Position numbers and translations under genes: made by a program. Of a DNA stretch of 52,657 nt, positions 1 to 52,657 are shown in pieces. Each line of letters opens with the position of its first letter. Within the stretch, counting starts at the first letter, position 1. The notes below the pieces were generated by a model. It was not told where the DNA came from, searched no databases, and saw only the letters and a program-made list of their open reading frames with translations. Source of the stretch: Planctomycetota bacterium (GTDB taxonomy: Bacteria > Planctomycetota > Planctomycetia > Pirellulales > Pirellulaceae); assembly GCA_026692905.1 (NCBI GenBank), contig JAPLNL010000100.1, forward strand, positions 1 through 52,657, written 5' to 3'.

Positions 1-203
1 CGAAGCACTTCATGCCCATCAACCTTCACCGTCTCGGAGAACATCTGCTTCGGACGCACCCACAGCCCGTGTTCACCGTATTCCTGCCGGTAGACGACGT
101 GTTCTTCCAGCGTCTCGCTGTGCCGGGCCGTGCCGACGACGGTGTACTCGTTGCCCTTGTAGTGCCGGTAGCGACCGGACGGGATTGGTGTTTCTTCGCT
201 CAT
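1..203 (-). CDS. DUF1653 domain protein (3' end beyond window)
   Basis: Reading leftwards from an ATG at 203, the product begins MSEETPIPSGRYRHYKGNEY and continues through a YRQEYGEHGLWVRPKQMF stretch. That is the DUF1653 signature: a small beta-rich domain with a xGxYRHYKGxxY start, followed by a VVYR..YG...LWVRP.xMF core. At least 67 residues are visible and the C-terminus lies outside the window. DUF1653 proteins are short, cytoplasmic and of unknown biochemical function. The start codon overlaps the stop of a 32-codon ORF just upstream (TAATG), which suggests coupled translation. The codons here look richer in G+C than the genes further right, hinting at a different recent origin; this was judged by eye, not computed. 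Confidence 0.85.
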   Translation of the reverse strand, partial: MSEETPIPSGRYRHYKGNEYTVVGTARHSETLEEHVVYRQEYGEHGLWVRPKQMFSETVKVDGHEVL

Positions 204-301
204 TAAGTGACCTTCTCTTCCAAAAATCCCGCCAGTTTCTCAGCGTCATCGGTGCCGATCCGCAACTTCCCGTCGTTTTTGAAGCGGTATCTGGGCTGCA
301 T
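203..301 (-). CDS. possible 32-residue ORF coupled to the DUF1653 gene
   Basis: A short frame starts at an ATG at 301 and ends with a TAA that shares its last base with the DUF1653 start. The product begins MQPRYRFKNDGK and ends in a charged GFLEEKVT tail. I recognise no family. The TAATG overlap and the similar base composition to the DUF1653 gene argue that it is translated. It may instead be the surviving 3' end of a longer gene, since the frame stays open for some codons upstream of the ATG. No Shine-Dalgarno site is obvious. Confidence 0.3.
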   Translation of the reverse strand: MQPRYRFKNDGKLRIGTDDAEKLAGFLEEKVT

Positions 302-351
302 GTTTTGCCGTCCAAATGAACTAGGGAATGGAATTGTAACCTTGTTGATGA

Positions 352-627
352 CTAATCCGCATCTTTTCCTTTAGCCATTCCACATTGCATCTTTTTGGAT
401 GCCTTTTTGGAATCGAACTTCTCTGGATCGAACTTGCCCCTCCACTCCAACATTTCCTCGTGTTGTTCGTGCTTCGGGTCGCCGATGATTTTAAGGTACT
501 CATTGTAGCCAAATATCCCACCGACATCTTCAGGTGGACAGGCTCGTTCGCCCTCAACACAGATAGGGTATTTTTGCCCCTCGGTTGCCGCCAGACATCC
601 TTCGAAAAGAACCTCATGCACCCAACC
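352..627 (-). pseudogene. 5'-truncated pRiA4b ORF-3 family remnant
   Basis: The last ~92 codons of this frame encode a clear C-terminal half of the plasmid pRiA4b ORF-3 family (PF07929). It starts at GWVHEVLFEG, continues through an R-ACPPEDVGG-FGYNEYL block and a DPKHEQHEEMLEW block, and ends in a lysine-rich tail. In the family these blocks follow an N-terminal part of about 80-100 residues (the ...IWRRI... region). That part is missing: the frame upstream runs into the DUF1648 gene in another frame and shows no similarity. I read this as a broken gene left by rearrangement. Homologous family members are common on plasmids and in variable chromosomal regions, and their molecular function is not known. 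Confidence 0.7.
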
Positions 628-719
628 ACTACTTGTTACAAGAGACCCGCACGTAGCCTTTAACTTGACGTTGAGACCTTGCGCAATCAGAATATTCGTC
701 GCAGACCGCAAATCTTGAT

Positions 720-1238
720 TTAGCGCGAAGGTGTCGATTCTCCTGGCATTCGAAAATGATAGAGCAGTTTGGCGACCAAAAGAAAGACTGTTACCAGAAA
801 CACGGCCATGAGTACTCCGAACCAAACAGTGTTTAATCCAACGCCGTCCCGATTGGCCAAGAAGACCAAATGGTTGATTGCCATCGCAAAAAGTGAAAGT
901 GCCACCGCAATCCAATTCATGAAGAGCTGAAAATAGCCCATCGATGATGCATGGCGATCAGGATGAAGCAAATACTCGCGATGTGGGATATTCACCATCG
1001 AAGCCGGTAACCGCGCGGCCAGTAAAGTTACAGCGATCAAGATAAATGGCATCCCAATTTGAAACGCTGACATGGTGAGCGTCGCGTTGGTCTTGGTCAT
1101 CCAGTCATTGGGAGTGCCTTCCGAATTGAAATGGGTCGCAACTCTATCGGGCAGTTGGCCCCAGTACCAAGCATTTTGAGCGACAGCAAGCAAAGCAATT
1201 ACGGCGACGGCGAACATAGCAATGCGTTGTGAATTCAT
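720..1238 (-). CDS. DUF1648 integral membrane protein
   Basis: The 172-residue product opens with a hydrophobic helix (residues ~6-25). It then carries the DUF1648 (PF07853) signature around residues 30-47: LPDRVATHFNSEGTPNDW, with the typical P-x-x-HF...G.PD/NxW pattern. Three further hydrophobic segments follow (about 57-76, 104-126 and 138-160), giving four predicted membrane helices. DUF1648 proteins include the N-terminal part of the Bacillus SdpI immunity protein, but most are uncharacterised, so the SdpI link is only a family-level hint. An AGGGG Shine-Dalgarno-like site lies about 9 bases before the ATG. The gene stands alone, between the pRiA4b-like remnant and a ~210-base gap. Confidence 0.85.
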   Translation of the reverse strand: MNSQRIAMFAVAVIALLAVAQNAWYWGQLPDRVATHFNSEGTPNDWMTKTNATLTMSAFQIGMPFILIAVTLLAARLPASMVNIPHREYLLHPDRHASSMGYFQLFMNWIAVALSLFAMAINHLVFLANRDGVGLNTVWFGVLMAVFLVTVFLLVAKLLYHFRMPGESTPSR

Positions 1239-1344
1239 GATGTAAAACCCCTGTCTATGACACCGTTTTTTCCTGCTCGCGTTTGCATAGAAACCTTATC
1301 TCGCTTTTTATTGTTCCAGAGAACGGCAAGTAAAGTGCCCGCCA

Positions 1345-1363
1345 AGCGATTGGGACAATCGCT
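1345..1363. repeat. short inverted repeat in the 1239-1448 gap
   Basis: The arms agcgatt and aatcgct flank a five-base gggac loop. The 210-base gap between the DUF1648 and ankyrin genes otherwise shows no feature I can support. The gggac/gtccc core recalls the hairpins at 31821-31865, so this may be a degenerate dispersed palindrome. Confidence 0.35.
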
Positions 1364-1448
1364 CTACACTCTTTGCTCACGAAGCAAAGCTTGGTTCGCA
1401 TAACGGTGACCGGCACACGCAAGCGATTTGCGACACGGGAGGACCAAC

Positions 1449-2240
1449 TCAAGGACGCAACTTTGGGATGTCCCAAGTCTTGCCGTTCCATTTCGCGTTG
1501 GCGACGTCCAAATTCATCTCATCCAATTTTGCTTGAACGGCTTGGAAGTCAGGATCCTTCAAACGATAGTCTCCGGGATTTTTTAGATGCGTAACAAAAA
1601 CATTCGCTTCTGGACCAATATGCGGGTCAGCCCCCTTTTCCAAAAGATAGAGAACGACTTTCCATCCTGACTTCATCGCAAAAAGGGACAAAGGATTCTC
1701 CTTATCGACGATTACATTATTCAGGTCTGCGTTTGCATCAATGAGAAACTTAGCATTTTCCACACTTCGTGGAGATCCTGTGTTGAAACAAAATGTTGCA
1801 GCCAAAGGGGTAGCTGAATTGTTCCTGTGCGTTTTCGTCCAGAGATTTGGATCAGCACCGTGTATTATCACTTCCCTTAGCCAATAGTCTTCGGAAAGCA
1901 AAGCACATCTAAAGGTTACTGTTTGTTTGTTCGCTAAGAAGAAATCCGGATCCGCCCCACACTCAAGTAGTGCTCTAAACGCATACTTCTTACGCTTTTC
2001 CAATGCATATTCTAGCGGTGTTTTTCTGCTAAGGAACCCAATCTTATTTAATTCCCTTTTGGGATCGCGAATACTCATAATCGATTCGACTTCGTCACAA
2101 TCAATCGCACTCCAGACATCCTTGGAACGACGGTTGTTTGCATTCGTACAACCACTGTAAGAAAAGTAGATCGGTATAATCATCGCAATCACATAGCAAC
2201 GGAGCTTATTCGGGAAGAATTTCATATCGAGTAACTTCAT
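1449..2240 (-). CDS. ankyrin-repeat lipoprotein, candidate immunity protein
   Basis: The product has a basic n-region, a hydrophobic stretch (CYVIAMIIPIYFSYSG) and a Cys that fits a relaxed lipobox (YSGC), so it is probably a lipoprotein. At least three ankyrin-type units follow: TPLEYALEKRKKYAFRALLE-CGADPD, an LLSEDYWLREVIIHGADPN unit, and a late WKVVLYLLEKGADPHI unit. Three in-frame ATGs exist, at 2267, 2240 and 2225. I chose 2240 because it gives a normal signal-peptide length; 2225 is equally plausible, and 2267 would overlap the giant toxin gene by 11 bases. It sits immediately downstream of the lipase-encoding 3' end of the giant RHS gene and is co-oriented. Ankyrin proteins are a recognised class of immunity protein in polymorphic toxin loci, so protection against that lipase is the likely role. 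This is inferred from position, not shown. Confidence 0.8.
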   Translation of the reverse strand: MKLLDMKFFPNKLRCYVIAMIIPIYFSYSGCTNANNRRSKDVWSAIDCDEVESIMSIRDPKRELNKIGFLSRKTPLEYALEKRKKYAFRALLECGADPDFFLANKQTVTFRCALLSEDYWLREVIIHGADPNLWTKTHRNNSATPLAATFCFNTGSPRSVENAKFLIDANADLNNVIVDKENPLSLFAMKSGWKVVLYLLEKGADPHIGPEANVFVTHLKNPGDYRLKDPDFQAVQAKLDEMNLDVANAKWNGKTWDIPKLRP

Positions 2241-2256
2241 ATATGTACGTGCGTAA

Positions 2257-3132
2257 TTAAGCAGCATTAAGGGCTGGGATAACTGAATCTACCATCTTAT
2301 GTCTTGTTGCAAAACTGTGTGCTGGATTTGCCGCTAGCCAATACGCGGTGCCTTGGGAATTAGGCATCATCAGGCCAGTGAAGGAAAGGGAGTCCTGAAT
2401 TGTACTCAAGAATTCACCTTGGACACGGTAGGCATCCACTAATTGATTGATGTTGTCGAGTGTTCCGCGTCCGTGCTCGGAAACCGTCCATGGATGTACC
2501 CCAGCAGCATTGAAGGTGACTGCGGACCGCTGAAAGACTGCGGCAGCGGCCGTCGCCAGCCCACCTCCCAAGGAATGGCCGACAAAGATGATTTCCTTTC
2601 CTAGATTTGCAGGGTCGTCAATGATTTTCATCGCATCCTCAATTGCCAAATCGTATTCTGCGCCGCCACCCACCAAACCCTGAAAAACATCCGCGCCGAT
2701 GTCAGGAATATCATCGGTTCCTGCATAGCAGATGGCAATTTCATTTCTGCGAGTAAAGACTTTTCCGAAGTACCCTTTATGGCGTTCATTTTGCAGTTCG
2801 TCTAGATAAGCCCAGCCGTTTCCTGCTGCGTTTGGCTGGTCTGAGTAGCAATTGGTTGCCAAGTCTGCGTATTCAATTCCTCTTGCCTTTTTTGCGGCTG
2901 GGAGCGGTGTTACTTGTTGCGACCGCGAGTTGAGAATAAATCCTGAAAGCGTTGTGGTTCCCAGTGTGGCTGCAACTCTCATTGCGAGGAATGGATTAAA
3001 GGCTGCTAAGGCTCCAAGGGCCGCGCCAAACAACGCTGCCACTGCAATCTCTTGTGGGCTTCCTCCAGCTAAGAAAGCGGTACCGCCCCCTATCATTGCT
3101 CCTGCAATTGAAAATCCTATAACCAGCCCAGC
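2257..3132 (-). other. C-terminal toxin-like region: hydrophobic linker plus class-3-lipase-like domain
   Basis: Downstream of the RHS core motif (DPTGKMDG) the protein switches to a glycine/alanine-rich hydrophobic stretch (residues ~4955-5010). Variable RHS tips often begin this way. An alpha/beta-hydrolase domain follows. The nucleophile elbow GHSLGGG puts the catalytic serine at residue 5141. Upstream, a YAGTDD..DIGADVF segment followed by AEYDLA matches the oxyanion and helix region of class-3 lipases. The C-terminal PAHSFATRH supplies the candidate catalytic His (5226, less likely 5232). The usual acid residue seems to be replaced or shifted (YRVQGEFLS has Glu where many relatives have Asp). 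Phospholipase or lipase toxicity is inferred from the family and from the adjacent ankyrin gene. Confidence 0.85.
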
Positions 3133-6100
3133 TAACCCATCCATTTTTCCTGTCGGATCGTTGTGAAGAATGGGGTCACCATGCGTAAATGCATACTTGT
3201 TGTATGACTGCGGGTCCCGCGGATTGCCGATGAACGGATCGAGCCTCTCAAAGCGTCCGCTACTTGTCGAATACCATCTTGCCCTGAAATGATATAGACC
3301 CGTTTGGCTATCGAGCGATTCGCCATTGTAAAGAACATTCGTCAGGCTCGAATTGTTGGAGAGTCGGACGCCGGAACCATTGTGAATCGCCAGGAGTTCA
3401 CCGTAGGAACTGTAAGTGACCGCTTGCGCTAGTGCTGCTGCTGCAACGAATAGCGCCCGGACACTACCGTGTCCATCGTGGCCAAATGTCACGTTCGACA
3501 CCTGAGTCTCTTGACCTGTACCAGGTGCAATCGCAGTTATCGTCTGCGTGATCTCATCCATTCCAAAAGTCGTAGTGGTCCGCTTCGTGGGTTGTCCGGC
3601 TGCATTCTTGACCGTTTCAATAATGGTTTGTTCGTAGCCTGTCATGTTGGCTCGATCAATTACGTACTCCGTGCTGGAGTGAACACTCCAGGCGTCTGGG
3701 GCTTGAACCGGAGCGGAAGAAGCGATCGCGATGAATCTCATACCGCTCGTGTCGTAACGGTATTGCACTTGATTCCGGGCAGTCACCGATCCAAAGCCAT
3801 CCGAAGTGGTCGTGATCACTTTCTCAAGCTGACCACCCAAGGCAAACGACATCGACTGCACCACGCTCGATACGAAGGGGATGGAAACCGACTTGGATGT
3901 TTGCTGTGTGCCAGTCCAGTTGTAGTTGGTCGACTGTATTGCCGAGCCGCTCGGCGAACCAGTTGCGAACAGCCCATTGAACCGAATTTCACTCACCAAA
4001 CGATCGCTTGCGTCAAATGAATAGATATCTGTAACGTCCTCAGCCGTTCCTAGTTTGTCGATCGTTCGTCGGACACGATTGCCTACCAAGTCCATGAGAT
4101 AGGACTCCGTCTGGTCGAGAGTGTTGTTACTACTGTCCAGTTGTTCACCGGTTAGCCTACCGGCATTGTCATAAGTCCAATCGTATTTGTTGGTCAGGAC
4201 AGGGTTTGATGGAGTCGGACCGGTTCCCGTGCCGCCAAACGTCTCCGTGCTGGTCGTGCGTTTGCCATCGAGACTGTACTCGTAGTCAAACATGTCCTTT
4301 AGCAAGTTGTCGGTTAGGTCTGCATTGTTGGCATCGGCTTGATAATGACGCATCGCATCGAGACGATCCATTTTGTCGAATGTATAGTCCTCAACCACCG
4401 AATTCGGCAGCTCCATATAATCCAATCGACCCAGTAAATCATAAAACAGAGTCGTCGCTTCGGGCTGCAAACCCAACTCGGGACTGACGTCGACCAAGGT
4501 ACCGTCCCGAACAGTGGTCGTCACTGTTTTGAGTTTTCCAAAAGTGTCGTGGGTGTATGTCACAACAGAGCTTGGTGTCGAAAGTAGATTCCCACCGCTG
4601 TCTCGAAGATAAGCGTACACGCTGGTCTTGCGGCCTAGGAAATCGTATTCATAACCTATCGCACCATTGGGAGACGATTCTTGGATCAACCGACCTTGGG
4701 TATCATACGTGTTGGTCCAAATGTCGGCAGTAAACGCGTTGAAAATCGGACCACCACCTAATGCTCCGTTGGCATAAATATGTGTCGTCGTCTTCACTCG
4801 ACCAAACGCATCGAAAGTCATGCGAACCCGCTCCCACTTGACCCCAGCAGCTAATGTGCCGACTGTATTTGAAGTGAAGTTATTGTAGTCCGATGCATTG
4901 GCAAACAGATCGTAACCGACACCCCTGCCACCGCCAGCAAACGTATCATCGTAAATGATCCGCTTGTGGACGCCTTCGAAGGAGATCGAGAGCGACAATC
5001 GCCTCTGCACATCGTACGACATCGACTCCGATTGGCCGGACGGCAAGATGCGGCCGGTAGGCTGACCTGCTGAGCTGAACGCGAAATGGGTGGTGGAGCT
5101 ATTGGCGTCGATCAACTTGCTCATCAAACCTAAGTTGTTGTATTCGTACCGGTAGGTTGGGCGAGTCAGGATATTGTTGTTCTGCGGATTGGGCACTGCG
5201 GGGAGCATGACTTGAATGAGGCGATTGTCTCGGTCGTAGGTCATGTCCTTGCGATTCCCCATCGGACCGATTTCGGCGATGATACGATCTTTCGTATCAT
5301 ATTCGATACGGGTGGAAGTCCCGTCCGGGAGTATCGTTTGAATCACTCGGCCCACAGAATCGTGGACGCTTTCTGTGATCCTTTGTTTTGAACGGTCTAT
5401 GTCGCTCACCAAAGAGCTCTTGATGAACTGACCATTGGCAACAGTACCGTACTCGACGATCCCGGTAATGGATTGAAACTTTTGTCCGAGCGCATTGTAG
5501 ATGGTTTCTGTTCTCAGGCGAACGTAGTTGTTCGGGCCCCGAGCTACCAATCCGACGGAGGTAGCCAAAACATGCATTCCAACCGCTGCGATGGAGCGGC
5601 CTCGCGAATCGAATTCTGTCGTGGTCACTTGGCCATCAGCCGCTATTTCTCTGAAAACGCGACCTTGTGAATCATATTCCGTCTGAGTTCGAGAAGCTTC
5701 GATACCGGAATTGGAAATGGTGGTCTCATTTCCAGTTAGCGACACGATTGCACCCGAGACGCGACGCGTGCCGTTCGAGCGACCTCGGGAGTCGTACAAA
5801 TTGTTCGTTGCATAGACCGGAGGAGAAACACTGGCCGAACCTGTGTCGATATATTGGTCTGTCGCCAAGACGGATCGACCTTGCGAATCGAACACGGTAC
5901 GGCTCACGAGCCAAGCGTTTTGCCCTGTTTCAGTGGTTGTCTGAGTTCGAGTTTCCACCGTTTGGCCTTTCGCGTTGAATCTCACGCGAGTTTCACGACC
6001 GTAGCCGTCGGTAGAAAGGATATTGCGTCCGGAGGAATCGAAAACGCTCGTTTTTCGCGTGTGTGGAATAAGTGTTCCAGGGGCAACTATTTTGGCCTGC

Positions 6101-9100
6101 TGACTGTTAATAGGTCCAGACAACTCAATTCTAATACCATGCACTCGGTAGATTGCAGTGACGCGACCAGCTGGGTCATACTCAGTGCGAGTTGCATCAA
6201 TTGAATCTGGTGGCAAGTCTTCGGGATAGGCATCGGTAACGGCAATGGGTAGACCGACTGCGTCATAGACCGTGCGTGTGATGAACCAAGTGGCGGGGCC
6301 GTCGGTGCCGCTGGGGCGTTGTTGGGTACGATTCTCGATGACCCGACCGTCGATGTCGAATGTGGTTTCTCGCCGCAGGCCTGTGTCGCTGCTTGAGACG
6401 CGATCCTGTCCGGCCAGATCAAACTGAGTCTGCGTGCTTGAAACAAGAAACTGCGTAGGGATAACCGCAGTCTCGAAGTTGGCGAGGATATGCCTGCCTG
6501 CTGGCAATCGGCCTGCAAAGCTCGCGATCAATTTGTTGTCGTCATCGTAACGGCTGAGTCGCAGCGTTTGCACTTGATTGGGTGCGGTACCGTCAAGACT
6601 CCAGCCAGCGATATTATTGCCGATTTCATCGTAAATATCATGTTGTGTACGTCCCTGACCGGATGTCATCGACGTCGCTTCGCCAAATGCATTGTAGGTT
6701 GCATTGACGAGCAGATTGTTATTGCGATCTCGCAATTGAGTGACGTTTCCAAGATTATTGGATTGAAATCGCGTCGTGTTGCCGTCCGCATCGGCTGTGA
6801 ACGCGATCGAGCCGTTTGGGTTGTAGTTCGTAAGCGATTGGTTTCCGTGCGCATCGACGGCTGCGATCACGGCACCATGTTCATCGTGTGCGTTGCGAAG
6901 CGTGTTGCTAAACACATCGCGTTGTTCGATCATGTTGAAGTCTAAATCGTAGACATTGGTGGTCGTTAGATCATTCGTCTCGCCACTTATTGCATCGTCG
7001 AGCCCAATCACTTGGGTTTGCGTTAGTACATGCCCCTTTGAATCGAACGTTGATTTCGCAATCGCTCCAGTTTGGTCGACGGTTTGAACCACATTCCCGC
7101 GAGCATCGAGCGTCTTCGTTGAAATGAATCCATTGGCGTCGGTTACCGTTTGCGTGCGAGCTCCAATGTTATACGCAAGCGAAGCTGTTTTGCCCGAGGC
7201 GTTGGTCAGTGATTGAAATCGACCATCGGGGGCATACGTTGCGGCAGCAGCAGTTCGTCCCAATGCATCTGTGATCGAACTCAGGAAATGCGGGCGGTTC
7301 TCGGCGTACGAAAACTGCGTCATTGCTGAGAGGCGATTGGTAAAAGAAACGAGATCACCCGATCCATCGTACGCGTACTCCATACGCTTCCCACGCGGAT
7401 CGATTATCGTTGTGATGCGGTTTGCCCAGTCGCGTTTAAACACGATTCCTCGTCCATTTTTGGAGATGAACCCATCGGGGCTAACGGTCACTTCGTTGCC
7501 AGCTCGATCGACGATCGAAGAGAGATCACCCGTGCGGGCATCGATTATTAGCGATGAGCCATTTCGTAACTGCAGTTCGTACGAACCCCCGAACGTCGGA
7601 TCAGCTGGATTGTAGAGGCGGCCCGAGGCGTAATCGAGATAATCGTCCCCGACCTTCTTGAGCGTCACCGTATCCACAACTAATTTGCTCTTGATTCCGA
7701 CGTCCGCGACGAAGAATGGAACATAATCGAGAATGACTCCCAAAAAAGATGTGCCAGGTTTACCATAAAAGGTAAACCCTTCTTTGGTCCCGTCAGGGAG
7801 GGTCACGAAGATGCGATCTCCGTCACGGAACGGCACGTAACCCGACAAATCCGGCAGACGCTCCGGATCGATTTGTTTTTCGAGCTTGGTCTTTGCAATG
7901 TCGAGTGACCAACCGTAGCCGAAGTCACCTGACACCTTTGCATCCAACGAATCGTACCGGCGCGTTAGGGTGATGGGAACGCCGGCGATCGGGACGGTTA
8001 GATCGAGAAAGGCGACGTTGAAATTCCCGAGTTTGAGCGCTCCTTCGATTTGAACCGAAGCGGTATCGATTGTCTTATTGGCTCCCGAATCGACTGCAGT
8101 CAAAAGCAGCGTATAAGCTCCATTGCGAAGCACAGTCGTGTCGAGCTGTGCAATTGCGGTACCCGCGACGTTACCGGTGCCAGTGGCGAGAGTGGAGGAA
8201 CGACGCGTTTCGTCGTCGATCAGTTCGAGTCTCCAGTTCAGCAATGGAGCCTCGTCCAATAATTTGACATGGATCGGAGTTGGCTCGGACAAAGTGAAAT
8301 GTGGGCCGCCAAGAATTTGGGCAATGGGAGCTTTGATATCGTTGGGGTCAACTACCACTATTTCGAAGGGAGTGGCCGTTCCAACGTTGCCTGAAGGATC
8401 GGTGGCCGTTGCCGTAAATCGCAACAGGCCAATCAGATCGGTCGTGATTCGCAATCGCGTCGAGTGGTTCGAGTCCAGCGTTAACGGTTCATTGCGTGGT
8501 GTCGTGTTTCCGCCTCGAGTAACGCTAGCGAAAGTGAGTGCGCGTGAATCTACTCGAACGTTGTCCTTAAGTGACAAAAAGAGCAGGATCTCATCTCCCA
8601 ACCGAGGCGAGACCAGTTGGTTACCAGCCAAGTCTGTTGCACTGATCGAAAGCGTTGGAGTTACCGTGTCTGCGATGACAGTCAGTGTAAACGATTGCGA
8701 AACGGATGCCCGCCCGTCGGTTGCCGAAAGGGTGACGACTCGATTGCCAAGTGGAGTAGCAGCACCAGCGTTCGTAGCGATAGTTTGCCATCCGATGCGT
8801 CCTCGCTCAGCATCGATGGTGATCCCGGCCGCCAGCGACGCTGCATCTAAACTGAACCGTAGTGAATCGTTGTCCGCATCCGTCGCTGACGCATCGATTA
8901 GGTATCTGTCGCCGCGAACAATGGTTGCATTTGTTATGGTCTTCAGGACAGGGGCTGAATTGGCCGGTATTACCTTGACTAAAAAACTCTGGGTCGCAGT
9001 TAACTCACCATCCGATACGCGAATGGAGTGAGGAACCGACTGGTTCAGTTGGCTAGTGGTTGGTGTCCAGAGCAAGACTCCGGTAGCTGGATTGAAAGAA

Positions 9101-12100
9101 GCGTTGGGTGGAATGGGTGAAGGAGTGAGAAGAGTGTAAGTTAGGCCCGGCGAATCGGAGTCGAAGGCATCGAGGTCATAGGTGTACTGCAATCCAACCT
9201 CTGCCGTAAACAATGGCGACGTCGTGATACGAGGGGGTTGATTCGCGTTGGATGCGATCACCGCTAGTTCGTACAACTGAGAGGATTTCAAGCCTTGCCC
9301 ATCTTCTGCTACGATTTCGATGACGAAGGTTCCATACGATTTTGGAGTCCAAGATAGAATTCCCGTTTCGCTGTCGATGTCGAGATCGATGCCAACCGCG
9401 GTCGTTCTGTTTCCCAGACTGAATCGGATCCGATCTCCATCGGCGTCGGATGCTCGAACGGCATAGTTGTACGGTTTGTCGATCGGCGTCGAAGTGACAG
9501 GGAACGACGAGATAACCGGAGGGCGATTGGCGAGAGCTACGTCGATCGTACCGGCTTGTTCGGCCGAGCCCCCGCGCATGTCTGAAACTCGAAGCCGAAT
9601 GGGGTGAATACCGACTTGAAATGAAGTTGGATTCCAATCGACGATACCCGTGCGCGCGTTGATTTTCATTCCCGATGGTGAAGCAACCAATTCGAAACGA
9701 AGCGTGTCTCCTTCCGTATCGAACGCGTCTGCATCGTAAACGAACGGTTTGCCTGCAATGGTACTGTTCGGTGGTTGCGTGGTGAATCGAGGTGAATCGT
9801 TTTGCGGGTAGTTGGAAACCGTGATGGTAATGGATCGCGAGTTCGTCAAGAATCCGTCGCTTGCGCTGATCGTGAAGATATTTTGGCCGAGTTGCGACAG
9901 GCTCGGATTCCATTTCAATACCCCAGGTGATTCGAGCGCCATGCCAGATGGAGCATTGACAATGCTATAAACGAGTGAATCGTTGTCCGGGTCGATAGCA
10001 TTGATTGTGTGAACGAAGGTACGGCCACGCTCGATTTGACCGGACGGGTTCGACAGAATCTGCGGTGGTCTGTTGACGTTCGAGGTATTGACCGCAAGAT
10101 CATAGCGTTGAACGGACTGAGCTCCGAGCGGGTCCGCAACGGAGATTGCGATAGGATGCAGGCCAAGCATCGGAGTTGACCAGCGAAGGATGCCCGTTAT
10201 GGGATCGAGTGCCATCCCTTTCTCCGTTGAGTCGGAATCGAGCTTGAATCGCAGTGTGTTCGCAGCATCATCCAGATCGACTGCGTTTGCATCGTAGAGA
10301 TAAGCCGCCCCGACGGTGGCCTTGATGACGGGAGTCGTTGTAAATTCCGGCGGCTCGTTCGGTACAATATTGAGCGTGAACGACTCGATGTCATTGCCAC
10401 CGTGGCCATCGTCAACTTTGAGCGTTACGCGCGAGGTCGTTAGACTTGTGTCAGCAAACCAAGCGAGAGTTCCGGACGCAGGGTCGATCACCATTCCGGA
10501 GGGCCCGAACTCCAACGAGTAAGTCAGCGCATCGCCATCGGCATCGCTGGCGGTTGGTGTATACAGGTACCGCTTGCCCTGGATGGCCGTTGTATTGGGT
10601 CTCGATGTGAATTCAGGAACATGGTTATTCGAACCGCGTGTCGTATTGCCGAAGACCAGATTTCCGATGGATTGATTCGCAAAAACGACACCTTGGTAGC
10701 GTTGGCTCGAAGGAAGCGTAGGTGCCCATGCTGCCTGCATCACGATCGCAAGTGTGAATGCGCCTGGAGTTACATTTCCCAGTGAATAGTCTCCCGCTGC
10801 ATTCGAAGTTGTCGAACGTTCGCCTAGGTCAAGCCTGTTGTTTTGGTTGGAATCCAGGTAAATCGTCCAATTGGAAAGCGGAGGGTCCGTGCTGGCCCGC
10901 GTTCCATCGCCATCGACATCGAAGAAGACGTTACCGCTCAAGGTAGCGGGCGTTGCGTTGAGCACTTCGAGGAGATAGGACTGAAGCACTTTCCAACCTT
11001 TGCCATCGGTCACTTCGATTTCAATCGGTTGGAAGCCTACGTTTGCATCGGATGGGTTCCACGCTACCTGACCGGAGGAAGTGCTGATACTCATCCCCAT
11101 TGGAGCTGTAGTGAGTCGATACGAGAGCAGGTCGCGGTCGGGATCGATAGCGACAGTGGAATAGAGATATGGCTGTCCCGAAAGCGTTTTAAGAATCGGA
11201 GTTGAAGTGAACTCTGGGGCACGATTTCCAAGCTCGGGTAGAACTTGTACTTGGAACTGCTGAAGACTACGACTATTGGGTTTGTTGTCGGAGGCAACCA
11301 GCGAAACCAAATTCAAACCGGCGTTGATGGCTGTGGGAGTCCACGTCAGTCTAGCCGTCGCGACTGCCGAAGTGCTCGCTGTTGGCGAGAGTGCCATGCC
11401 ACCCGGCAAATTCCCTTCAGCAGCAAAAACAACAAGATCGCCGTCCGCATCGGTCGCTACAATGTTGTATTCGTAGTCCTCACCGATACGAACTGTAACA
11501 ACTGGGATCGAGGTAAAGATTGGAGCACGATTGGGGGTAGGAGCCGTCACGTTCAGCACAAAGGCTTGTCGGGTGGTTGCGCCTTGTCCATCGGAAGCGG
11601 CGATGGAAATGCTATGCGTTCCGATGTCGCTTGCAGCCGGGTTCCACTGCAGGCTGCCGTCGATTAGGAGCATTCCCTTCGGACACGTCAATAGTTTTAG
11701 GCTGATGGGGTCAGCATCGGCGTCCGCAACTTGGATGGCGTATCGATATGAGGTTCCTGAAAAAGCCGATGGGATAGGCGCTGAGGTGAACTGTGGTGCG
11801 CGATTGAGTTGAGCAAGTAGAGTTGTTGCGAAGGTAAATGGGGATCGAGTTGGATTGAAGAACGAGAGCAATCCGCGATCTGATGTTTGGTTGGGGGCGA
11901 GTGTTTTGGAGGATACAAATCGACTCATGTCATAGTAGGGAATTCCCTCCTCAGTGAAGCCATCGATGTCGCTTGGGACAACTCGTGGGTTACTGATATT
12001 CATTATTCCAACTACCACGGGCGTTTTGATTGGGTATTGCCCTAGGTTGGCAATGTCGAATTCGGAGTAGAGGACTCTATTCTTTTCATTCCAGGAGGTC

Positions 12101-15100
12101 AGACCATGTGTCACTTGGCTGCTGGACAGTTCCGACAGCGTCGTCATGAAGTCCGATTTTTTCGTGGAATCGAGTCCTTCCAACGACAGGTCGGCCGTGG
12201 CTGAGGCTCCATAGGAATCGACAGCCTTAAACGAATAGGTCGTCCGCCCAACTCGTGGTACCACGCGTGCGAAGAAGTTCCCGTTGGCATCGAGGGCGTC
12301 GACGGGCGAGCCGTCTATCGAAACGGAAACAATGCGGGCGGCTGGGATTGCGGCAGTAGCGTGACCCGTGATTAAGACGGGCGAGTTCGCTTGGTGCGAG
12401 CTAAGTTCCGTTGGTGACTCGATTGCGATTGCCGGTGACGGTGATATCCATTTCATCTTGGCGGATTGAGTCTTATCCCCAATGGACGCCGTGATGAGAT
12501 CCGTTCCAAGTTTCGTGCCGGTGTAACGAAACGTAGCGAGTCCGGATCCGTCGGTGAACGCGTAGCCGAGTTTCGCGTGCATGCCGGCAACTTCGAAATC
12601 AATTCGAATGCCAATTAATCGAGACCCGTTTTGATCGGTTGCCCAAGCCGTTACCGTGTGTTCAAGACCAAGTTGCGACTTGTCCATAGCAGGGATTAAG
12701 AACAGCGATTTTACGTTTGCAATTTCAGCCAACGCCATACCGCCCGGATAACCGTATGAGTCGTAGACGTTAAAGCCATACGAATAGATCCCAAATGGGA
12801 CTTCGCTAGTGAAGGAGTGAGAACCGACAGGAACGAACAGTTGTGCGGCGGAATGATTGGTATTCGTAATGGGCGTAAATAGGTTGGCTGCTATTGTCGT
12901 TCCGTCCATTTTTAGGGAAGCGACGGCCGCGGTTGGAATCACCAAGTTCATGAAGTTCATGGCAAAATTGGCTGCGGGTGTGCTAACGGTGTAGTTTGCT
13001 AAAAACTGTTCTGACGGTGGGATGAGCATCATGAATGGATCGGCGTTCGTGTTATCAAACCCTTGTCCGTTTGCGTATTGAGCGACCAACACCGGCCGAT
13101 TTGTTTTGATTCGAGAGGCTTGCGAGAGGAGCGTTTCGTAGACTTCGCCTTGATTGATGATTCGGACGACAGTCCCGTTGATGCTGATTGAGGTTGCGTC
13201 CTGCGATGCAATGACTCGAACGGTGTCGCCAACGCGTCGAGTTGCAAGCGGGACTGTATAGAAATTTGTACCCCAAGTGGATGTTGGTGGTATCTGCTCG
13301 ACCACATAATCGCAAAGTGGCACATTGGTTGGGATGTTTGCGCAGGAATGGCCCCCATAGACCGCGATTGGCTCGTTGGATGAGAGAAGTGTACCTGATA
13401 AATCGAGCGGGATTCCTTGTGCCTGCAGTTGGTACGATTGGCCTGCGTTGAGCGTGACGGTGTAAGGTACACCAGGTTGTCGACCCAGAGTTGAAGCGGA
13501 TGGCGTGATTCGAACCGTCGTGTTGTTTTCCGTGGCAACAAAATTCACTTGAGTGCGTGCATAGAACGCATCAACTGTGTTTTTCCAGCCTAGAACCATG
13601 TACTCGGTATCTAAAATATCGAGCGGGATCCCAGTAAAGGCATCGGTTGTTTGTTCGATTTGGTTTAGGCCATAAACGGCAACTTCTTCTTTGCTTACGA
13701 CATGGATCCCGAGATCGTTAATGACACCATTGGCACCTTTGGGATCGGCTGCGGTCGGGATGTTTACGGTTGTGGTCTGATTCGGTTGGACGGTAAAGGG
13801 TTGGCTGAAATTGAGGCCTGGGATGGATACGGTTCCCGTGGTGCTGTACGGAGATGAGATGTACAGGTACAGGTTTTTTGGTCCGGCAAAACCGGCGCCG
13901 TCACCTAAATTGGTGGGGAAGGCCAGCCAGAATTCGGTTCCAAGATTGTCACGTGTGATTGGCCCACTGTCGTCATCGATAATCGTACCTTTCGCGGTTG
14001 CCTGAGCGATTCCTGCGAAGGTGGGTTGTGCCAAGGTAACCAGAAAGCGCTCCATGGATTCCGCGATAGAATCGTTGACAACTTGAACGGTGAGAGTTTG
14101 CGTCGTTTGGCCTGGTGCGAAGACAAGTATCCCGTTTTGGCTTCGATAGTCTGACGGTTCTACCGCCGAGTCGTTGCTGGTAAAGTAATTGACGGTAACA
14201 CTGTCTGTACTTGGTCGGTTCAGCGATACCGTGAATTGAAAATCGGTTTGCGACTCCGGTTGTCGCAGGTTTCGGATAGAGAGCATTGGTGCGTCAAGGG
14301 TCAGAGTTAGATCGTTACTATTGCTGCCATTGCCTGCATAATTGACGCGGTAGTTTCGGCCATCGAGCATTACGGTCGCGTTGTTCGGAAGGTTTGAAAA
14401 TGTTCCAGCAATTCCCTCGATTCCGTCGTTGTCGATAAAAACGATTTCGTTGGCAGCGATTGGAATGCTTGTTCGATTGATGGCCACGTTCCCATTGAGT
14501 GAGATGGTTCCGATCACTTGGAGTTGGTCGTATCCTATGATGGGTTGATCTGATTGCCAGTCCAAGGAAAGTAGCCCTGAGGCAGTCTGCGTGTAAGTGC
14601 CAATCACATTCAGAACGCCGATGGTATTGCCTATCTTGAATTCACCAGCATTGGAAACATTACCGACGAGACTGCCAGTCCCCAACAGTTGGCCTCCCAA
14701 TATTCTGATCCCGTTTGAAGGACCGCTCTGTGCCGTAATCGCTCCTCCATCCAGCTTCACAGAGCCTGAAGTTTGTTGGTAGCCAATGGTCGCAATCGGA
14801 GGCGTGGTTTGTGTCGAAAATGTAACCAGTTGAGCTGATGTTCCGATTGAGACCGATCCTGCGTTGGAGATGCCAGCGTTGATTCGGATGGTTCCGGACT
14901 CGATGAATACCGATCCTGCTGCATTGTTCGTAATTGCTAAATGCAAAATGGATTCATCGGATCCATTCGGTTTGCGCAGGGTACCTGAGTTACTGAAAGG
15001 CCGCGGAACCAAATTGCGGTTGAAATTTCCAAAACTTATGTCGATGTCATTTTCGATTCTAAACTCACCTGACGCAAGGTTTTGAAAGCTTGCGTTATTG

Positions 15101-17994
15101 CTTAGAAAGAGGCTACCCAGGGCGTTAACCCGTCCGCTATTCACGAATGGCCGGTCTAACGTTTTGACACCAACTCCAGTAATATCAGCGGTTGCCGACG
15201 AAGCGATCTCGATGTTGCCTGTCCCACGCAAAGTTCCGCCGTTCCATGCGAACCGATTTGTTACGAAAACGTTTCCGCTGCCTTCCAGGGCTCCACCGTC
15301 GTCGAGAGTGAATCGCGTGAGTTCGCAAGTAGATACGGCATTCAAAACGCCGGCAGATGAGATGTGGATCGTCTCGAGCGAGGCCAGGCTTCTTGCGTTC
15401 GCTTGTCCTGTGATTTCGATATTGAAGTCGCCGTTAGGAATGTCGATGACGACGTCGTCATCAATATTAGGAACGCGTGCGGGACTCCAATTGCTGGCTG
15501 AGTTCCAGTTGCCACCGGAGGCTCCGATCCAGCGGATGGTAGGCGGATCGGCGATGTCTTCTGGATCGGCATTCTCAGCGTTGAGATTGTAGGTCGTGGT
15601 GGCGTTTTGAGCTTGCGAGGAGGACAGCCAATTCAACGCTCCTGTGTAGGCGTAGATTTTGCGAGTCCCTTTGTCGACGGTCCAAAGATCAGAACCGCCA
15701 GCCGGGTTGAGCGTTACCCCCGTTGCGGCGCTGTTCAATGGATCGAGTGGCCAGGAACCTAACGCTGAACCATCCATCCCATAAACAAAGATTCGATCAG
15801 CGAGTGAATCGGAAACCCAGAGTCGAGTCCCATTGGTAACAATACCAGTCGGCTGAGTATTGTTGGGAGCTAACGCAAAGGATGTTGACGCGGTTAAAGA
15901 GCCTGATAAGACGCGGGCGCCATCCTGGAATCGATAAACTCGGTCTGTATTTGGGCTTACAGTCCAGGCATCATTCCCCCAAACGGTGATCCCTTCACTG
16001 GAGACTCCTTCGTTGGCAATCCAGCTTCCCAAAGCGATTCCGGTTACCGGCTCAAAAACGGAAACATTTTGAGTTGAATCGACTAGCCAAAGCCTGTCGC
16101 CGTTGGATGACATGGCCGAACCCCGTACATCTCGCACCGGGGATATTGGCAAGTAGCGTTTGGGACTACCATCGCTTGAATAACGATACGCGGCAGCGTC
16201 CCCCGAGTCAGGTACAAAGAATTTGCTTGACGAGGTAGGATTGCTGACGAGTGGCGGCGCTAGCAAGGAACCGAGCGACGCATCCGCGGTCGTCAAACCA
16301 GATTGATTTCGCGTGACGAGGGTGACGTCGTTGCTCAAGATCGATGCGCTGCCATTCACATCCATCAGGGGATTGTAGGTTCCTATTCCGGATTGGGCGC
16401 GTGTCACCAGAGTGACATCGCTTGAGAGGACAGTTCCTGAGCTGTTCACGTCACCTCGTACAACGGTTAGCGGCAAATTGTATGGGTCACCTGGTGTGCC
16501 GTCTCCATTACCATCGATAAGACTGCCTTGAGCATCACGAATCGTGTCAAGCAGCGTCAATTGCACTTTATCAGTGGTAAATACTAATCCAGAACGAAGG
16601 GTGAGTTCTAACGTTTTTGCGTCTGGACGAGCGAGCGTTAACCCCGTGTTGTAGTCAATCGCTAGTGAGGGCGATCCGGAAAGAACGATATCGCTAAGGT
16701 TGATGGCGGTGATTGGCTCGGAGAATTGAACGCGAAGCTGATTCAGGTTAAACCAAGGCAAATTCCTGGTATTGCCGAGCAACGGATAGCCAAGTGCAGC
16801 GTAAGCGAAATTGTTGCTCCACAGCGTTGAATCAGCAAACGCACTAACAATGGTTGGCGATATCCGTAGATTCACTTTGACTGGCTGTGAGAACGACGCT
16901 CCATCGGACACTCGATAAGTGAAATAGTCGTTGCCCGTAAAGCCAGTGTTAGGAGTGTACGTAAACGAACCATCCGCTTGAAAACTGACTGTCCCATTGT
17001 TTGGACCTTGATTGCTACCGACCCATTGAATCGCGGAAAGAGTTCCACTGTCGATATCGTAATCGTTTCGAAGGACGCCGTTTGCGCTTGAGATTTGGAG
17101 CGGCTGGTCGAATCGCACCGAGTAGTTATCGTCAACAGCTACCGGTGCATCGTTGATTGCTGTTACCGCAATAAAAACAGTTGCTAGCGAGGATTGGAGA
17201 AATCCATCACTAGCAACGTACGTAAACGAGTCGTTGCCTGTGTAATTCGCGTTAGGAGCATAGACAAAAGCGCCGTCGGGCTGAAGGGAAACGGTTCCGA
17301 ATTGAGGTTTAGCTGATAAGATTGCTTGGAGGGCATCCCCATTCGGGTCTGAATCATTCCTGAGAATTCCCGGCGTTACGATGTTCAGCGGTGTATCCTC
17401 GGAGGCCAAATAACTATCATTGTCAGCAAAAGGAGCACTGTTCTGAAAGTAGAGACGAGCAAAGGTACCATTATCGTTTTTGGCCGAGTTGTCATTGTTG
17501 ACCAATCGTACGAAAAGCGTCCCTGTCGTACCCGCTAAGATCGTATTTAGAGCCAGCGACACATTTCCGTGGAGCTCGTTACCAATCATCGAAGTGGTCA
17601 GTGTCGTCGAAGTTCCGAAAGCAGACGGTTGTCCTTCGGTTAGATTCAAGAAGCTATCGCGTCTGGTGGCGAAGGTTGGCACGATCGAGTTCCCAAGAGA
17701 GTCGATGAAGCCGAACTCTAAGGCATCGTTGATTTGCGCTGCATCTCGATCGAACCGTAAGCTAAAGTCAAACTGTAGTGCATTTGCAGTTGCGGGGACG
17801 GTCCAGTTGGTAGAGAGAGTAGAAACGAAAGAAATTGGATTCGGGAATAGAAAACATGTTGAAAGGAGCAGTACCTGGTCCGCCGGGATCGACAATACGG
17901 CCGTTTGCAATTCCGTCGGCGTCTCCCCGGCCTCCGTCCTGCAGGTACAACTGAAAGACACCCGACTCGAGCTTCGCCCCAGTCGTGCCATCAA
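2257..17994 (-). CDS. giant RHS-repeat surface protein with C-terminal lipase domain (main ORF)
   Basis: This 5245-codon frame encodes, in order (approximate residues): a beta-sandwich (50-185) and two cadherin-like/VCBS-type repeats (188-380). Next come two dockerin-like GDVNSSG / DVNGSAS calcium-loop repeats (513-570), a blade-repeat propeller (585-800), and a GNWNSASNWSP module leading into a beta-helix-like region (822-1225). Calx-beta (1235-1341) and an IgGFc-binding-like domain (1345-1755) follow, then a Big-type Ig domain (~1775-1850). Ten He_PIG Ig-like repeats (2064-3109) are interrupted by an SdrD-B-like module near 2348-2440. After two Ig-like domains come RHS/YD repeats from 3319, the RHS core ending DPTGKMDG (4946-4953), and a hydrolase tail. 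The first ~50 codons are probably not translated: they are out of frame with the preceding ORF (17768-19672), which holds the true N-terminus. The protein is presumably secreted and cell-surface attached. Confidence 0.93.
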   Translation of the reverse strand: MMARLGRSSSRVSFSCTCRTEAGETPTELQTAVLSIPADQVLLLSTCFLFPNPISFVSTLSTNWTVPATANALQFDFSLRFDRDAAQINDALEFGFIDSLGNSIVPTFATRRDSFLNLTEGQPSAFGTSTTLTTSMIGNELHGNVSLALNTILAGTTGTLFVRLVNNDNSAKNDNGTFARLYFQNSAPFADNDSYLASEDTPLNIVTPGILRNDSDPNGDALQAILSAKPQFGTVSLQPDGAFVYAPNANYTGNDSFTYVASDGFLQSSLATVFIAVTAINDAPVAVDDNYSVRFDQPLQISSANGVLRNDYDIDSGTLSAIQWVGSNQGPNNGTVSFQADGSFTYTPNTGFTGNDYFTYRVSDGASFSQPVKVNLRISPTIVSAFADSTLWSNNFAYAALGYPLLGNTRNLPWFNLNQLRVQFSEPITAINLSDIVLSGSPSLAIDYNTGLTLARPDAKTLELTLRSGLVFTTDKVQLTLLDTIRDAQGSLIDGNGDGTPGDPYNLPLTVVRGDVNSSGTVLSSDVTLVTRAQSGIGTYNPLMDVNGSASILSNDVTLVTRNQSGLTTADASLGSLLAPPLVSNPTSSSKFFVPDSGDAAAYRYSSDGSPKRYLPISPVRDVRGSAMSSNGDRLWLVDSTQNVSVFEPVTGIALGSWIANEGVSSEGITVWGNDAWTVSPNTDRVYRFQDGARVLSGSLTASTSFALAPNNTQPTGIVTNGTRLWVSDSLADRIFVYGMDGSALGSWPLDPLNSAATGVTLNPAGGSDLWTVDKGTRKIYAYTGALNWLSSSQAQNATTTYNLNAENADPEDIADPPTIRWIGASGGNWNSASNWSPARVPNIDDDVVIDIPNGDFNIEITGQANARSLASLETIHISSAGVLNAVSTCELTRFTLDDGGALEGSGNVFVTNRFAWNGGTLRGTGNIEIASSATADITGVGVKTLDRPFVNSGRVNALGSLFLSNNASFQNLASGEFRIENDIDISFGNFNRNLVPRPFSNSGTLRKPNGSDESILHLAITNNAAGSVFIESGTIRINAGISNAGSVSIGTSAQLVTFSTQTTPPIATIGYQQTSGSVKLDGGAITAQSGPSNGIRILGGQLLGTGSLVGNVSNAGEFKIGNTIGVLNVIGTYTQTASGLLSLDWQSDQPIIGYDQLQVIGTISLNGNVAINRTSIPIAANEIVFIDNDGIEGIAGTFSNLPNNATVMLDGRNYRVNYAGNGSNSNDLTLTLDAPMLSIRNLRQPESQTDFQFTVSLNRPSTDSVTVNYFTSNDSAVEPSDYRSQNGILVFAPGQTTQTLTVQVVNDSIAESMERFLVTLAQPTFAGIAQATAKGTIIDDDSGPITRDNLGTEFWLAFPTNLGDGAGFAGPKNLYLYISSPYSTTGTVSIPGLNFSQPFTVQPNQTTTVNIPTAADPKGANGVINDLGIHVVSKEEVAVYGLNQIEQTTDAFTGIPLDILDTEYMVLGWKNTVDAFYARTQVNFVATENNTTVRITPSASTLGRQPGVPYTVTLNAGQSYQLQAQGIPLDLSGTLLSSNEPIAVYGGHSCANIPTNVPLCDYVVEQIPPTSTWGTNFYTVPLATRRVGDTVRVIASQDATSISINGTVVRIINQGEVYETLLSQASRIKTNRPVLVAQYANGQGFDNTNADPFMMLIPPSEQFLANYTVSTPAANFAMNFMNLVIPTAAVASLKMDGTTIAANLFTPITNTNHSAAQLFVPVGSHSFTSEVPFGIYSYGFNVYDSYGYPGGMALAEIANVKSLFLIPAMDKSQLGLEHTVTAWATDQNGSRLIGIRIDFEVAGMHAKLGYAFTDGSGLATFRYTGTKLGTDLITASIGDKTQSAKMKWISPSPAIAIESPTELSSHQANSPVLITGHATAAIPAARIVSVSIDGSPVDALDANGNFFARVVPRVGRTTYSFKAVDSYGASATADLSLEGLDSTKKSDFMTTLSELSSSQVTHGLTSWNEKNRVLYSEFDIANLGQYPIKTPVVVGIMNISNPRVVPSDIDGFTEEGIPYYDMSRFVSSKTLAPNQTSDRGLLSFFNPTRSPFTFATTLLAQLNRAPQFTSAPIPSAFSGTSYRYAIQVADADADPISLKLLTCPKGMLLIDGSLQWNPAASDIGTHSISIAASDGQGATTRQAFVLNVTAPTPNRAPIFTSIPVVTVRIGEDYEYNIVATDADGDLVVFAAEGNLPGGMALSPTASTSAVATARLTWTPTAINAGLNLVSLVASDNKPNSRSLQQFQVQVLPELGNRAPEFTSTPILKTLSGQPYLYSTVAIDPDRDLLSYRLTTAPMGMSISTSSGQVAWNPSDANVGFQPIEIEVTDGKGWKVLQSYLLEVLNATPATLSGNVFFDVDGDGTRASTDPPLSNWTIYLDSNQNNRLDLGERSTTSNAAGDYSLGNVTPGAFTLAIVMQAAWAPTLPSSQRYQGVVFANQSIGNLVFGNTTRGSNNHVPEFTSRPNTTAIQGKRYLYTPTASDADGDALTYSLEFGPSGMVIDPASGTLAWFADTSLTTSRVTLKVDDGHGGNDIESFTLNIVPNEPPEFTTTPVIKATVGAAYLYDANAVDLDDAANTLRFKLDSDSTEKGMALDPITGILRWSTPMLGLHPIAISVADPLGAQSVQRYDLAVNTSNVNRPPQILSNPSGQIERGRTFVHTINAIDPDNDSLVYSIVNAPSGMALESPGVLKWNPSLSQLGQNIFTISASDGFLTNSRSITITVSNYPQNDSPRFTTQPPNSTIAGKPFVYDADAFDTEGDTLRFELVASPSGMKINARTGIVDWNPTSFQVGIHPIRLRVSDMRGGSAEQAGTIDVALANRPPVISSFPVTSTPIDKPYNYAVRASDADGDRIRFSLGNRTTAVGIDLDIDSETGILSWTPKSYGTFVIEIVAEDGQGLKSSQLYELAVIASNANQPPRITTSPLFTAEVGLQYTYDLDAFDSDSPGLTYTLLTPSPIPPNASFNPATGVLLWTPTTSQLNQSVPHSIRVSDGELTATQSFLVKVIPANSAPVLKTITNATIVRGDRYLIDASATDADNDSLRFSLDAASLAAGITIDAERGRIGWQTIATNAGAATPLGNRVVTLSATDGRASVSQSFTLTVIADTVTPTLSISATDLAGNQLVSPRLGDEILLFLSLKDNVRVDSRALTFASVTRGGNTTPRNEPLTLDSNHSTRLRITTDLIGLLRFTATATDPSGNVGTATPFEIVVVDPNDIKAPIAQILGGPHFTLSEPTPIHVKLLDEAPLLNWRLELIDDETRRSSTLATGTGNVAGTAIAQLDTTVLRNGAYTLLLTAVDSGANKTIDTASVQIEGALKLGNFNVAFLDLTVPIAGVPITLTRRYDSLDAKVSGDFGYGWSLDIAKTKLEKQIDPERLPDLSGYVPFRDGDRIFVTLPDGTKEGFTFYGKPGTSFLGVILDYVPFFVADVGIKSKLVVDTVTLKKVGDDYLDYASGRLYNPADPTFGGSYELQLRNGSSLIIDARTGDLSSIVDRAGNEVTVSPDGFISKNGRGIVFKRDWANRITTIIDPRGKRMEYAYDGSGDLVSFTNRLSAMTQFSYAENRPHFLSSITDALGRTAAAATYAPDGRFQSLTNASGKTASLAYNIGARTQTVTDANGFISTKTLDARGNVVQTVDQTGAIAKSTFDSKGHVLTQTQVIGLDDAISGETNDLTTTNVYDLDFNMIEQRDVFSNTLRNAHDEHGAVIAAVDAHGNQSLTNYNPNGSIAFTADADGNTTRFQSNNLGNVTQLRDRNNNLLVNATYNAFGEATSMTSGQGRTQHDIYDEIGNNIAGWSLDGTAPNQVQTLRLSRYDDDNKLIASFAGRLPAGRHILANFETAVIPTQFLVSSTQTQFDLAGQDRVSSSDTGLRRETTFDIDGRVIENRTQQRPSGTDGPATWFITRTVYDAVGLPIAVTDAYPEDLPPDSIDATRTEYDPAGRVTAIYRVHGIRIELSGPINSQQAKIVAPGTLIPHTRKTSVFDSSGRNILSTDGYGRETRVRFNAKGQTVETRTQTTTETGQNAWLVSRTVFDSQGRSVLATDQYIDTGSASVSPPVYATNNLYDSRGRSNGTRRVSGAIVSLTGNETTISNSGIEASRTQTEYDSQGRVFREIAADGQVTTTEFDSRGRSIAAVGMHVLATSVGLVARGPNNYVRLRTETIYNALGQKFQSITGIVEYGTVANGQFIKSSLVSDIDRSKQRITESVHDSVGRVIQTILPDGTSTRIEYDTKDRIIAEIGPMGNRKDMTYDRDNRLIQVMLPAVPNPQNNNILTRPTYRYEYNNLGLMSKLIDANSSTTHFAFSSAGQPTGRILPSGQSESMSYDVQRRLSLSISFEGVHKRIIYDDTFAGGGRGVGYDLFANASDYNNFTSNTVGTLAAGVKWERVRMTFDAFGRVKTTTHIYANGALGGGPIFNAFTADIWTNTYDTQGRLIQESSPNGAIGYEYDFLGRKTSVYAYLRDSGGNLLSTPSSVVTYTHDTFGKLKTVTTTVRDGTLVDVSPELGLQPEATTLFYDLLGRLDYMELPNSVVEDYTFDKMDRLDAMRHYQADANNADLTDNLLKDMFDYEYSLDGKRTTSTETFGGTGTGPTPSNPVLTNKYDWTYDNAGRLTGEQLDSSNNTLDQTESYLMDLVGNRVRRTIDKLGTAEDVTDIYSFDASDRLVSEIRFNGLFATGSPSGSAIQSTNYNWTGTQQTSKSVSIPFVSSVVQSMSFALGGQLEKVITTTSDGFGSVTARNQVQYRYDTSGMRFIAIASSAPVQAPDAWSVHSSTEYVIDRANMTGYEQTIIETVKNAAGQPTKRTTTTFGMDEITQTITAIAPGTGQETQVSNVTFGHDGHGSVRALFVAAAALAQAVTYSSYGELLAIHNGSGVRLSNNSSLTNVLYNGESLDSQTGLYHFRARWYSTSSGRFERLDPFIGNPRDPQSYNKYAFTHGDPILHNDPTGKMDGLAGLVIGFSIAGAMIGGGTAFLAGGSPQEIAVAALFGAALGALAAFNPFLAMRVAATLGTTTLSGFILNSRSQQVTPLPAAKKARGIEYADLATNCYSDQPNAAGNGWAYLDELQNERHKGYFGKVFTRRNEIAICYAGTDDIPDIGADVFQGLVGGGAEYDLAIEDAMKIIDDPANLGKEIIFVGHSLGGGLATAAAAVFQRSAVTFNAAGVHPWTVSEHGRGTLDNINQLVDAYRVQGEFLSTIQDSLSFTGLMMPNSQGTAYWLAANPAHSFATRHKMVDSVIPALNAA
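3133..8040 (-). other. RHS/YD-repeat shell region of the giant protein
   Basis: This stretch encodes residues 3319-4953. It opens with the pre-RHS module seen in many secreted RHS proteins (ALKLGNFNVAF-LDLTVPIAGVPITLTRRYDSL). Many YD-type repeats follow, with motifs such as YDELGN, TYDRDNRL, VYDSQGR and YDTQGRLIQE. It ends with the RHS-associated core (YNGESLDSQTGLYHFRARWY then GRFERLDP and DPTGK). In known RHS proteins these repeats wrap into a hollow shell that encloses the C-terminal toxin and can self-cleave near the core. At ~1,640 residues the shell is of ordinary size for the family. Confidence 0.9.
8670..11805 (-). repeat. ten He_PIG Ig-like repeats within the giant protein
   Basis: Ten units begin with variants of N-x-x-P-x-F-T-S-x-P and contain a conserved (D)ADGD..(R)FSL turn, a GM.I/.GxLxWxP strand and a closing DG strand ending in L.V. 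Units are roughly 90-100 codons. The opening tetrapeptides are NRAP, NRAP, NRAP, NHVP, NEPP, NRPP, NDSP, NRPP, NQPP and NSAP. The third and fourth are separated by an SdrD-B-like module (ATLSGNVFFDVDGDG) with a calcium-site-like DxDxDG loop. Such arrays form a rigid extended stalk. The units have diverged, so this is an old expansion rather than a recent DNA-level tandem repeat. Confidence 0.85.
12745..13960 (-). other. IgGFc-binding-like domain in the giant protein
   Basis: Residues ~1345-1755 begin GTEFWLAFPTNLGDG and contain repeated beta units with phrases such as HVVSKEEVAVYGLN, VRITPS, EPIAVYGGHSCANIP and VEQIPPTSTWGTNF. They close with VPFGIYSYGFNVYDSYGYPGGM. This pattern matches the bacterial IgGFc-binding-like N-terminal family (PF17517), named after a mammalian mucus protein and widespread in secreted bacterial proteins. 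Ligand binding here is unproven. The domain sits between a Calx-beta module and a Big-type Ig domain, consistent with an adhesive function for the stalk. Confidence 0.75.
17768..17994 (-). other. frameshift junction between the two parts of the giant gene
   Basis: The two same-strand frames overlap here by 227 bases, and each looks meaningful on only one side. The upstream frame is sensible to about 17870 (GIANGRIVDPGGPGT). The downstream frame is sensible from about 17835 (STLSTNWTVPATANALQFDF). Dropping one C around TTTCTTTCGTTTC (about 17827-17839) would join them as ...ESNFF-VSTLSTNW. This fits a single-base insertion in the genome, an assembly error, or a +1 recoding site. No classic slippery codon with a stop codon is visible at the junction. 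Confidence 0.75.
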
Positions 17995-19672
17995 ACGAGA
18001 AGTCCACCAGCGAACTGGTTGCAGCGTCCATTTTCCAATATTGGTTAGCGGGTGTATCGGAGGGCAATCGTAGCTGAACGGTAGCCATTCCTCCGATGGG
18101 AATGTTTTCCAATTCGAAGCCGATCAAACCGTAAGGCAATTTTGCTTGGTCGGCAGACAGCGTTGGTAGAAACGTTCTAGCATTTTTGAAGGTGCCCGAA
18201 TGAGTCGATAGTGAAAGCCATTCACCGTACCTTGGATCCAAAAGGGATAGGGCATTGGCTTGTTGTCCATCTGGTACATTGTCCTGGTTGATGTCCGAGT
18301 GAAGCGTTGTCGACTCTAGACGATCGGGAACACCGTCGGCATCGCTATCAGAGCTTGAAGTATAGAAGTACGGGGCGGAGACATAGTCAAATGCGTTTGT
18401 GCCAACGACTCTCGCATACAAGTTGGCGTTTGAAACGAGATCACCGTTGATCAGGCCGGCAAATGTGCTAGTCGGATTGGTTGCCACAGCCTGCGATTTG
18501 GTTTGAAGGATACCGAGCGATCGAATCGCGGTTGAACCGCCGCTATTATCTGGGGGTAAAAGAAGAATTTCGATTCGCGAATTTGCGATGGGCTCGCCGT
18601 TGATTGAATTCACATGTTCTAGATGGTTCAACCGTCCCTCAACATAAATTCGGCTTGTCCCTTGGGTTGGCATCCTTTCTGCCAATGAAATCACCGGAGC
18701 AAAACTACCGCCCGTTTGGTGCAAGGGGATTTGTTGCAAAGAGAATGTGTCAGCAGCAATTGAAGCGAGCTTCGCATCAGCGTTGGAGGTTTTGTTCGAC
18801 GCTGAATCATACGACAACGGCTGAGTAGAATCGACTGATGGGCCGGCCGCGACCGATTGCACTGCTTGGGCTTTGGCTGTGCCGTTTTGCGATGGAGCGG
18901 TCGAAGTCATCGCCTGCACTCGACCGTCACTGCCCGATTCAACTGCACCTGCTCCGCCATCATGGAGATTTCCTGACGGCATGTTTGGCGGCATCGGAAG
19001 TCCATTGAGAGAAGTTGGGTTGTTCTGCGGTAGAGCTGGGTATCCTCCCCCCCCAGAGATGCCAGCAGGAGAATTGTTTCCGGCTGCCCCCAAGGTGATC
19101 GGATCGATTCGAGCGTTGTCCGGGATCGATGACTTGGTTGAATGAGCGGAAAGTTCGAGGGAGTTTTGTGAAAAGAATGATTCAATTGGCCTGATTGAGC
19201 CAGATGCTTGGGTGGCCGACAGCTGACTTGCAATTTGGTGCTGACTCGGAAACCTGAGATGTAAGTCTTTGTCCGTGGATGCCGTACTATTTAGCGCCTT
19301 CGCAAGGTCGTGCAGCGGTTTTGTCAGAGAGGATTGAAACAGAAGTGAATGTGAGAACTGGGCGCCGGCATTGCGAGTTAACAGTGGATTTGTCGTCAAA
19401 AGGGAATTGCGATTTTTAAGAGTGATCCGCGATCGCGTGTCGTCGTCAGGAATATCGGGTTTGACTTGGAGTGCCACGAGCAAGCTTTCAATCGATGCTG
19501 GGAGCATAGCACCAGGCGCGTCTCTTCGCTCCAGTGTTTCTATCAACAGAAATCTAAGTCCTCTTCGCTTCGTCTTAAACGATCTCGCCCTTTTTCTATT
19601 GGGGAGGGTTTGATTAGAAACGACCCGATTGGCGCGAGCTCGCACTTGATTGTGTAGATACAGTTGGGGCAT
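17768..19672 (-). CDS. N-terminal part of the giant protein (separated by a frameshift)
   Basis: This 634-codon frame has an arginine-rich start followed by RFLLIETLERRDAPGAML, matching the 'LE-R' N-terminal signal found on giant planctomycete exported proteins. Next comes a long Ser/Ala/Gln-rich low-complexity region (~70-330). A folded region (~340-590) follows, with a DSDADGVPDRLE and DINQDNVPDG calcium-type thrombospondin-3-like motif. The last convincing residues are ~NGRIVDPGGPGTAPFNMFSI; the final ~25 residues (ending CKCTTV) look like out-of-frame read-through. The protein logically continues in the +1 frame of the 2257-17994 ORF (FVSTLSTNWTVP...). I therefore treat the two ORFs as one gene of about 5,800 codons. 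A PEP-CTERM gene lies 85 bases upstream. Confidence 0.85.
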   Translation of the reverse strand: MPQLYLHNQVRARANRVVSNQTLPNRKRARSFKTKRRGLRFLLIETLERRDAPGAMLPASIESLLVALQVKPDIPDDDTRSRITLKNRNSLLTTNPLLTRNAGAQFSHSLLFQSSLTKPLHDLAKALNSTASTDKDLHLRFPSQHQIASQLSATQASGSIRPIESFFSQNSLELSAHSTKSSIPDNARIDPITLGAAGNNSPAGISGGGGYPALPQNNPTSLNGLPMPPNMPSGNLHDGGAGAVESGSDGRVQAMTSTAPSQNGTAKAQAVQSVAAGPSVDSTQPLSYDSASNKTSNADAKLASIAADTFSLQQIPLHQTGGSFAPVISLAERMPTQGTSRIYVEGRLNHLEHVNSINGEPIANSRIEILLLPPDNSGGSTAIRSLGILQTKSQAVATNPTSTFAGLINGDLVSNANLYARVVGTNAFDYVSAPYFYTSSSDSDADGVPDRLESTTLHSDINQDNVPDGQQANALSLLDPRYGEWLSLSTHSGTFKNARTFLPTLSADQAKLPYGLIGFELENIPIGGMATVQLRLPSDTPANQYWKMDAATSSLVDFSFDGTTGAKLESGVFQLYLQDGGRGDADGIANGRIVDPGGPGTAPFNMFSIPESNFFRFYSLYQLDRPRNCKCTTV

Positions 19673-19757
19673 GACAGAATCACTTTGAGAAATTGAGAGC
19701 GGCGGGCATCACAAATGCGACCGACCCAAAGATAGTACTTTGAGTAGTTGGCGAGAA

Positions 19758-20555
19758 TCAGCACTTTCGCTGGCTGGCGATCAACCTTCTCATCCTCAAC
19801 GCTCGATGCGTTATTGCCGTAACTATGCCGGCTAGAATAAGAACGAGAGACGATGATTCAGGCACAGCAACGATGAGCGCGCCGTTGTTCAAGACGAATG
19901 GCCGACTGGTGGGTGAATTGTAACTGTGTTCATTCAAAAGTTCGTCAGCAAACGCTGGATCGTCCAACGAAGGTGCCCAGTTGATCGGAACGACAGTCCC
20001 AGCGGTAATGGTGCCTGGAACGGTGAATTCGAATGAAAAGATATGCTTCGGGGAGCCCATGAATTCGATTTCGGTGAAGCCATTTGGAATGTTCGAAGCG
20101 ATAACGAGATCGGTTCCTTGCCGTTGCATCTGAGTTGGAAAAGGATTCGTATCCAAATTCCAACCAGCCGTGAGTGCCGAATTACTTGCGCCAATATGAC
20201 TTGGGTTGACCGACGTGAACGTGATCCCGTGAGGTATTACCGAATTGACTCCTCCCACATTATCGCTGCCGACTTCGAATGAAAAATTGTAGCCGGACAG
20301 CTTGAAGCTTTGTACGCTCGAAGCAAACACGGGGACCGATATCAAGTTAGGTTGGTCCGTCCGAAGGTTTGACTTCTGGATTACCACTGTACCAACAGTC
20401 CAAACGATATCGGCTCGAATTGGCTCGCTCAGATAAACATGTAACAAAAGACTGAATAGAAAGACGCTGAAACAACTTCGGTTATCGTTATGCGTGAAGT
20501 AATTTGCAAACGAAGTTGTCCTTATCGTCTGATAAGACGCAAGTACAAATAACAT
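19758..20555 (-). CDS. PEP-CTERM sorting domain protein
   Basis: The 265-residue product has a signal-peptide-like hydrophobic segment (CFSVFLFSLLLHVYLSEPIRA, ~28-48, with predicted cleavage before DIVW), although the stretch before it is unusually long. The mature part is a beta-rich domain of unknown function (residues ~50-225). The C-terminus is a PEP-CTERM tripartite signal: a VPESSS motif (PES instead of the canonical PEP), a hydrophobic helix LVLILAGIVTAIT, and a basic HRALRMRR tail. PEP-CTERM proteins are processed by an exosortase and moved to the cell surface, usually in biofilm or polysaccharide-producing bacteria. No exosortase is present in this window. It lies upstream of the giant gene, same strand, 85 bases apart, so co-transcription is possible. 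Confidence 0.85.
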   Translation of the reverse strand: MLFVLASYQTIRTTSFANYFTHNDNRSCFSVFLFSLLLHVYLSEPIRADIVWTVGTVVIQKSNLRTDQPNLISVPVFASSVQSFKLSGYNFSFEVGSDNVGGVNSVIPHGITFTSVNPSHIGASNSALTAGWNLDTNPFPTQMQRQGTDLVIASNIPNGFTEIEFMGSPKHIFSFEFTVPGTITAGTVVPINWAPSLDDPAFADELLNEHSYNSPTSRPFVLNNGALIVAVPESSSLVLILAGIVTAITHRALRMRRLIASQRKC

Positions 20556-20715
20556 TGGAGAGATCCTAGATAGTCACGAGGGCGTTGTCACAACCATGAT
20601 CAAAAAATCGTCTCGCATTTCCATGCCTGACAGAACGTCGGAAACGTTTTACAGATAAGTTTCTCCAAAATCAAGCAAATTATTTTGAGTCGATTGCGAA
20701 AGTTATCTATTTTTA

Positions 20716-20736
20716 CTTAGGTACTTTTGACCTAAG
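20716..20736. repeat. short inverted repeat upstream of the PEP-CTERM gene
   Basis: Perfect arms cttaggt and acctaag enclose a seven-base acttttg spacer, about 160 bases before the PEP-CTERM start. An operator is possible, but there is no neighbouring regulator to support this. Confidence 0.35.
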
Positions 20737-20870
20737 GGTTTGGGGAGGATCGCGACTCGTCTTGGTATTCTGCAGTTGTGTCGACAGAAGTTGATTCTCG
20801 TTTGCATGTTTCGTCCAAAACGTGAGTCACCCCTAGAACTGTTAGGCGAGCGGCAGATTGAAAACTACCT

Positions 20871-20930
20871 TAGCACGACGCGCAAGCTAGTGAATCGACT
20901 ATCCAATTCACTAGCTTGCGCGTCGTGCTA
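20871..20930. repeat. perfect 25-bp inverted repeat (REP-like hairpin)
   Basis: The left arm 20871-20895 starts tagcacgacgcgcaagctag and is repeated exactly in reverse complement at 20906-20930, around a ten-base spacer. A near-identical single arm (one internal mismatch) occurs at 42528-42551, next to the PQQ-like gene. The element is therefore dispersed, like the REP-type palindromes common in Pirellulales genomes. Short frames read through it are artefacts of the palindrome. Confidence 0.85.
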
Positions 20931-20942
20931 GGTATAGTCTTG

Positions 20943-21110
20943 CTAGGTATATTGGAACCCGCCGCTAGCCTTAAAGCCCAGCCTGGGGCCCACTTGATCG
21001 GGCAGATCGAATCCGGAACCCTGAGATAATTGCAATGGGACGATGGCAGCCTCGGGGTACTTGGTAGAATACCACGAACCGTAAAGCCACTCTTGCGGAA
21101 TCCGCGATAG
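20943..21110 (-). pseudogene. possible gene remnant of unknown family
   Basis: On the minus strand the frame ending at 20943 encodes a protein-like segment: IPQEWLYGSWYSTKYPEAA, then VPLQLSQGSGFDLPDQVGP, then RLGFKASGGFQ and a stop. Composition and codon pattern look coding, unlike the flanks. No credible start is found unless it overlaps the ABC permease start. It may be the 3' end of a decayed gene, or a small unrecognised gene. I do not recognise the family. Confidence 0.35.
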
Positions 21111-21150
21111 CTTAGTGCGTGATCCAACGTTATCCTTCCAAAGAACATCC

Positions 21151-21960
21151 ATGATACGACGTCCTATTCCTGCGTGGCTCTTTTGGCTACTCGCCATTGG
21201 CGGAGTTGCGGTGCTGCTGAGTGCCTACGAAGTGGTTTCGGCACGGCAAACACGAATCAATCCACTTCAAACCACCATTCCATCCTTCCAGAAGCTCGGC
21301 GAAGGCCTAAAGCAGATTTTCCAACCGCAGGGGCTGGCCGAGAACCCAAAGCCTGCCATGTTCTGGGTGGACATTCGCGCTACGCTATGGCGACTGATTA
21401 TCGGTTTGGGCGTTGGTGTGATCGCCTCGATTGTTGTTGGCATCTTGATGGGAGCTTATCGATGGATCGAAGCACCGCTCAGTCCTGTGGTTATGTTTCT
21501 CGCTAAAATCCCACCGACCGCCATGATGCCAATCTACTTTGCGGTTGTTGGGACAGATCAAAAGATGTTCACTTCGATGGTGGCTCTCGGCATCTTTTTT
21601 TCGATGACGCAGTCGATTTACCAAGCCGTGAGGCAGGACGTTAGCGATGAGGCGATCAACAAAGCTTATACGCTCGGTGCATCCGAAATGGAAATCATCT
21701 ACGAAGTCATCTGGAAGCAAATTCTACCGAAGATTATCGATAGCGTTCGATTGCAGATTGGACCTGCGATGGTCTTTTTGTTAGCTGCGGAAATGGTGGT
21801 TGGCAGCGCTGGGTTGGGCTACCAGATCCGGATGCAGTCTCGCATCTTGAATATGAGTGTTGTCTATGTTTACTTGGCGATCTTGGCCATCGTTGGATTG
21901 ATTGCAGAGTGGGGGCTTGCGACACTTCGCCGGAAACTTTGCCCTTGGTACGTTGACTAG
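21151..21960 (+). CDS. ABC transporter permease (SsuC/TauC type)
   Basis: The 269-residue product (from the ATG at 21151; a GTG at 21115 is an alternative) has an N-terminal membrane helix (PAWLFWLLAIGGVAVLL). The BPD_transp_1 region then carries the EAA-type loop motif near ~175-195 (EAINKAYTLGASEMEIIYEVIWKQ, read in two parts), preceding the coupling helix. Five or six membrane helices are apparent. This arrangement matches permeases for nitrate, sulfonate, taurine and related importers, including those linked to urea carboxylase clusters. The ATPase gene follows after 19 bases, so the two form an importer core. No substrate-binding protein is in the window, and the substrate cannot be assigned. 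Confidence 0.9.
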   Translation: MIRRPIPAWLFWLLAIGGVAVLLSAYEVVSARQTRINPLQTTIPSFQKLGEGLKQIFQPQGLAENPKPAMFWVDIRATLWRLIIGLGVGVIASIVVGILMGAYRWIEAPLSPVVMFLAKIPPTAMMPIYFAVVGTDQKMFTSMVALGIFFSMTQSIYQAVRQDVSDEAINKAYTLGASEMEIIYEVIWKQILPKIIDSVRLQIGPAMVFLLAAEMVVGSAGLGYQIRMQSRILNMSVVYVYLAILAIVGLIAEWGLATLRRKLCPWYVD

Positions 21961-21979
21961 TCTTCGATAGGAAACTTGC

Positions 21980-22897
21980 GTGAGCGAATTCGCACTAGAA
22001 ATTAAATCATTGAGTCACGTTTTCGGTTCGTATCGAGTTCTTGACAACATCAATTTGCAGGTACTTCCCGGCCAAATCGTGGCTGTGGTAGGACCGAGTG
22101 GATGCGGCAAAAGCACGCTTCTCAAAGCCATCTTGGGAACGCATCCACCAACCCAAGGCGAGATACTTACAGATGGGATGCCTGTTCGTGGGCCAAATCG
22201 CAACGTTGGCATCGTCTATCAAAACTATGCCCTTTACGATTTCATGACCGCCGAAAAAAACGTAAGTTTTGGGTTGAAGCTGGACGAGACATCGTTGCCG
22301 ATGCGCTTTTTGGGTCCCCGCAAGTACTTCGCAAAGCGACGACAGCACTTTGAAAAGTCACGCGCGTTTCTACATCAAGTAGGACTCTCAGACGCTTGCG
22401 GCAAGTACCCTAATGAGATGTCAGGCGGAATGAAACAGCGAGTGGCGGTGGCTCAAGCGTTCATCATGCGTCCCAAAATCGTCTTGCTCGATGAGCCGTT
22501 TGGAGCGCTGGACGAAGCCATGCGCGAGGACTTGCAAATCATGTTGCTTCGCTTTTATCAAGAGAACTTGATCGCAAAGCGGGAGGGGAGACGCCCAGAG
22601 TACACGATCCTTATGGTGACCCATGAATTGAACGAAGCCATCTATGTCGCCGATCGAGTGATTGGCCTATCTCGTTTTCACACTCAAGGTGAAAACGGAG
22701 CTGCAATCGTTTACGATCGGCCCTGCCCTGTCTTTCGCCCGGACGATCCACGTGACTTCTCCAAGTTCGTTGAGCAACGAGAAGAGCTTCGTAAAGCGGT
22801 TTTTGATGAAACGTTTATCAAGGACCGAAACGACTATGTGACGTTTTGGAGGGAGCTTGGCAATCTAGCCGACAGCGTGGCTTCGATCAAAAAATGA
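21980..22897 (+). CDS. ABC transporter ATP-binding protein (nitrate/sulfonate/taurine type)
   Basis: All ABC motifs are present: Walker A GPSGCGKST (38-46), Q-loop VYQNYALY (~79-86), signature MSGGMKQR (147-154), Walker B VLLDEPFGALDE (168-179) and H-loop VTHELNEAIY. Two insertions distinguish it from short SsuB-like ATPases: residues ~105-130, rich in Arg/Lys/Phe, and a segment after the D-loop (YQENLIAKREGRRPEY). A C-terminal extension of ~60 residues ends NDYVTFWRELGN. The start is GTG, with AGGAAA about 6 bases upstream. It powers uptake through the preceding permease. The length (305 residues) and insertions resemble ATPases of urea-carboxylase-associated importers, but this is an impression only. 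Confidence 0.92.
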   Translation: MSEFALEIKSLSHVFGSYRVLDNINLQVLPGQIVAVVGPSGCGKSTLLKAILGTHPPTQGEILTDGMPVRGPNRNVGIVYQNYALYDFMTAEKNVSFGLKLDETSLPMRFLGPRKYFAKRRQHFEKSRAFLHQVGLSDACGKYPNEMSGGMKQRVAVAQAFIMRPKIVLLDEPFGALDEAMREDLQIMLLRFYQENLIAKREGRRPEYTILMVTHELNEAIYVADRVIGLSRFHTQGENGAAIVYDRPCPVFRPDDPRDFSKFVEQREELRKAVFDETFIKDRNDYVTFWRELGNLADSVASIKK

Positions 22898-22956
22898 GCT
22901 GCTGGCGCTAATGCAGGAAGTCTTAAGTTCCTTTCGCTTTTTAATCCAACTTAACC

Positions 22957-22992
22957 TCGTTCCAGGTCTCTGCCAGCAGAGACCTGGAACGA
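22957..22992. repeat. perfect 16-bp-arm palindrome after the ABC operon
   Basis: Arms reading tcgttccaggtctctg and its reverse complement surround a ccag loop. It belongs to the 'cgttcc(c)agg...cctggaacg' family of dispersed palindromes; related copies lie near 23247 (degenerate) and at 25439-25463. Being 60 bases after the ATPase stop, it could also act as a transcription terminator or mRNA stabiliser. Confidence 0.75.
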
Positions 22993-23192
22993 AGAACAAC
23001 CGACTTAAGTCTCTTTTTTTGCCGAAAAAACGAAAGAAGGCGAAAGAAAATCGAATCGATGCTCGTTAAGCCTCTATTACCGTTGGTCGTCAGGCTATTG
23101 AGTTGCGTCGAGCCTTTGACCAAAGCGAACCCATTTGCTCCAACGCCTCTTTTTTTCGGATCTTTTCGTTTATTCGGCTCAATAGCCCAATC

Positions 23193-23219
23193 AAAAACCT
23201 GTAGGAACGTCAGGTTTTT
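23193..23219. terminator. symmetrical terminator-like hairpin
   Basis: Perfect 9-bp arms aaaaacctg and caggttttt flank a nine-base loop, with an A-run on one side and a T-run on the other. It could therefore stop transcription in either direction. It lies ~300 bases after the ABC operon and ~210 before the next gene. Confidence 0.5.
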
Positions 23220-23427
23220 AGCACTAGCCGCGACGATTATGTTTACCTCGTCCCCAGGCTCCGCCTAGGCTGAGCGACAAATGGAATTTGGTAATTTGTT
23301 TTGTTGCGAGTTTTGTTCCAGATGAGAGCTGGATTCGTTTTCCTAATCTTGCTATTCCACGGTGAATGTCTTACCATTTGAGGTCCACTGGCTTCAGAAA
23401 TCGTGCCCAAATACAAAGGATTCTAGA

Positions 23428-25221
23428 ATGCGTCTTCGCTTCCTTTCCGCCAAAACGTTTTTGTTAGCGACTCTCCTCACTTGGGGATTGGTCTCATCCA
23501 TGGCGGCAGTCTATGCAGCCAATAACGAAGCGACTCACAAGCAGGCTCGAAGCATTGCTCCGATGGTCGAAGGTCGGCCAGTCAAATTGGAGACTTTTTG
23601 CGTCGGTCCCGACAACAATCTTTGGATGTGTTGCGCCGGGACAGGAGCCGATAAAGGCTTGGTGATGGTATACAGCGGAGAGGGTGAAATGCTTCACTCG
23701 TTCCCACTGAAATTTATTCCACAAGCTTTGAACTTCTCGCCGGATGGAAAGCTCTTTGTGGCCGGCTCGGGCAAGGTTGCAAAGATGACTTCGGAAGGCA
23801 GAGTTGAGATCGAAATCGACGCGCCAAACATAGGCAATCAAGAAGAAGCTCTCGCGGCACTGAAGAAGGAAAACGAAAGGCGAGTCAAGGAACAGACGAA
23901 AGCAGCTAAAGCGCAGCTCGATCGTTTGGAAGAGCAGATTGCCAAGCTAGAAATTGTTCCTGACGACGAAGAGGAAAAGGCAAAGTCACGTCGCGAACGT
24001 CGACTGAAATTGCTCAATGTTTCCAAAAAGCAATTTGAAGACGCCGCGTCCAACATGGCACAGGCAGTCGATCCATCGGGCTCCATGGCCAGATGGGCCA
24101 ATGCGACTGGTCTAGCCGCCACGGAAGATGACGTCTTTGTTTCTTGCCCGATGTTGACCGGATTTGGTTACGCAATTTGGCGACTCGATCATAACTTGGA
24201 AAACGCCAAGTCGATAATGGATGGAGTTGGAGGTTGTTGCGGGCAATTGGACATTCAGACCGATGGTGAGAATCTCCTTGTTGCTGAGAACACCAAATTT
24301 CAGGTTGGCTTCTACGATCGTGATGGCAAGCGACTCAATAGCTGGGGAAAACGCTCTCGCAATGACGACGAAGGATTTGGCTCCTGCTGCAACCCGATGA
24401 ATGTTCGATGCTGCAGCAACGGCGAAATTTTGACCGCTGAATCCAGCATCGGTCACATCAAACGTTTCAGTCAAGCGGGTGAGTATCTCGGATTTGTAGG
24501 AACGGCCAAGGTTGCTGGCGGATGCAAGCACGTTGCCATCGGTTTCGATCCGACTCGGAATTGGCACTACATGATGAACGAAGACCGTTCGCACGTTGCC
24601 GTATTGGTGCCACGTAAAGATGCACCAGCTGAGTCGGAAGATGAAAAACTGTCCCGTGAAGCGCTGGCATTGTTGGGCAAAAACATCTATGGAACTTGGG
24701 AAATCACGTCAGAAAAAGTTGACACCAAGGACCAGGATCTAGGATCGATGGCCAACTACATTCAAAGCGGCTTCGCTCACATGGAATTTGCTCCAGACGG
24801 TAAGCTTGTCAAAGGATCCAAGGGAGCGAAGTCAGCCAAGGCCGGGGGCGAAGTTCAATCCGATAAAGGCTTGTTCGGTGCCGTTCTATCTGCTGTAACT
24901 GGTAGTGATGAGCAAGCGGCACAGATGATCGCAAGTGGCTCTTCGAAATGGCAAGCCATCCAAGCACATGATGGCAAGCTAGATTTGGTTACGATTGACG
25001 AAGGCGTACAAGGGTTCGGCGCGACGGTCGAGTTCTTGAAAGATGACACTGCTAAGTTTGTGTTCTTTTATGGAGAACCTTCCGCTCCCATTGGCGGAAC
25101 GTTTGTGTTCAAGCGAATCGCGTTGGAAGCTTGCGGACAAGACTGCAAATCAGCTTGTGGCGACGGAGCTTGTGACAAAGAGAAAGAACCAGCTGCCAAA
25201 GAACTAGCTGCCAAAGAATAG
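23428..25221 (+). CDS. secreted NHL-like propeller protein with paired cysteines
   Basis: A signal peptide covers residues 1-30 (cleavage after AAVYA). The mature protein is a six-bladed-type propeller built from NHL-like units such as DNNLWMCC.., FSPDGKLFVAGSGKV.., ENLLVAENTKFQVGFYDRDGK and GEILTAESSIGHIKRFSQAGEYLGFVG. A charged coiled coil (~138-205) is inserted after the second unit. Adjacent Cys pairs occur at 68-69, 270-271, 320-321 and 328-329, with a further Cys at 366, all at equivalent loop positions. A C-terminal domain (~410-575) includes a GTWEITSEK strand. The tail (~575-597) has a CGQDCKSACGDGACDKEK cysteine cluster. The function is unknown. The repeated CC pairs suggest metal binding or vicinal disulfides. 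An AAGGA Shine-Dalgarno site supports this start over an upstream in-frame ATG at 23362. Confidence 0.85.
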   Translation: MRLRFLSAKTFLLATLLTWGLVSSMAAVYAANNEATHKQARSIAPMVEGRPVKLETFCVGPDNNLWMCCAGTGADKGLVMVYSGEGEMLHSFPLKFIPQALNFSPDGKLFVAGSGKVAKMTSEGRVEIEIDAPNIGNQEEALAALKKENERRVKEQTKAAKAQLDRLEEQIAKLEIVPDDEEEKAKSRRERRLKLLNVSKKQFEDAASNMAQAVDPSGSMARWANATGLAATEDDVFVSCPMLTGFGYAIWRLDHNLENAKSIMDGVGGCCGQLDIQTDGENLLVAENTKFQVGFYDRDGKRLNSWGKRSRNDDEGFGSCCNPMNVRCCSNGEILTAESSIGHIKRFSQAGEYLGFVGTAKVAGGCKHVAIGFDPTRNWHYMMNEDRSHVAVLVPRKDAPAESEDEKLSREALALLGKNIYGTWEITSEKVDTKDQDLGSMANYIQSGFAHMEFAPDGKLVKGSKGAKSAKAGGEVQSDKGLFGAVLSAVTGSDEQAAQMIASGSSKWQAIQAHDGKLDLVTIDEGVQGFGATVEFLKDDTAKFVFFYGEPSAPIGGTFVFKRIALEACGQDCKSACGDGACDKEKEPAAKELAAKE

Positions 25222-25245
25222 TTTTTTGGGATAGTGTTTTTGCTA

Positions 25246-25285
25246 GGCCGAGGTTGGGAGTATGCCTTCTGACCCCGGCCTTTTT
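25246..25285 (+). terminator. rho-independent terminator after the NHL-like gene
   Basis: Arms ggccgaggt and accccggcc (8 of 9 paired) enclose a 17-base loop and are followed by TTTTT. It lies 24 bases after the stop codon of the propeller gene. Confidence 0.7.
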
Positions 25286-25323
25286 CGTTGCGAAGCACAT
25301 CCTCATTTATTTTCTTATCAATT

Positions 25324-25396
25324 AGCCGATGGGCGATAGCCCCGGTTCTCGACGAATGTCGAGCAAATGGAAAACCGGGGCTAGCGCCCAACGGCT
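25324..25396. repeat. 73-base nested dispersed palindrome
   Basis: Outer arms of 24 bases (25324-25347 and 25373-25396, 22 of 24 paired) read agccgatgggcgatagcccc.. and its complement. An inner hairpin ctcgac/gtcgag lies at 25348-25363. A second, diverged copy is at 42594-42664. This 'GGGCGxTAGCCCCGGTT' palindrome is of a type that recurs in planctomycete genomes. It sits between two convergent genes. Confidence 0.8.
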
Positions 25397-25438
25397 ATTG
25401 GTTTAGCTTACTCGGGAGGAGGAACCTCCGATGCAATG

Positions 25439-25463
25439 CGTTCCCAGCCGGAGCCTGGGAACG
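25439..25463. repeat. short dispersed palindrome (cgttcccag family)
   Basis: Nine-base perfect arms cgttcccag and ctgggaacg flank ccggagc. It is related to the palindrome at 22957-22992 and lies just before the convergent halogenase-like gene end. Confidence 0.6.
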
Positions 25464-25475
25464 AGTTATTGCACA

Positions 25476-25496
25476 AGCATTTAGCATTTAGCATTT
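25476..25496. repeat. three tandem copies of agcattt
   Basis: Three perfect 7-base copies span the 3' end of the halogenase-like gene. They encode its last residues (..LNAKC) and provide its stop codon, so slippage here would alter the C-terminus. Confidence 0.75.
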
Positions 25497-27028
25497 AGTC
25501 GCACGCTGTACTTGGGCGGTGCAGTATGTGGTATTCGTTGTCCGCTCACTGGTGTTAGCAGTCCCACATCGTTCCAGGGTTCGATTGCTCGCCGTATCGA
25601 TTCGATATTGCTTTCTTCGCTCTGGCTCATTAGTTGTTGGTAAGACAGCCTTGCTTTTTCCTTCATCGGATTGATTTCACAGGACAGATAGCCATTGCTC
25701 CAGAGGCTCGGATCGCGGGCCATTGCCCTTTCAAACTGGATTGCCGCGACGAAATACCAGGCGGCAAAAGCGCAGAACGTAGGGAAAGAGGGAAGTGAGC
25801 GATAGCAACCGCCCACGAGTAAATCGATCCATTCGATTTCGCGTCGCAGCTGGTCGTCATAGGCCACCCATCTCGCGGACTGGCTGGAGTCAACGGTACC
25901 TTCGGCGACCAGTAGCTCTGCAATCCGGAGTACTCCGCTCAAGGCATGAGCGATGCCTGTGCTGTGAAGAGGATCGACGAAACCATATGCGGTCGGTAGC
26001 TGCAACCATCCGTCCCCGACAGCACGCCGTCGACATCGACTCAATCGGTCGCTCCATCGCAATGCGCCTTCGCCAGCTTCCAAGGGGTGCGCATTTGACA
26101 ACAGTTCCTTTATCGATGGATACTGTTCGATCCAACGGTTCCATACTTGTAACCCTTCACTCACCGTCCCGATGGTTTTCCAAAATTGGGTTGGCTGGAC
26201 GATACCGACGCTTGTCACACCCGAATCAAATCGCAACATCCACATCCACCCGTTCGCAGCGACGTGGTGTTGAGCGGAATCGTCCGCACAGAACCCGGAT
26301 ACTGGATCGATCGGCGAGGTTGGATTTAACTGATCAGCGAAGCCCTTTACTCCAGTGAAATGCCCAAAAAACGAAGCGGTTTGCGTCTTCATCCAATCGT
26401 CGTCGCGTTGATTACCAAGCCATCTCTGTGAAAAATCGCCACCACCACCAGCATCGATCAGCCAACGTGCCTTCAAGTTTCGCGTGTTTTTTTCGCTACC
26501 GCGATCCATGATTCGAACGCGCCAAATGGAGTCATCGCGGCAAACATCTTCGATCCCAACATTTTCAAACAGTTCGCAACCGCTGGCAACGGATTGACGG
26601 GCGAAGAACGTATCGACATCGCTTCGAAGCCACTGCGTATCGCTCCAATAGTCCGTTTGCGATGCGGCCACCATCAGCGAAGTGGAGTGATCAGGGCAAT
26701 TGCGAAAGGTGCGATCTGGCGAATGAGCGAAATACGTGAAGCCTCGCTTCTTTCCACAGGTTATTTCCGGATACGTTTCTTTCCATGTCCCCCAAGCTGC
26801 CAATGGCCGCAGTTCAGGCATTTGCCATCGATCGGCTAAGTACGCTAACAGAAAATCAGCAGTTGGAGTCGACGACTCGCCTATCGCGAAACGAGGATGG
26901 CTTGCCCTGTCAACAACCGCGACGCGCCAGCCGTTCTTGGCAAGAATTTTTCCTAGGATGGAGCCAGCGAAGCTTGAGCCAACGATTACGGCGTCAAACA
27001 GTGCATTCACAGCGGATTTCCGTTTCAC
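25481..27028 (-). CDS. flavin-dependent halogenase-like FAD oxidoreductase
   Basis: The 515-residue product has a Rossmann FAD site GSSFAG (17-22; VIVGSSFAGS) and a VVDRASHPRFAIGESSTP segment typical of flavin-dependent halogenases. A KKRGFTYF stretch (93-100) includes Lys that could correspond to the halogenase lysine. NGWMWMLRF (259-267) lies where halogenases carry WxWxIP. A GDGW motif (338-341) and FVDPLHSTGIAHAL (350-363) complete the family pattern. Because IP is replaced by LR in the WxW motif, halogenation is uncertain; a hydroxylase or other oxidative role is possible. The GTG start lies inside the 3' end of the radical SAM gene (35-base overlap), so the two are translationally coupled. 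A flavin reductase is not present nearby. Confidence 0.85.
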   Translation of the reverse strand: MKRKSAVNALFDAVIVGSSFAGSILGKILAKNGWRVAVVDRASHPRFAIGESSTPTADFLLAYLADRWQMPELRPLAAWGTWKETYPEITCGKKRGFTYFAHSPDRTFRNCPDHSTSLMVAASQTDYWSDTQWLRSDVDTFFARQSVASGCELFENVGIEDVCRDDSIWRVRIMDRGSEKNTRNLKARWLIDAGGGGDFSQRWLGNQRDDDWMKTQTASFFGHFTGVKGFADQLNPTSPIDPVSGFCADDSAQHHVAANGWMWMLRFDSGVTSVGIVQPTQFWKTIGTVSEGLQVWNRWIEQYPSIKELLSNAHPLEAGEGALRWSDRLSRCRRRAVGDGWLQLPTAYGFVDPLHSTGIAHALSGVLRIAELLVAEGTVDSSQSARWVAYDDQLRREIEWIDLLVGGCYRSLPSFPTFCAFAAWYFVAAIQFERAMARDPSLWSNGYLSCEINPMKEKARLSYQQLMSQSEESNIESIRRAIEPWNDVGLLTPVSGQRIPHTAPPKYSVRLNAKC

Positions 27029-27974
27029 CTAGCGAAAGAATTCTTAGTTCGCGATTGCATCGCGCGATATGCTTGCCGAGCGATTCACGGCACTGAGGGC
27101 AGCCACCCTGCCAGTTTTCAAAATCCCAAAGATCGAACTCAACGGTGGTGTTCCCTGGGGAAGCAACTCCAGCCGAACCAATTTCACTTCGGCTGAAGGA
27201 TTGATATAGCTCTCGAATCATCGCCACGGTTGGCAGTTGGTACTCTTCCGATTTGATCATTCGATCGATCCAACCATTGCCTGCTCTCAAAGGAATAATG
27301 CTAATATGTCGAACTTGCCGTTCCATCGCGTAAGCGACCGTTTTCCAAGTCCAATCAACCGATTCTTTTCGATCGACCCCAGGTGGATGGAGCAAGACAA
27401 AGACACGAACGTCAATATTCAGGCTTTGGCATTTTGCGACAGCTCGATCAAAGTCGGCGAGACTCATCCCCTTGTTCATGATTTCGATCGCATTGGGATG
27501 GATCGTCTCAAGTCCCATCGCAACCTCAAGCTGACCGGGAATGGCCTTCGAAAACGAAGCCATTCGATCGTCACAAAAACGTGGATGGTTCTCGACGATT
27601 ACACGTTCAAATGGAGAGCAGTGTTCTGCGATCGACTTCAAGTCCTCGGTCGGAATCGATCGGGAATCGAAAAAGTTACTTGCGTTGTAGAGTTTGAGCC
27701 AGCGTCTGCCATTCGAACGCTCCTGCTTTAACACTTGGTCCAATTGAAAGGGAATGGCACCGACCGGTGTGTTGCCCGGGGAAGTGTATTGCCATAGGTC
27801 GCACATCGAACAGCGGAACGGGCACTCTGCGCCGGTCAAAAAGACGGTAGTTGTGTCAACATCGCCACCAAGTCCGTCCGGTTCTAGAGCGCGAAGGACT
27901 TTTGGAATCGACCATGCGGTAGGGCGCTTGATTTCGGGCCGGAGCAATTCGATTGCTAATTTGTCAGGTTTCAT
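26994..27974 (-). CDS. radical SAM enzyme (TIGR01210/archaeosine-synthase-like)
   Basis: The [4Fe-4S]/SAM motif is CPFRCSMC (C51-x3-C55-x2-C58 from the ATG at 27974). It is followed by a YNASNFFD strand, a VIVENHPRF strand, an AMGLETIHPNAIEIMNKG block and a VFVLLHPPGV strand. These blocks match the radical SAM family that includes TIGR01210 and archaeosine synthase-like enzymes, in which GLET.N...I..INKG and a KPP strand recur. Six cysteines cluster at the C-terminus (CPQC, a later C, and CEC), suggesting a zinc ribbon or auxiliary cluster. A GTG at 27983 that overlaps the stop of the preceding gene (TAGTG) is the alternative start. It is the middle gene of a three-gene coupled operon. The substrate is unknown. 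Confidence 0.88.
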   Translation of the reverse strand: MKPDKLAIELLRPEIKRPTAWSIPKVLRALEPDGLGGDVDTTTVFLTGAECPFRCSMCDLWQYTSPGNTPVGAIPFQLDQVLKQERSNGRRWLKLYNASNFFDSRSIPTEDLKSIAEHCSPFERVIVENHPRFCDDRMASFSKAIPGQLEVAMGLETIHPNAIEIMNKGMSLADFDRAVAKCQSLNIDVRVFVLLHPPGVDRKESVDWTWKTVAYAMERQVRHISIIPLRAGNGWIDRMIKSEEYQLPTVAMIRELYQSFSRSEIGSAGVASPGNTTVEFDLWDFENWQGGCPQCRESLGKHIARCNRELRILSLGETEIRCECTV

Positions 27975-27982
27975 GGCTCCCA

Positions 27983-29317
27983 CTACCGCGTAGGCTGATA
28001 GGCGCTCAAAAACTCGAATCGGTATTCGGCTTCGTCCTTAGGAAACAGTTCCGCGAATCTAGCCTTGTCAATCGCACCGTGCTGGAATCGTCTCTTCTCG
28101 AAGATAGGCATTTCGATGTTGCACACCGATTGAATACCGCGACGAATGACTTCCCCTTTCAGATCGTATAGTTTGCGATGATCCCAATCCGTCAATTCGA
28201 TAAACGGAATGGCTTCGGCCACTTCGATCACACGTGGCAGGGCAAAGGGGCTGAATCCGGAGAAACCAAAATGAGCTGCTGGAGCGCTGGTTCGGATGTG
28301 GCCACGGCTTTGGCCGCCGCTGTAGGTCAACGAATGCTTGATTGCATGCACGCCCCAACCTTCTTGGTACAGCATGAGGTTGTTGAGTACGCTTCGAATG
28401 GTCAGTTCCGGATTCTCTTCGATTGGGTAGTCCTTGAGGTTTTCGTCGCCACCGTCGCCGTCGGCGAGATGTTTCCACTCTGGATACCGATTTCGAATCT
28501 CGCGGCAAAGAGCCATCGCCATCGTCCCGCTTTGGACATCGAGGGGCTTGTAGTCTTCAAGTACATGAACTGTTTCTCGCCAGTTCAATGCTTCGCTTTT
28601 GCAGTCAACGATTTCAAGCAATTCTTCCATACGACATTTGCGAACAAACTCCAGCGCCTGAGCGGCATCACCTTCGGAGTGGTCGATTCGCAGCGTAAAT
28701 GCTTTGAGTCTGGCGGGCGACTCGCCACGTTTGAGTAGTCGGTCATAGATTGCGACCAGAACCGCACCTGAGTCGATGCCACCGGAGAACAGTACTCCAA
28801 TGGGTTCCATGGCGGGGATCGTATCGAGCCATCGATCGCACTCTTGCGAAAGTCTTGCAACATATTGCTCCCCGATCAAACTCAAGTCGGCTGGCAATGA
28901 GTTGCGTTGAGGTTCAAAGAATCGCACATATTTCGGGTTAGGGTCAGGGCATCCGAGCAGTTCGATTTGAACCACATGGTGGGCAGGGACCATTCGCGTG
29001 TAGGAAGGATGGAATTGATCTGAAATTCCCATTTCGGTTAGTCGAGCAACTATTTCATCCATGCGCTCGGCTACGATCAAACAAGGACCATCGACGAGTT
29101 TTGCCAAAAAATAGCGGAGAGGACGTCCGATGGACCGGGCCATACGAACCGTTTTCCCGCTGGCAACCATGATGGCAAATTGGCCGTCAATTTCGTCAAC
29201 TCGCTTGGCATCGCCCGAAAGGACTCGCTGTTCAGCCTCAGCATAGCTCATGTTCAAGAGAATGTTTCCAGCTGGGTCGAGCAGGTTTTCGATTCGGGAA
29301 AGGTACTGGTGCGTCAT
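27983..29317 (-). CDS. asparagine-synthetase-like enzyme lacking the glutaminase cysteine
   Basis: The ATP-pyrophosphatase PP-loop is SGGIDS (178-183, from the ATG at 29317). Further AsnB-like motifs follow: DGDGGDENL, YQEGWG-type helices and a C-terminal lyase-like region. The N-terminal ~130 residues resemble a degenerate class II glutamine amidotransferase (VDEIDGQFAIM and a SIGRPLRYFLA strand equivalent to RD.xGxRPLYY). However, the protein begins MTHQYL and has no Cys at position 2, so glutamine hydrolysis is unlikely. It probably adenylates a carboxylate and joins it to an amine or ammonia, as lasso-cyclase and beta-lactam-synthetase relatives do. It is the first gene of the operon with the radical SAM and halogenase-like genes (TAGTG overlap). 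A longer upstream frame lacks similarity and was rejected. Confidence 0.88.
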   Translation of the reverse strand: MTHQYLSRIENLLDPAGNILLNMSYAEAEQRVLSGDAKRVDEIDGQFAIMVASGKTVRMARSIGRPLRYFLAKLVDGPCLIVAERMDEIVARLTEMGISDQFHPSYTRMVPAHHVVQIELLGCPDPNPKYVRFFEPQRNSLPADLSLIGEQYVARLSQECDRWLDTIPAMEPIGVLFSGGIDSGAVLVAIYDRLLKRGESPARLKAFTLRIDHSEGDAAQALEFVRKCRMEELLEIVDCKSEALNWRETVHVLEDYKPLDVQSGTMAMALCREIRNRYPEWKHLADGDGGDENLKDYPIEENPELTIRSVLNNLMLYQEGWGVHAIKHSLTYSGGQSRGHIRTSAPAAHFGFSGFSPFALPRVIEVAEAIPFIELTDWDHRKLYDLKGEVIRRGIQSVCNIEMPIFEKRRFQHGAIDKARFAELFPKDEAEYRFEFLSAYQPTR

Positions 29318-29510
29318 GAGCGTAGCGGGTTCGAGTTTGATCAATTTGGTTTGGGGACAAGACTTAGCAGTGGAGTTCTCTTTAAGCCTAGAGTCGGTGT
29401 ACGTAATATTTGATATAGTCAGTATATCGTATTTTGGATTTGAGTTAACGGATCTAGCCCCTCTCTGTAAGTCCATTCGTAACAACGCGTCCCGAACGAG
29501 GAACCCCAAA
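29318..29510. promoter_or_regulatory. divergent promoter region with an inverted repeat
   Basis: This 193-base A+T-rich stretch separates the biosynthetic-like operon (minus) from the SIMPL operon (plus). At 29412-29428 there is a palindrome of arms gatata and tatatc with a five-base gtcag centre, a plausible operator or promoter element shared by both operons. No regulator gene adjoins it. Assignment is by position and symmetry only. Confidence 0.4.
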
Positions 29511-30518
29511 GTGACACGCTCCATTCTCAACTTTCATTTTCGTCTTTCTTGGTTGCTGATTATCGGCCTGCTTGCGACTCAAAACTCCAAAGCGCAGGAT
29601 GCATCTGCCAAGAGTTCTGGGATATCCGCCAAGAGTTCTGGGATAACCGTGACCGTTTCTCAGCCAGTGAAAATCACTGCAAGCAAGCTTCGCCTGTTGC
29701 TCCCAATTCGGGTCGAAACTCGCGATGGAGCGAGTGTCCTGAAAACGTTGAAGAACCACCAAGAAGCTGTAATAAAGGAGCTAAAGACGTTTGGAGTAGA
29801 CGATTCTTTCATCGATTTTTCCTCGCCGCTGGTGACTGCTGGAATTCCCGGTGTCGAAGATCCCGATGCTTCCAGAAAGGCAGCGCGAAATCAGGTAATT
29901 CAAATGCGAAATATGAATCCACAGTTGAAAGCCCAGTATCCGGTGCCGAGTTTGGAGGACGAAGACGACTCAGAACTGCCTGTTGTCTATGCTGCCGACG
30001 CAAACCTCGTTGTCGACTGGAAACTCGAAAAGCAATCGGATGAGGCAGCGATTCTTTTGCCGTCGAAGGTTAAGAGGTTTTACGAACAAAAAGATCTCAC
30101 GGGTAAAAAGCTACGAGTGGAATTGACGGACGTAGAGCAGAGTCTCGTCGAACCACTTTTAAGTAGCACAAATTACATTTCCTATCCCGTCCAGGCATCT
30201 GGAAACAACCGGCTCTACTATGTGGGGGAAATGTCGCCTGAACAGGAAAAGGCCGCTTATGCTGAAGCGGTAAAAAAGGCAAAAGGACAAGCGGAGTTGA
30301 TTGCCCTGTCCTCCGGGCTTCGACTTGGAAAAATTCGGTCTATTCAGACATCGACTGTTGGTGATTTCACTTCCCTGCAAGCGAACCTGTATATGGCGAT
30401 GCGATCAGATACCACGGACGGTAAGCTTAGGGAAAAGAATGATCGCGAAGTTTTGGGTACCGATCTGGACGGTTTGAAAACACAAATCCATTTGGTGGTG
30501 GTATTCGATTTTGAGTAA
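29511..30518 (+). CDS. secreted SIMPL (DUF541) domain protein
   Basis: A GTG start with GAGGAA about 10 bases upstream gives a signal peptide (FRLSWLLIIGLLATQNSKA, cleaved before QDAS). A duplicated AKSSGIS/AKSSGIT motif follows, then a SIMPL/DUF541-like fold. The alternating strands VTVSQPVKITASKLRLLLPI and LLLPSKV lead to the characteristic helix EQEKAAYAEAVKKAKGQAE..ALSSGLRLGKI. A C-terminal strand IHLVVVFDF closes the domain. SIMPL proteins are periplasmic or surface proteins of unclear role; a few are linked to oxidative stress. The frame's upstream extension overlaps the asparagine-synthetase-like gene on the other strand and lacks similarity, so it was discarded. Its stop overlaps the next gene's TTG start by 8 bases. 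Confidence 0.85.
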   Translation: MTRSILNFHFRLSWLLIIGLLATQNSKAQDASAKSSGISAKSSGITVTVSQPVKITASKLRLLLPIRVETRDGASVLKTLKNHQEAVIKELKTFGVDDSFIDFSSPLVTAGIPGVEDPDASRKAARNQVIQMRNMNPQLKAQYPVPSLEDEDDSELPVVYAADANLVVDWKLEKQSDEAAILLPSKVKRFYEQKDLTGKKLRVELTDVEQSLVEPLLSSTNYISYPVQASGNNRLYYVGEMSPEQEKAAYAEAVKKAKGQAELIALSSGLRLGKIRSIQTSTVGDFTSLQANLYMAMRSDTTDGKLREKNDREVLGTDLDGLKTQIHLVVVFDFE

Positions 30519-31575
30519 CGCAGGCAAAAAAAGAAAGTGGCTCCTAATCACGAGCGCTTTCCTCTTTGCCGCGATAGTGATTTTACTGCGCTTGCTCAGA
30601 CCATCGGGGATCGAGCCTCTGGAGGACTCGCAGGTTGAGCTCAAAAACACGATTGACGGTACAACTTACGTTTTGACATCTGACGGACGCTTGTTCCGAG
30701 TCGATGATCGCAATCGAAATTGGTATTACTTAGACAAAGTGTATTACCCAGTGGAAATGGCGAAAGCGTATCAACAGGATGGCGGCGTGACATATCGCAT
30801 CTCGGAAGAGACTGGGGAAAGGATCGCCATTCGACGAGAATTCAGCGAGTCGTTTGAAGGAATGAGTCTTGGAGTCGTTGGCCTACGGGAGTTGATTGGC
30901 GAGGCGCGAGGTTGGGGCGCGTTGACCTTGCAATCGCCGAGAGTTCGCGAAGTGGCTGATTACGTGAAATTGAGAAGCCGGATTTTGAAGGAAGGACAAG
31001 GGTTTTTGGATGCTTCGGTTGCTCCAGATGACCAGCATGTGCATTCAGGAGATCGGGCGTTGTTATGTGTAGCGCCGGCCAAGCCCAGTGGCATGGCGAC
31101 CTGCAAAGCTTCGATTTCCTCGCCGCTTGTTTACTTCGCCCACGGTGATGATTTCTGGTATCAAGCTTATTACTATGCGGAAGATTCGCTTCCGTTTACT
31201 TTGATGGATCTTGAATGCGAATGGATCAAGCAGCATGCAGGGATACGGCTTTGCATCACCGAGAGCGGTCATTTGGAGGCGGAGCTCAAGTCGCTAGACA
31301 AACCGAGGTTTCGGCAGTCTGCGGATGCAGCAGTTGTTTTTCCGATGCGACAATGGGTCAAAGTGCAAACACAAATCCATTTGTCTCATGACAACGAGGG
31401 GCACGTCAAAATTTGGCAAGACGACAAATTTATTGTTGATGCCAAAGGTGTAACTCTGCCTCTACGTTCTGCCATCTACAGTTCGCTTGAGATTGGAATT
31501 TCCGCTCACAGTTATGGGAGCAAACAGGCAAAACTATGGGTCGACGACATTCGGGTATCGGACAAACCGTTTTAG
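30511..31575 (+). CDS. membrane-anchored polysaccharide-lyase-like (heparin lyase fold) protein
   Basis: The TTG start (TTGAGTAA) overlaps the stop of the SIMPL gene. A single N-terminal helix (WLLITSAFLFAAIVILLRLL, residues ~10-29) anchors the protein. After a ~90-residue linker comes a jelly-roll domain resembling the heparin-lyase-I/alginate-lyase group (PF14099). Its visible pieces are a FEGMSLGVVGLRELIGEARG region, GDRALLCVAPAKP, the strand YQAYYYAEDSLPFTLMDLE, QWVKVQTQIHLS, GHVKIWQDDKFIVDAKG and a closing AKLWVDDIRVS strand. Catalysis is not established, since I cannot identify the catalytic Tyr/His with confidence, and a carbohydrate-binding role is possible. The 3' end abuts a 13-bp tandem repeat. 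Confidence 0.65.
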   Translation: MSNAGKKRKWLLITSAFLFAAIVILLRLLRPSGIEPLEDSQVELKNTIDGTTYVLTSDGRLFRVDDRNRNWYYLDKVYYPVEMAKAYQQDGGVTYRISEETGERIAIRREFSESFEGMSLGVVGLRELIGEARGWGALTLQSPRVREVADYVKLRSRILKEGQGFLDASVAPDDQHVHSGDRALLCVAPAKPSGMATCKASISSPLVYFAHGDDFWYQAYYYAEDSLPFTLMDLECEWIKQHAGIRLCITESGHLEAELKSLDKPRFRQSADAAVVFPMRQWVKVQTQIHLSHDNEGHVKIWQDDKFIVDAKGVTLPLRSAIYSSLEIGISAHSYGSKQAKLWVDDIRVSDKPF

Positions 31576-31576
31576 C

Positions 31577-31628
31577 GCGGAATGGTGATGCGGAATGGTG
31601 ATGCGGAATGGTGATGCGGAATGGTGAT
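31577..31628. repeat. four perfect 13-bp tandem repeats
   Basis: The unit gcggaatggtgat occurs four times without a mismatch, starting 2 bases after the stop codon of the polysaccharide-lyase-like gene. Such perfect copies point to recent slippage; copy number may vary between strains. Confidence 0.9.
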
Positions 31629-31820
31629 GGAGTGCGGTCAATTCTAGGTAGGCCCACCACTCGAAACATCTTCGCAATGCAAAGCAGTAGTAGACACCGT
31701 CGCCAGACGGTGGGGCCAATAACTTTCCTCTGGTTGCTAAATCCCTTACACAAAATTTGGGGGGAGCGAGGCTCCTGCCGAGCGGTCTACGCCAAGGTCT
31801 GCATGTGTTAGCAGTAGTTT

Positions 31821-31865
31821 GGGATCATTGTCCCGAACTAGTTGAATGGACGGGACAATGGTCCC
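31821..31865. repeat. 15-bp-arm inverted repeat (gggac/gtccc type)
   Basis: Arms gggatcattgtcccg (31821-31835) and cgggacaatggtccc (31851-31865) pair at 14 of 15 positions. Each arm is itself near-palindromic. It is one module of the repeat mosaic. Confidence 0.7.
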
Positions 31866-31937
31866 ATCCTACATTGGCAGGAGCCTCTCCCCACCGCTAT
31901 AAACATCTTTGCAAAGTCAATTCCATTGAAAACCTTA

Positions 31938-31998
31938 GGGAGGGCGCGGCTCCTGCCGAGCCAAAGGTGCAAAGGTTCGGCAGGAGCCTCACCCTCCC
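31938..31998. repeat. 25-bp-arm inverted repeat
   Basis: Left arm 31938-31962 (gggagggcgcggctcctgcc..) and right arm 31974-31998 pair at about 22 of 25 positions across an 11-base spacer. Related half-copies flank the hairpin at 31821-31865. Confidence 0.75.
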
Positions 31999-32255
31999 GA
32001 GCAATGAATGACTTAGGTAAACTCGTTGGAAACATGTTTACAGCGGTGGCCTCAACCTCCCTAGTAACGAATTCGTTGGGCAAACTTGCGAGAACCTTGT
32101 TTCCAGCAGTGGGGTAGAACAACCTCCCGCCCGAAAATGCCAACTATGGACGACTTTTTTTGCTCTAAGAACGATCAGAGGTTTGCAGCGAACAGGTAGA
32201 TGATCATAATTGCCAAAACGCCCAACCCCACCTTTTTCACTTGGAGTCCTGCCCC

Positions 32256-32990
32256 ATGCGTTGGTTTTCCTCTCTGGTTGTGATCGCGATTTCGACATGT
32301 GCATTTGCCGCCGACGGCCCTGTCAATGCAACTGCAGAATCGGGTATGCAATCGATTTTTAATGGCAAGGACTTGGACGGCTGGGACGGTGATCCCAAGC
32401 TTTGGAGTGTTCGAGATGGAGTGATTCATGGCGAAACGACTTCGGAAAATGTTGCCAATGGAAATACTTTTTTGATCTGGAAGAAGGGGACCACAAAGGA
32501 CTTTGAGTTGCGTTTGTCCTTTCGTTGTAACGCGACGAACAATTCCGGAATTCAATATCGATCCAAACACATCACCGACGGCTCAGTAAAAAACGCGTGG
32601 GTCGTTCGAGGGTACCAGCACGAACTGCGCAATGAAGTCACTTTTCCGAATGTGTCTAGTTTTATCTACGACGAAGGAGGCAAACGCAATCGTCTGTGCC
32701 TCGTGGGGGAGAAAGCCTCTTGGTCCGCTGATGGTAAAAAGGTAGAATCAAGCACGCTCATCGATCAAGATGCCTTTTCGAAATTGATGAGGCTAGATGA
32801 CTGGAACGACGTCGTGATTATTGGCAAAGGAGCCAACATCCAGCACTATTTGAACAATCGATTGGTGCTCGATTTCACCGACAACGAACCGAGCCTTGCC
32901 TTAACCGACGGCGTAATGGCTTTGCAACTTCACGCAGGTAAGCCCATGTGGGCTGAGTTTAAGAATATTCGGATCAAGTCGATCAAGTAG
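32256..32990 (+). CDS. DUF1080 (3-keto-disaccharide hydrolase fold) secreted protein
   Basis: A signal peptide (MRWFSSLVVIAISTCAFAA) is followed by a DUF1080 (PF06439) jelly-roll covering nearly the whole 244 residues. Visible pieces are SIFNGKDLDGWDGDPKLWSV at the start, GNTFLIWKK, DFELRLSFRC, NSGIQYRS, a MRLDDWNDVVIIGKG strand, HYLNNRLVLDFTDN and the closing GVMALQLHAGKPMWAEFKNI. Characterised DUF1080 members are 3-keto-disaccharide hydrolases; others probably bind or cleave related glycans. The ATG was chosen over an in-frame TTG at 32241 because it starts directly at the signal peptide and has GGAG about 11 bases upstream. It leads a co-directional run of PVC-type dehydrogenase-like and LarB genes. 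Confidence 0.92.
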   Translation: MRWFSSLVVIAISTCAFAADGPVNATAESGMQSIFNGKDLDGWDGDPKLWSVRDGVIHGETTSENVANGNTFLIWKKGTTKDFELRLSFRCNATNNSGIQYRSKHITDGSVKNAWVVRGYQHELRNEVTFPNVSSFIYDEGGKRNRLCLVGEKASWSADGKKVESSTLIDQDAFSKLMRLDDWNDVVIIGKGANIQHYLNNRLVLDFTDNEPSLALTDGVMALQLHAGKPMWAEFKNIRIKSIK

Positions 32991-33080
32991 TTGCCTTGTT
33001 TTCTCGCCCTAGCAACCATTGATCTCGTAAACCCGCCTCACAACCCATCCCTCCTCGAACCAACCTCAAAGGAATCTTTC

Positions 33081-36000
33081 GTGCTTACATTTCGCACAGT
33101 TCGCTTCATTGGTGTTCTTTTTCTCGCTGTCCTGATTGGCAGCTCTGCAAGTGCACAACAACCAGCAAAACGGCAGATCGATTTTCAGTCCAAGCCGGTA
33201 TGGGTTTGGGTTGGCAACTCGAGCGACGAGGCAAAAATCGTATTGCGCAAAACGTTTACTTTGGAGGGAAAAATCGACAAGGCGATGGTTGCAGCAACTG
33301 CCGATAATCATTGCGAAGTCTTTATCAATGAAAAGAAAGCGTCGAGTTCGGATGAGTGGTCGCAACTCGAAGGTACCGACGTTACTTCGCTGCTCGTTTC
33401 GGGCAAGAATGTAATCAGTATTAAAGCGAAGAACGATGGCGGACCGGCGGGAGTTTTGGCCGCCTTGTACGTGCAGGTGGGAAATAAGTCGATGGAGATT
33501 GTGTCCAACACGTCCTGGAAAGGGAGCAAAGATACGGGCGGAGACGCTTGGCAAAAGGCGTCATTCGACGATTCGGCCTGGACCGCGGTGACGGCGATTG
33601 GAGAGATTGGTGACAGTAAGCTACCGTGGACGACCAGTATTTCCAAAGACTCGGTCACGACTGCTTTCGGCTCCAACTCGGGCGGGGAATTTTATCCTGT
33701 GGTAGCCAAGGATGCGACCGTTCCTGCCGGATTCAAAATCGAAAAAGTCTATCAAGTTCCTCGTTCCCAAGGGTCTTGGGTATCGTTGACCACAGGTCCT
33801 AATGGCTGTCTTTTCGCGAGCGATCAAGATGGTTCAGGCATTTTCAAAATCACTCCAGGTGACTCTGCGAGCCCAACTAAAATTGAAAAGCTTCCTGTGG
33901 CAATTAGTGGAGCGCAGGGACTTTTATGGGCATTTGATTCGTTGTACGCCGTGGTCAATGGACCCGGTTCTGGTTTGCATCGATTGCGAGATACCAACGG
34001 CGATGGGCTTGTCGATAGCGATGAGTTTTGCATGCCTCTGCCAGGCGGTGGTGAGCATGGACCACACGCTGTTGTCTTGAGTCCAGATAAAAAGTCGTTG
34101 TTTGTCATTGCGGGCAATCACACGAAGCTGCCAAGCAAAGTTGCTGGGAGTCGCATCCCGCAAAATTGGAACGAAGATCATTTGTTACCTCGTCGGTGGG
34201 ACGCCAACGGCCACGCAGCGGGCATTCTTGCGCCTGGCGGTTGGATTTGCAATGTCGACCCCTCGGGTAAGGAGTGGAATGTTTATAGCATGGGCTATCG
34301 CAATCAATATGACATTGCGTTCAACCCGGACGGAGACCTTTTTACCTATGACGCGGATATGGAATGGGATTTTGGTTCCCCATGGTATCGACCTACACGT
34401 GTTTGCCATGCGACCAGCGGTAGCGAATTTGGATGGCGGAGCGGCACTGGCAAGTGGCCGGCATATTACGAAGATTCCCTACCTGCCGCGGTAGATATTG
34501 GCCCCGGTTCACCCACCGGCATTGTCTTTGGGACAGGCGCAAAGTTCCCAGCAAACTACCAACGAGCGCTATTCATTCTCGATTGGACTTACAGCACAAT
34601 TTATTCGATCGATTTGACCCCAGAGGGCTCTAGCTACACCGGCAAGAAGTCGGATTTCGTTACTGGCTCACCACTGCCGGTTACCGATGCAGTCGTTGGG
34701 CAAGATGGTTCTCTTTACTTTACAGCAGGCGGTCGTGGTACTCAGTCCGCTCTCTACCGTGTCAGCTACGAAGGCAAAGAGTCGACAGCGCCGGTTACAG
34801 GTGTGGATACCAAGGGGGCCGAGGCCCGGGCCTTGCGTCGTAAGCTCGAATCTTTCCATGGAAAGACCGATGGCGATTTGAACCTGATCTTAGCAAACCT
34901 GGGGCACGAAGATCGATTCATTCGTTACGCAGCACGTGTCGCACTTGAAAGCCAACCCTTCGCCTCATGGCGAGACATGGCGTTTGCGACGAAAGGTAAC
35001 AAAGCTGTCCTCAACGCCATGATGGCCGTCGCTCATCAGGGGTCTGCAAAGGATATCGGACCTCTCATCGAGAAGTTAGCGACGCTCAATCGAGATGGTT
35101 TTGACGAAGTGGAAAAACTGTTTGGACTTCGCACGTTGCAAATCGCGTTTGCTCGTCATGGTGAGCCGTCCGAAGAATGGCGTGAAAAGTTAGTCAAGGA
35201 ATTGGATTCAGCCTATCCAAGCAAATCGTATCCAATGAATGCGGAGCTCGTGCAATTGCTTGTTTATTTGCGATCACCTAGTGTCGTAGCAAAGACGCTT
35301 GCGTTGATGGACAATCTAGGACCAGAACCGATTCCGGATTGGGGATATTTGGTAACTCGAAACGCAGGTTACGGCGGCACCGTGGGAAGCATGTTGGCGA
35401 ACATGCCGCCATCGCGCGCAATCCACTTCGCCTTTATGTTGCGAAACGTCAAGTCGGGATGGACGGTCCCCCAACGCGAAAAGTATTTGCAATTCTTTAT
35501 AGATGCTGCGAAAAAGCCAGGCGGGAATAGCTATGCAAAATTCTTGATGCAGTTCAGAGAAGACTCACTAGCAAGTTGCACGCCAGCCGAACTGATTGTG
35601 CTAGAGCCACTCGCTGGAGTATCGCTCATTGCAGCTCCGATCAAGTCGACGCCGCCTGTTGGGCCGGGCCGCAAATGGACAACTGCTGAAGCGTTAACGG
35701 CACTGGGAGACGGAGCGAAGCGAAACTTCGAATCAGGCAAAAATCTCTTTAACGCGACATCATGCTCCAAGTGCCATCGGCTTGGCGGAGAAGGCGGCGG
35801 GATTGGCCCTGATTTGTCGACGGCTGGCAAGAAGTTCTCTGCAGAGGACATGCTCAATGCGATTGTCGAGCCAAGCAAAGTTATTTCGGACCAATATGGC
35901 TCGCAGCAATTGCTGACTAGCGAAGGCAAGGTGCTGGTCGGACGTGCGGTTGAGATTGGTGACGAATATTACGTTTACACGATCAATGCCGATGCTAAAC

Positions 36001-36155
36001 CGATCGTGGTCAAGAAGTCAGACGTGGAGAGCATTGTGTCGTCCAAAACCTCACAAATGCCGGAAGGCCTCATCGATGGACTCAGCCCAGCCGAACTAAG
36101 GGACCTCATGGCCTACTTGATGGCAGCTGGTGATAAGAAGGGATTTAAAGAATAA
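33081..36155 (+). CDS. PVC-type heme-binding CxxCH dehydrogenase-like protein
   Basis: The GTG start (AAAGGA 8 bases upstream) gives a signal peptide (FIGVLFLAVLIGSSASA), then a galactose-binding-like jelly roll (~35-190, VWVWVGNSSDEAKIVLRKTF..). Next comes a PQQ-sugar-dehydrogenase-type six-bladed propeller (~215-590, with RDTNGDGLVDSDEF, GEHGPHAVVLSPD and AGGRGTQSALYRV). An alpha-helical HEAT-like region follows (~620-860). The C-terminal cytochrome c domain has C895-SK-C898-H899 and a DQYGSQQLLTSEGKVLVG segment. This is the TIGR02603/Piru_Ver_Nterm architecture unique to Planctomycetes and Verrucomicrobia. Such proteins are thought to oxidise sugars or related substrates in the periplasm and pass electrons to the heme. 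The substrate is unknown. Confidence 0.92.
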   Translation: MLTFRTVRFIGVLFLAVLIGSSASAQQPAKRQIDFQSKPVWVWVGNSSDEAKIVLRKTFTLEGKIDKAMVAATADNHCEVFINEKKASSSDEWSQLEGTDVTSLLVSGKNVISIKAKNDGGPAGVLAALYVQVGNKSMEIVSNTSWKGSKDTGGDAWQKASFDDSAWTAVTAIGEIGDSKLPWTTSISKDSVTTAFGSNSGGEFYPVVAKDATVPAGFKIEKVYQVPRSQGSWVSLTTGPNGCLFASDQDGSGIFKITPGDSASPTKIEKLPVAISGAQGLLWAFDSLYAVVNGPGSGLHRLRDTNGDGLVDSDEFCMPLPGGGEHGPHAVVLSPDKKSLFVIAGNHTKLPSKVAGSRIPQNWNEDHLLPRRWDANGHAAGILAPGGWICNVDPSGKEWNVYSMGYRNQYDIAFNPDGDLFTYDADMEWDFGSPWYRPTRVCHATSGSEFGWRSGTGKWPAYYEDSLPAAVDIGPGSPTGIVFGTGAKFPANYQRALFILDWTYSTIYSIDLTPEGSSYTGKKSDFVTGSPLPVTDAVVGQDGSLYFTAGGRGTQSALYRVSYEGKESTAPVTGVDTKGAEARALRRKLESFHGKTDGDLNLILANLGHEDRFIRYAARVALESQPFASWRDMAFATKGNKAVLNAMMAVAHQGSAKDIGPLIEKLATLNRDGFDEVEKLFGLRTLQIAFARHGEPSEEWREKLVKELDSAYPSKSYPMNAELVQLLVYLRSPSVVAKTLALMDNLGPEPIPDWGYLVTRNAGYGGTVGSMLANMPPSRAIHFAFMLRNVKSGWTVPQREKYLQFFIDAAKKPGGNSYAKFLMQFREDSLASCTPAELIVLEPLAGVSLIAAPIKSTPPVGPGRKWTTAEALTALGDGAKRNFESGKNLFNATSCSKCHRLGGEGGGIGPDLSTAGKKFSAEDMLNAIVEPSKVISDQYGSQQLLTSEGKVLVGRAVEIGDEYYVYTINADAKPIVVKKSDVESIVSSKTSQMPEGLIDGLSPAELRDLMAYLMAAGDKKGFKE

Positions 36156-36162
36156 TTCACCG

Positions 36163-36954
36163 ATGCTTGATCACGAAAAACTGAATCGCATTTGGTCGGA
36201 CTTTCAGGACGGCCAACTCTCTGCCATCGAATTGGGGCAGCGAATTCTTGAATCGGCGGTTCAGTCGCAAGGCTCAACGATGCCCGATCTGGATCGGAAG
36301 AGGCGTTGTGGATATCCAGAAGTCATCTATGGTTCCGGCAAATCGCCCGACTCCATTCGAACGGTAGCAAACGCATTGCTTGTCGAAAGTGCAGAGGTGC
36401 TTGTGACGCGGGTCACGCCTGAGCAGGTTCGCCCCCTGACCGAAATGTTCACGTACACGCGATGGAACCATGTCGGGCGGACGCTTCGAATCGGGCAGCA
36501 AGCCACCCCTTTCGCTCCAGAACAAGTCCTTCAGACCAGGGATGGAAAGCCAAGAAGTGTTGCGGTGGTGAGCGCCGGTACGACTGATGAGCCGATTGCG
36601 CTTGAGGCTTTAGAAACGCTAGCGTGGATGGGGGTGCCTACACGACTTGTCCAGGATGTGGGGGTTGCGGGTCCCTATCGATTGATGTCACAGGTTCCTT
36701 TGCTGCAGTCGGCAAATGCTATCGTTTGCGTGGCGGGGATGGAGGGGGCGCTGCCAAGCGTCTTGGCCGGTCACGTTCGTTGTCCTGTCATTGCTGTGCC
36801 GACAAGCGTCGGGTACGGAGCGAACTTTGCTGGCCTGTCTGCGCTGCTTAGCATGCTAAACAGCTGTGCGTCCAATGTCGCGGTCGTGAACATCGACGCA
36901 GGTTTTAAGGGTGGCTACATGGCTGGGTTGATTGCGAATGGGAATGGGGTGTAG
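36163..36954 (+). CDS. larB: LarB, nickel-pincer cofactor biosynthesis carboxylase
   Basis: LarB carboxylates the pyridinium ring of nicotinic acid adenine dinucleotide and hydrolyses the product, the first step in making the nickel-pincer nucleotide used by lactate racemase (LarA) family enzymes. The 263-residue product matches LarB in length. The N-terminal half has a helical region with DLDRKRRCGYPEVIYGSGKS and the middle TRWNHVGRTLRIG. The C-terminal PurE/AIR-carboxylase-like domain has VAVVSAGTTDEPIALEALETL, a VCVAGMEGALPSVLAGHV strand-turn and VPTSVGYGANF. It lies 7 bases after one PVC heme gene and 220 before another. No larA, larC or larE is visible in the window, so they must be elsewhere or absent. 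Confidence 0.95.
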   Translation: MLDHEKLNRIWSDFQDGQLSAIELGQRILESAVQSQGSTMPDLDRKRRCGYPEVIYGSGKSPDSIRTVANALLVESAEVLVTRVTPEQVRPLTEMFTYTRWNHVGRTLRIGQQATPFAPEQVLQTRDGKPRSVAVVSAGTTDEPIALEALETLAWMGVPTRLVQDVGVAGPYRLMSQVPLLQSANAIVCVAGMEGALPSVLAGHVRCPVIAVPTSVGYGANFAGLSALLSMLNSCASNVAVVNIDAGFKGGYMAGLIANGNGV

Positions 36955-37174
36955 GCTTTAGGCTAAACCTCCACAGGGTTGCCAGCAAAGCTACCCCGCT
37001 TTGAGTTCGTGATTTTGCTGCTATTCTTAGATGGTTGCTATTGCGTTTTGTGGCAAACACTTAGTATTCTGCGAGCAGGCAGAGTTCGCGCTAACAATAG
37101 ACTCTGCCGAAAAGCCAAACCATGCATGTTCGATCATCCGGATATTGCTCATTTTCCAAGGATGGAAAACGAAA

Positions 37175-40100
37175 ATGAACCAGAATTTAGCAAGAAACAA
37201 GTTCGTAGCAGGCTTCACGTTCGTCCGCGGATGGCTGGTTTTGCCGATCCTTTCCGTTGGCATGCTATGCACACCTGTTGAAGTTAGAGCGCAGGCCAAA
37301 ACCAGTACCAAGACGGCAGTTCCTCCGTCGCCAACGGCAAAAACCGATCGTGAATGGATTTGGATTGCTGGTTCTCAGGGCGAATCGCGAAGTGGCGACG
37401 CGTACTTCCGAAGGGTTATGGAGCTACCGGAAACGGAGAAATCGTTTATCGAATTCGAGGCGGATGAAACGTGCGAAGTGTACATCAATGGGCGGAGAGT
37501 TGGGACGAGTAAGGCGCCGCGTACCGTTGAGCGCGTGGATGTTTCGTCCGCGGTTCGGCCAGGAAAAAACGTGATTGCAGTACGAGCTAGCAACCGTCAA
37601 AGCGATGGAGCGGGTCTGAAAGTAGGGTTCATGTTCAAACCCAAGGACGCAAAATGGCGAATCGTAGTCAGCGATGCAGAATGGATTGCGAGCAAGACTG
37701 CGCAGCAAAGTTGGCAGTTGCTTCGATTCGACGACGCGAAATGGACTCCAGCAGTCTCGATCGACAAAGACAATCGGGCAGTGGTTAAAACCGAAGAACC
37801 CAAGCCGAAAACAACTCCAGTTGTTGTATCGCTGGGCGATTACGACTCCAAAAAGGGTCCCCCGCCTCCGGAGCGATTCACGACGAAGCCTGGTTTTGTT
37901 GTCGATGAAGTTATCGATCACGCATCGATTGGCTCTGTGATTGCGATGGCATTCAATGAGTTTGGTCACATTGTCGCTTCGCAGGAGGGTGGTCCTTTGC
38001 TGCTCATTTATGATGCTGATAAAGACGGAACGCCGGAGAAGTCGCGAATCTATTGCGAGTTGATTAAGAACATCCAGGGGATATTGCCACTCAATGGGGA
38101 CGTTTATGTCACAGGCGATGGTCCTGAAGGCTCGGGGCTCTATAAGTTAGTGGATGAGGACCGCAACGGGGAGCTTGAAGCATCCGAGTTGCTGCTTAAG
38201 TTTCAGGGGGTCCCAGGAGAGCATGGACCTCACCAAATCGCTTTTGGTCCGGATGGTTGTATCTACGTGGCGGTCGGCAATCACTCGCGGCTCAATACGC
38301 CGATCGACGAAGGAAGTTCCTATCGTTTGACCTATGAAGGTGATCTTATTCAGCCTCGTTTCGAAGATCCGGGTGGGCACGCTGAAGGGGTAAAGGCTCC
38401 TGGCGGAACCGTTGTGAGATTTGAGTTGGCCACTAAGAACGTTCAGGTTGTCGCAGGCGGGCTTCGCAATGCATATGACTTAGCGTTTCATCCGAATGGT
38501 TCACTGTTTGTTCATGATAGTGACATGGAAGCAGATGTTGGAGCGATTTGGCACCGAGCTACGGGGCTGTTTCGTATTGCCGAAGGTGGCGAGTACGGAT
38601 GGCGAAGCGGTTGGGCGAATTGGCCTGAGTACTATTTGGATCGGCTGCCATCGCTGGCGACATCCGGCCGGGGGTCTCCTACAGGGGTGACAGTTTATTC
38701 GCACGTAAAGTTTCCAGCCAAGTATCATCGTAATTTGTTTTTGGCGGATTGGTCGGAGGGGCGTATTCTGTCCATGAATGTCGAATCGACCGACAAAGCC
38801 AATAAAATGGAGGAGTTCGTTTCTGGTACCCCGATGAATGTTACAGATCTTGAGGTAGGTCCAGATGGTTGGCTTTACTTCAGCACCGGTGGTCGAGGAA
38901 CAGACGGCGGCATCTATCGCGTACGTTGGGTTGGTGAGATTCCGGCTCAAGCGACCGAGCTGGGAACTGGCATTGCGAGGGTGATACGTCAACCACAAAT
39001 CTACTCAGCTTACGGCCGTCAGGCGGCTGCAATCCTCAAGAAAGAGCTAGGCTCTGAATGGGCGGAGCAAATCGCAGGTGTGGCCTACAGCAACGAGAAC
39101 CCTGGTCGATATCGTATGCAAGCCCTTGACTTGATGCAATTGTTGGGGCCGATTCCAACCGTCGAGATGTTAGTTGAGCTCAGCAATAGTTCGAGCGAGC
39201 AAGTGCAAATCAAATGCGCCCGGATGCTTGCATTGCATAGCGATGCAAAAGATGCAGGGCTTCAGTTGCGGAAGCTGCTGAGAGATGACGATCTTACAGT
39301 TCGCATTGCTGCATGCGAGTCGATATTGCGGCTTGGCGTTGTCTGCGAGCCAGCTGAACTCAAAGCGCTCTTGCAAGGGCATTCGCGTGAAGAACGATTT
39401 GCAGCAAGGCGCGCACTTGCGTTGGTCCCTTGCAACGAATGGCGAGAGAGTTTTCTGAACGACTCGTCGAACCGTTTAGTCATCAACGCCGGTTTGGCGC
39501 TGATTGCAACTGAACCAAGCCTTTCCAACGCCGAGCTTGTGATTGAAAACCTCATGCGTTTGTCTCAAGGCTTTGTAAGCGATGCAGACTTTGTTGATCT
39601 ACTAAGAGTTCTCCAGGTTTCACTTCACCTGAACGCGATTGAGCCATCAAGTTTGCCAACACTCAAGGCAATGGTTGAAAAAGAGTTTCCAGCTGGCAAT
39701 TCGGCCATCAACTGCGAACTCGTTCGCCTGGGAGCTTATTTGCAATGCGACATTGTTCCACAAGCGATCCGGTTTTTGCAGACGGATGTCGCTATGCCGG
39801 AGCGCATGTTAATTGCCATGCACTTGCCCTTGATACGGCATGATTGGACATCCGTCGAGCGAATGACGGTTTTGCAGTTCTTAGAAACTGCGAGGAAAGC
39901 CAAGAGTGGTAGCTCTTATCAACTCTATGTCATGAAAACCTCGCAATCTCTCGCAGGATACTTAACCGAGTCGGAAGCCATTCGCATTCTAGAGCTTGGC
40001 GAGCAGTACCCAAACGCTGCTTTGACGGCCCTCTTTAAGGCACCGGAACAAATGTCCGCGGATCAGATCCAGATCCTTGTGCGATTGGACAATGCCATCG

Positions 40101-41095
40101 ACAAGGGCGGATTGGAAGAAGACGTTTACAAGCGACTGAAAACGGGGATCACAGCCGTGTTGGCCAATCAACAGGATGATTCTGCGATCGAGCACCTTCG
40201 TGAACGTTGGCGAAAGAGTCCCGACCGCAGAGCGACCATCGCATTAGCTTTTGCTCAGCGGCCCGATGAAGCCAATTGGGATTATTTGGTCCGTTCCATT
40301 GCGTTGCTTGATTCGTTTGCGGTTGCCGATGTGTGTGACTGTTTGCGAAAAATCGATGTTGCGACTGAGGATCCTGAAGCCTTGCGACAGACTATTTTGC
40401 AAGGATGCAAGCTGTTTGAAGCAGGTCAGGATCCCAAGCCAACCATCCAGCTCATGGAGTACTGGACTGGTGAAACGATGGAGAAGCCGATTGAGAAAAA
40501 GCAGTCGCCAATGACGGCTTGGCAGAAATGGTATGAAGTTCGATTTCCGGATCTTCCTCCAGCTGTTCTGGCGACCGCCATGGAGCAGCCTCGCTGGTCG
40601 CTTGGCTTTTTGGAGCAGTTTTTGTCGGGGGATCAGGGAAAATATGGCGAAATTGCCAACGGTTCCAAGATGTTCACCAAGGCACAATGCAGTTCTTGCC
40701 ATAAAATGGATGCGTTGGGAAATGGGTTTGGGCCGGATCTCACGAGCGTCACACGACGTTTCACCAGGTCGGAATTCCTTGAGTCTGTGCTGTTTCCATC
40801 GCACGTCATCAGCGACCAATATGCATCGAAACGCGTTCTTACCACGAACGGGCAAGTATTCACAGGCATAACGGTCAAGACCAAGCAAGGATTAACGATT
40901 CGGACGCAGGAGAACAAGGAAATCCGGGTACCGCAAGACGAAATTGACGAGGTCCTTCCGAGCAAAGCTTCCGCGATGCCAGCTGGCTTATTGGATACGT
41001 TGACGCCATCCGAGATTCGAGACTTGCTCTGCTTTATTGGGTATCTTCCACAGGAGAATCTTGCAGAGACAAAACCATCAACGATTCGACGATAG
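37175..41095 (+). CDS. second PVC-type heme-binding CxxCH dehydrogenase-like protein
   Basis: From the ATG at 37175 the 1,306-residue product has a signal peptide (LVLPILSVGMLCTPVEVRA) and a galactose-binding-like jelly roll (~55-210, EWIWIAG.., FIEFEADETCEVYINGRR). A PQQ-type propeller follows (~250-595, GEHGPHQIAFGPDGCIYVAVGNHSR, YEGDLIQPRFEDPGGHAEG), then a very long HEAT/Armadillo-like helical array (~620-1100). The cytochrome c domain has C1172-SS-C1175-H1176 with GPDLTSVTRRF and DQYASKRVLTTNG. It is a paralogue of the 33081-36155 product, with ~240 more helical residues. Periplasmic substrate oxidation with heme electron transfer is the inferred role. The upstream 150 in-frame codons lack a signal peptide or similarity and were excluded. 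Confidence 0.92.
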   Translation: MNQNLARNKFVAGFTFVRGWLVLPILSVGMLCTPVEVRAQAKTSTKTAVPPSPTAKTDREWIWIAGSQGESRSGDAYFRRVMELPETEKSFIEFEADETCEVYINGRRVGTSKAPRTVERVDVSSAVRPGKNVIAVRASNRQSDGAGLKVGFMFKPKDAKWRIVVSDAEWIASKTAQQSWQLLRFDDAKWTPAVSIDKDNRAVVKTEEPKPKTTPVVVSLGDYDSKKGPPPPERFTTKPGFVVDEVIDHASIGSVIAMAFNEFGHIVASQEGGPLLLIYDADKDGTPEKSRIYCELIKNIQGILPLNGDVYVTGDGPEGSGLYKLVDEDRNGELEASELLLKFQGVPGEHGPHQIAFGPDGCIYVAVGNHSRLNTPIDEGSSYRLTYEGDLIQPRFEDPGGHAEGVKAPGGTVVRFELATKNVQVVAGGLRNAYDLAFHPNGSLFVHDSDMEADVGAIWHRATGLFRIAEGGEYGWRSGWANWPEYYLDRLPSLATSGRGSPTGVTVYSHVKFPAKYHRNLFLADWSEGRILSMNVESTDKANKMEEFVSGTPMNVTDLEVGPDGWLYFSTGGRGTDGGIYRVRWVGEIPAQATELGTGIARVIRQPQIYSAYGRQAAAILKKELGSEWAEQIAGVAYSNENPGRYRMQALDLMQLLGPIPTVEMLVELSNSSSEQVQIKCARMLALHSDAKDAGLQLRKLLRDDDLTVRIAACESILRLGVVCEPAELKALLQGHSREERFAARRALALVPCNEWRESFLNDSSNRLVINAGLALIATEPSLSNAELVIENLMRLSQGFVSDADFVDLLRVLQVSLHLNAIEPSSLPTLKAMVEKEFPAGNSAINCELVRLGAYLQCDIVPQAIRFLQTDVAMPERMLIAMHLPLIRHDWTSVERMTVLQFLETARKAKSGSSYQLYVMKTSQSLAGYLTESEAIRILELGEQYPNAALTALFKAPEQMSADQIQILVRLDNAIDKGGLEEDVYKRLKTGITAVLANQQDDSAIEHLRERWRKSPDRRATIALAFAQRPDEANWDYLVRSIALLDSFAVADVCDCLRKIDVATEDPEALRQTILQGCKLFEAGQDPKPTIQLMEYWTGETMEKPIEKKQSPMTAWQKWYEVRFPDLPPAVLATAMEQPRWSLGFLEQFLSGDQGKYGEIANGSKMFTKAQCSSCHKMDALGNGFGPDLTSVTRRFTRSEFLESVLFPSHVISDQYASKRVLTTNGQVFTGITVKTKQGLTIRTQENKEIRVPQDEIDEVLPSKASAMPAGLLDTLTPSEIRDLLCFIGYLPQENLAETKPSTIRR

Positions 41096-41225
41096 TACGG
41101 TGTACGAGCCGTCGAACTCTCATTCATTCGAAGCGGATGCTGGGCCATTCTGGTACAATCGCGAATCGAGCGACTGAACGTTAGGTTGCTCCCATTTCGA
41201 ATAGTGAGATACTTTGGAGTTTTGG

Positions 41226-42530
41226 ATGCGGTTCATTTTGCGACATGCCATTGCTGTTGTCGTTTCTATTCCTCTTATGGTCGCAGGAAGCTGTTTGGGC
41301 GACGATTGGACACAGTGGCGTGGGGCGAATCGGGATGGTCGTTGGAACGAATCCGGGATTCGAGACGATCTACCAGAGGGGCAAATACCGCTGGATTGGT
41401 CTGTCGAGATCGGTCCGGGTTATTCTGGCCCAACAGTGGCGAACGGACGGGTCTACGTGATGGATCGCCAAGCAGACGGCCGAGTTGCGAACGAGAGAAT
41501 TCTGTGTTTTGATTCTGCCAACGGCAAACCGATCTGGAATCATACTTATCCAGCGGACTATCGAATCAGTTATAGCGCTGGACCGCGGGGGAGCGTTACG
41601 ATTCATGACGGTAGGGCTTATGCCGTGGGTGCAATGGGACATTTCCATTGCTTGGATGCCAAATCAGGGGATGTTCTTTGGAGCCGCGATTTGCAGACCG
41701 AATACAATATCAAGATGCCGATTTGGGGGATCGCTTGCTCCCCCTTGATCTACGAAGACTTCGTTATTCAGCAAGTATCGGGCGAGGGAGCGTGTATGGT
41801 CGCGTTGAATCGATTGAACGGCAACGAGGTTTGGCGATCGCTTTCGGATCGAGCCGGATATGCGTCCCCGATCGTGATCAGGCAGGCAGGCAAAGATGTT
41901 CTTGTATGTTGGACGGGTGATAGTTTGTCTGGGCTCGACCCACTTACGGGAAACGTTTTTTGGGGGCATCCGTTTCCACCCAAGAACATGCCGATAGGGG
42001 TTGGCGACCCGATCCTGGATGGAGAAAAGCTCTTTGTGTCGTCTTTCTACGATGGCTCACTTATGGTGAGCGTCCCCAAGGACAGATTGGAATCGACGGT
42101 GATTTGGAAGGAAGTTGGCAAGGACGAGCAGCACACACAGTCGCTGCATGCCATGATTGGAACATGCATCATGCAGGATGGGCTTGTTTACGGAGCGGAT
42201 AGTTATGGTGAGTTGCGCTGTCTCGATGCAGGAACCGGAGAACGCCTTTGGGAGGACTTGACTGCGGTTCCGAAAGCGCGATGGGCGACCATTCACATGG
42301 TCCGACAAGCGGATCGAGTTTGGATGTTCAACGAACGGGGGGAGTTGTTAATTGCCAAGTTATCGCGACAGGGATTGAGCATCATTGACCGATGCCAATT
42401 GATCGAGCCTACGAAGGTACAGTTAGGGCAACGCGGCGGTGTCTGTTGGTCCCACCCTGCCTATGCCGAGAAAAGCGTATTTGCGAGAAATGACAGGCAA
42501 CTCGTCCGCGCTTCTTTAGCGAAACCCTAG
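41226..42530 (+). CDS. secreted PQQ-like beta-propeller repeat protein
   Basis: A signal peptide (ILRHAIAVVVSIPLMVAGSCLG, with a Cys that could be a lipobox) is followed by the planctomycete propeller opening DDWTQWRGANRDGRW. PQQ/BamB-type blade repeats follow, each with a W near the end of the unit (ANGKPIWNHTYP, AKSGDVLWSRDL, LNGNEVWRSL, PLTGNVFWGHPF, AGTGERLWEDL). Such propellers may bind PQQ or act as scaffolds. No catalytic calcium-binding set typical of active quinoprotein dehydrogenases is identifiable. The ATG at 41226 has GGAG upstream. Its stop codon lies inside the dispersed repeat at 42528-42551, so it is co-directional with the heme genes but followed by a repeat-filled gap. Confidence 0.88.
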   Translation: MRFILRHAIAVVVSIPLMVAGSCLGDDWTQWRGANRDGRWNESGIRDDLPEGQIPLDWSVEIGPGYSGPTVANGRVYVMDRQADGRVANERILCFDSANGKPIWNHTYPADYRISYSAGPRGSVTIHDGRAYAVGAMGHFHCLDAKSGDVLWSRDLQTEYNIKMPIWGIACSPLIYEDFVIQQVSGEGACMVALNRLNGNEVWRSLSDRAGYASPIVIRQAGKDVLVCWTGDSLSGLDPLTGNVFWGHPFPPKNMPIGVGDPILDGEKLFVSSFYDGSLMVSVPKDRLESTVIWKEVGKDEQHTQSLHAMIGTCIMQDGLVYGADSYGELRCLDAGTGERLWEDLTAVPKARWATIHMVRQADRVWMFNERGELLIAKLSRQGLSIIDRCQLIEPTKVQLGQRGGVCWSHPAYAEKSVFARNDRQLVRASLAKP

Positions 42531-42551
42531 CACGAAGCGCAAGCTAGTGAA
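42528..42551. repeat. single arm of the 20871-type dispersed repeat
   Basis: The sequence tagcacgaagcgcaagctag.. matches the left arm of the hairpin at 20871-20930 with one internal difference. It begins exactly at the stop codon of the PQQ-like gene. Confidence 0.7.
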
Positions 42552-42856
42552 ATGGATGCTAAGCAGATCCGCATTTGTTATTCGTATTCATTCGCCGATG
42601 GGCGCTAGTAGTCCCGGTTCTCGACAATTCTCGAGTGAAAAACCGGGGCGAGCGTCCGACGGCTAAAGGTTGGTTTCACTTGAAGACACATGCCGAAGTG
42701 CTTAGTTTCGCTGGCTGGCGTTTCGAGCTAGTTCGATCGGAACCCGCCGCCGGGCGTCGTAAAGCGAGCAGGTCTTGATTACAATAACGCAGCCGTTTTG
42801 CGGTTTCATCTTTGTTCTTCCTGGCCATTGCCACACCTTATTAGGACCCTTTTTCG
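42531..42856. other. 326-base gap between the PQQ-like and TIM-barrel genes
   Basis: It contains the remainder of the single repeat arm and the nested palindrome at 42594-42664. Between 42665 and 42856 I see no feature I can support except a possible AGGA site about 10 bases before the ATG at 42857. Confidence 0.5.
42594..42664. repeat. nested dispersed palindrome, second copy
   Basis: This is a diverged copy of the element at 25324-25396: gccgatgggcgctagtagtc.. at the left and an aaccggggcgagcgtccgac.. right arm, around an inner ctcgac/tcgag hairpin. It has more arm mismatches than the first copy. Confidence 0.7.
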
Positions 42857-43831
42857 ATGACTTCTGGACCATTACCAACGGATCGCACCCCCAATCGTCG
42901 AGGTTTTTTGGGGACGGGCGCTGTTGCGGCCGTAGCCATTTCGGTGGCCTCCTCGTCTTCAGTGACTGCTGCGACCGAATTGCCAAAATTAGTGGTTCCA
43001 CCAGTAGGCAAGCGAATTTTCATTTCCTGCAAACTTTCGATGATTGCCAACGAGGAATCGGGCAAAAAGCTGAGCTTAGTCGAACGTCTTAAGATGGCAG
43101 GAGAAGCGGGGTTCGATGGCGTTGATTTCGACGAAGCCGGCGGCTTCACGGTCGATCAAGCACGTGCTGCTGTCCAGGAATCGGGCGTGTTTGCGCACAA
43201 TGCAATCAACCATGATCATTGGAATAGCCGTTTGACTAGCCCCGACGAAGCCGTTCGCGCAAAGGGAGTAGCAAACATTGAACATTGCTTAAGAGTCTCA
43301 CACGCAATTGGTGGCAGCGCAGTCCTCATTGTTATCGGGCGTGGGGTCGATGGTCCGGCGGATGTGATCGATGACCGCGCACGCGAAGAGATTAAAAAAC
43401 TGATTCCTCTTGCTGCGTCTCTTGGCCAGTCCATTTTGTTTGAGAACGTTTGGAATCAAATGCACTACGACCACAGTGCACCACCAGAGCAAACTCCAGA
43501 TCGATTCATTCGATTCGTCGACAGTTTCAATAGCCCCTGGGTTGGAATGTACTACGACATCGGCAACCATTGGAAATATGGTCAACCGCGCGTTTGGCTG
43601 AATGCGTTTGGTCGTCGCGCAGTGAAGCTCGATATCAAAGGCTTTAGCAGAGCCAAGGACAAGTTTGTTGACATTACGTCGGCCGACGATGATCTTCCTT
43701 GGACTGAAGTTCAGCAGGGGCTAAAAGAGATCGGATTCACTGGCTGGACGACAGCAGAAGTCGGTGGCGGAGGACTGGAGCGATTGACAACGGTGCGTAA
43801 GCAGATGCAGAAGGCGCTTGGCCTGTCGTAA
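42857..43831 (+). CDS. Tat-exported TIM-barrel sugar isomerase/epimerase-like protein
   Basis: The N-terminus carries a Tat signal (NRRGFLGTGAVAAVAISVASSSSVTAA). The AP-endonuclease-2/xylose-isomerase-like TIM barrel (PF01261) follows, with strands ending in HNAINHDHW, LIVIGRGVDG, ILFENVWN, GMYYDIGNH, VKLDIKGFS and WTTAEVGGGG. The acidic and His residues at these strand ends (Glu in FENVW, Asp in YYDIGN, Asp/Lys in KLDIKG, Glu in TAEVGG) are arranged as in metal-dependent isomerases. Tat export implies a folded, cofactor- or metal-loaded enzyme in the periplasm, in keeping with the sugar-oxidising neighbours. The exact substrate is unknown. It is convergent with the next gene, 23 bases apart, with a weak cgcca/tggcg hairpin between. 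Confidence 0.88.
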   Translation: MTSGPLPTDRTPNRRGFLGTGAVAAVAISVASSSSVTAATELPKLVVPPVGKRIFISCKLSMIANEESGKKLSLVERLKMAGEAGFDGVDFDEAGGFTVDQARAAVQESGVFAHNAINHDHWNSRLTSPDEAVRAKGVANIEHCLRVSHAIGGSAVLIVIGRGVDGPADVIDDRAREEIKKLIPLAASLGQSILFENVWNQMHYDHSAPPEQTPDRFIRFVDSFNSPWVGMYYDIGNHWKYGQPRVWLNAFGRRAVKLDIKGFSRAKDKFVDITSADDDLPWTEVQQGLKEIGFTGWTTAEVGGGGLERLTTVRKQMQKALGLS

Positions 43832-43854
43832 GCGCCAGCCACTTGGCGATGTGT

Positions 43855-44976
43855 TTATTCGATTTCCTGTATCAGGATCGCGTACCAGCCGGTTGCATAC
43901 GTTTCGAAGCCTGGGGACTTTGCGCACGCGATGCAAACTTTTTTGTTGTCCAACTCATCAAGAATGTACCCCTTGCTTTCCTTGAGCAAGCCTTCGAGTT
44001 TCTGGGTTGGAAGAGTGAAGTTATGTGGTAGAGGTCGTGAGCTGGCTAGCACATTGGAATCGCTATCGACGATCAATCGCAACGTGCGCTGCGACTCAGC
44101 AGGATTGAGGCTTGCATTGGATAGCACCGCACTCGAGAGCGCTTCCCAATCAAAAATAACGCCAAGCACTCCTTGGATAGGTTTGTCTGCCTCTCCATCG
44201 CGTCGAACTGTTGCCGAGTAGATCAGGACGGATTGGTCGCCGACCATTGAAGATTTATGGGCCGATTGAAAGGCAAAGTCATTTCCGCTGCTAGTCGACA
44301 TAGCTCGGGTGAACCACGACGCCTTGGATTCATTTTTACCGACGCAATGAAATTGGTTGGGCCGACCATTTGCGATAATCCGGCCGCTTGTGTCGCATAG
44401 CACCAAATCATGATAGACGGTGTATGCATTGAGGATAACTCCCATACGTTTCGAAGCATGGGCAACCGAGCTGTCAGATGGACTTTGAACGGCGTCTACG
44501 AGCGAACTATAGGTAGCCCACCATCGGACATCGCAAGTTCGTTCGTACAAATTGCGATCAATTAAATCAACGCTGTTGAGAGCGATATCGGCAAGCCGCG
44601 AGCCGCGAACGTTGCCTCCGATAATGGTTATCAAGTCGGATATAGATTCTTGCGTTTTGTTTGCCATATCGTCAGCGACACTGGCGGTCTTGGTTGACAA
44701 CCCCTGCATCTCTTGTGCCACCACACCGAATGCGGCTCCGCTCGAACCTGCTCTCGCAGCTTCGATTCTCGCATTGAGCGATAGCAACTTGGCATTTTCG
44801 TTGATTTCACGAATTTCATTGATCGCAGTATGCATCGCACCGGCAAGTTGTTCCACAATACGGACAACCAAGTCGGTGGGACCGACTGCGGCGGAATCGT
44901 CTTTGCTTTTCTTTAGAGTTGGCGATTCGCTTCTAGATTTCGGGTTGACGTTGACGTTTGCAGTGAGGTTGGCCAT
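43855..44976 (-). CDS. soluble chemoreceptor-like protein with reversed domain order
   Basis: The 373-residue product has no membrane segment. Residues ~35-125 are the C-terminal half of a methyl-accepting chemotaxis signalling domain: INEIREINENAKLLSLNARIEAARAG.., GVVAQEMQGLS and helices on either side. The rest (~155-370) is a Cache-like sensor domain (YTVYHDLVLCDTSGRIIANG, LIYSATVR, GVLGVIFDWE and IVDSDSNVLASS). Usual receptors place the sensor outside the membrane and the signalling tip at the C-terminus; here the order is reversed and cytoplasmic. Output is probably through a CheA-type partner encoded elsewhere. The ATG at 44976 was preferred to a TTG at 45021. A sigma-54 response regulator is transcribed upstream (316-base gap). 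Confidence 0.8.
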   Translation of the reverse strand: MANLTANVNVNPKSRSESPTLKKSKDDSAAVGPTDLVVRIVEQLAGAMHTAINEIREINENAKLLSLNARIEAARAGSSGAAFGVVAQEMQGLSTKTASVADDMANKTQESISDLITIIGGNVRGSRLADIALNSVDLIDRNLYERTCDVRWWATYSSLVDAVQSPSDSSVAHASKRMGVILNAYTVYHDLVLCDTSGRIIANGRPNQFHCVGKNESKASWFTRAMSTSSGNDFAFQSAHKSSMVGDQSVLIYSATVRRDGEADKPIQGVLGVIFDWEALSSAVLSNASLNPAESQRTLRLIVDSDSNVLASSRPLPHNFTLPTQKLEGLLKESKGYILDELDNKKVCIACAKSPGFETYATGWYAILIQEIE

Positions 44977-45292
44977 TGGACTCGGCAGGTTGGAATATTG
45001 GGTAACGGTGAGTGGAACCAATACCGCCGTCTTGATTCCTCTCGTGAAATGGTAGGGCGAAAGGCAGAGCAGAATAGATCAGAGTGGTGGGATTGGATCA
45101 TTGCCCCGTCCGCATTTTGGTTGGAGACAATCGTTCCAAACCTCATTTGGTATTTCTCAGATTATCACTTGCCTTGGAATTTGTATCGACGACGTAGGCA
45201 TTGCACATGACGGAGGTTTGGGGAATTTCCGTGCAAAATAACCGCGGCTGCATGGAAATTCCGTTTTTGAGGGCGATGCGAAGGGTGCTACG
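44977..45292. other. 316-base gap between the receptor-like gene and the response regulator
   Basis: No coding frame or strong repeat is evident. I looked for a sigma-54 promoter (GG-N10-GC) facing the receptor-like gene and found none convincing. A promoter for that gene should lie here. Confidence 0.4.
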
Positions 45293-46666
45293 TTATCCGT
45301 TCGATGAATCGTCGTCTTCTAATTGTTTTATCTTTTGTTGCAAGCTTTGCCTGTGCATTCCTAATCTTCTGGCGGCCGCACTAATGTTGTTGGATTCAGT
45401 CTTCAACGCGTGCCCGATAGCAGCCCGCTCGAACCGACCAATTAGAAGCGTCTTAGCCTCGTTAAGTGGCAAGTCAAAGTATTCGGCGAAGGCCTCGGGG
45501 GCAAAATCAGGTACTGGCGATGCTAGGCCCAAGTCCGTCGCACAGAGAATTTCGGAATCACCAAGAGCTGCTGCGGCTTGTACTCGCTGCTTTAATTCTC
45601 GAACGTTTCCAGGCCACTTGCAGTTGAGCAGAGCAGAAATTGCATCTGCAGAAAAGCTCATACCCTCATTCAAGAAATGGTTTGCCAGCAAAGCGATGTC
45701 CTCCTGACGGTGGCGCAATGGTGGCACGAGAAGCTCAATTCCCTTCAGGCGATAGTAAAGATCTTGTCGGAAGAGTTTATCGGCGATGGACTGTTCCAAC
45801 TCTTGATGCGTTGCGCTTACGATACGAACATCAACGGAGTAAGCTTTCTCAGAGCCAACTGGTTGTACGATACCTTCTTGCAGCACCCTCAAGAGTCGAG
45901 TTTGAATGGGAGCTGGCATATCGCCGATTTCGTCCAGGAAAAGAGTGCCTTTGTCTGCTAATCGGAAGACACCTTCGCGGTCTCGGTCGGCACCGGTAAA
46001 CGCACCTTTGATATGTCCAAATAATTCGCATTCGATAAGCGAAGCGGCGATTGCGGCGGTGTTGATGGCAATAAAAGGTCCTTTGGCTCTCGGGCTTCTT
46101 GCATGGATACTCCTGGCAATCAGTTCCTTGCCGGTGCCACTTTCGCCGCGAATGAGCACGGGGAGCGTTGTGACCGCAGACTTTGCAATCTTTGCAAAGA
46201 GCTGTTGCATGCCACGACTGATTCCAATCATCCCATCGAAGGAATTGCCTCCGCTTTGCGTTTCCAGTTGGAGTTGCATTTCGTTCAAGCGTTCTTGCAA
46301 TGCCACGCGATTCTGGGCCCTTAAGGCGATCGCCCTCATGCGTTCGAGCTCAAACGGCTTAGTCACAAAGTCCGTTGCGCCCAAGCGGATGCACTCGACT
46401 GCATCAGAAACCGTGTCGTTGGCAGTGACGACTATTATCTCGGGTGACTGCAGAGCTCTCCTCTCTTGGAGCCCAAGCAAGACAGATTTACCGTCCATGA
46501 CTGGCATATTCAAATCGAGAAAAACCAGATCGGGCAAGAAGTCAAAGATCGCGTCCAAGGTTTGTTTGCCATCAGACGCTTCCTGAATCGATCGATTGCT
46601 TCCCTGGAGCAATTTTTTCAACGCGTACCTCGCAGAGGCGTCGTCATCGGCAATCAGGATTTTCAT
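45293..46666 (-). CDS. sigma-54-dependent response regulator (NtrC family)
   Basis: The 457-residue product has three domains. The receiver domain (1-115) has acidic residues IADDDA, phosphoacceptor D51 (VFLDLNMP) and K103 (VTKPFE). The AAA+ domain (~140-375) has Walker A GESGTGKE (174-181), the sigma-54-contacting GAFTGA loop (221-226), Walker B LFLDEIG (242-248) and WPGNVRELKQR. The C-terminal Fis-type helix-turn-helix (ISAAARRLGMHRQSLQQKI) binds DNA. It activates sigma-54 promoters after phosphorylation by an unknown sensor kinase; no histidine kinase gene is in the window. It lies 12 bases after the large secreted-protein gene and is probably its co-transcribed neighbour. Confidence 0.95.
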   Translation of the reverse strand: MKILIADDDASARYALKKLLQGSNRSIQEASDGKQTLDAIFDFLPDLVFLDLNMPVMDGKSVLLGLQERRALQSPEIIVVTANDTVSDAVECIRLGATDFVTKPFELERMRAIALRAQNRVALQERLNEMQLQLETQSGGNSFDGMIGISRGMQQLFAKIAKSAVTTLPVLIRGESGTGKELIARSIHARSPRAKGPFIAINTAAIAASLIECELFGHIKGAFTGADRDREGVFRLADKGTLFLDEIGDMPAPIQTRLLRVLQEGIVQPVGSEKAYSVDVRIVSATHQELEQSIADKLFRQDLYYRLKGIELLVPPLRHRQEDIALLANHFLNEGMSFSADAISALLNCKWPGNVRELKQRVQAAAALGDSEILCATDLGLASPVPDFAPEAFAEYFDLPLNEAKTLLIGRFERAAIGHALKTESNNISAAARRLGMHRQSLQQKIKQLEDDDSSNG

Positions 46667-46678
46667 TGAGGCATTGGG

Positions 46679-49498
46679 TTAAGGGCGGATTTCGATTCGA
46701 TAGTTTAAGACGCGATTGGTACCGATTTGCTCGCATCGAAGCCAGACGGTCTTTCCAATGAGATCCGACGCGTCGACTAACGTGATGGTTTTTGAAACCT
46801 GATCTCTCAGTCCCGAAATTTGAGTTCGTTCTCGCGGGCGATCAGGAACCAACACGATACAATCAAAGCTTAGTGGAGCTGATTTATGATTGGTTGCGTC
46901 GATTGTAAGTCGGAGCAAATTACTGTTAGTGATTTCATATCTCGTTTCAATAGTAAAATCGCTGGTTCCGACTTGGATCTCTTGGTCAACGACAAAAGTT
47001 GAGTTCACGTCGCCCTGAACAGAAAATTTCAATTGAATTGCGGCGGCCGCGGTATTTGCGTCAGGCTTCACTCGAACAGGGACCGTGATAACATTGTTTG
47101 ACTTTCCCTCAACTTCAAAATGGGCGGTTGCGTCCTCCAGCAGAATCGACTTAGCCATAATGGTGACTTGTCCAGCAATGCGACTTCCAAATGGGTTTTC
47201 AAAGAGAACTTTTAATTCCTGAGTTTGTCCTACGAGAGGATCGATACGCGGATCTTCTAATCTGATCCCCATTCGCCATCTGGCAGCGCGAGCATCGATG
47301 TTTTCAATGATGACTGGCCAGTTGTCGATCACTAGTCGCTGTTCGGGACCGTTCTTAGTCGTTCGCTGCTCGACTTTTACGCTGCGCCCCCACACATCGT
47401 AAGCCGTTACATTGTCACCGAGATAGAGTTGAGCGGTAGTTGGTCTTGTTGACCATGCGATGATTTTTGCTTGATCTCCACTTACGATTAGGTGGTTGAC
47501 TCCGAGCGAAGGGATTGGCAAGGAGCCGATTTGTCGCATTCCAGCCAATGCTCTCGACATCGATCGAAATGGTAGAAACATTTCGCGAGGTCCACCGTCA
47601 ACATCCAAGATACCGACTTGCGGGTCCGAGGGGTTTGATACCCAAGCGGTTGATTGTTCCAGCAATGGTTCACTTGAGACCTGTAACATTCTGGCGGCGA
47701 GATCCTGAACTCGAACGGCCAGCGAATAGTCTGTCGCATTGATTGGGGTCAGGCTGAGCCATGGATTTTGAATTCCAATCCCTGCCCCTTGCCTCTTCTC
47801 ATTTGCGTTTCCAATTTCTGCAGCGGTGAACGGTTTGGTCGAATGGAGCTGCCATCGATCGATTTGAGCCACGTCCACTTGCGGAGCAGTTGGATTTTTT
47901 GCTGCGATGAGTTGAGCATCTTGGCCGTAACGACTTGAGAGGTTTTTGATGGATTCCAACGATGGCCGAAGTCTAGGATTGGCAACCAGTTCCGTTTCGT
48001 AATCCCAACCGATCTGGAAGTCCGAAATACGAACGCACATTTCACGCATGACCGGCTCCAATAAAGTTTGAACCGTAAGCGAATCTTCTAGATCGGAGCC
48101 AGATTCATCTGGTTGGTGGCGTGGAAAGTGTTTCAACAGCGACATGGGCGGCGATGCGATGACACCCACGCAGCCAATACCAGCCATATGCAATCGATCG
48201 ATTCGATCTCGAGCGGACTTGCTTGCAACTGGGTCCTCGAAATCATACCAAATCGGCAGTTTAACTTTCCCGACATGCCCAAGTCGAAGTATCTCTAGCA
48301 ATCGACTCGTGCTCATGCCATTCAAATTGTTTTTTCTAGGCGACAGGGTCCAGCCAAAACGTGGATCCGAGGCCTTTAACGATTCATTGGGTAGAACCAC
48401 AAACTGTTCTTCCAAGTCAAAGCCTCCGACTTTCCCCTTGCCGAGCTTAGTTGTAATTTCATAATATCCGGGCGCAAGGTTTTCAATGGTCCACTCGACG
48501 CTTCCGTCCCAGTGAGTTTTGCTTTTGGATGCCGGATTGGGGTCGCGACTGGAAATCAGTATTGGTGGCTGTGGGGGGTCGGGCTTTAAGAGTATGTTCG
48601 CCGAGTCCACGATGTTTGCCGTGTGGTCCACGAGAACAAATTCAATGAATGGCTGCTCGCTCGCCATTCCATTGGCCGTGCATCGAAGAACGATCTTCTC
48701 GCCAGTCAGATAAAAAGGGAGCGGCTTGTTTACCGAAAGGCTCAGTCGCGGAGTACGAAAGATTCGGATCGCATCGAATCCAAACTCGCCGCGATACGCC
48801 TTAATGTTTTTGGGTTGGACTTGTGCCACAACTTGAACTTTAGCGATATCTTTTCGATAGGGATATTGGGAATCCGTCGAGACGGATTTCCAGCCAGTTT
48901 TTCCCGAACAGAATTTGGTAGGCATCTCAAAGAGGGTTTTGCCCATTTCATCCATAAATCGAAGTTTGAGGTTCGCTTCGTAATCCGTTGAGTCGCTGTG
49001 AATCCTTGCTGTCATGAAGTAGACCGAACGAACATCGGCGGGAATGATCTCGGACGAGACTTCAACCATACCGCCATTCATTTGGACTCGCAAATATGGA
49101 TTCAATACAGTCCGTTCAAGGAACTGGTCTATGGCTGTAGGCACTTTCTCAGGGATGACTTTCCAGGGCCATTTTTTTTGTTCCCAGGCGAGATAACACT
49201 GGGATGAAAACCTACGGAAGTTCTCGATATCTTTGAGCGCTTCTGGGGTAATGGCGTTCTGGTGAATCGCGATCGGAATGAATTTTGGAAAATCTCGCCC
49301 CGTTCGCCGAGTCCATTTGTCGGGCCAACCGTCGGGTTCCTTATCCACTTTTGATCCAAAATCCCATTCAGCAACGATCTCCGTGGTGGAGTTGTCGCCA
49401 GGGTGCGTAGACGCAAAGCCCCATCCGTATAGAATGAGGACCAGAAAGAAAGCTGTGCCCTTCGGGTTTCGGCGAAACGCATTTAATAGAGGTCGCAT
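46679..49498 (-). CDS. large secreted protein of unknown function, possible TIM-barrel glycosidase-like
   Basis: The 939-residue product has an N-terminal signal or anchor helix (GTAFFLVLILYGWGFAS). A carbohydrate-binding-like beta sandwich follows (~40-250, EWDFGSKVDKEPDGWPDKW, LRVQMNGGMVEVSS, LKLRFMDE). Ig-like units come next (~255-370), then a region with TIM-barrel-like phrases (~390-640: FGWTLSPRKNNLNG, KLPIWYDFED, IGCVGVIASP, FQIGWDYETE). At the C-terminus are Ig/FN3-like domains (~690-939). I cannot place catalytic acids, so glycosidase activity is only a suggestion; the family looks like a conserved planctomycete protein. It is transcribed before the response regulator, which may couple its expression or function to signalling. 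Confidence 0.75.
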   Translation of the reverse strand: MRPLLNAFRRNPKGTAFFLVLILYGWGFASTHPGDNSTTEIVAEWDFGSKVDKEPDGWPDKWTRRTGRDFPKFIPIAIHQNAITPEALKDIENFRRFSSQCYLAWEQKKWPWKVIPEKVPTAIDQFLERTVLNPYLRVQMNGGMVEVSSEIIPADVRSVYFMTARIHSDSTDYEANLKLRFMDEMGKTLFEMPTKFCSGKTGWKSVSTDSQYPYRKDIAKVQVVAQVQPKNIKAYRGEFGFDAIRIFRTPRLSLSVNKPLPFYLTGEKIVLRCTANGMASEQPFIEFVLVDHTANIVDSANILLKPDPPQPPILISSRDPNPASKSKTHWDGSVEWTIENLAPGYYEITTKLGKGKVGGFDLEEQFVVLPNESLKASDPRFGWTLSPRKNNLNGMSTSRLLEILRLGHVGKVKLPIWYDFEDPVASKSARDRIDRLHMAGIGCVGVIASPPMSLLKHFPRHQPDESGSDLEDSLTVQTLLEPVMREMCVRISDFQIGWDYETELVANPRLRPSLESIKNLSSRYGQDAQLIAAKNPTAPQVDVAQIDRWQLHSTKPFTAAEIGNANEKRQGAGIGIQNPWLSLTPINATDYSLAVRVQDLAARMLQVSSEPLLEQSTAWVSNPSDPQVGILDVDGGPREMFLPFRSMSRALAGMRQIGSLPIPSLGVNHLIVSGDQAKIIAWSTRPTTAQLYLGDNVTAYDVWGRSVKVEQRTTKNGPEQRLVIDNWPVIIENIDARAARWRMGIRLEDPRIDPLVGQTQELKVLFENPFGSRIAGQVTIMAKSILLEDATAHFEVEGKSNNVITVPVRVKPDANTAAAAIQLKFSVQGDVNSTFVVDQEIQVGTSDFTIETRYEITNSNLLRLTIDATNHKSAPLSFDCIVLVPDRPRERTQISGLRDQVSKTITLVDASDLIGKTVWLRCEQIGTNRVLNYRIEIRP

Positions 49499-49499
49499 T

Positions 49500-50279
49500 T
49501 TGCCTGGTCTACGTGTTGGGGTTCAACTCACCGGATTGAGGTTGCCATTTAAGGAAGCTTTGCACGCAGCGGCGCGAATGGGTGCCGATGCAATCGAAAT
49601 TGATGCTCGCTACGAGATAAAGCCTTCCGATCTTGTCGGCACAGCACTTCGTCAAGTTCGGAAATTACTTGAAGATCTGAATTTGCGAGTTGCAGCGGTA
49701 AGGTACCCCACGCGCCGGGGTTATGAATGCGAAGATGAGTTGGAGCGTCGTATCGAAGGTACCAAACAAGCCATGAAGATGGCCCATGACCTTGGTGCCA
49801 ACGTGGTTGTTAACCAAGTCGGAGCGATTCCAGAATCCACCGACGATCCTTCGTTTCAGCTGATGCGGACTGTGCTGAGCGATCTCGGAGCATATAGCCA
49901 TCGGGTTGGTGCTTTTTTGGGTTGTGAAACCGGAGCAGAGCCTCTCTCAAGGTTAGCAATGCTCCTCGACTCGTTGCCTGATGGATGCCTTGGCATAACC
50001 CTCAATCCAGGAAATCTCCTCGTAAACGGATTTGATCTCGAAAACCTGCAGGCGATTGCAAAGCACGTCATGTTGGTACACGCCAAGGATGGGGTAAAGG
50101 ACAAAGCCCGCGGACGAGGCACGGAGGTGCCCTTGGGGCGCGGAATGGCAGAGTTTCCTGAGATCGTTGCAATCCTCGAAGAATTTCACTTCCCGGGATA
50201 TTTTGTTGTCGAAAGAGACAACGCACAGAATCCGTTGGAAGAAATTGCGATAGCGGTTCAGTTTCTCAAGAACATTTAA
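49500..50279 (+). CDS. TIM-barrel sugar isomerase/epimerase-like protein (cytoplasmic)
   Basis: The 259-residue product begins LPGLRVGVQLTGLRLPFKEA, with no signal peptide, and continues as an AP-endonuclease-2-like barrel: DAIEIDARYEI, VAAVRYPTRR, ANVVVNQVGAI, FLGCETGAEPL, GITLNPGNLL, HVMLVHAKD, GRGTEVPLGRGM and GYFVVERDN. The terminal strand glutamates and His/Asp at strand ends fit a metal-dependent isomerase. The start is unusual: the TTG at 49500 lies two bases from the ATG of the divergent secreted-protein gene at 49498. An in-frame ATG at 49434 would overlap that gene by 65 bases and lacks family similarity, so it was rejected. The substrate is unknown. A short secreted-protein gene follows 23 bases later. 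Confidence 0.8.
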   Translation: MPGLRVGVQLTGLRLPFKEALHAAARMGADAIEIDARYEIKPSDLVGTALRQVRKLLEDLNLRVAAVRYPTRRGYECEDELERRIEGTKQAMKMAHDLGANVVVNQVGAIPESTDDPSFQLMRTVLSDLGAYSHRVGAFLGCETGAEPLSRLAMLLDSLPDGCLGITLNPGNLLVNGFDLENLQAIAKHVMLVHAKDGVKDKARGRGTEVPLGRGMAEFPEIVAILEEFHFPGYFVVERDNAQNPLEEIAIAVQFLKNI

Positions 50280-50302
50280 ATCTACTTGACCAGAGGAAGT
50301 AA

Positions 50303-50806
50303 ATGATGACCAAACACATTCGACTTGTCGCAGGATTCCTTTTAGTTGGTTTCGTTTTTTGCAGGCCGGCTTATTTGGGTACTGGAGTGGCCCAAGACCC
50401 GGCCCCTTCCGTAAAACCACCCATTGATGATTTTGCGAAATACCTTTCGGGCACGGTACTTACCGGCGTTTTCACCGTTGATGGTAAGCCGCTCGACAAG
50501 TTGACTGAGGAACGTTACGAGATCAAGAGCGCAAAGAAAGTAGAGGGCTATGAGTCACTCTGGGAAATCGTGACTCGAATCAAGTATGGGGACAAAGATA
50601 TATCGTTGCCAGTGGAGATCAATGTGGAGTGGGCGGGCAAAACACCTGTGATGGTGATGGATTCTGTTGCATTACCTGGTTTGGGAACGTTTTCCGCCCG
50701 CGTCGTTTTTCATGACAAGAAGTACGCTGGAACTTGGAAACACGATGACGTGGGTGGTCATTTGTTTGGGCGAGTCGATCGAGCACCAGAAAAACCAGCC
50801 AAATAG
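50303..50806 (+). CDS. small secreted protein of unknown function
   Basis: The 167-residue product has a signal peptide (HIRLVAGFLLVGFVFC, with a Cys that may be lipidated), a short Pro-rich linker and a compact beta domain. The domain includes GVFTVDGKPLDKLTEERYEI, LWEIVTRIKYGDKDISLPVE, TPVMVMDSVALPGLGTFSARVV and GTWKHDDVGGHLFGRV strands. The pattern recalls lipocalin-like 'GVF..xGxxL..E.Y' domains found in planctomycete secreted proteins, but I cannot assign a family. A good GAGGAAG ribosome-binding site precedes ATGATG. It lies 23 bases after the TIM-barrel gene, same direction. Confidence 0.75.
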   Translation: MMTKHIRLVAGFLLVGFVFCRPAYLGTGVAQDPAPSVKPPIDDFAKYLSGTVLTGVFTVDGKPLDKLTEERYEIKSAKKVEGYESLWEIVTRIKYGDKDISLPVEINVEWAGKTPVMVMDSVALPGLGTFSARVVFHDKKYAGTWKHDDVGGHLFGRVDRAPEKPAK

Positions 50807-50896
50807 CAATTTGAGGGTACGATCGGTTTTAGACTGCGGGAGCTTGGATTAGAATGCGGCCTTTTCATTTCAAGACTCGTGTTTGAAACAGTTGGC

Positions 50897-52162
50897 ATGG
50901 TTGCAGCTTCTCGCAAAAAAATCGTTATCGTTGGTGGCGGTATCATCGGTCTTTCGACTGCTTATGCGGTTCTCAAGGAAGGTGCCTCGGTCACCATCGT
51001 GGATCGAATTTCGGACCACGGCGACAATTGCTCGATCGGGAACGCCGGAATGATTGTGCCCAGTCACTTCATTCCACTCGCGGCACCTGGTGCATTTTCA
51101 AATGCGATTAAATGGATGCTGGACCCAGAGTCGCCATTTCATGTCCAACCTCGCATGAGTTGGGACTTGATGAAATGGGGATTGCGTTTCTATCTAGCAG
51201 CCACCGAAAAGCAGGTTGAGCAAGCGGCTCCGCTTCTCCGCGACTTGAGTTTTGCGTCTCGAGATTTGTATATCCAGTGGAGCGAATCAGGTATAGATTG
51301 CTCGCTCGCCAAAAAGGGTTTGTTAATGCTCTGCAAAACCGAGCACGCAATGACCGACGAGGCCGACGTTGCTCGTCGCGCACGCGATCTAGGTGTCCCG
51401 GCTCAAACCCTGTCTGCCGCAGAAACAAGCGCCTTGGATCCCAATGTTACGATGGACATCTTGGGAAGTGTTTACTATCCGAAAGACTGCCATCTGGACC
51501 CGTCGCAGCTGTTGACTTCACTCAAAGAAAAGATTGTTGCACTCGGTGGAAAGATCCTAACGGACTGCTTGGTTACGGGGTGGAAAACCAAAGGGCAATC
51601 GCTTTATGCTTTGGAAACCAACCAGGGTGAAATCGAGGCGGATGAGTTCGTACTCAGCGCTGGTGTGTATTCGGACGGGTTGGTGAGGACGTTGAAGCTG
51701 CAACTGCCATTGCAGCCAGGCAAGGGATATTCGCTAACCCTGCCAAACCCGATTGAGCAACCCAATGTTTGCTCGATATTGTGTGAAGCCAAAGTCGCCG
51801 TGACACCGATCGGAACCGGACTACGGTTTGGTGGTACCATGCAAATCGGCGAACTCAATCAGTCGATCGATCCAAGACGAATTCATGGCATCCTCAAAAA
51901 CATCCCTGAGTACATGCCGAGGTTCCGCGTTCAGCACTTTGATGGGATCCAACCATGGTGTGGCTTGCGGCCAGTTTCACCAGATGGTTTGCCCTATATC
52001 GGTCGAACCAAAGCATGGAAAAACCTAACCATAGCGACAGGCCACGCCATGATGGGACTGAGTTTAGGTCCAGTGACTGGTGAACTCGTGAATCAAGTGT
52101 TGCACGGAAAGCCGACCAAGATCAATATCGAGCGTCTTTCTCCAGATCGGTACGGGAGTTAG
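50897..52162 (+). CDS. DadA-like FAD-dependent amino-acid dehydrogenase/oxidase
   Basis: The 421-residue product starts with a Rossmann FAD motif (KKIVIVGGGIIGLSTAYAV). It continues with DAO/DadA-family features: GNAGMIVPSHFIPLAAPG, WMLDPESPFHVQP, GLLMLCKTE, HLDPSQLLTSL, VLSAGVYSDGLVRTL, PLQPGKGYSLT, FGGTMQIGELN, GIQPWCGLRPVSPDGLPYIGRT and GHAMMGLSLGPVTGELV. These match D-amino-acid dehydrogenases and related hydroxyproline-processing oxidases. Oxidation of a D- or secondary amino acid is the likely reaction, with electrons passed to the respiratory chain. The ATG at 50897 was preferred over a GTG at 50879. Neighbouring genes do not define the substrate. No obvious terminator follows before the transposon remnants. 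Confidence 0.88.
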   Translation: MVAASRKKIVIVGGGIIGLSTAYAVLKEGASVTIVDRISDHGDNCSIGNAGMIVPSHFIPLAAPGAFSNAIKWMLDPESPFHVQPRMSWDLMKWGLRFYLAATEKQVEQAAPLLRDLSFASRDLYIQWSESGIDCSLAKKGLLMLCKTEHAMTDEADVARRARDLGVPAQTLSAAETSALDPNVTMDILGSVYYPKDCHLDPSQLLTSLKEKIVALGGKILTDCLVTGWKTKGQSLYALETNQGEIEADEFVLSAGVYSDGLVRTLKLQLPLQPGKGYSLTLPNPIEQPNVCSILCEAKVAVTPIGTGLRFGGTMQIGELNQSIDPRRIHGILKNIPEYMPRFRVQHFDGIQPWCGLRPVSPDGLPYIGRTKAWKNLTIATGHAMMGLSLGPVTGELVNQVLHGKPTKINIERLSPDRYGS

Positions 52163-52218
52163 TTTTTGAAAGCGATCGAATAGAGCATGATCATCTAGTC
52201 AAGTGTTTTCCCGGTCCA

Positions 52219-52425
52219 TTAGCCATTCGGCGCCACGTTTGCGAACAAGCGGCCGAATTCTTTAATCTGTAGCAGCCAGAACTCCTGATCTAATTTCAGT
52301 CGCTCGAATATCGGTGTGACATCGGCGGGTGTGTAACCGGACTTGTCCGGCCGGATCATTCGGCCACTGGCGTCCAACAACTCCAAGTAGTCGGCTAACC
52401 TCCGTGAAAGAATGCTCAAGAACAA
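52219..52425 (-). pseudogene. C-terminal remnant of a transposase-like protein
   Basis: The frame encodes LADYLELLDASGRMIRPDK, then ADVTPIFERL and FWLLQIKEFGRLFANVA before a stop. This closely follows the C-terminal region of a transposase group common in planctomycetes (YLELLDWTGR-RPDKRGAIP-ILERL-FGRWF). The catalytic and DNA-binding parts are missing and the upstream sequence is unrelated in this frame, so only a fragment remains. Confidence 0.65.
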
Positions 52426-52480
52426 GAGTCACAACCGAAATTGAAACAGATGAAATACTAAAAAACAACTACCCAATCCC

Positions 52481-52512
52481 AAAAAGGGTGTGTCCCCAAT
52501 TCTCCAATTCTC
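52481..52512. repeat. 'ggggacacaccc'-type repeat near transposase remnants
   Basis: On the minus strand this reads gaattgggg-acacaccc with a run of Ts beyond, including a duplicated gagaattgga. Sequences with this gggg-aca-c core flank many small transposase elements in planctomycetes and other bacteria. It separates the two remnants here. Confidence 0.45.
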
Positions 52513-52631
52513 CCCTCGTCCACAACCGGTCTACCAGTCGCAAACTGAGTGAACCAAGCGGGCATCCATTTGATATCATTTGGGTGAAGACGGGATTTGT
52601 TCAATCGGTCAAGAAAGAGCACGAGACTCAT
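52494..52631 (-). pseudogene. possible truncated integrase N-terminus
   Basis: From an ATG at 52631 the frame reads MSLVLFLDRLNKSRLHPND, IKWMPAWFTQFATGRPVVD and on into the repeat at 52481-52512. The pattern of a short helical segment and 'W-P-WF-QFA' resembles the N-terminal SAM-like domain of phage-type integrases in planctomycetes, which continues with LPVT..VI.F..SL in intact relatives. The rest of the protein is missing. The similarity is weak and short. Confidence 0.35.
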
Positions 52632-52657
52632 GATTCACTCCATTTCCTCAACTAAAC

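Follow-up and report, generated by a model that had tools for sequence, protein, structure and literature searches.

The closest described system to the locus presented here is the Tle/Tli pair of E. cloacae (PMC11470151), a T6SS lipase effector, for which the family name Tle6 has been proposed, together with its ankyrin immunity protein. As described in the accessible part of that paper, the ankyrin arc of Tli grips the lipase and keeps its lid helix away, cytosolic Tli is required for making active Tle, and the lipase carries an activating glycation crosslink between Arg180 and Lys461, the latter being situated 13 residues after His448. The same part of the paper names Slp of Serratia marcescens as a homologue of Tle. 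In the available portion of its own description (PMC4924876), Slp is an antibacterial effector resembling lipases, with two putative immunity genes, homologous to each other, after it, and it is a VgrG2-dependent T6SS cargo, whereas the lipase of our locus is the tip of an RHS protein.

The other group to compare with is that of the RHS proteins. RHS toxins cleave themselves at a DPxG motif, which is present also in the giant protein of our locus, and the RHS shell encloses the toxin tip until this cleavage. Rhs effectors of the T6SS have an N-terminal PAAR domain, whereas our giant has no PAAR match (Pfam, both frames). As far as the accessible part of a survey goes (PMC3482391), RHS polymorphic toxins have in common with our locus a core ending in DPxG, an exchangeable tip, a partner gene and a displaced RHS end in a relative, but the giant differs in its very long Ig/cadherin stalk and LE-R N-terminus, and in having no PAAR or known delivery domain. 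The same part of the survey pairs Imm-ank with Tox-AHH, planctomycetes among them.

In comparison with Tle6/Tli, the lipase fold and the Ser-Glu-His triad are common to both systems. So is the adjacent gene for a putative ankyrin immunity protein with a lipoprotein signal, and Tle and Tli are the top structural matches of the two predicted models. Tle6 is a phospholipase A that its immunity protein neutralises, and a cargo protein of the T6SS, whereas the lipase studied here forms the end of an RHS giant. The reading that we prefer, with a probability of about 0.8, is that the locus encodes a polymorphic RHS toxin, the tip of which is a phospholipase akin to Tle6, and an ankyrin immunity lipoprotein akin to Tli. 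A literature search, mostly outside subscription journals, for lipase-ankyrin pairs from planctomycetes or carried by an RHS giant gave no description among the matches listed. What is new here is that known lipase and antidote families are found on a carrier that lacks a description among those matches.

Architecture of the locus

The window, which is the whole stretch of 52,657 nucleotides of planctomycete DNA that was analysed, contains the following features of the locus.

1449-2267, minus strand: ORF of the ankyrin-repeat protein, 272 aa from the earliest ATG (2267); Pfam Ank_2, 4.5e-8
1449-2225, minus strand: ankyrin-repeat lipoprotein gene from its likely start M15, aligned with the start of a sister gene
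2148-2150, minus strand: putative lipobox Cys40 of the ankyrin protein; Cys present in 15/19 aligned rows
2257-17994, minus strand: giant ORF, 5245 aa, with stalk, RHS region and lipase tip (ORF calling)
2260-2907, minus strand: lipase domain, residues 5030-5245, the last ~215 residues (predicted model and sequence)
2572-2574, 2413-2415 and 2299-2301, minus strand: catalytic triad Ser5141, Glu5194 and His5232
2980-3144, minus strand: residues 4951-4976 and 4981-5005, two hydrophobic segments rich in Gly, in the interval between core and lipase (Kyte-Doolittle windows)
3145-3159, minus strand: DPTGK, residues 4946-4950
3148-3414, minus strand: RHS-associated core TIGR03696, residues 4861-4949 (NCBIfam)
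3145-8394, minus strand: RHS/YD repeats and RHS-associated core, with DPTGK at the end (Pfam RHS_repeat, 2.6e-35; TIGR03696)
8395-17832, minus strand: stalk of cadherin/Big_9 repeats, Calx-beta, IgGFc_binding and He_PIG repeats (Pfam)
17760-17835, minus strand: frame break, approximately placed, that separates the N-terminus of the giant from the rest; the match to the relative P0147 changes frame here
17768-19672, minus strand: the N-terminus of the giant, of LE-R type, with a choice-of-anchor U domain, in the other frame (translation; NCBIfam choice_anch_U, 5.7e-21)

A first-pass annotation had pointed out the RHS core followed by a lipase-like C-terminus with the motif GHSLGGG, the downstream ankyrin-repeat gene, and a stalk with IgGFc-binding-like and He_PIG domains. 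All of these were found again, with Ser5141 as the serine of the motif, the Ank_2 match exceeding the Pfam cut-off, and the IgGFc_binding domain matched at 3.5e-63. Its statement that the ankyrin ATG overlaps the stop of the toxin is right for the ATG at 2267, where the overlap is 11 nt, but the likely start at 2225 lies 31 nt past the stop. The span that it gave, 1449-8040, takes in the ankyrin gene and the RHS and tip end of the giant, but the rest of the giant lies outside. The LE-R N-terminus that it assigned to the giant is actually found in an overlapping ORF (17768-19672) in another frame.

The relationship between the two frames becomes clear from P0147, an uninterrupted relative of 5773 aa that is 78-94% identical to the giant in every bin. 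Residues 56-614 of the ORF at 17768-19672 match P0147 residues 1-558, and the frame of the giant matches from P0147 residue 583 on, with residues 559-582 being in neither match. P0147 thus spans both frames, and what is a single protein in the relative is interrupted near 17.83 kb in the window. The break may be an assembly error or a real lesion, and since the frame is broken, the copy in the window may not be made whole; the two frames were left unjoined in the analysis.

No PAAR or VgrG domain was seen among the Pfam matches, with the PAAR scan covering both frames of the giant, and VipB (PF05943), the one T6SS marker searched for, gave 0 matches in the genome, which is rated 95.95% complete. 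With no VipB match in the genome and no PAAR in the giant, delivery by a T6SS is unsupported. The Rfam scan gave 0 matches. Elsewhere in the window, three co-oriented ORFs (25481-29530, minus strand) match tryptophan halogenase, radical SAM and asparagine synthase, and are possibly a small biosynthetic cluster.

The lipase tip and its ankyrin partner

When the tip was compared by sequence with the PDB, the best match was the T6SS lipase effector Tle of E. cloacae (E 1e-11), and this was also the top structural match of the tip model (Foldseek, VIA-align; PDB 9CYS, 7UBZ). Judged by sequence and predicted model, the tip is a lipase fold with a Ser-Glu-His triad that is nearest to the Tle6 phospholipase effectors. 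No Pfam family exceeded its cut-off for the tip (Lipase_3 reached 20.8 bits, with the cut-off at 22), and the score of NCBIfam SA1320_fam was far under its cut-off. In an alignment of 30 lipase rows the nucleophile is Ser in 30/30, the acid is Glu in 25 and Asp in 5, and the catalytic His is found in 26/30; of the other four rows, three have a gap or are cut at this position and one has Pro. Thirteen residues after the catalytic His, Lys occurs in only P0006 (a metagenomic sequence, 51% identical to the tip of the window), P0048 (Aeromonas) and P0091 (Serratia); 9 rows are too short and the others have different residues. E. cloacae Tle has the crosslinking Lys461 at this position and the window Ala5245, and the lipase of the window is therefore predicted not to use the glycation crosslink. 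The two Gly-rich hydrophobic segments before the lipase are helices in the predicted model, with low confidence at their start.

A separately predicted model of the ankyrin protein has 7ubz_A and 9cys_I as its first structural matches, and these are Tli, from the same crystal as Tle. The match to Tli is a fold match of the predicted model only: it has a Z of 18.1 against 17.1 for the next rows, a gap within 1, and 20% identity over 201 residues, and when the ankyrin protein was compared by sequence with the PDB, generic ankyrins came first and Tli was not among the best 60 of 200. When the 149 family genomes were searched with the ankyrin protein, the two best foreign matches (in G066 and G081) adjoined lipase tips, and weaker ankyrins, in other genomes included, followed at E 1.4e-9 and above. 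In the sister locus on CANHVO010000202.1 (L221 / L053) the first ankyrin ORF is followed by a second, which has a hydrophobic N-terminus and an Ank_2 match below the cut-off.

Against the nearest named genome, dN and dS were 0.053 and 0.83 for the tip, 0.092 and 0.77 for the RHS core, and 0.134 and 0.94 for the ankyrin gene. All three have dN well under dS, which argues that what we observe is not due to chance.

Conservation of the pair and exchange of tips

Relatives of the lipase were searched for in the family (149 genomes, and 241 genomes when a second tip was the query), the genus (27) and the order (396), in the last of which 141/396 genomes matched. The loci counted are those of the own genome and 19 regions of 19 other matching genomes from the 149-genome search, 11 further regions from the 241-genome search, and 19 further chosen loci, of which 18 were part of the strong rows of the order search and one, G163, came from the 27-genome search. 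A lipase was defined by the motif G[HQ]S[LM]GGG. Left out were L049 and the second ORF of L038, which were untestable at their end (the latter is whole as L275), L053, which is the same contig as L221, the motif-less fragment L031 3840-5399, and L048, L271 and L274, which had no HMM match. Also left out were five rows with a GGA/GGS nucleophile, L041, L046, L272 and L273 without and L237 with an ankyrin gene.

The first-pass annotation had named the failure of lipase tip and ankyrin gene to co-vary in related genomes as a refuting result, and this result was not obtained. Among distinct lipase ORFs with testable downstream DNA, an ankyrin ORF followed in 31/41, whereas it followed 0/36 usable RHS ends of other kinds (Fisher test, p 3.7e-13). 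The ankyrin HMM detects ankyrin ORFs in 8/8 loci of the own genome (L001-L008, on four contigs). For the control, the RHS-core search of the family supplied 60 RHS ends, one to three per genome, which stood at the head of a longer list, and ORFs beginning within 700 nt were considered; in 13 the core frame was missed by the pattern and 11 had no stop or downstream DNA, which left the 36 usable by the script. When only lipases carried by RHS proteins were considered, an ankyrin gene followed in 7/9 (p 7.9e-7), with RHS judged by repeat and core patterns and with L237 (GGS) and L031 (a split gene) included. With the GGA/GGS rows added the count is 32/46, and within 300 nt it is 30/41, the ankyrin gene of L236 being 1425 nt from the lipase. 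The divergence of the two proteins is also correlated, with r 0.780 between lipase and ankyrin distances in 31 pairs, a value reached by 0/5000 permutations in a Mantel test that ignores kinship among the genomes.

The ten lipases without a downstream ankyrin gene are L035, L040, L044, L227, L229, L231, L233, L235, L270 and L275. After the lipase of L044 there is an LRR-like protein, and after that of L035 a hydrophobic protein of 84 residues. In L231 (4946-5971) and L270 (4021-4770), both on the plus strand, a lipoprotein of the DKNYY family is found at the place of the ankyrin gene, and this is possibly a second immunity class.

RHS cores are present in 100/149 family genomes, and, as had been anticipated in the first-pass annotation, the same core can be found with different tips. 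P0172 is 70-86% identical to the giant of the window in every bin to residue 4945 but only 34% in the lipase, and for P0153 the corresponding values are 60-71% and 44%. P0149 is the converse, with 29-36% in the stalk and RHS region, 52% in the core end and 74% in the lipase. The falls in identity sit at or near the DPxG boundary. Like stalks with unlike tips, and the converse, mean that tips recombine near this boundary. In L035 (4151-5938, plus strand) the lipase tip and the hydrophobic protein are followed by another RHS-core end, which bears a tip of its own that differs from the lipase and resembles a displaced cassette, and in L031 (G138) the RHS-lipase gene is split by a transposase-like ORF of 387 aa, with the ankyrin gene after it.

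The lipase-ankyrin pair is also found on carriers without visible RHS repeats. A Pfam scan covered two of them: the carrier of L042 has PF07595, an extracellular motif of planctomycetes, above the cut-off, and that of L036 has PF07595 below the cut-off and a dockerin. The pair is a module of several secreted-type platforms. The same lipase domain, PF26363, is annotated on the RHS proteins P0162, P0166, P0169, P0170 and P0171, which have in addition PF03534, under the name SpvB/TcaC N-terminal domain in P0170, and represent a further carrier type.

Explanations of the pair

The preferred toxin-immunity reading, which the first-pass annotation had proposed without naming the solved Tle/Tli precedent (PDB 9CYS, 7UBZ), is supported by our analysis, because the tip has the fold and triad, both proteins match one solved complex, their adjacency is kept, their divergence is correlated and the tips recombine. 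Three other explanations have to be weighed against it. Lipase-specific foldases are membrane-anchored helpers with their gene just after that of a secreted lipase, and the same known arrangement would be expected if the tip were a secreted nutrient lipase and the ankyrin protein its membrane-anchored chaperone or activator, and no antidote. That cytosolic Tli is itself required for active Tle, in the accessible part of PMC11470151, fits such a role too, and means that a single protein can act in both capacities, as a helper and as an antidote. A mere helper would not account for the swapping of tips between stalks at the end of the RHS core, for the additional RHS end, differently tipped, beside the lipase of L035, or for an unrelated DKNYY lipoprotein in place of the ankyrin protein after some lipases, and the top fold match of the ankyrin model is an inhibitor, so we regard this explanation as quite unlikely.

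A giant protein with RHS regions in the PVC group has been read as predatory, in the part of PMC12057145 that is available, and the locus could by the same token encode an effector against eukaryotes such as algae or protists, in which case the ankyrin protein would act in host interaction or in regulation and give no immunity. But a toxin aimed at eukaryotes only would require no such antidote, the putative lipobox is found in 15/19 ankyrin rows, and the predicted ankyrin fold comes closest to the immunity protein of an antibacterial toxin, which makes this very improbable indeed. That the copy in the window is a decayed remnant, retained only for immunity, is suggested by the LE-R part and the rest being in different frames while P0147 is one uninterrupted protein, but we consider it rather unlikely, as an open frame of 15.7 kb persists past the break, tip, core and ankyrin gene have dN well under dS, and a single break in an assembly of 148 contigs may be an assembly error.

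Under the toxin-immunity reading, the domain types suggest that the giant would be exported and, carried by its Ig/cadherin-type stalk, protrude from the cell, with the RHS shell enclosing the tip until DPxG cleavage. Entry of the tip into the target membrane, or into a neighbour's envelope, may be aided by the hydrophobic hairpin, and the lipase would cut phospholipids there. The lipidated ankyrin protein would, in the manner of Tli, bind around the lid of the lipase at the membrane of its maker, and would thereby protect self and kin; the putative lipobox makes it likely that the grip takes place at the outer side of the inner membrane or in the periplasm. Toxicity, inhibition, secretion and delivery, and likewise display on the cell surface, are inferences. 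A wider hypothesis, to which we give slightly less than even odds, is that planctomycetes have a T6SS-independent contact weapon, in which exported RHS giants of >5000 residues on Ig/cadherin stalks pass a Tle6-like phospholipase with a membrane hairpin into neighbours, and in which the lipase-immunity pairs, with ankyrin and sometimes DKNYY lipoproteins, travel as cassettes between RHS giants and secreted carriers of other types.

Most planctomycete-like lipase rows are without the crosslinking Lys, which predicts that activation by glycation is not family-wide. The giant RHS proteins of planctomycetes, on the role of which the literature search gave little, are now tied to a crystallised toxin-immunity pair, and their function thereby becomes testable by a two-gene assay. 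If our reading is true, the Tle6/Tli pair extends past the T6SS and onto a very different carrier, which suggests that planctomycetes may employ toxins of this kind in the absence of the customary injection apparatus.
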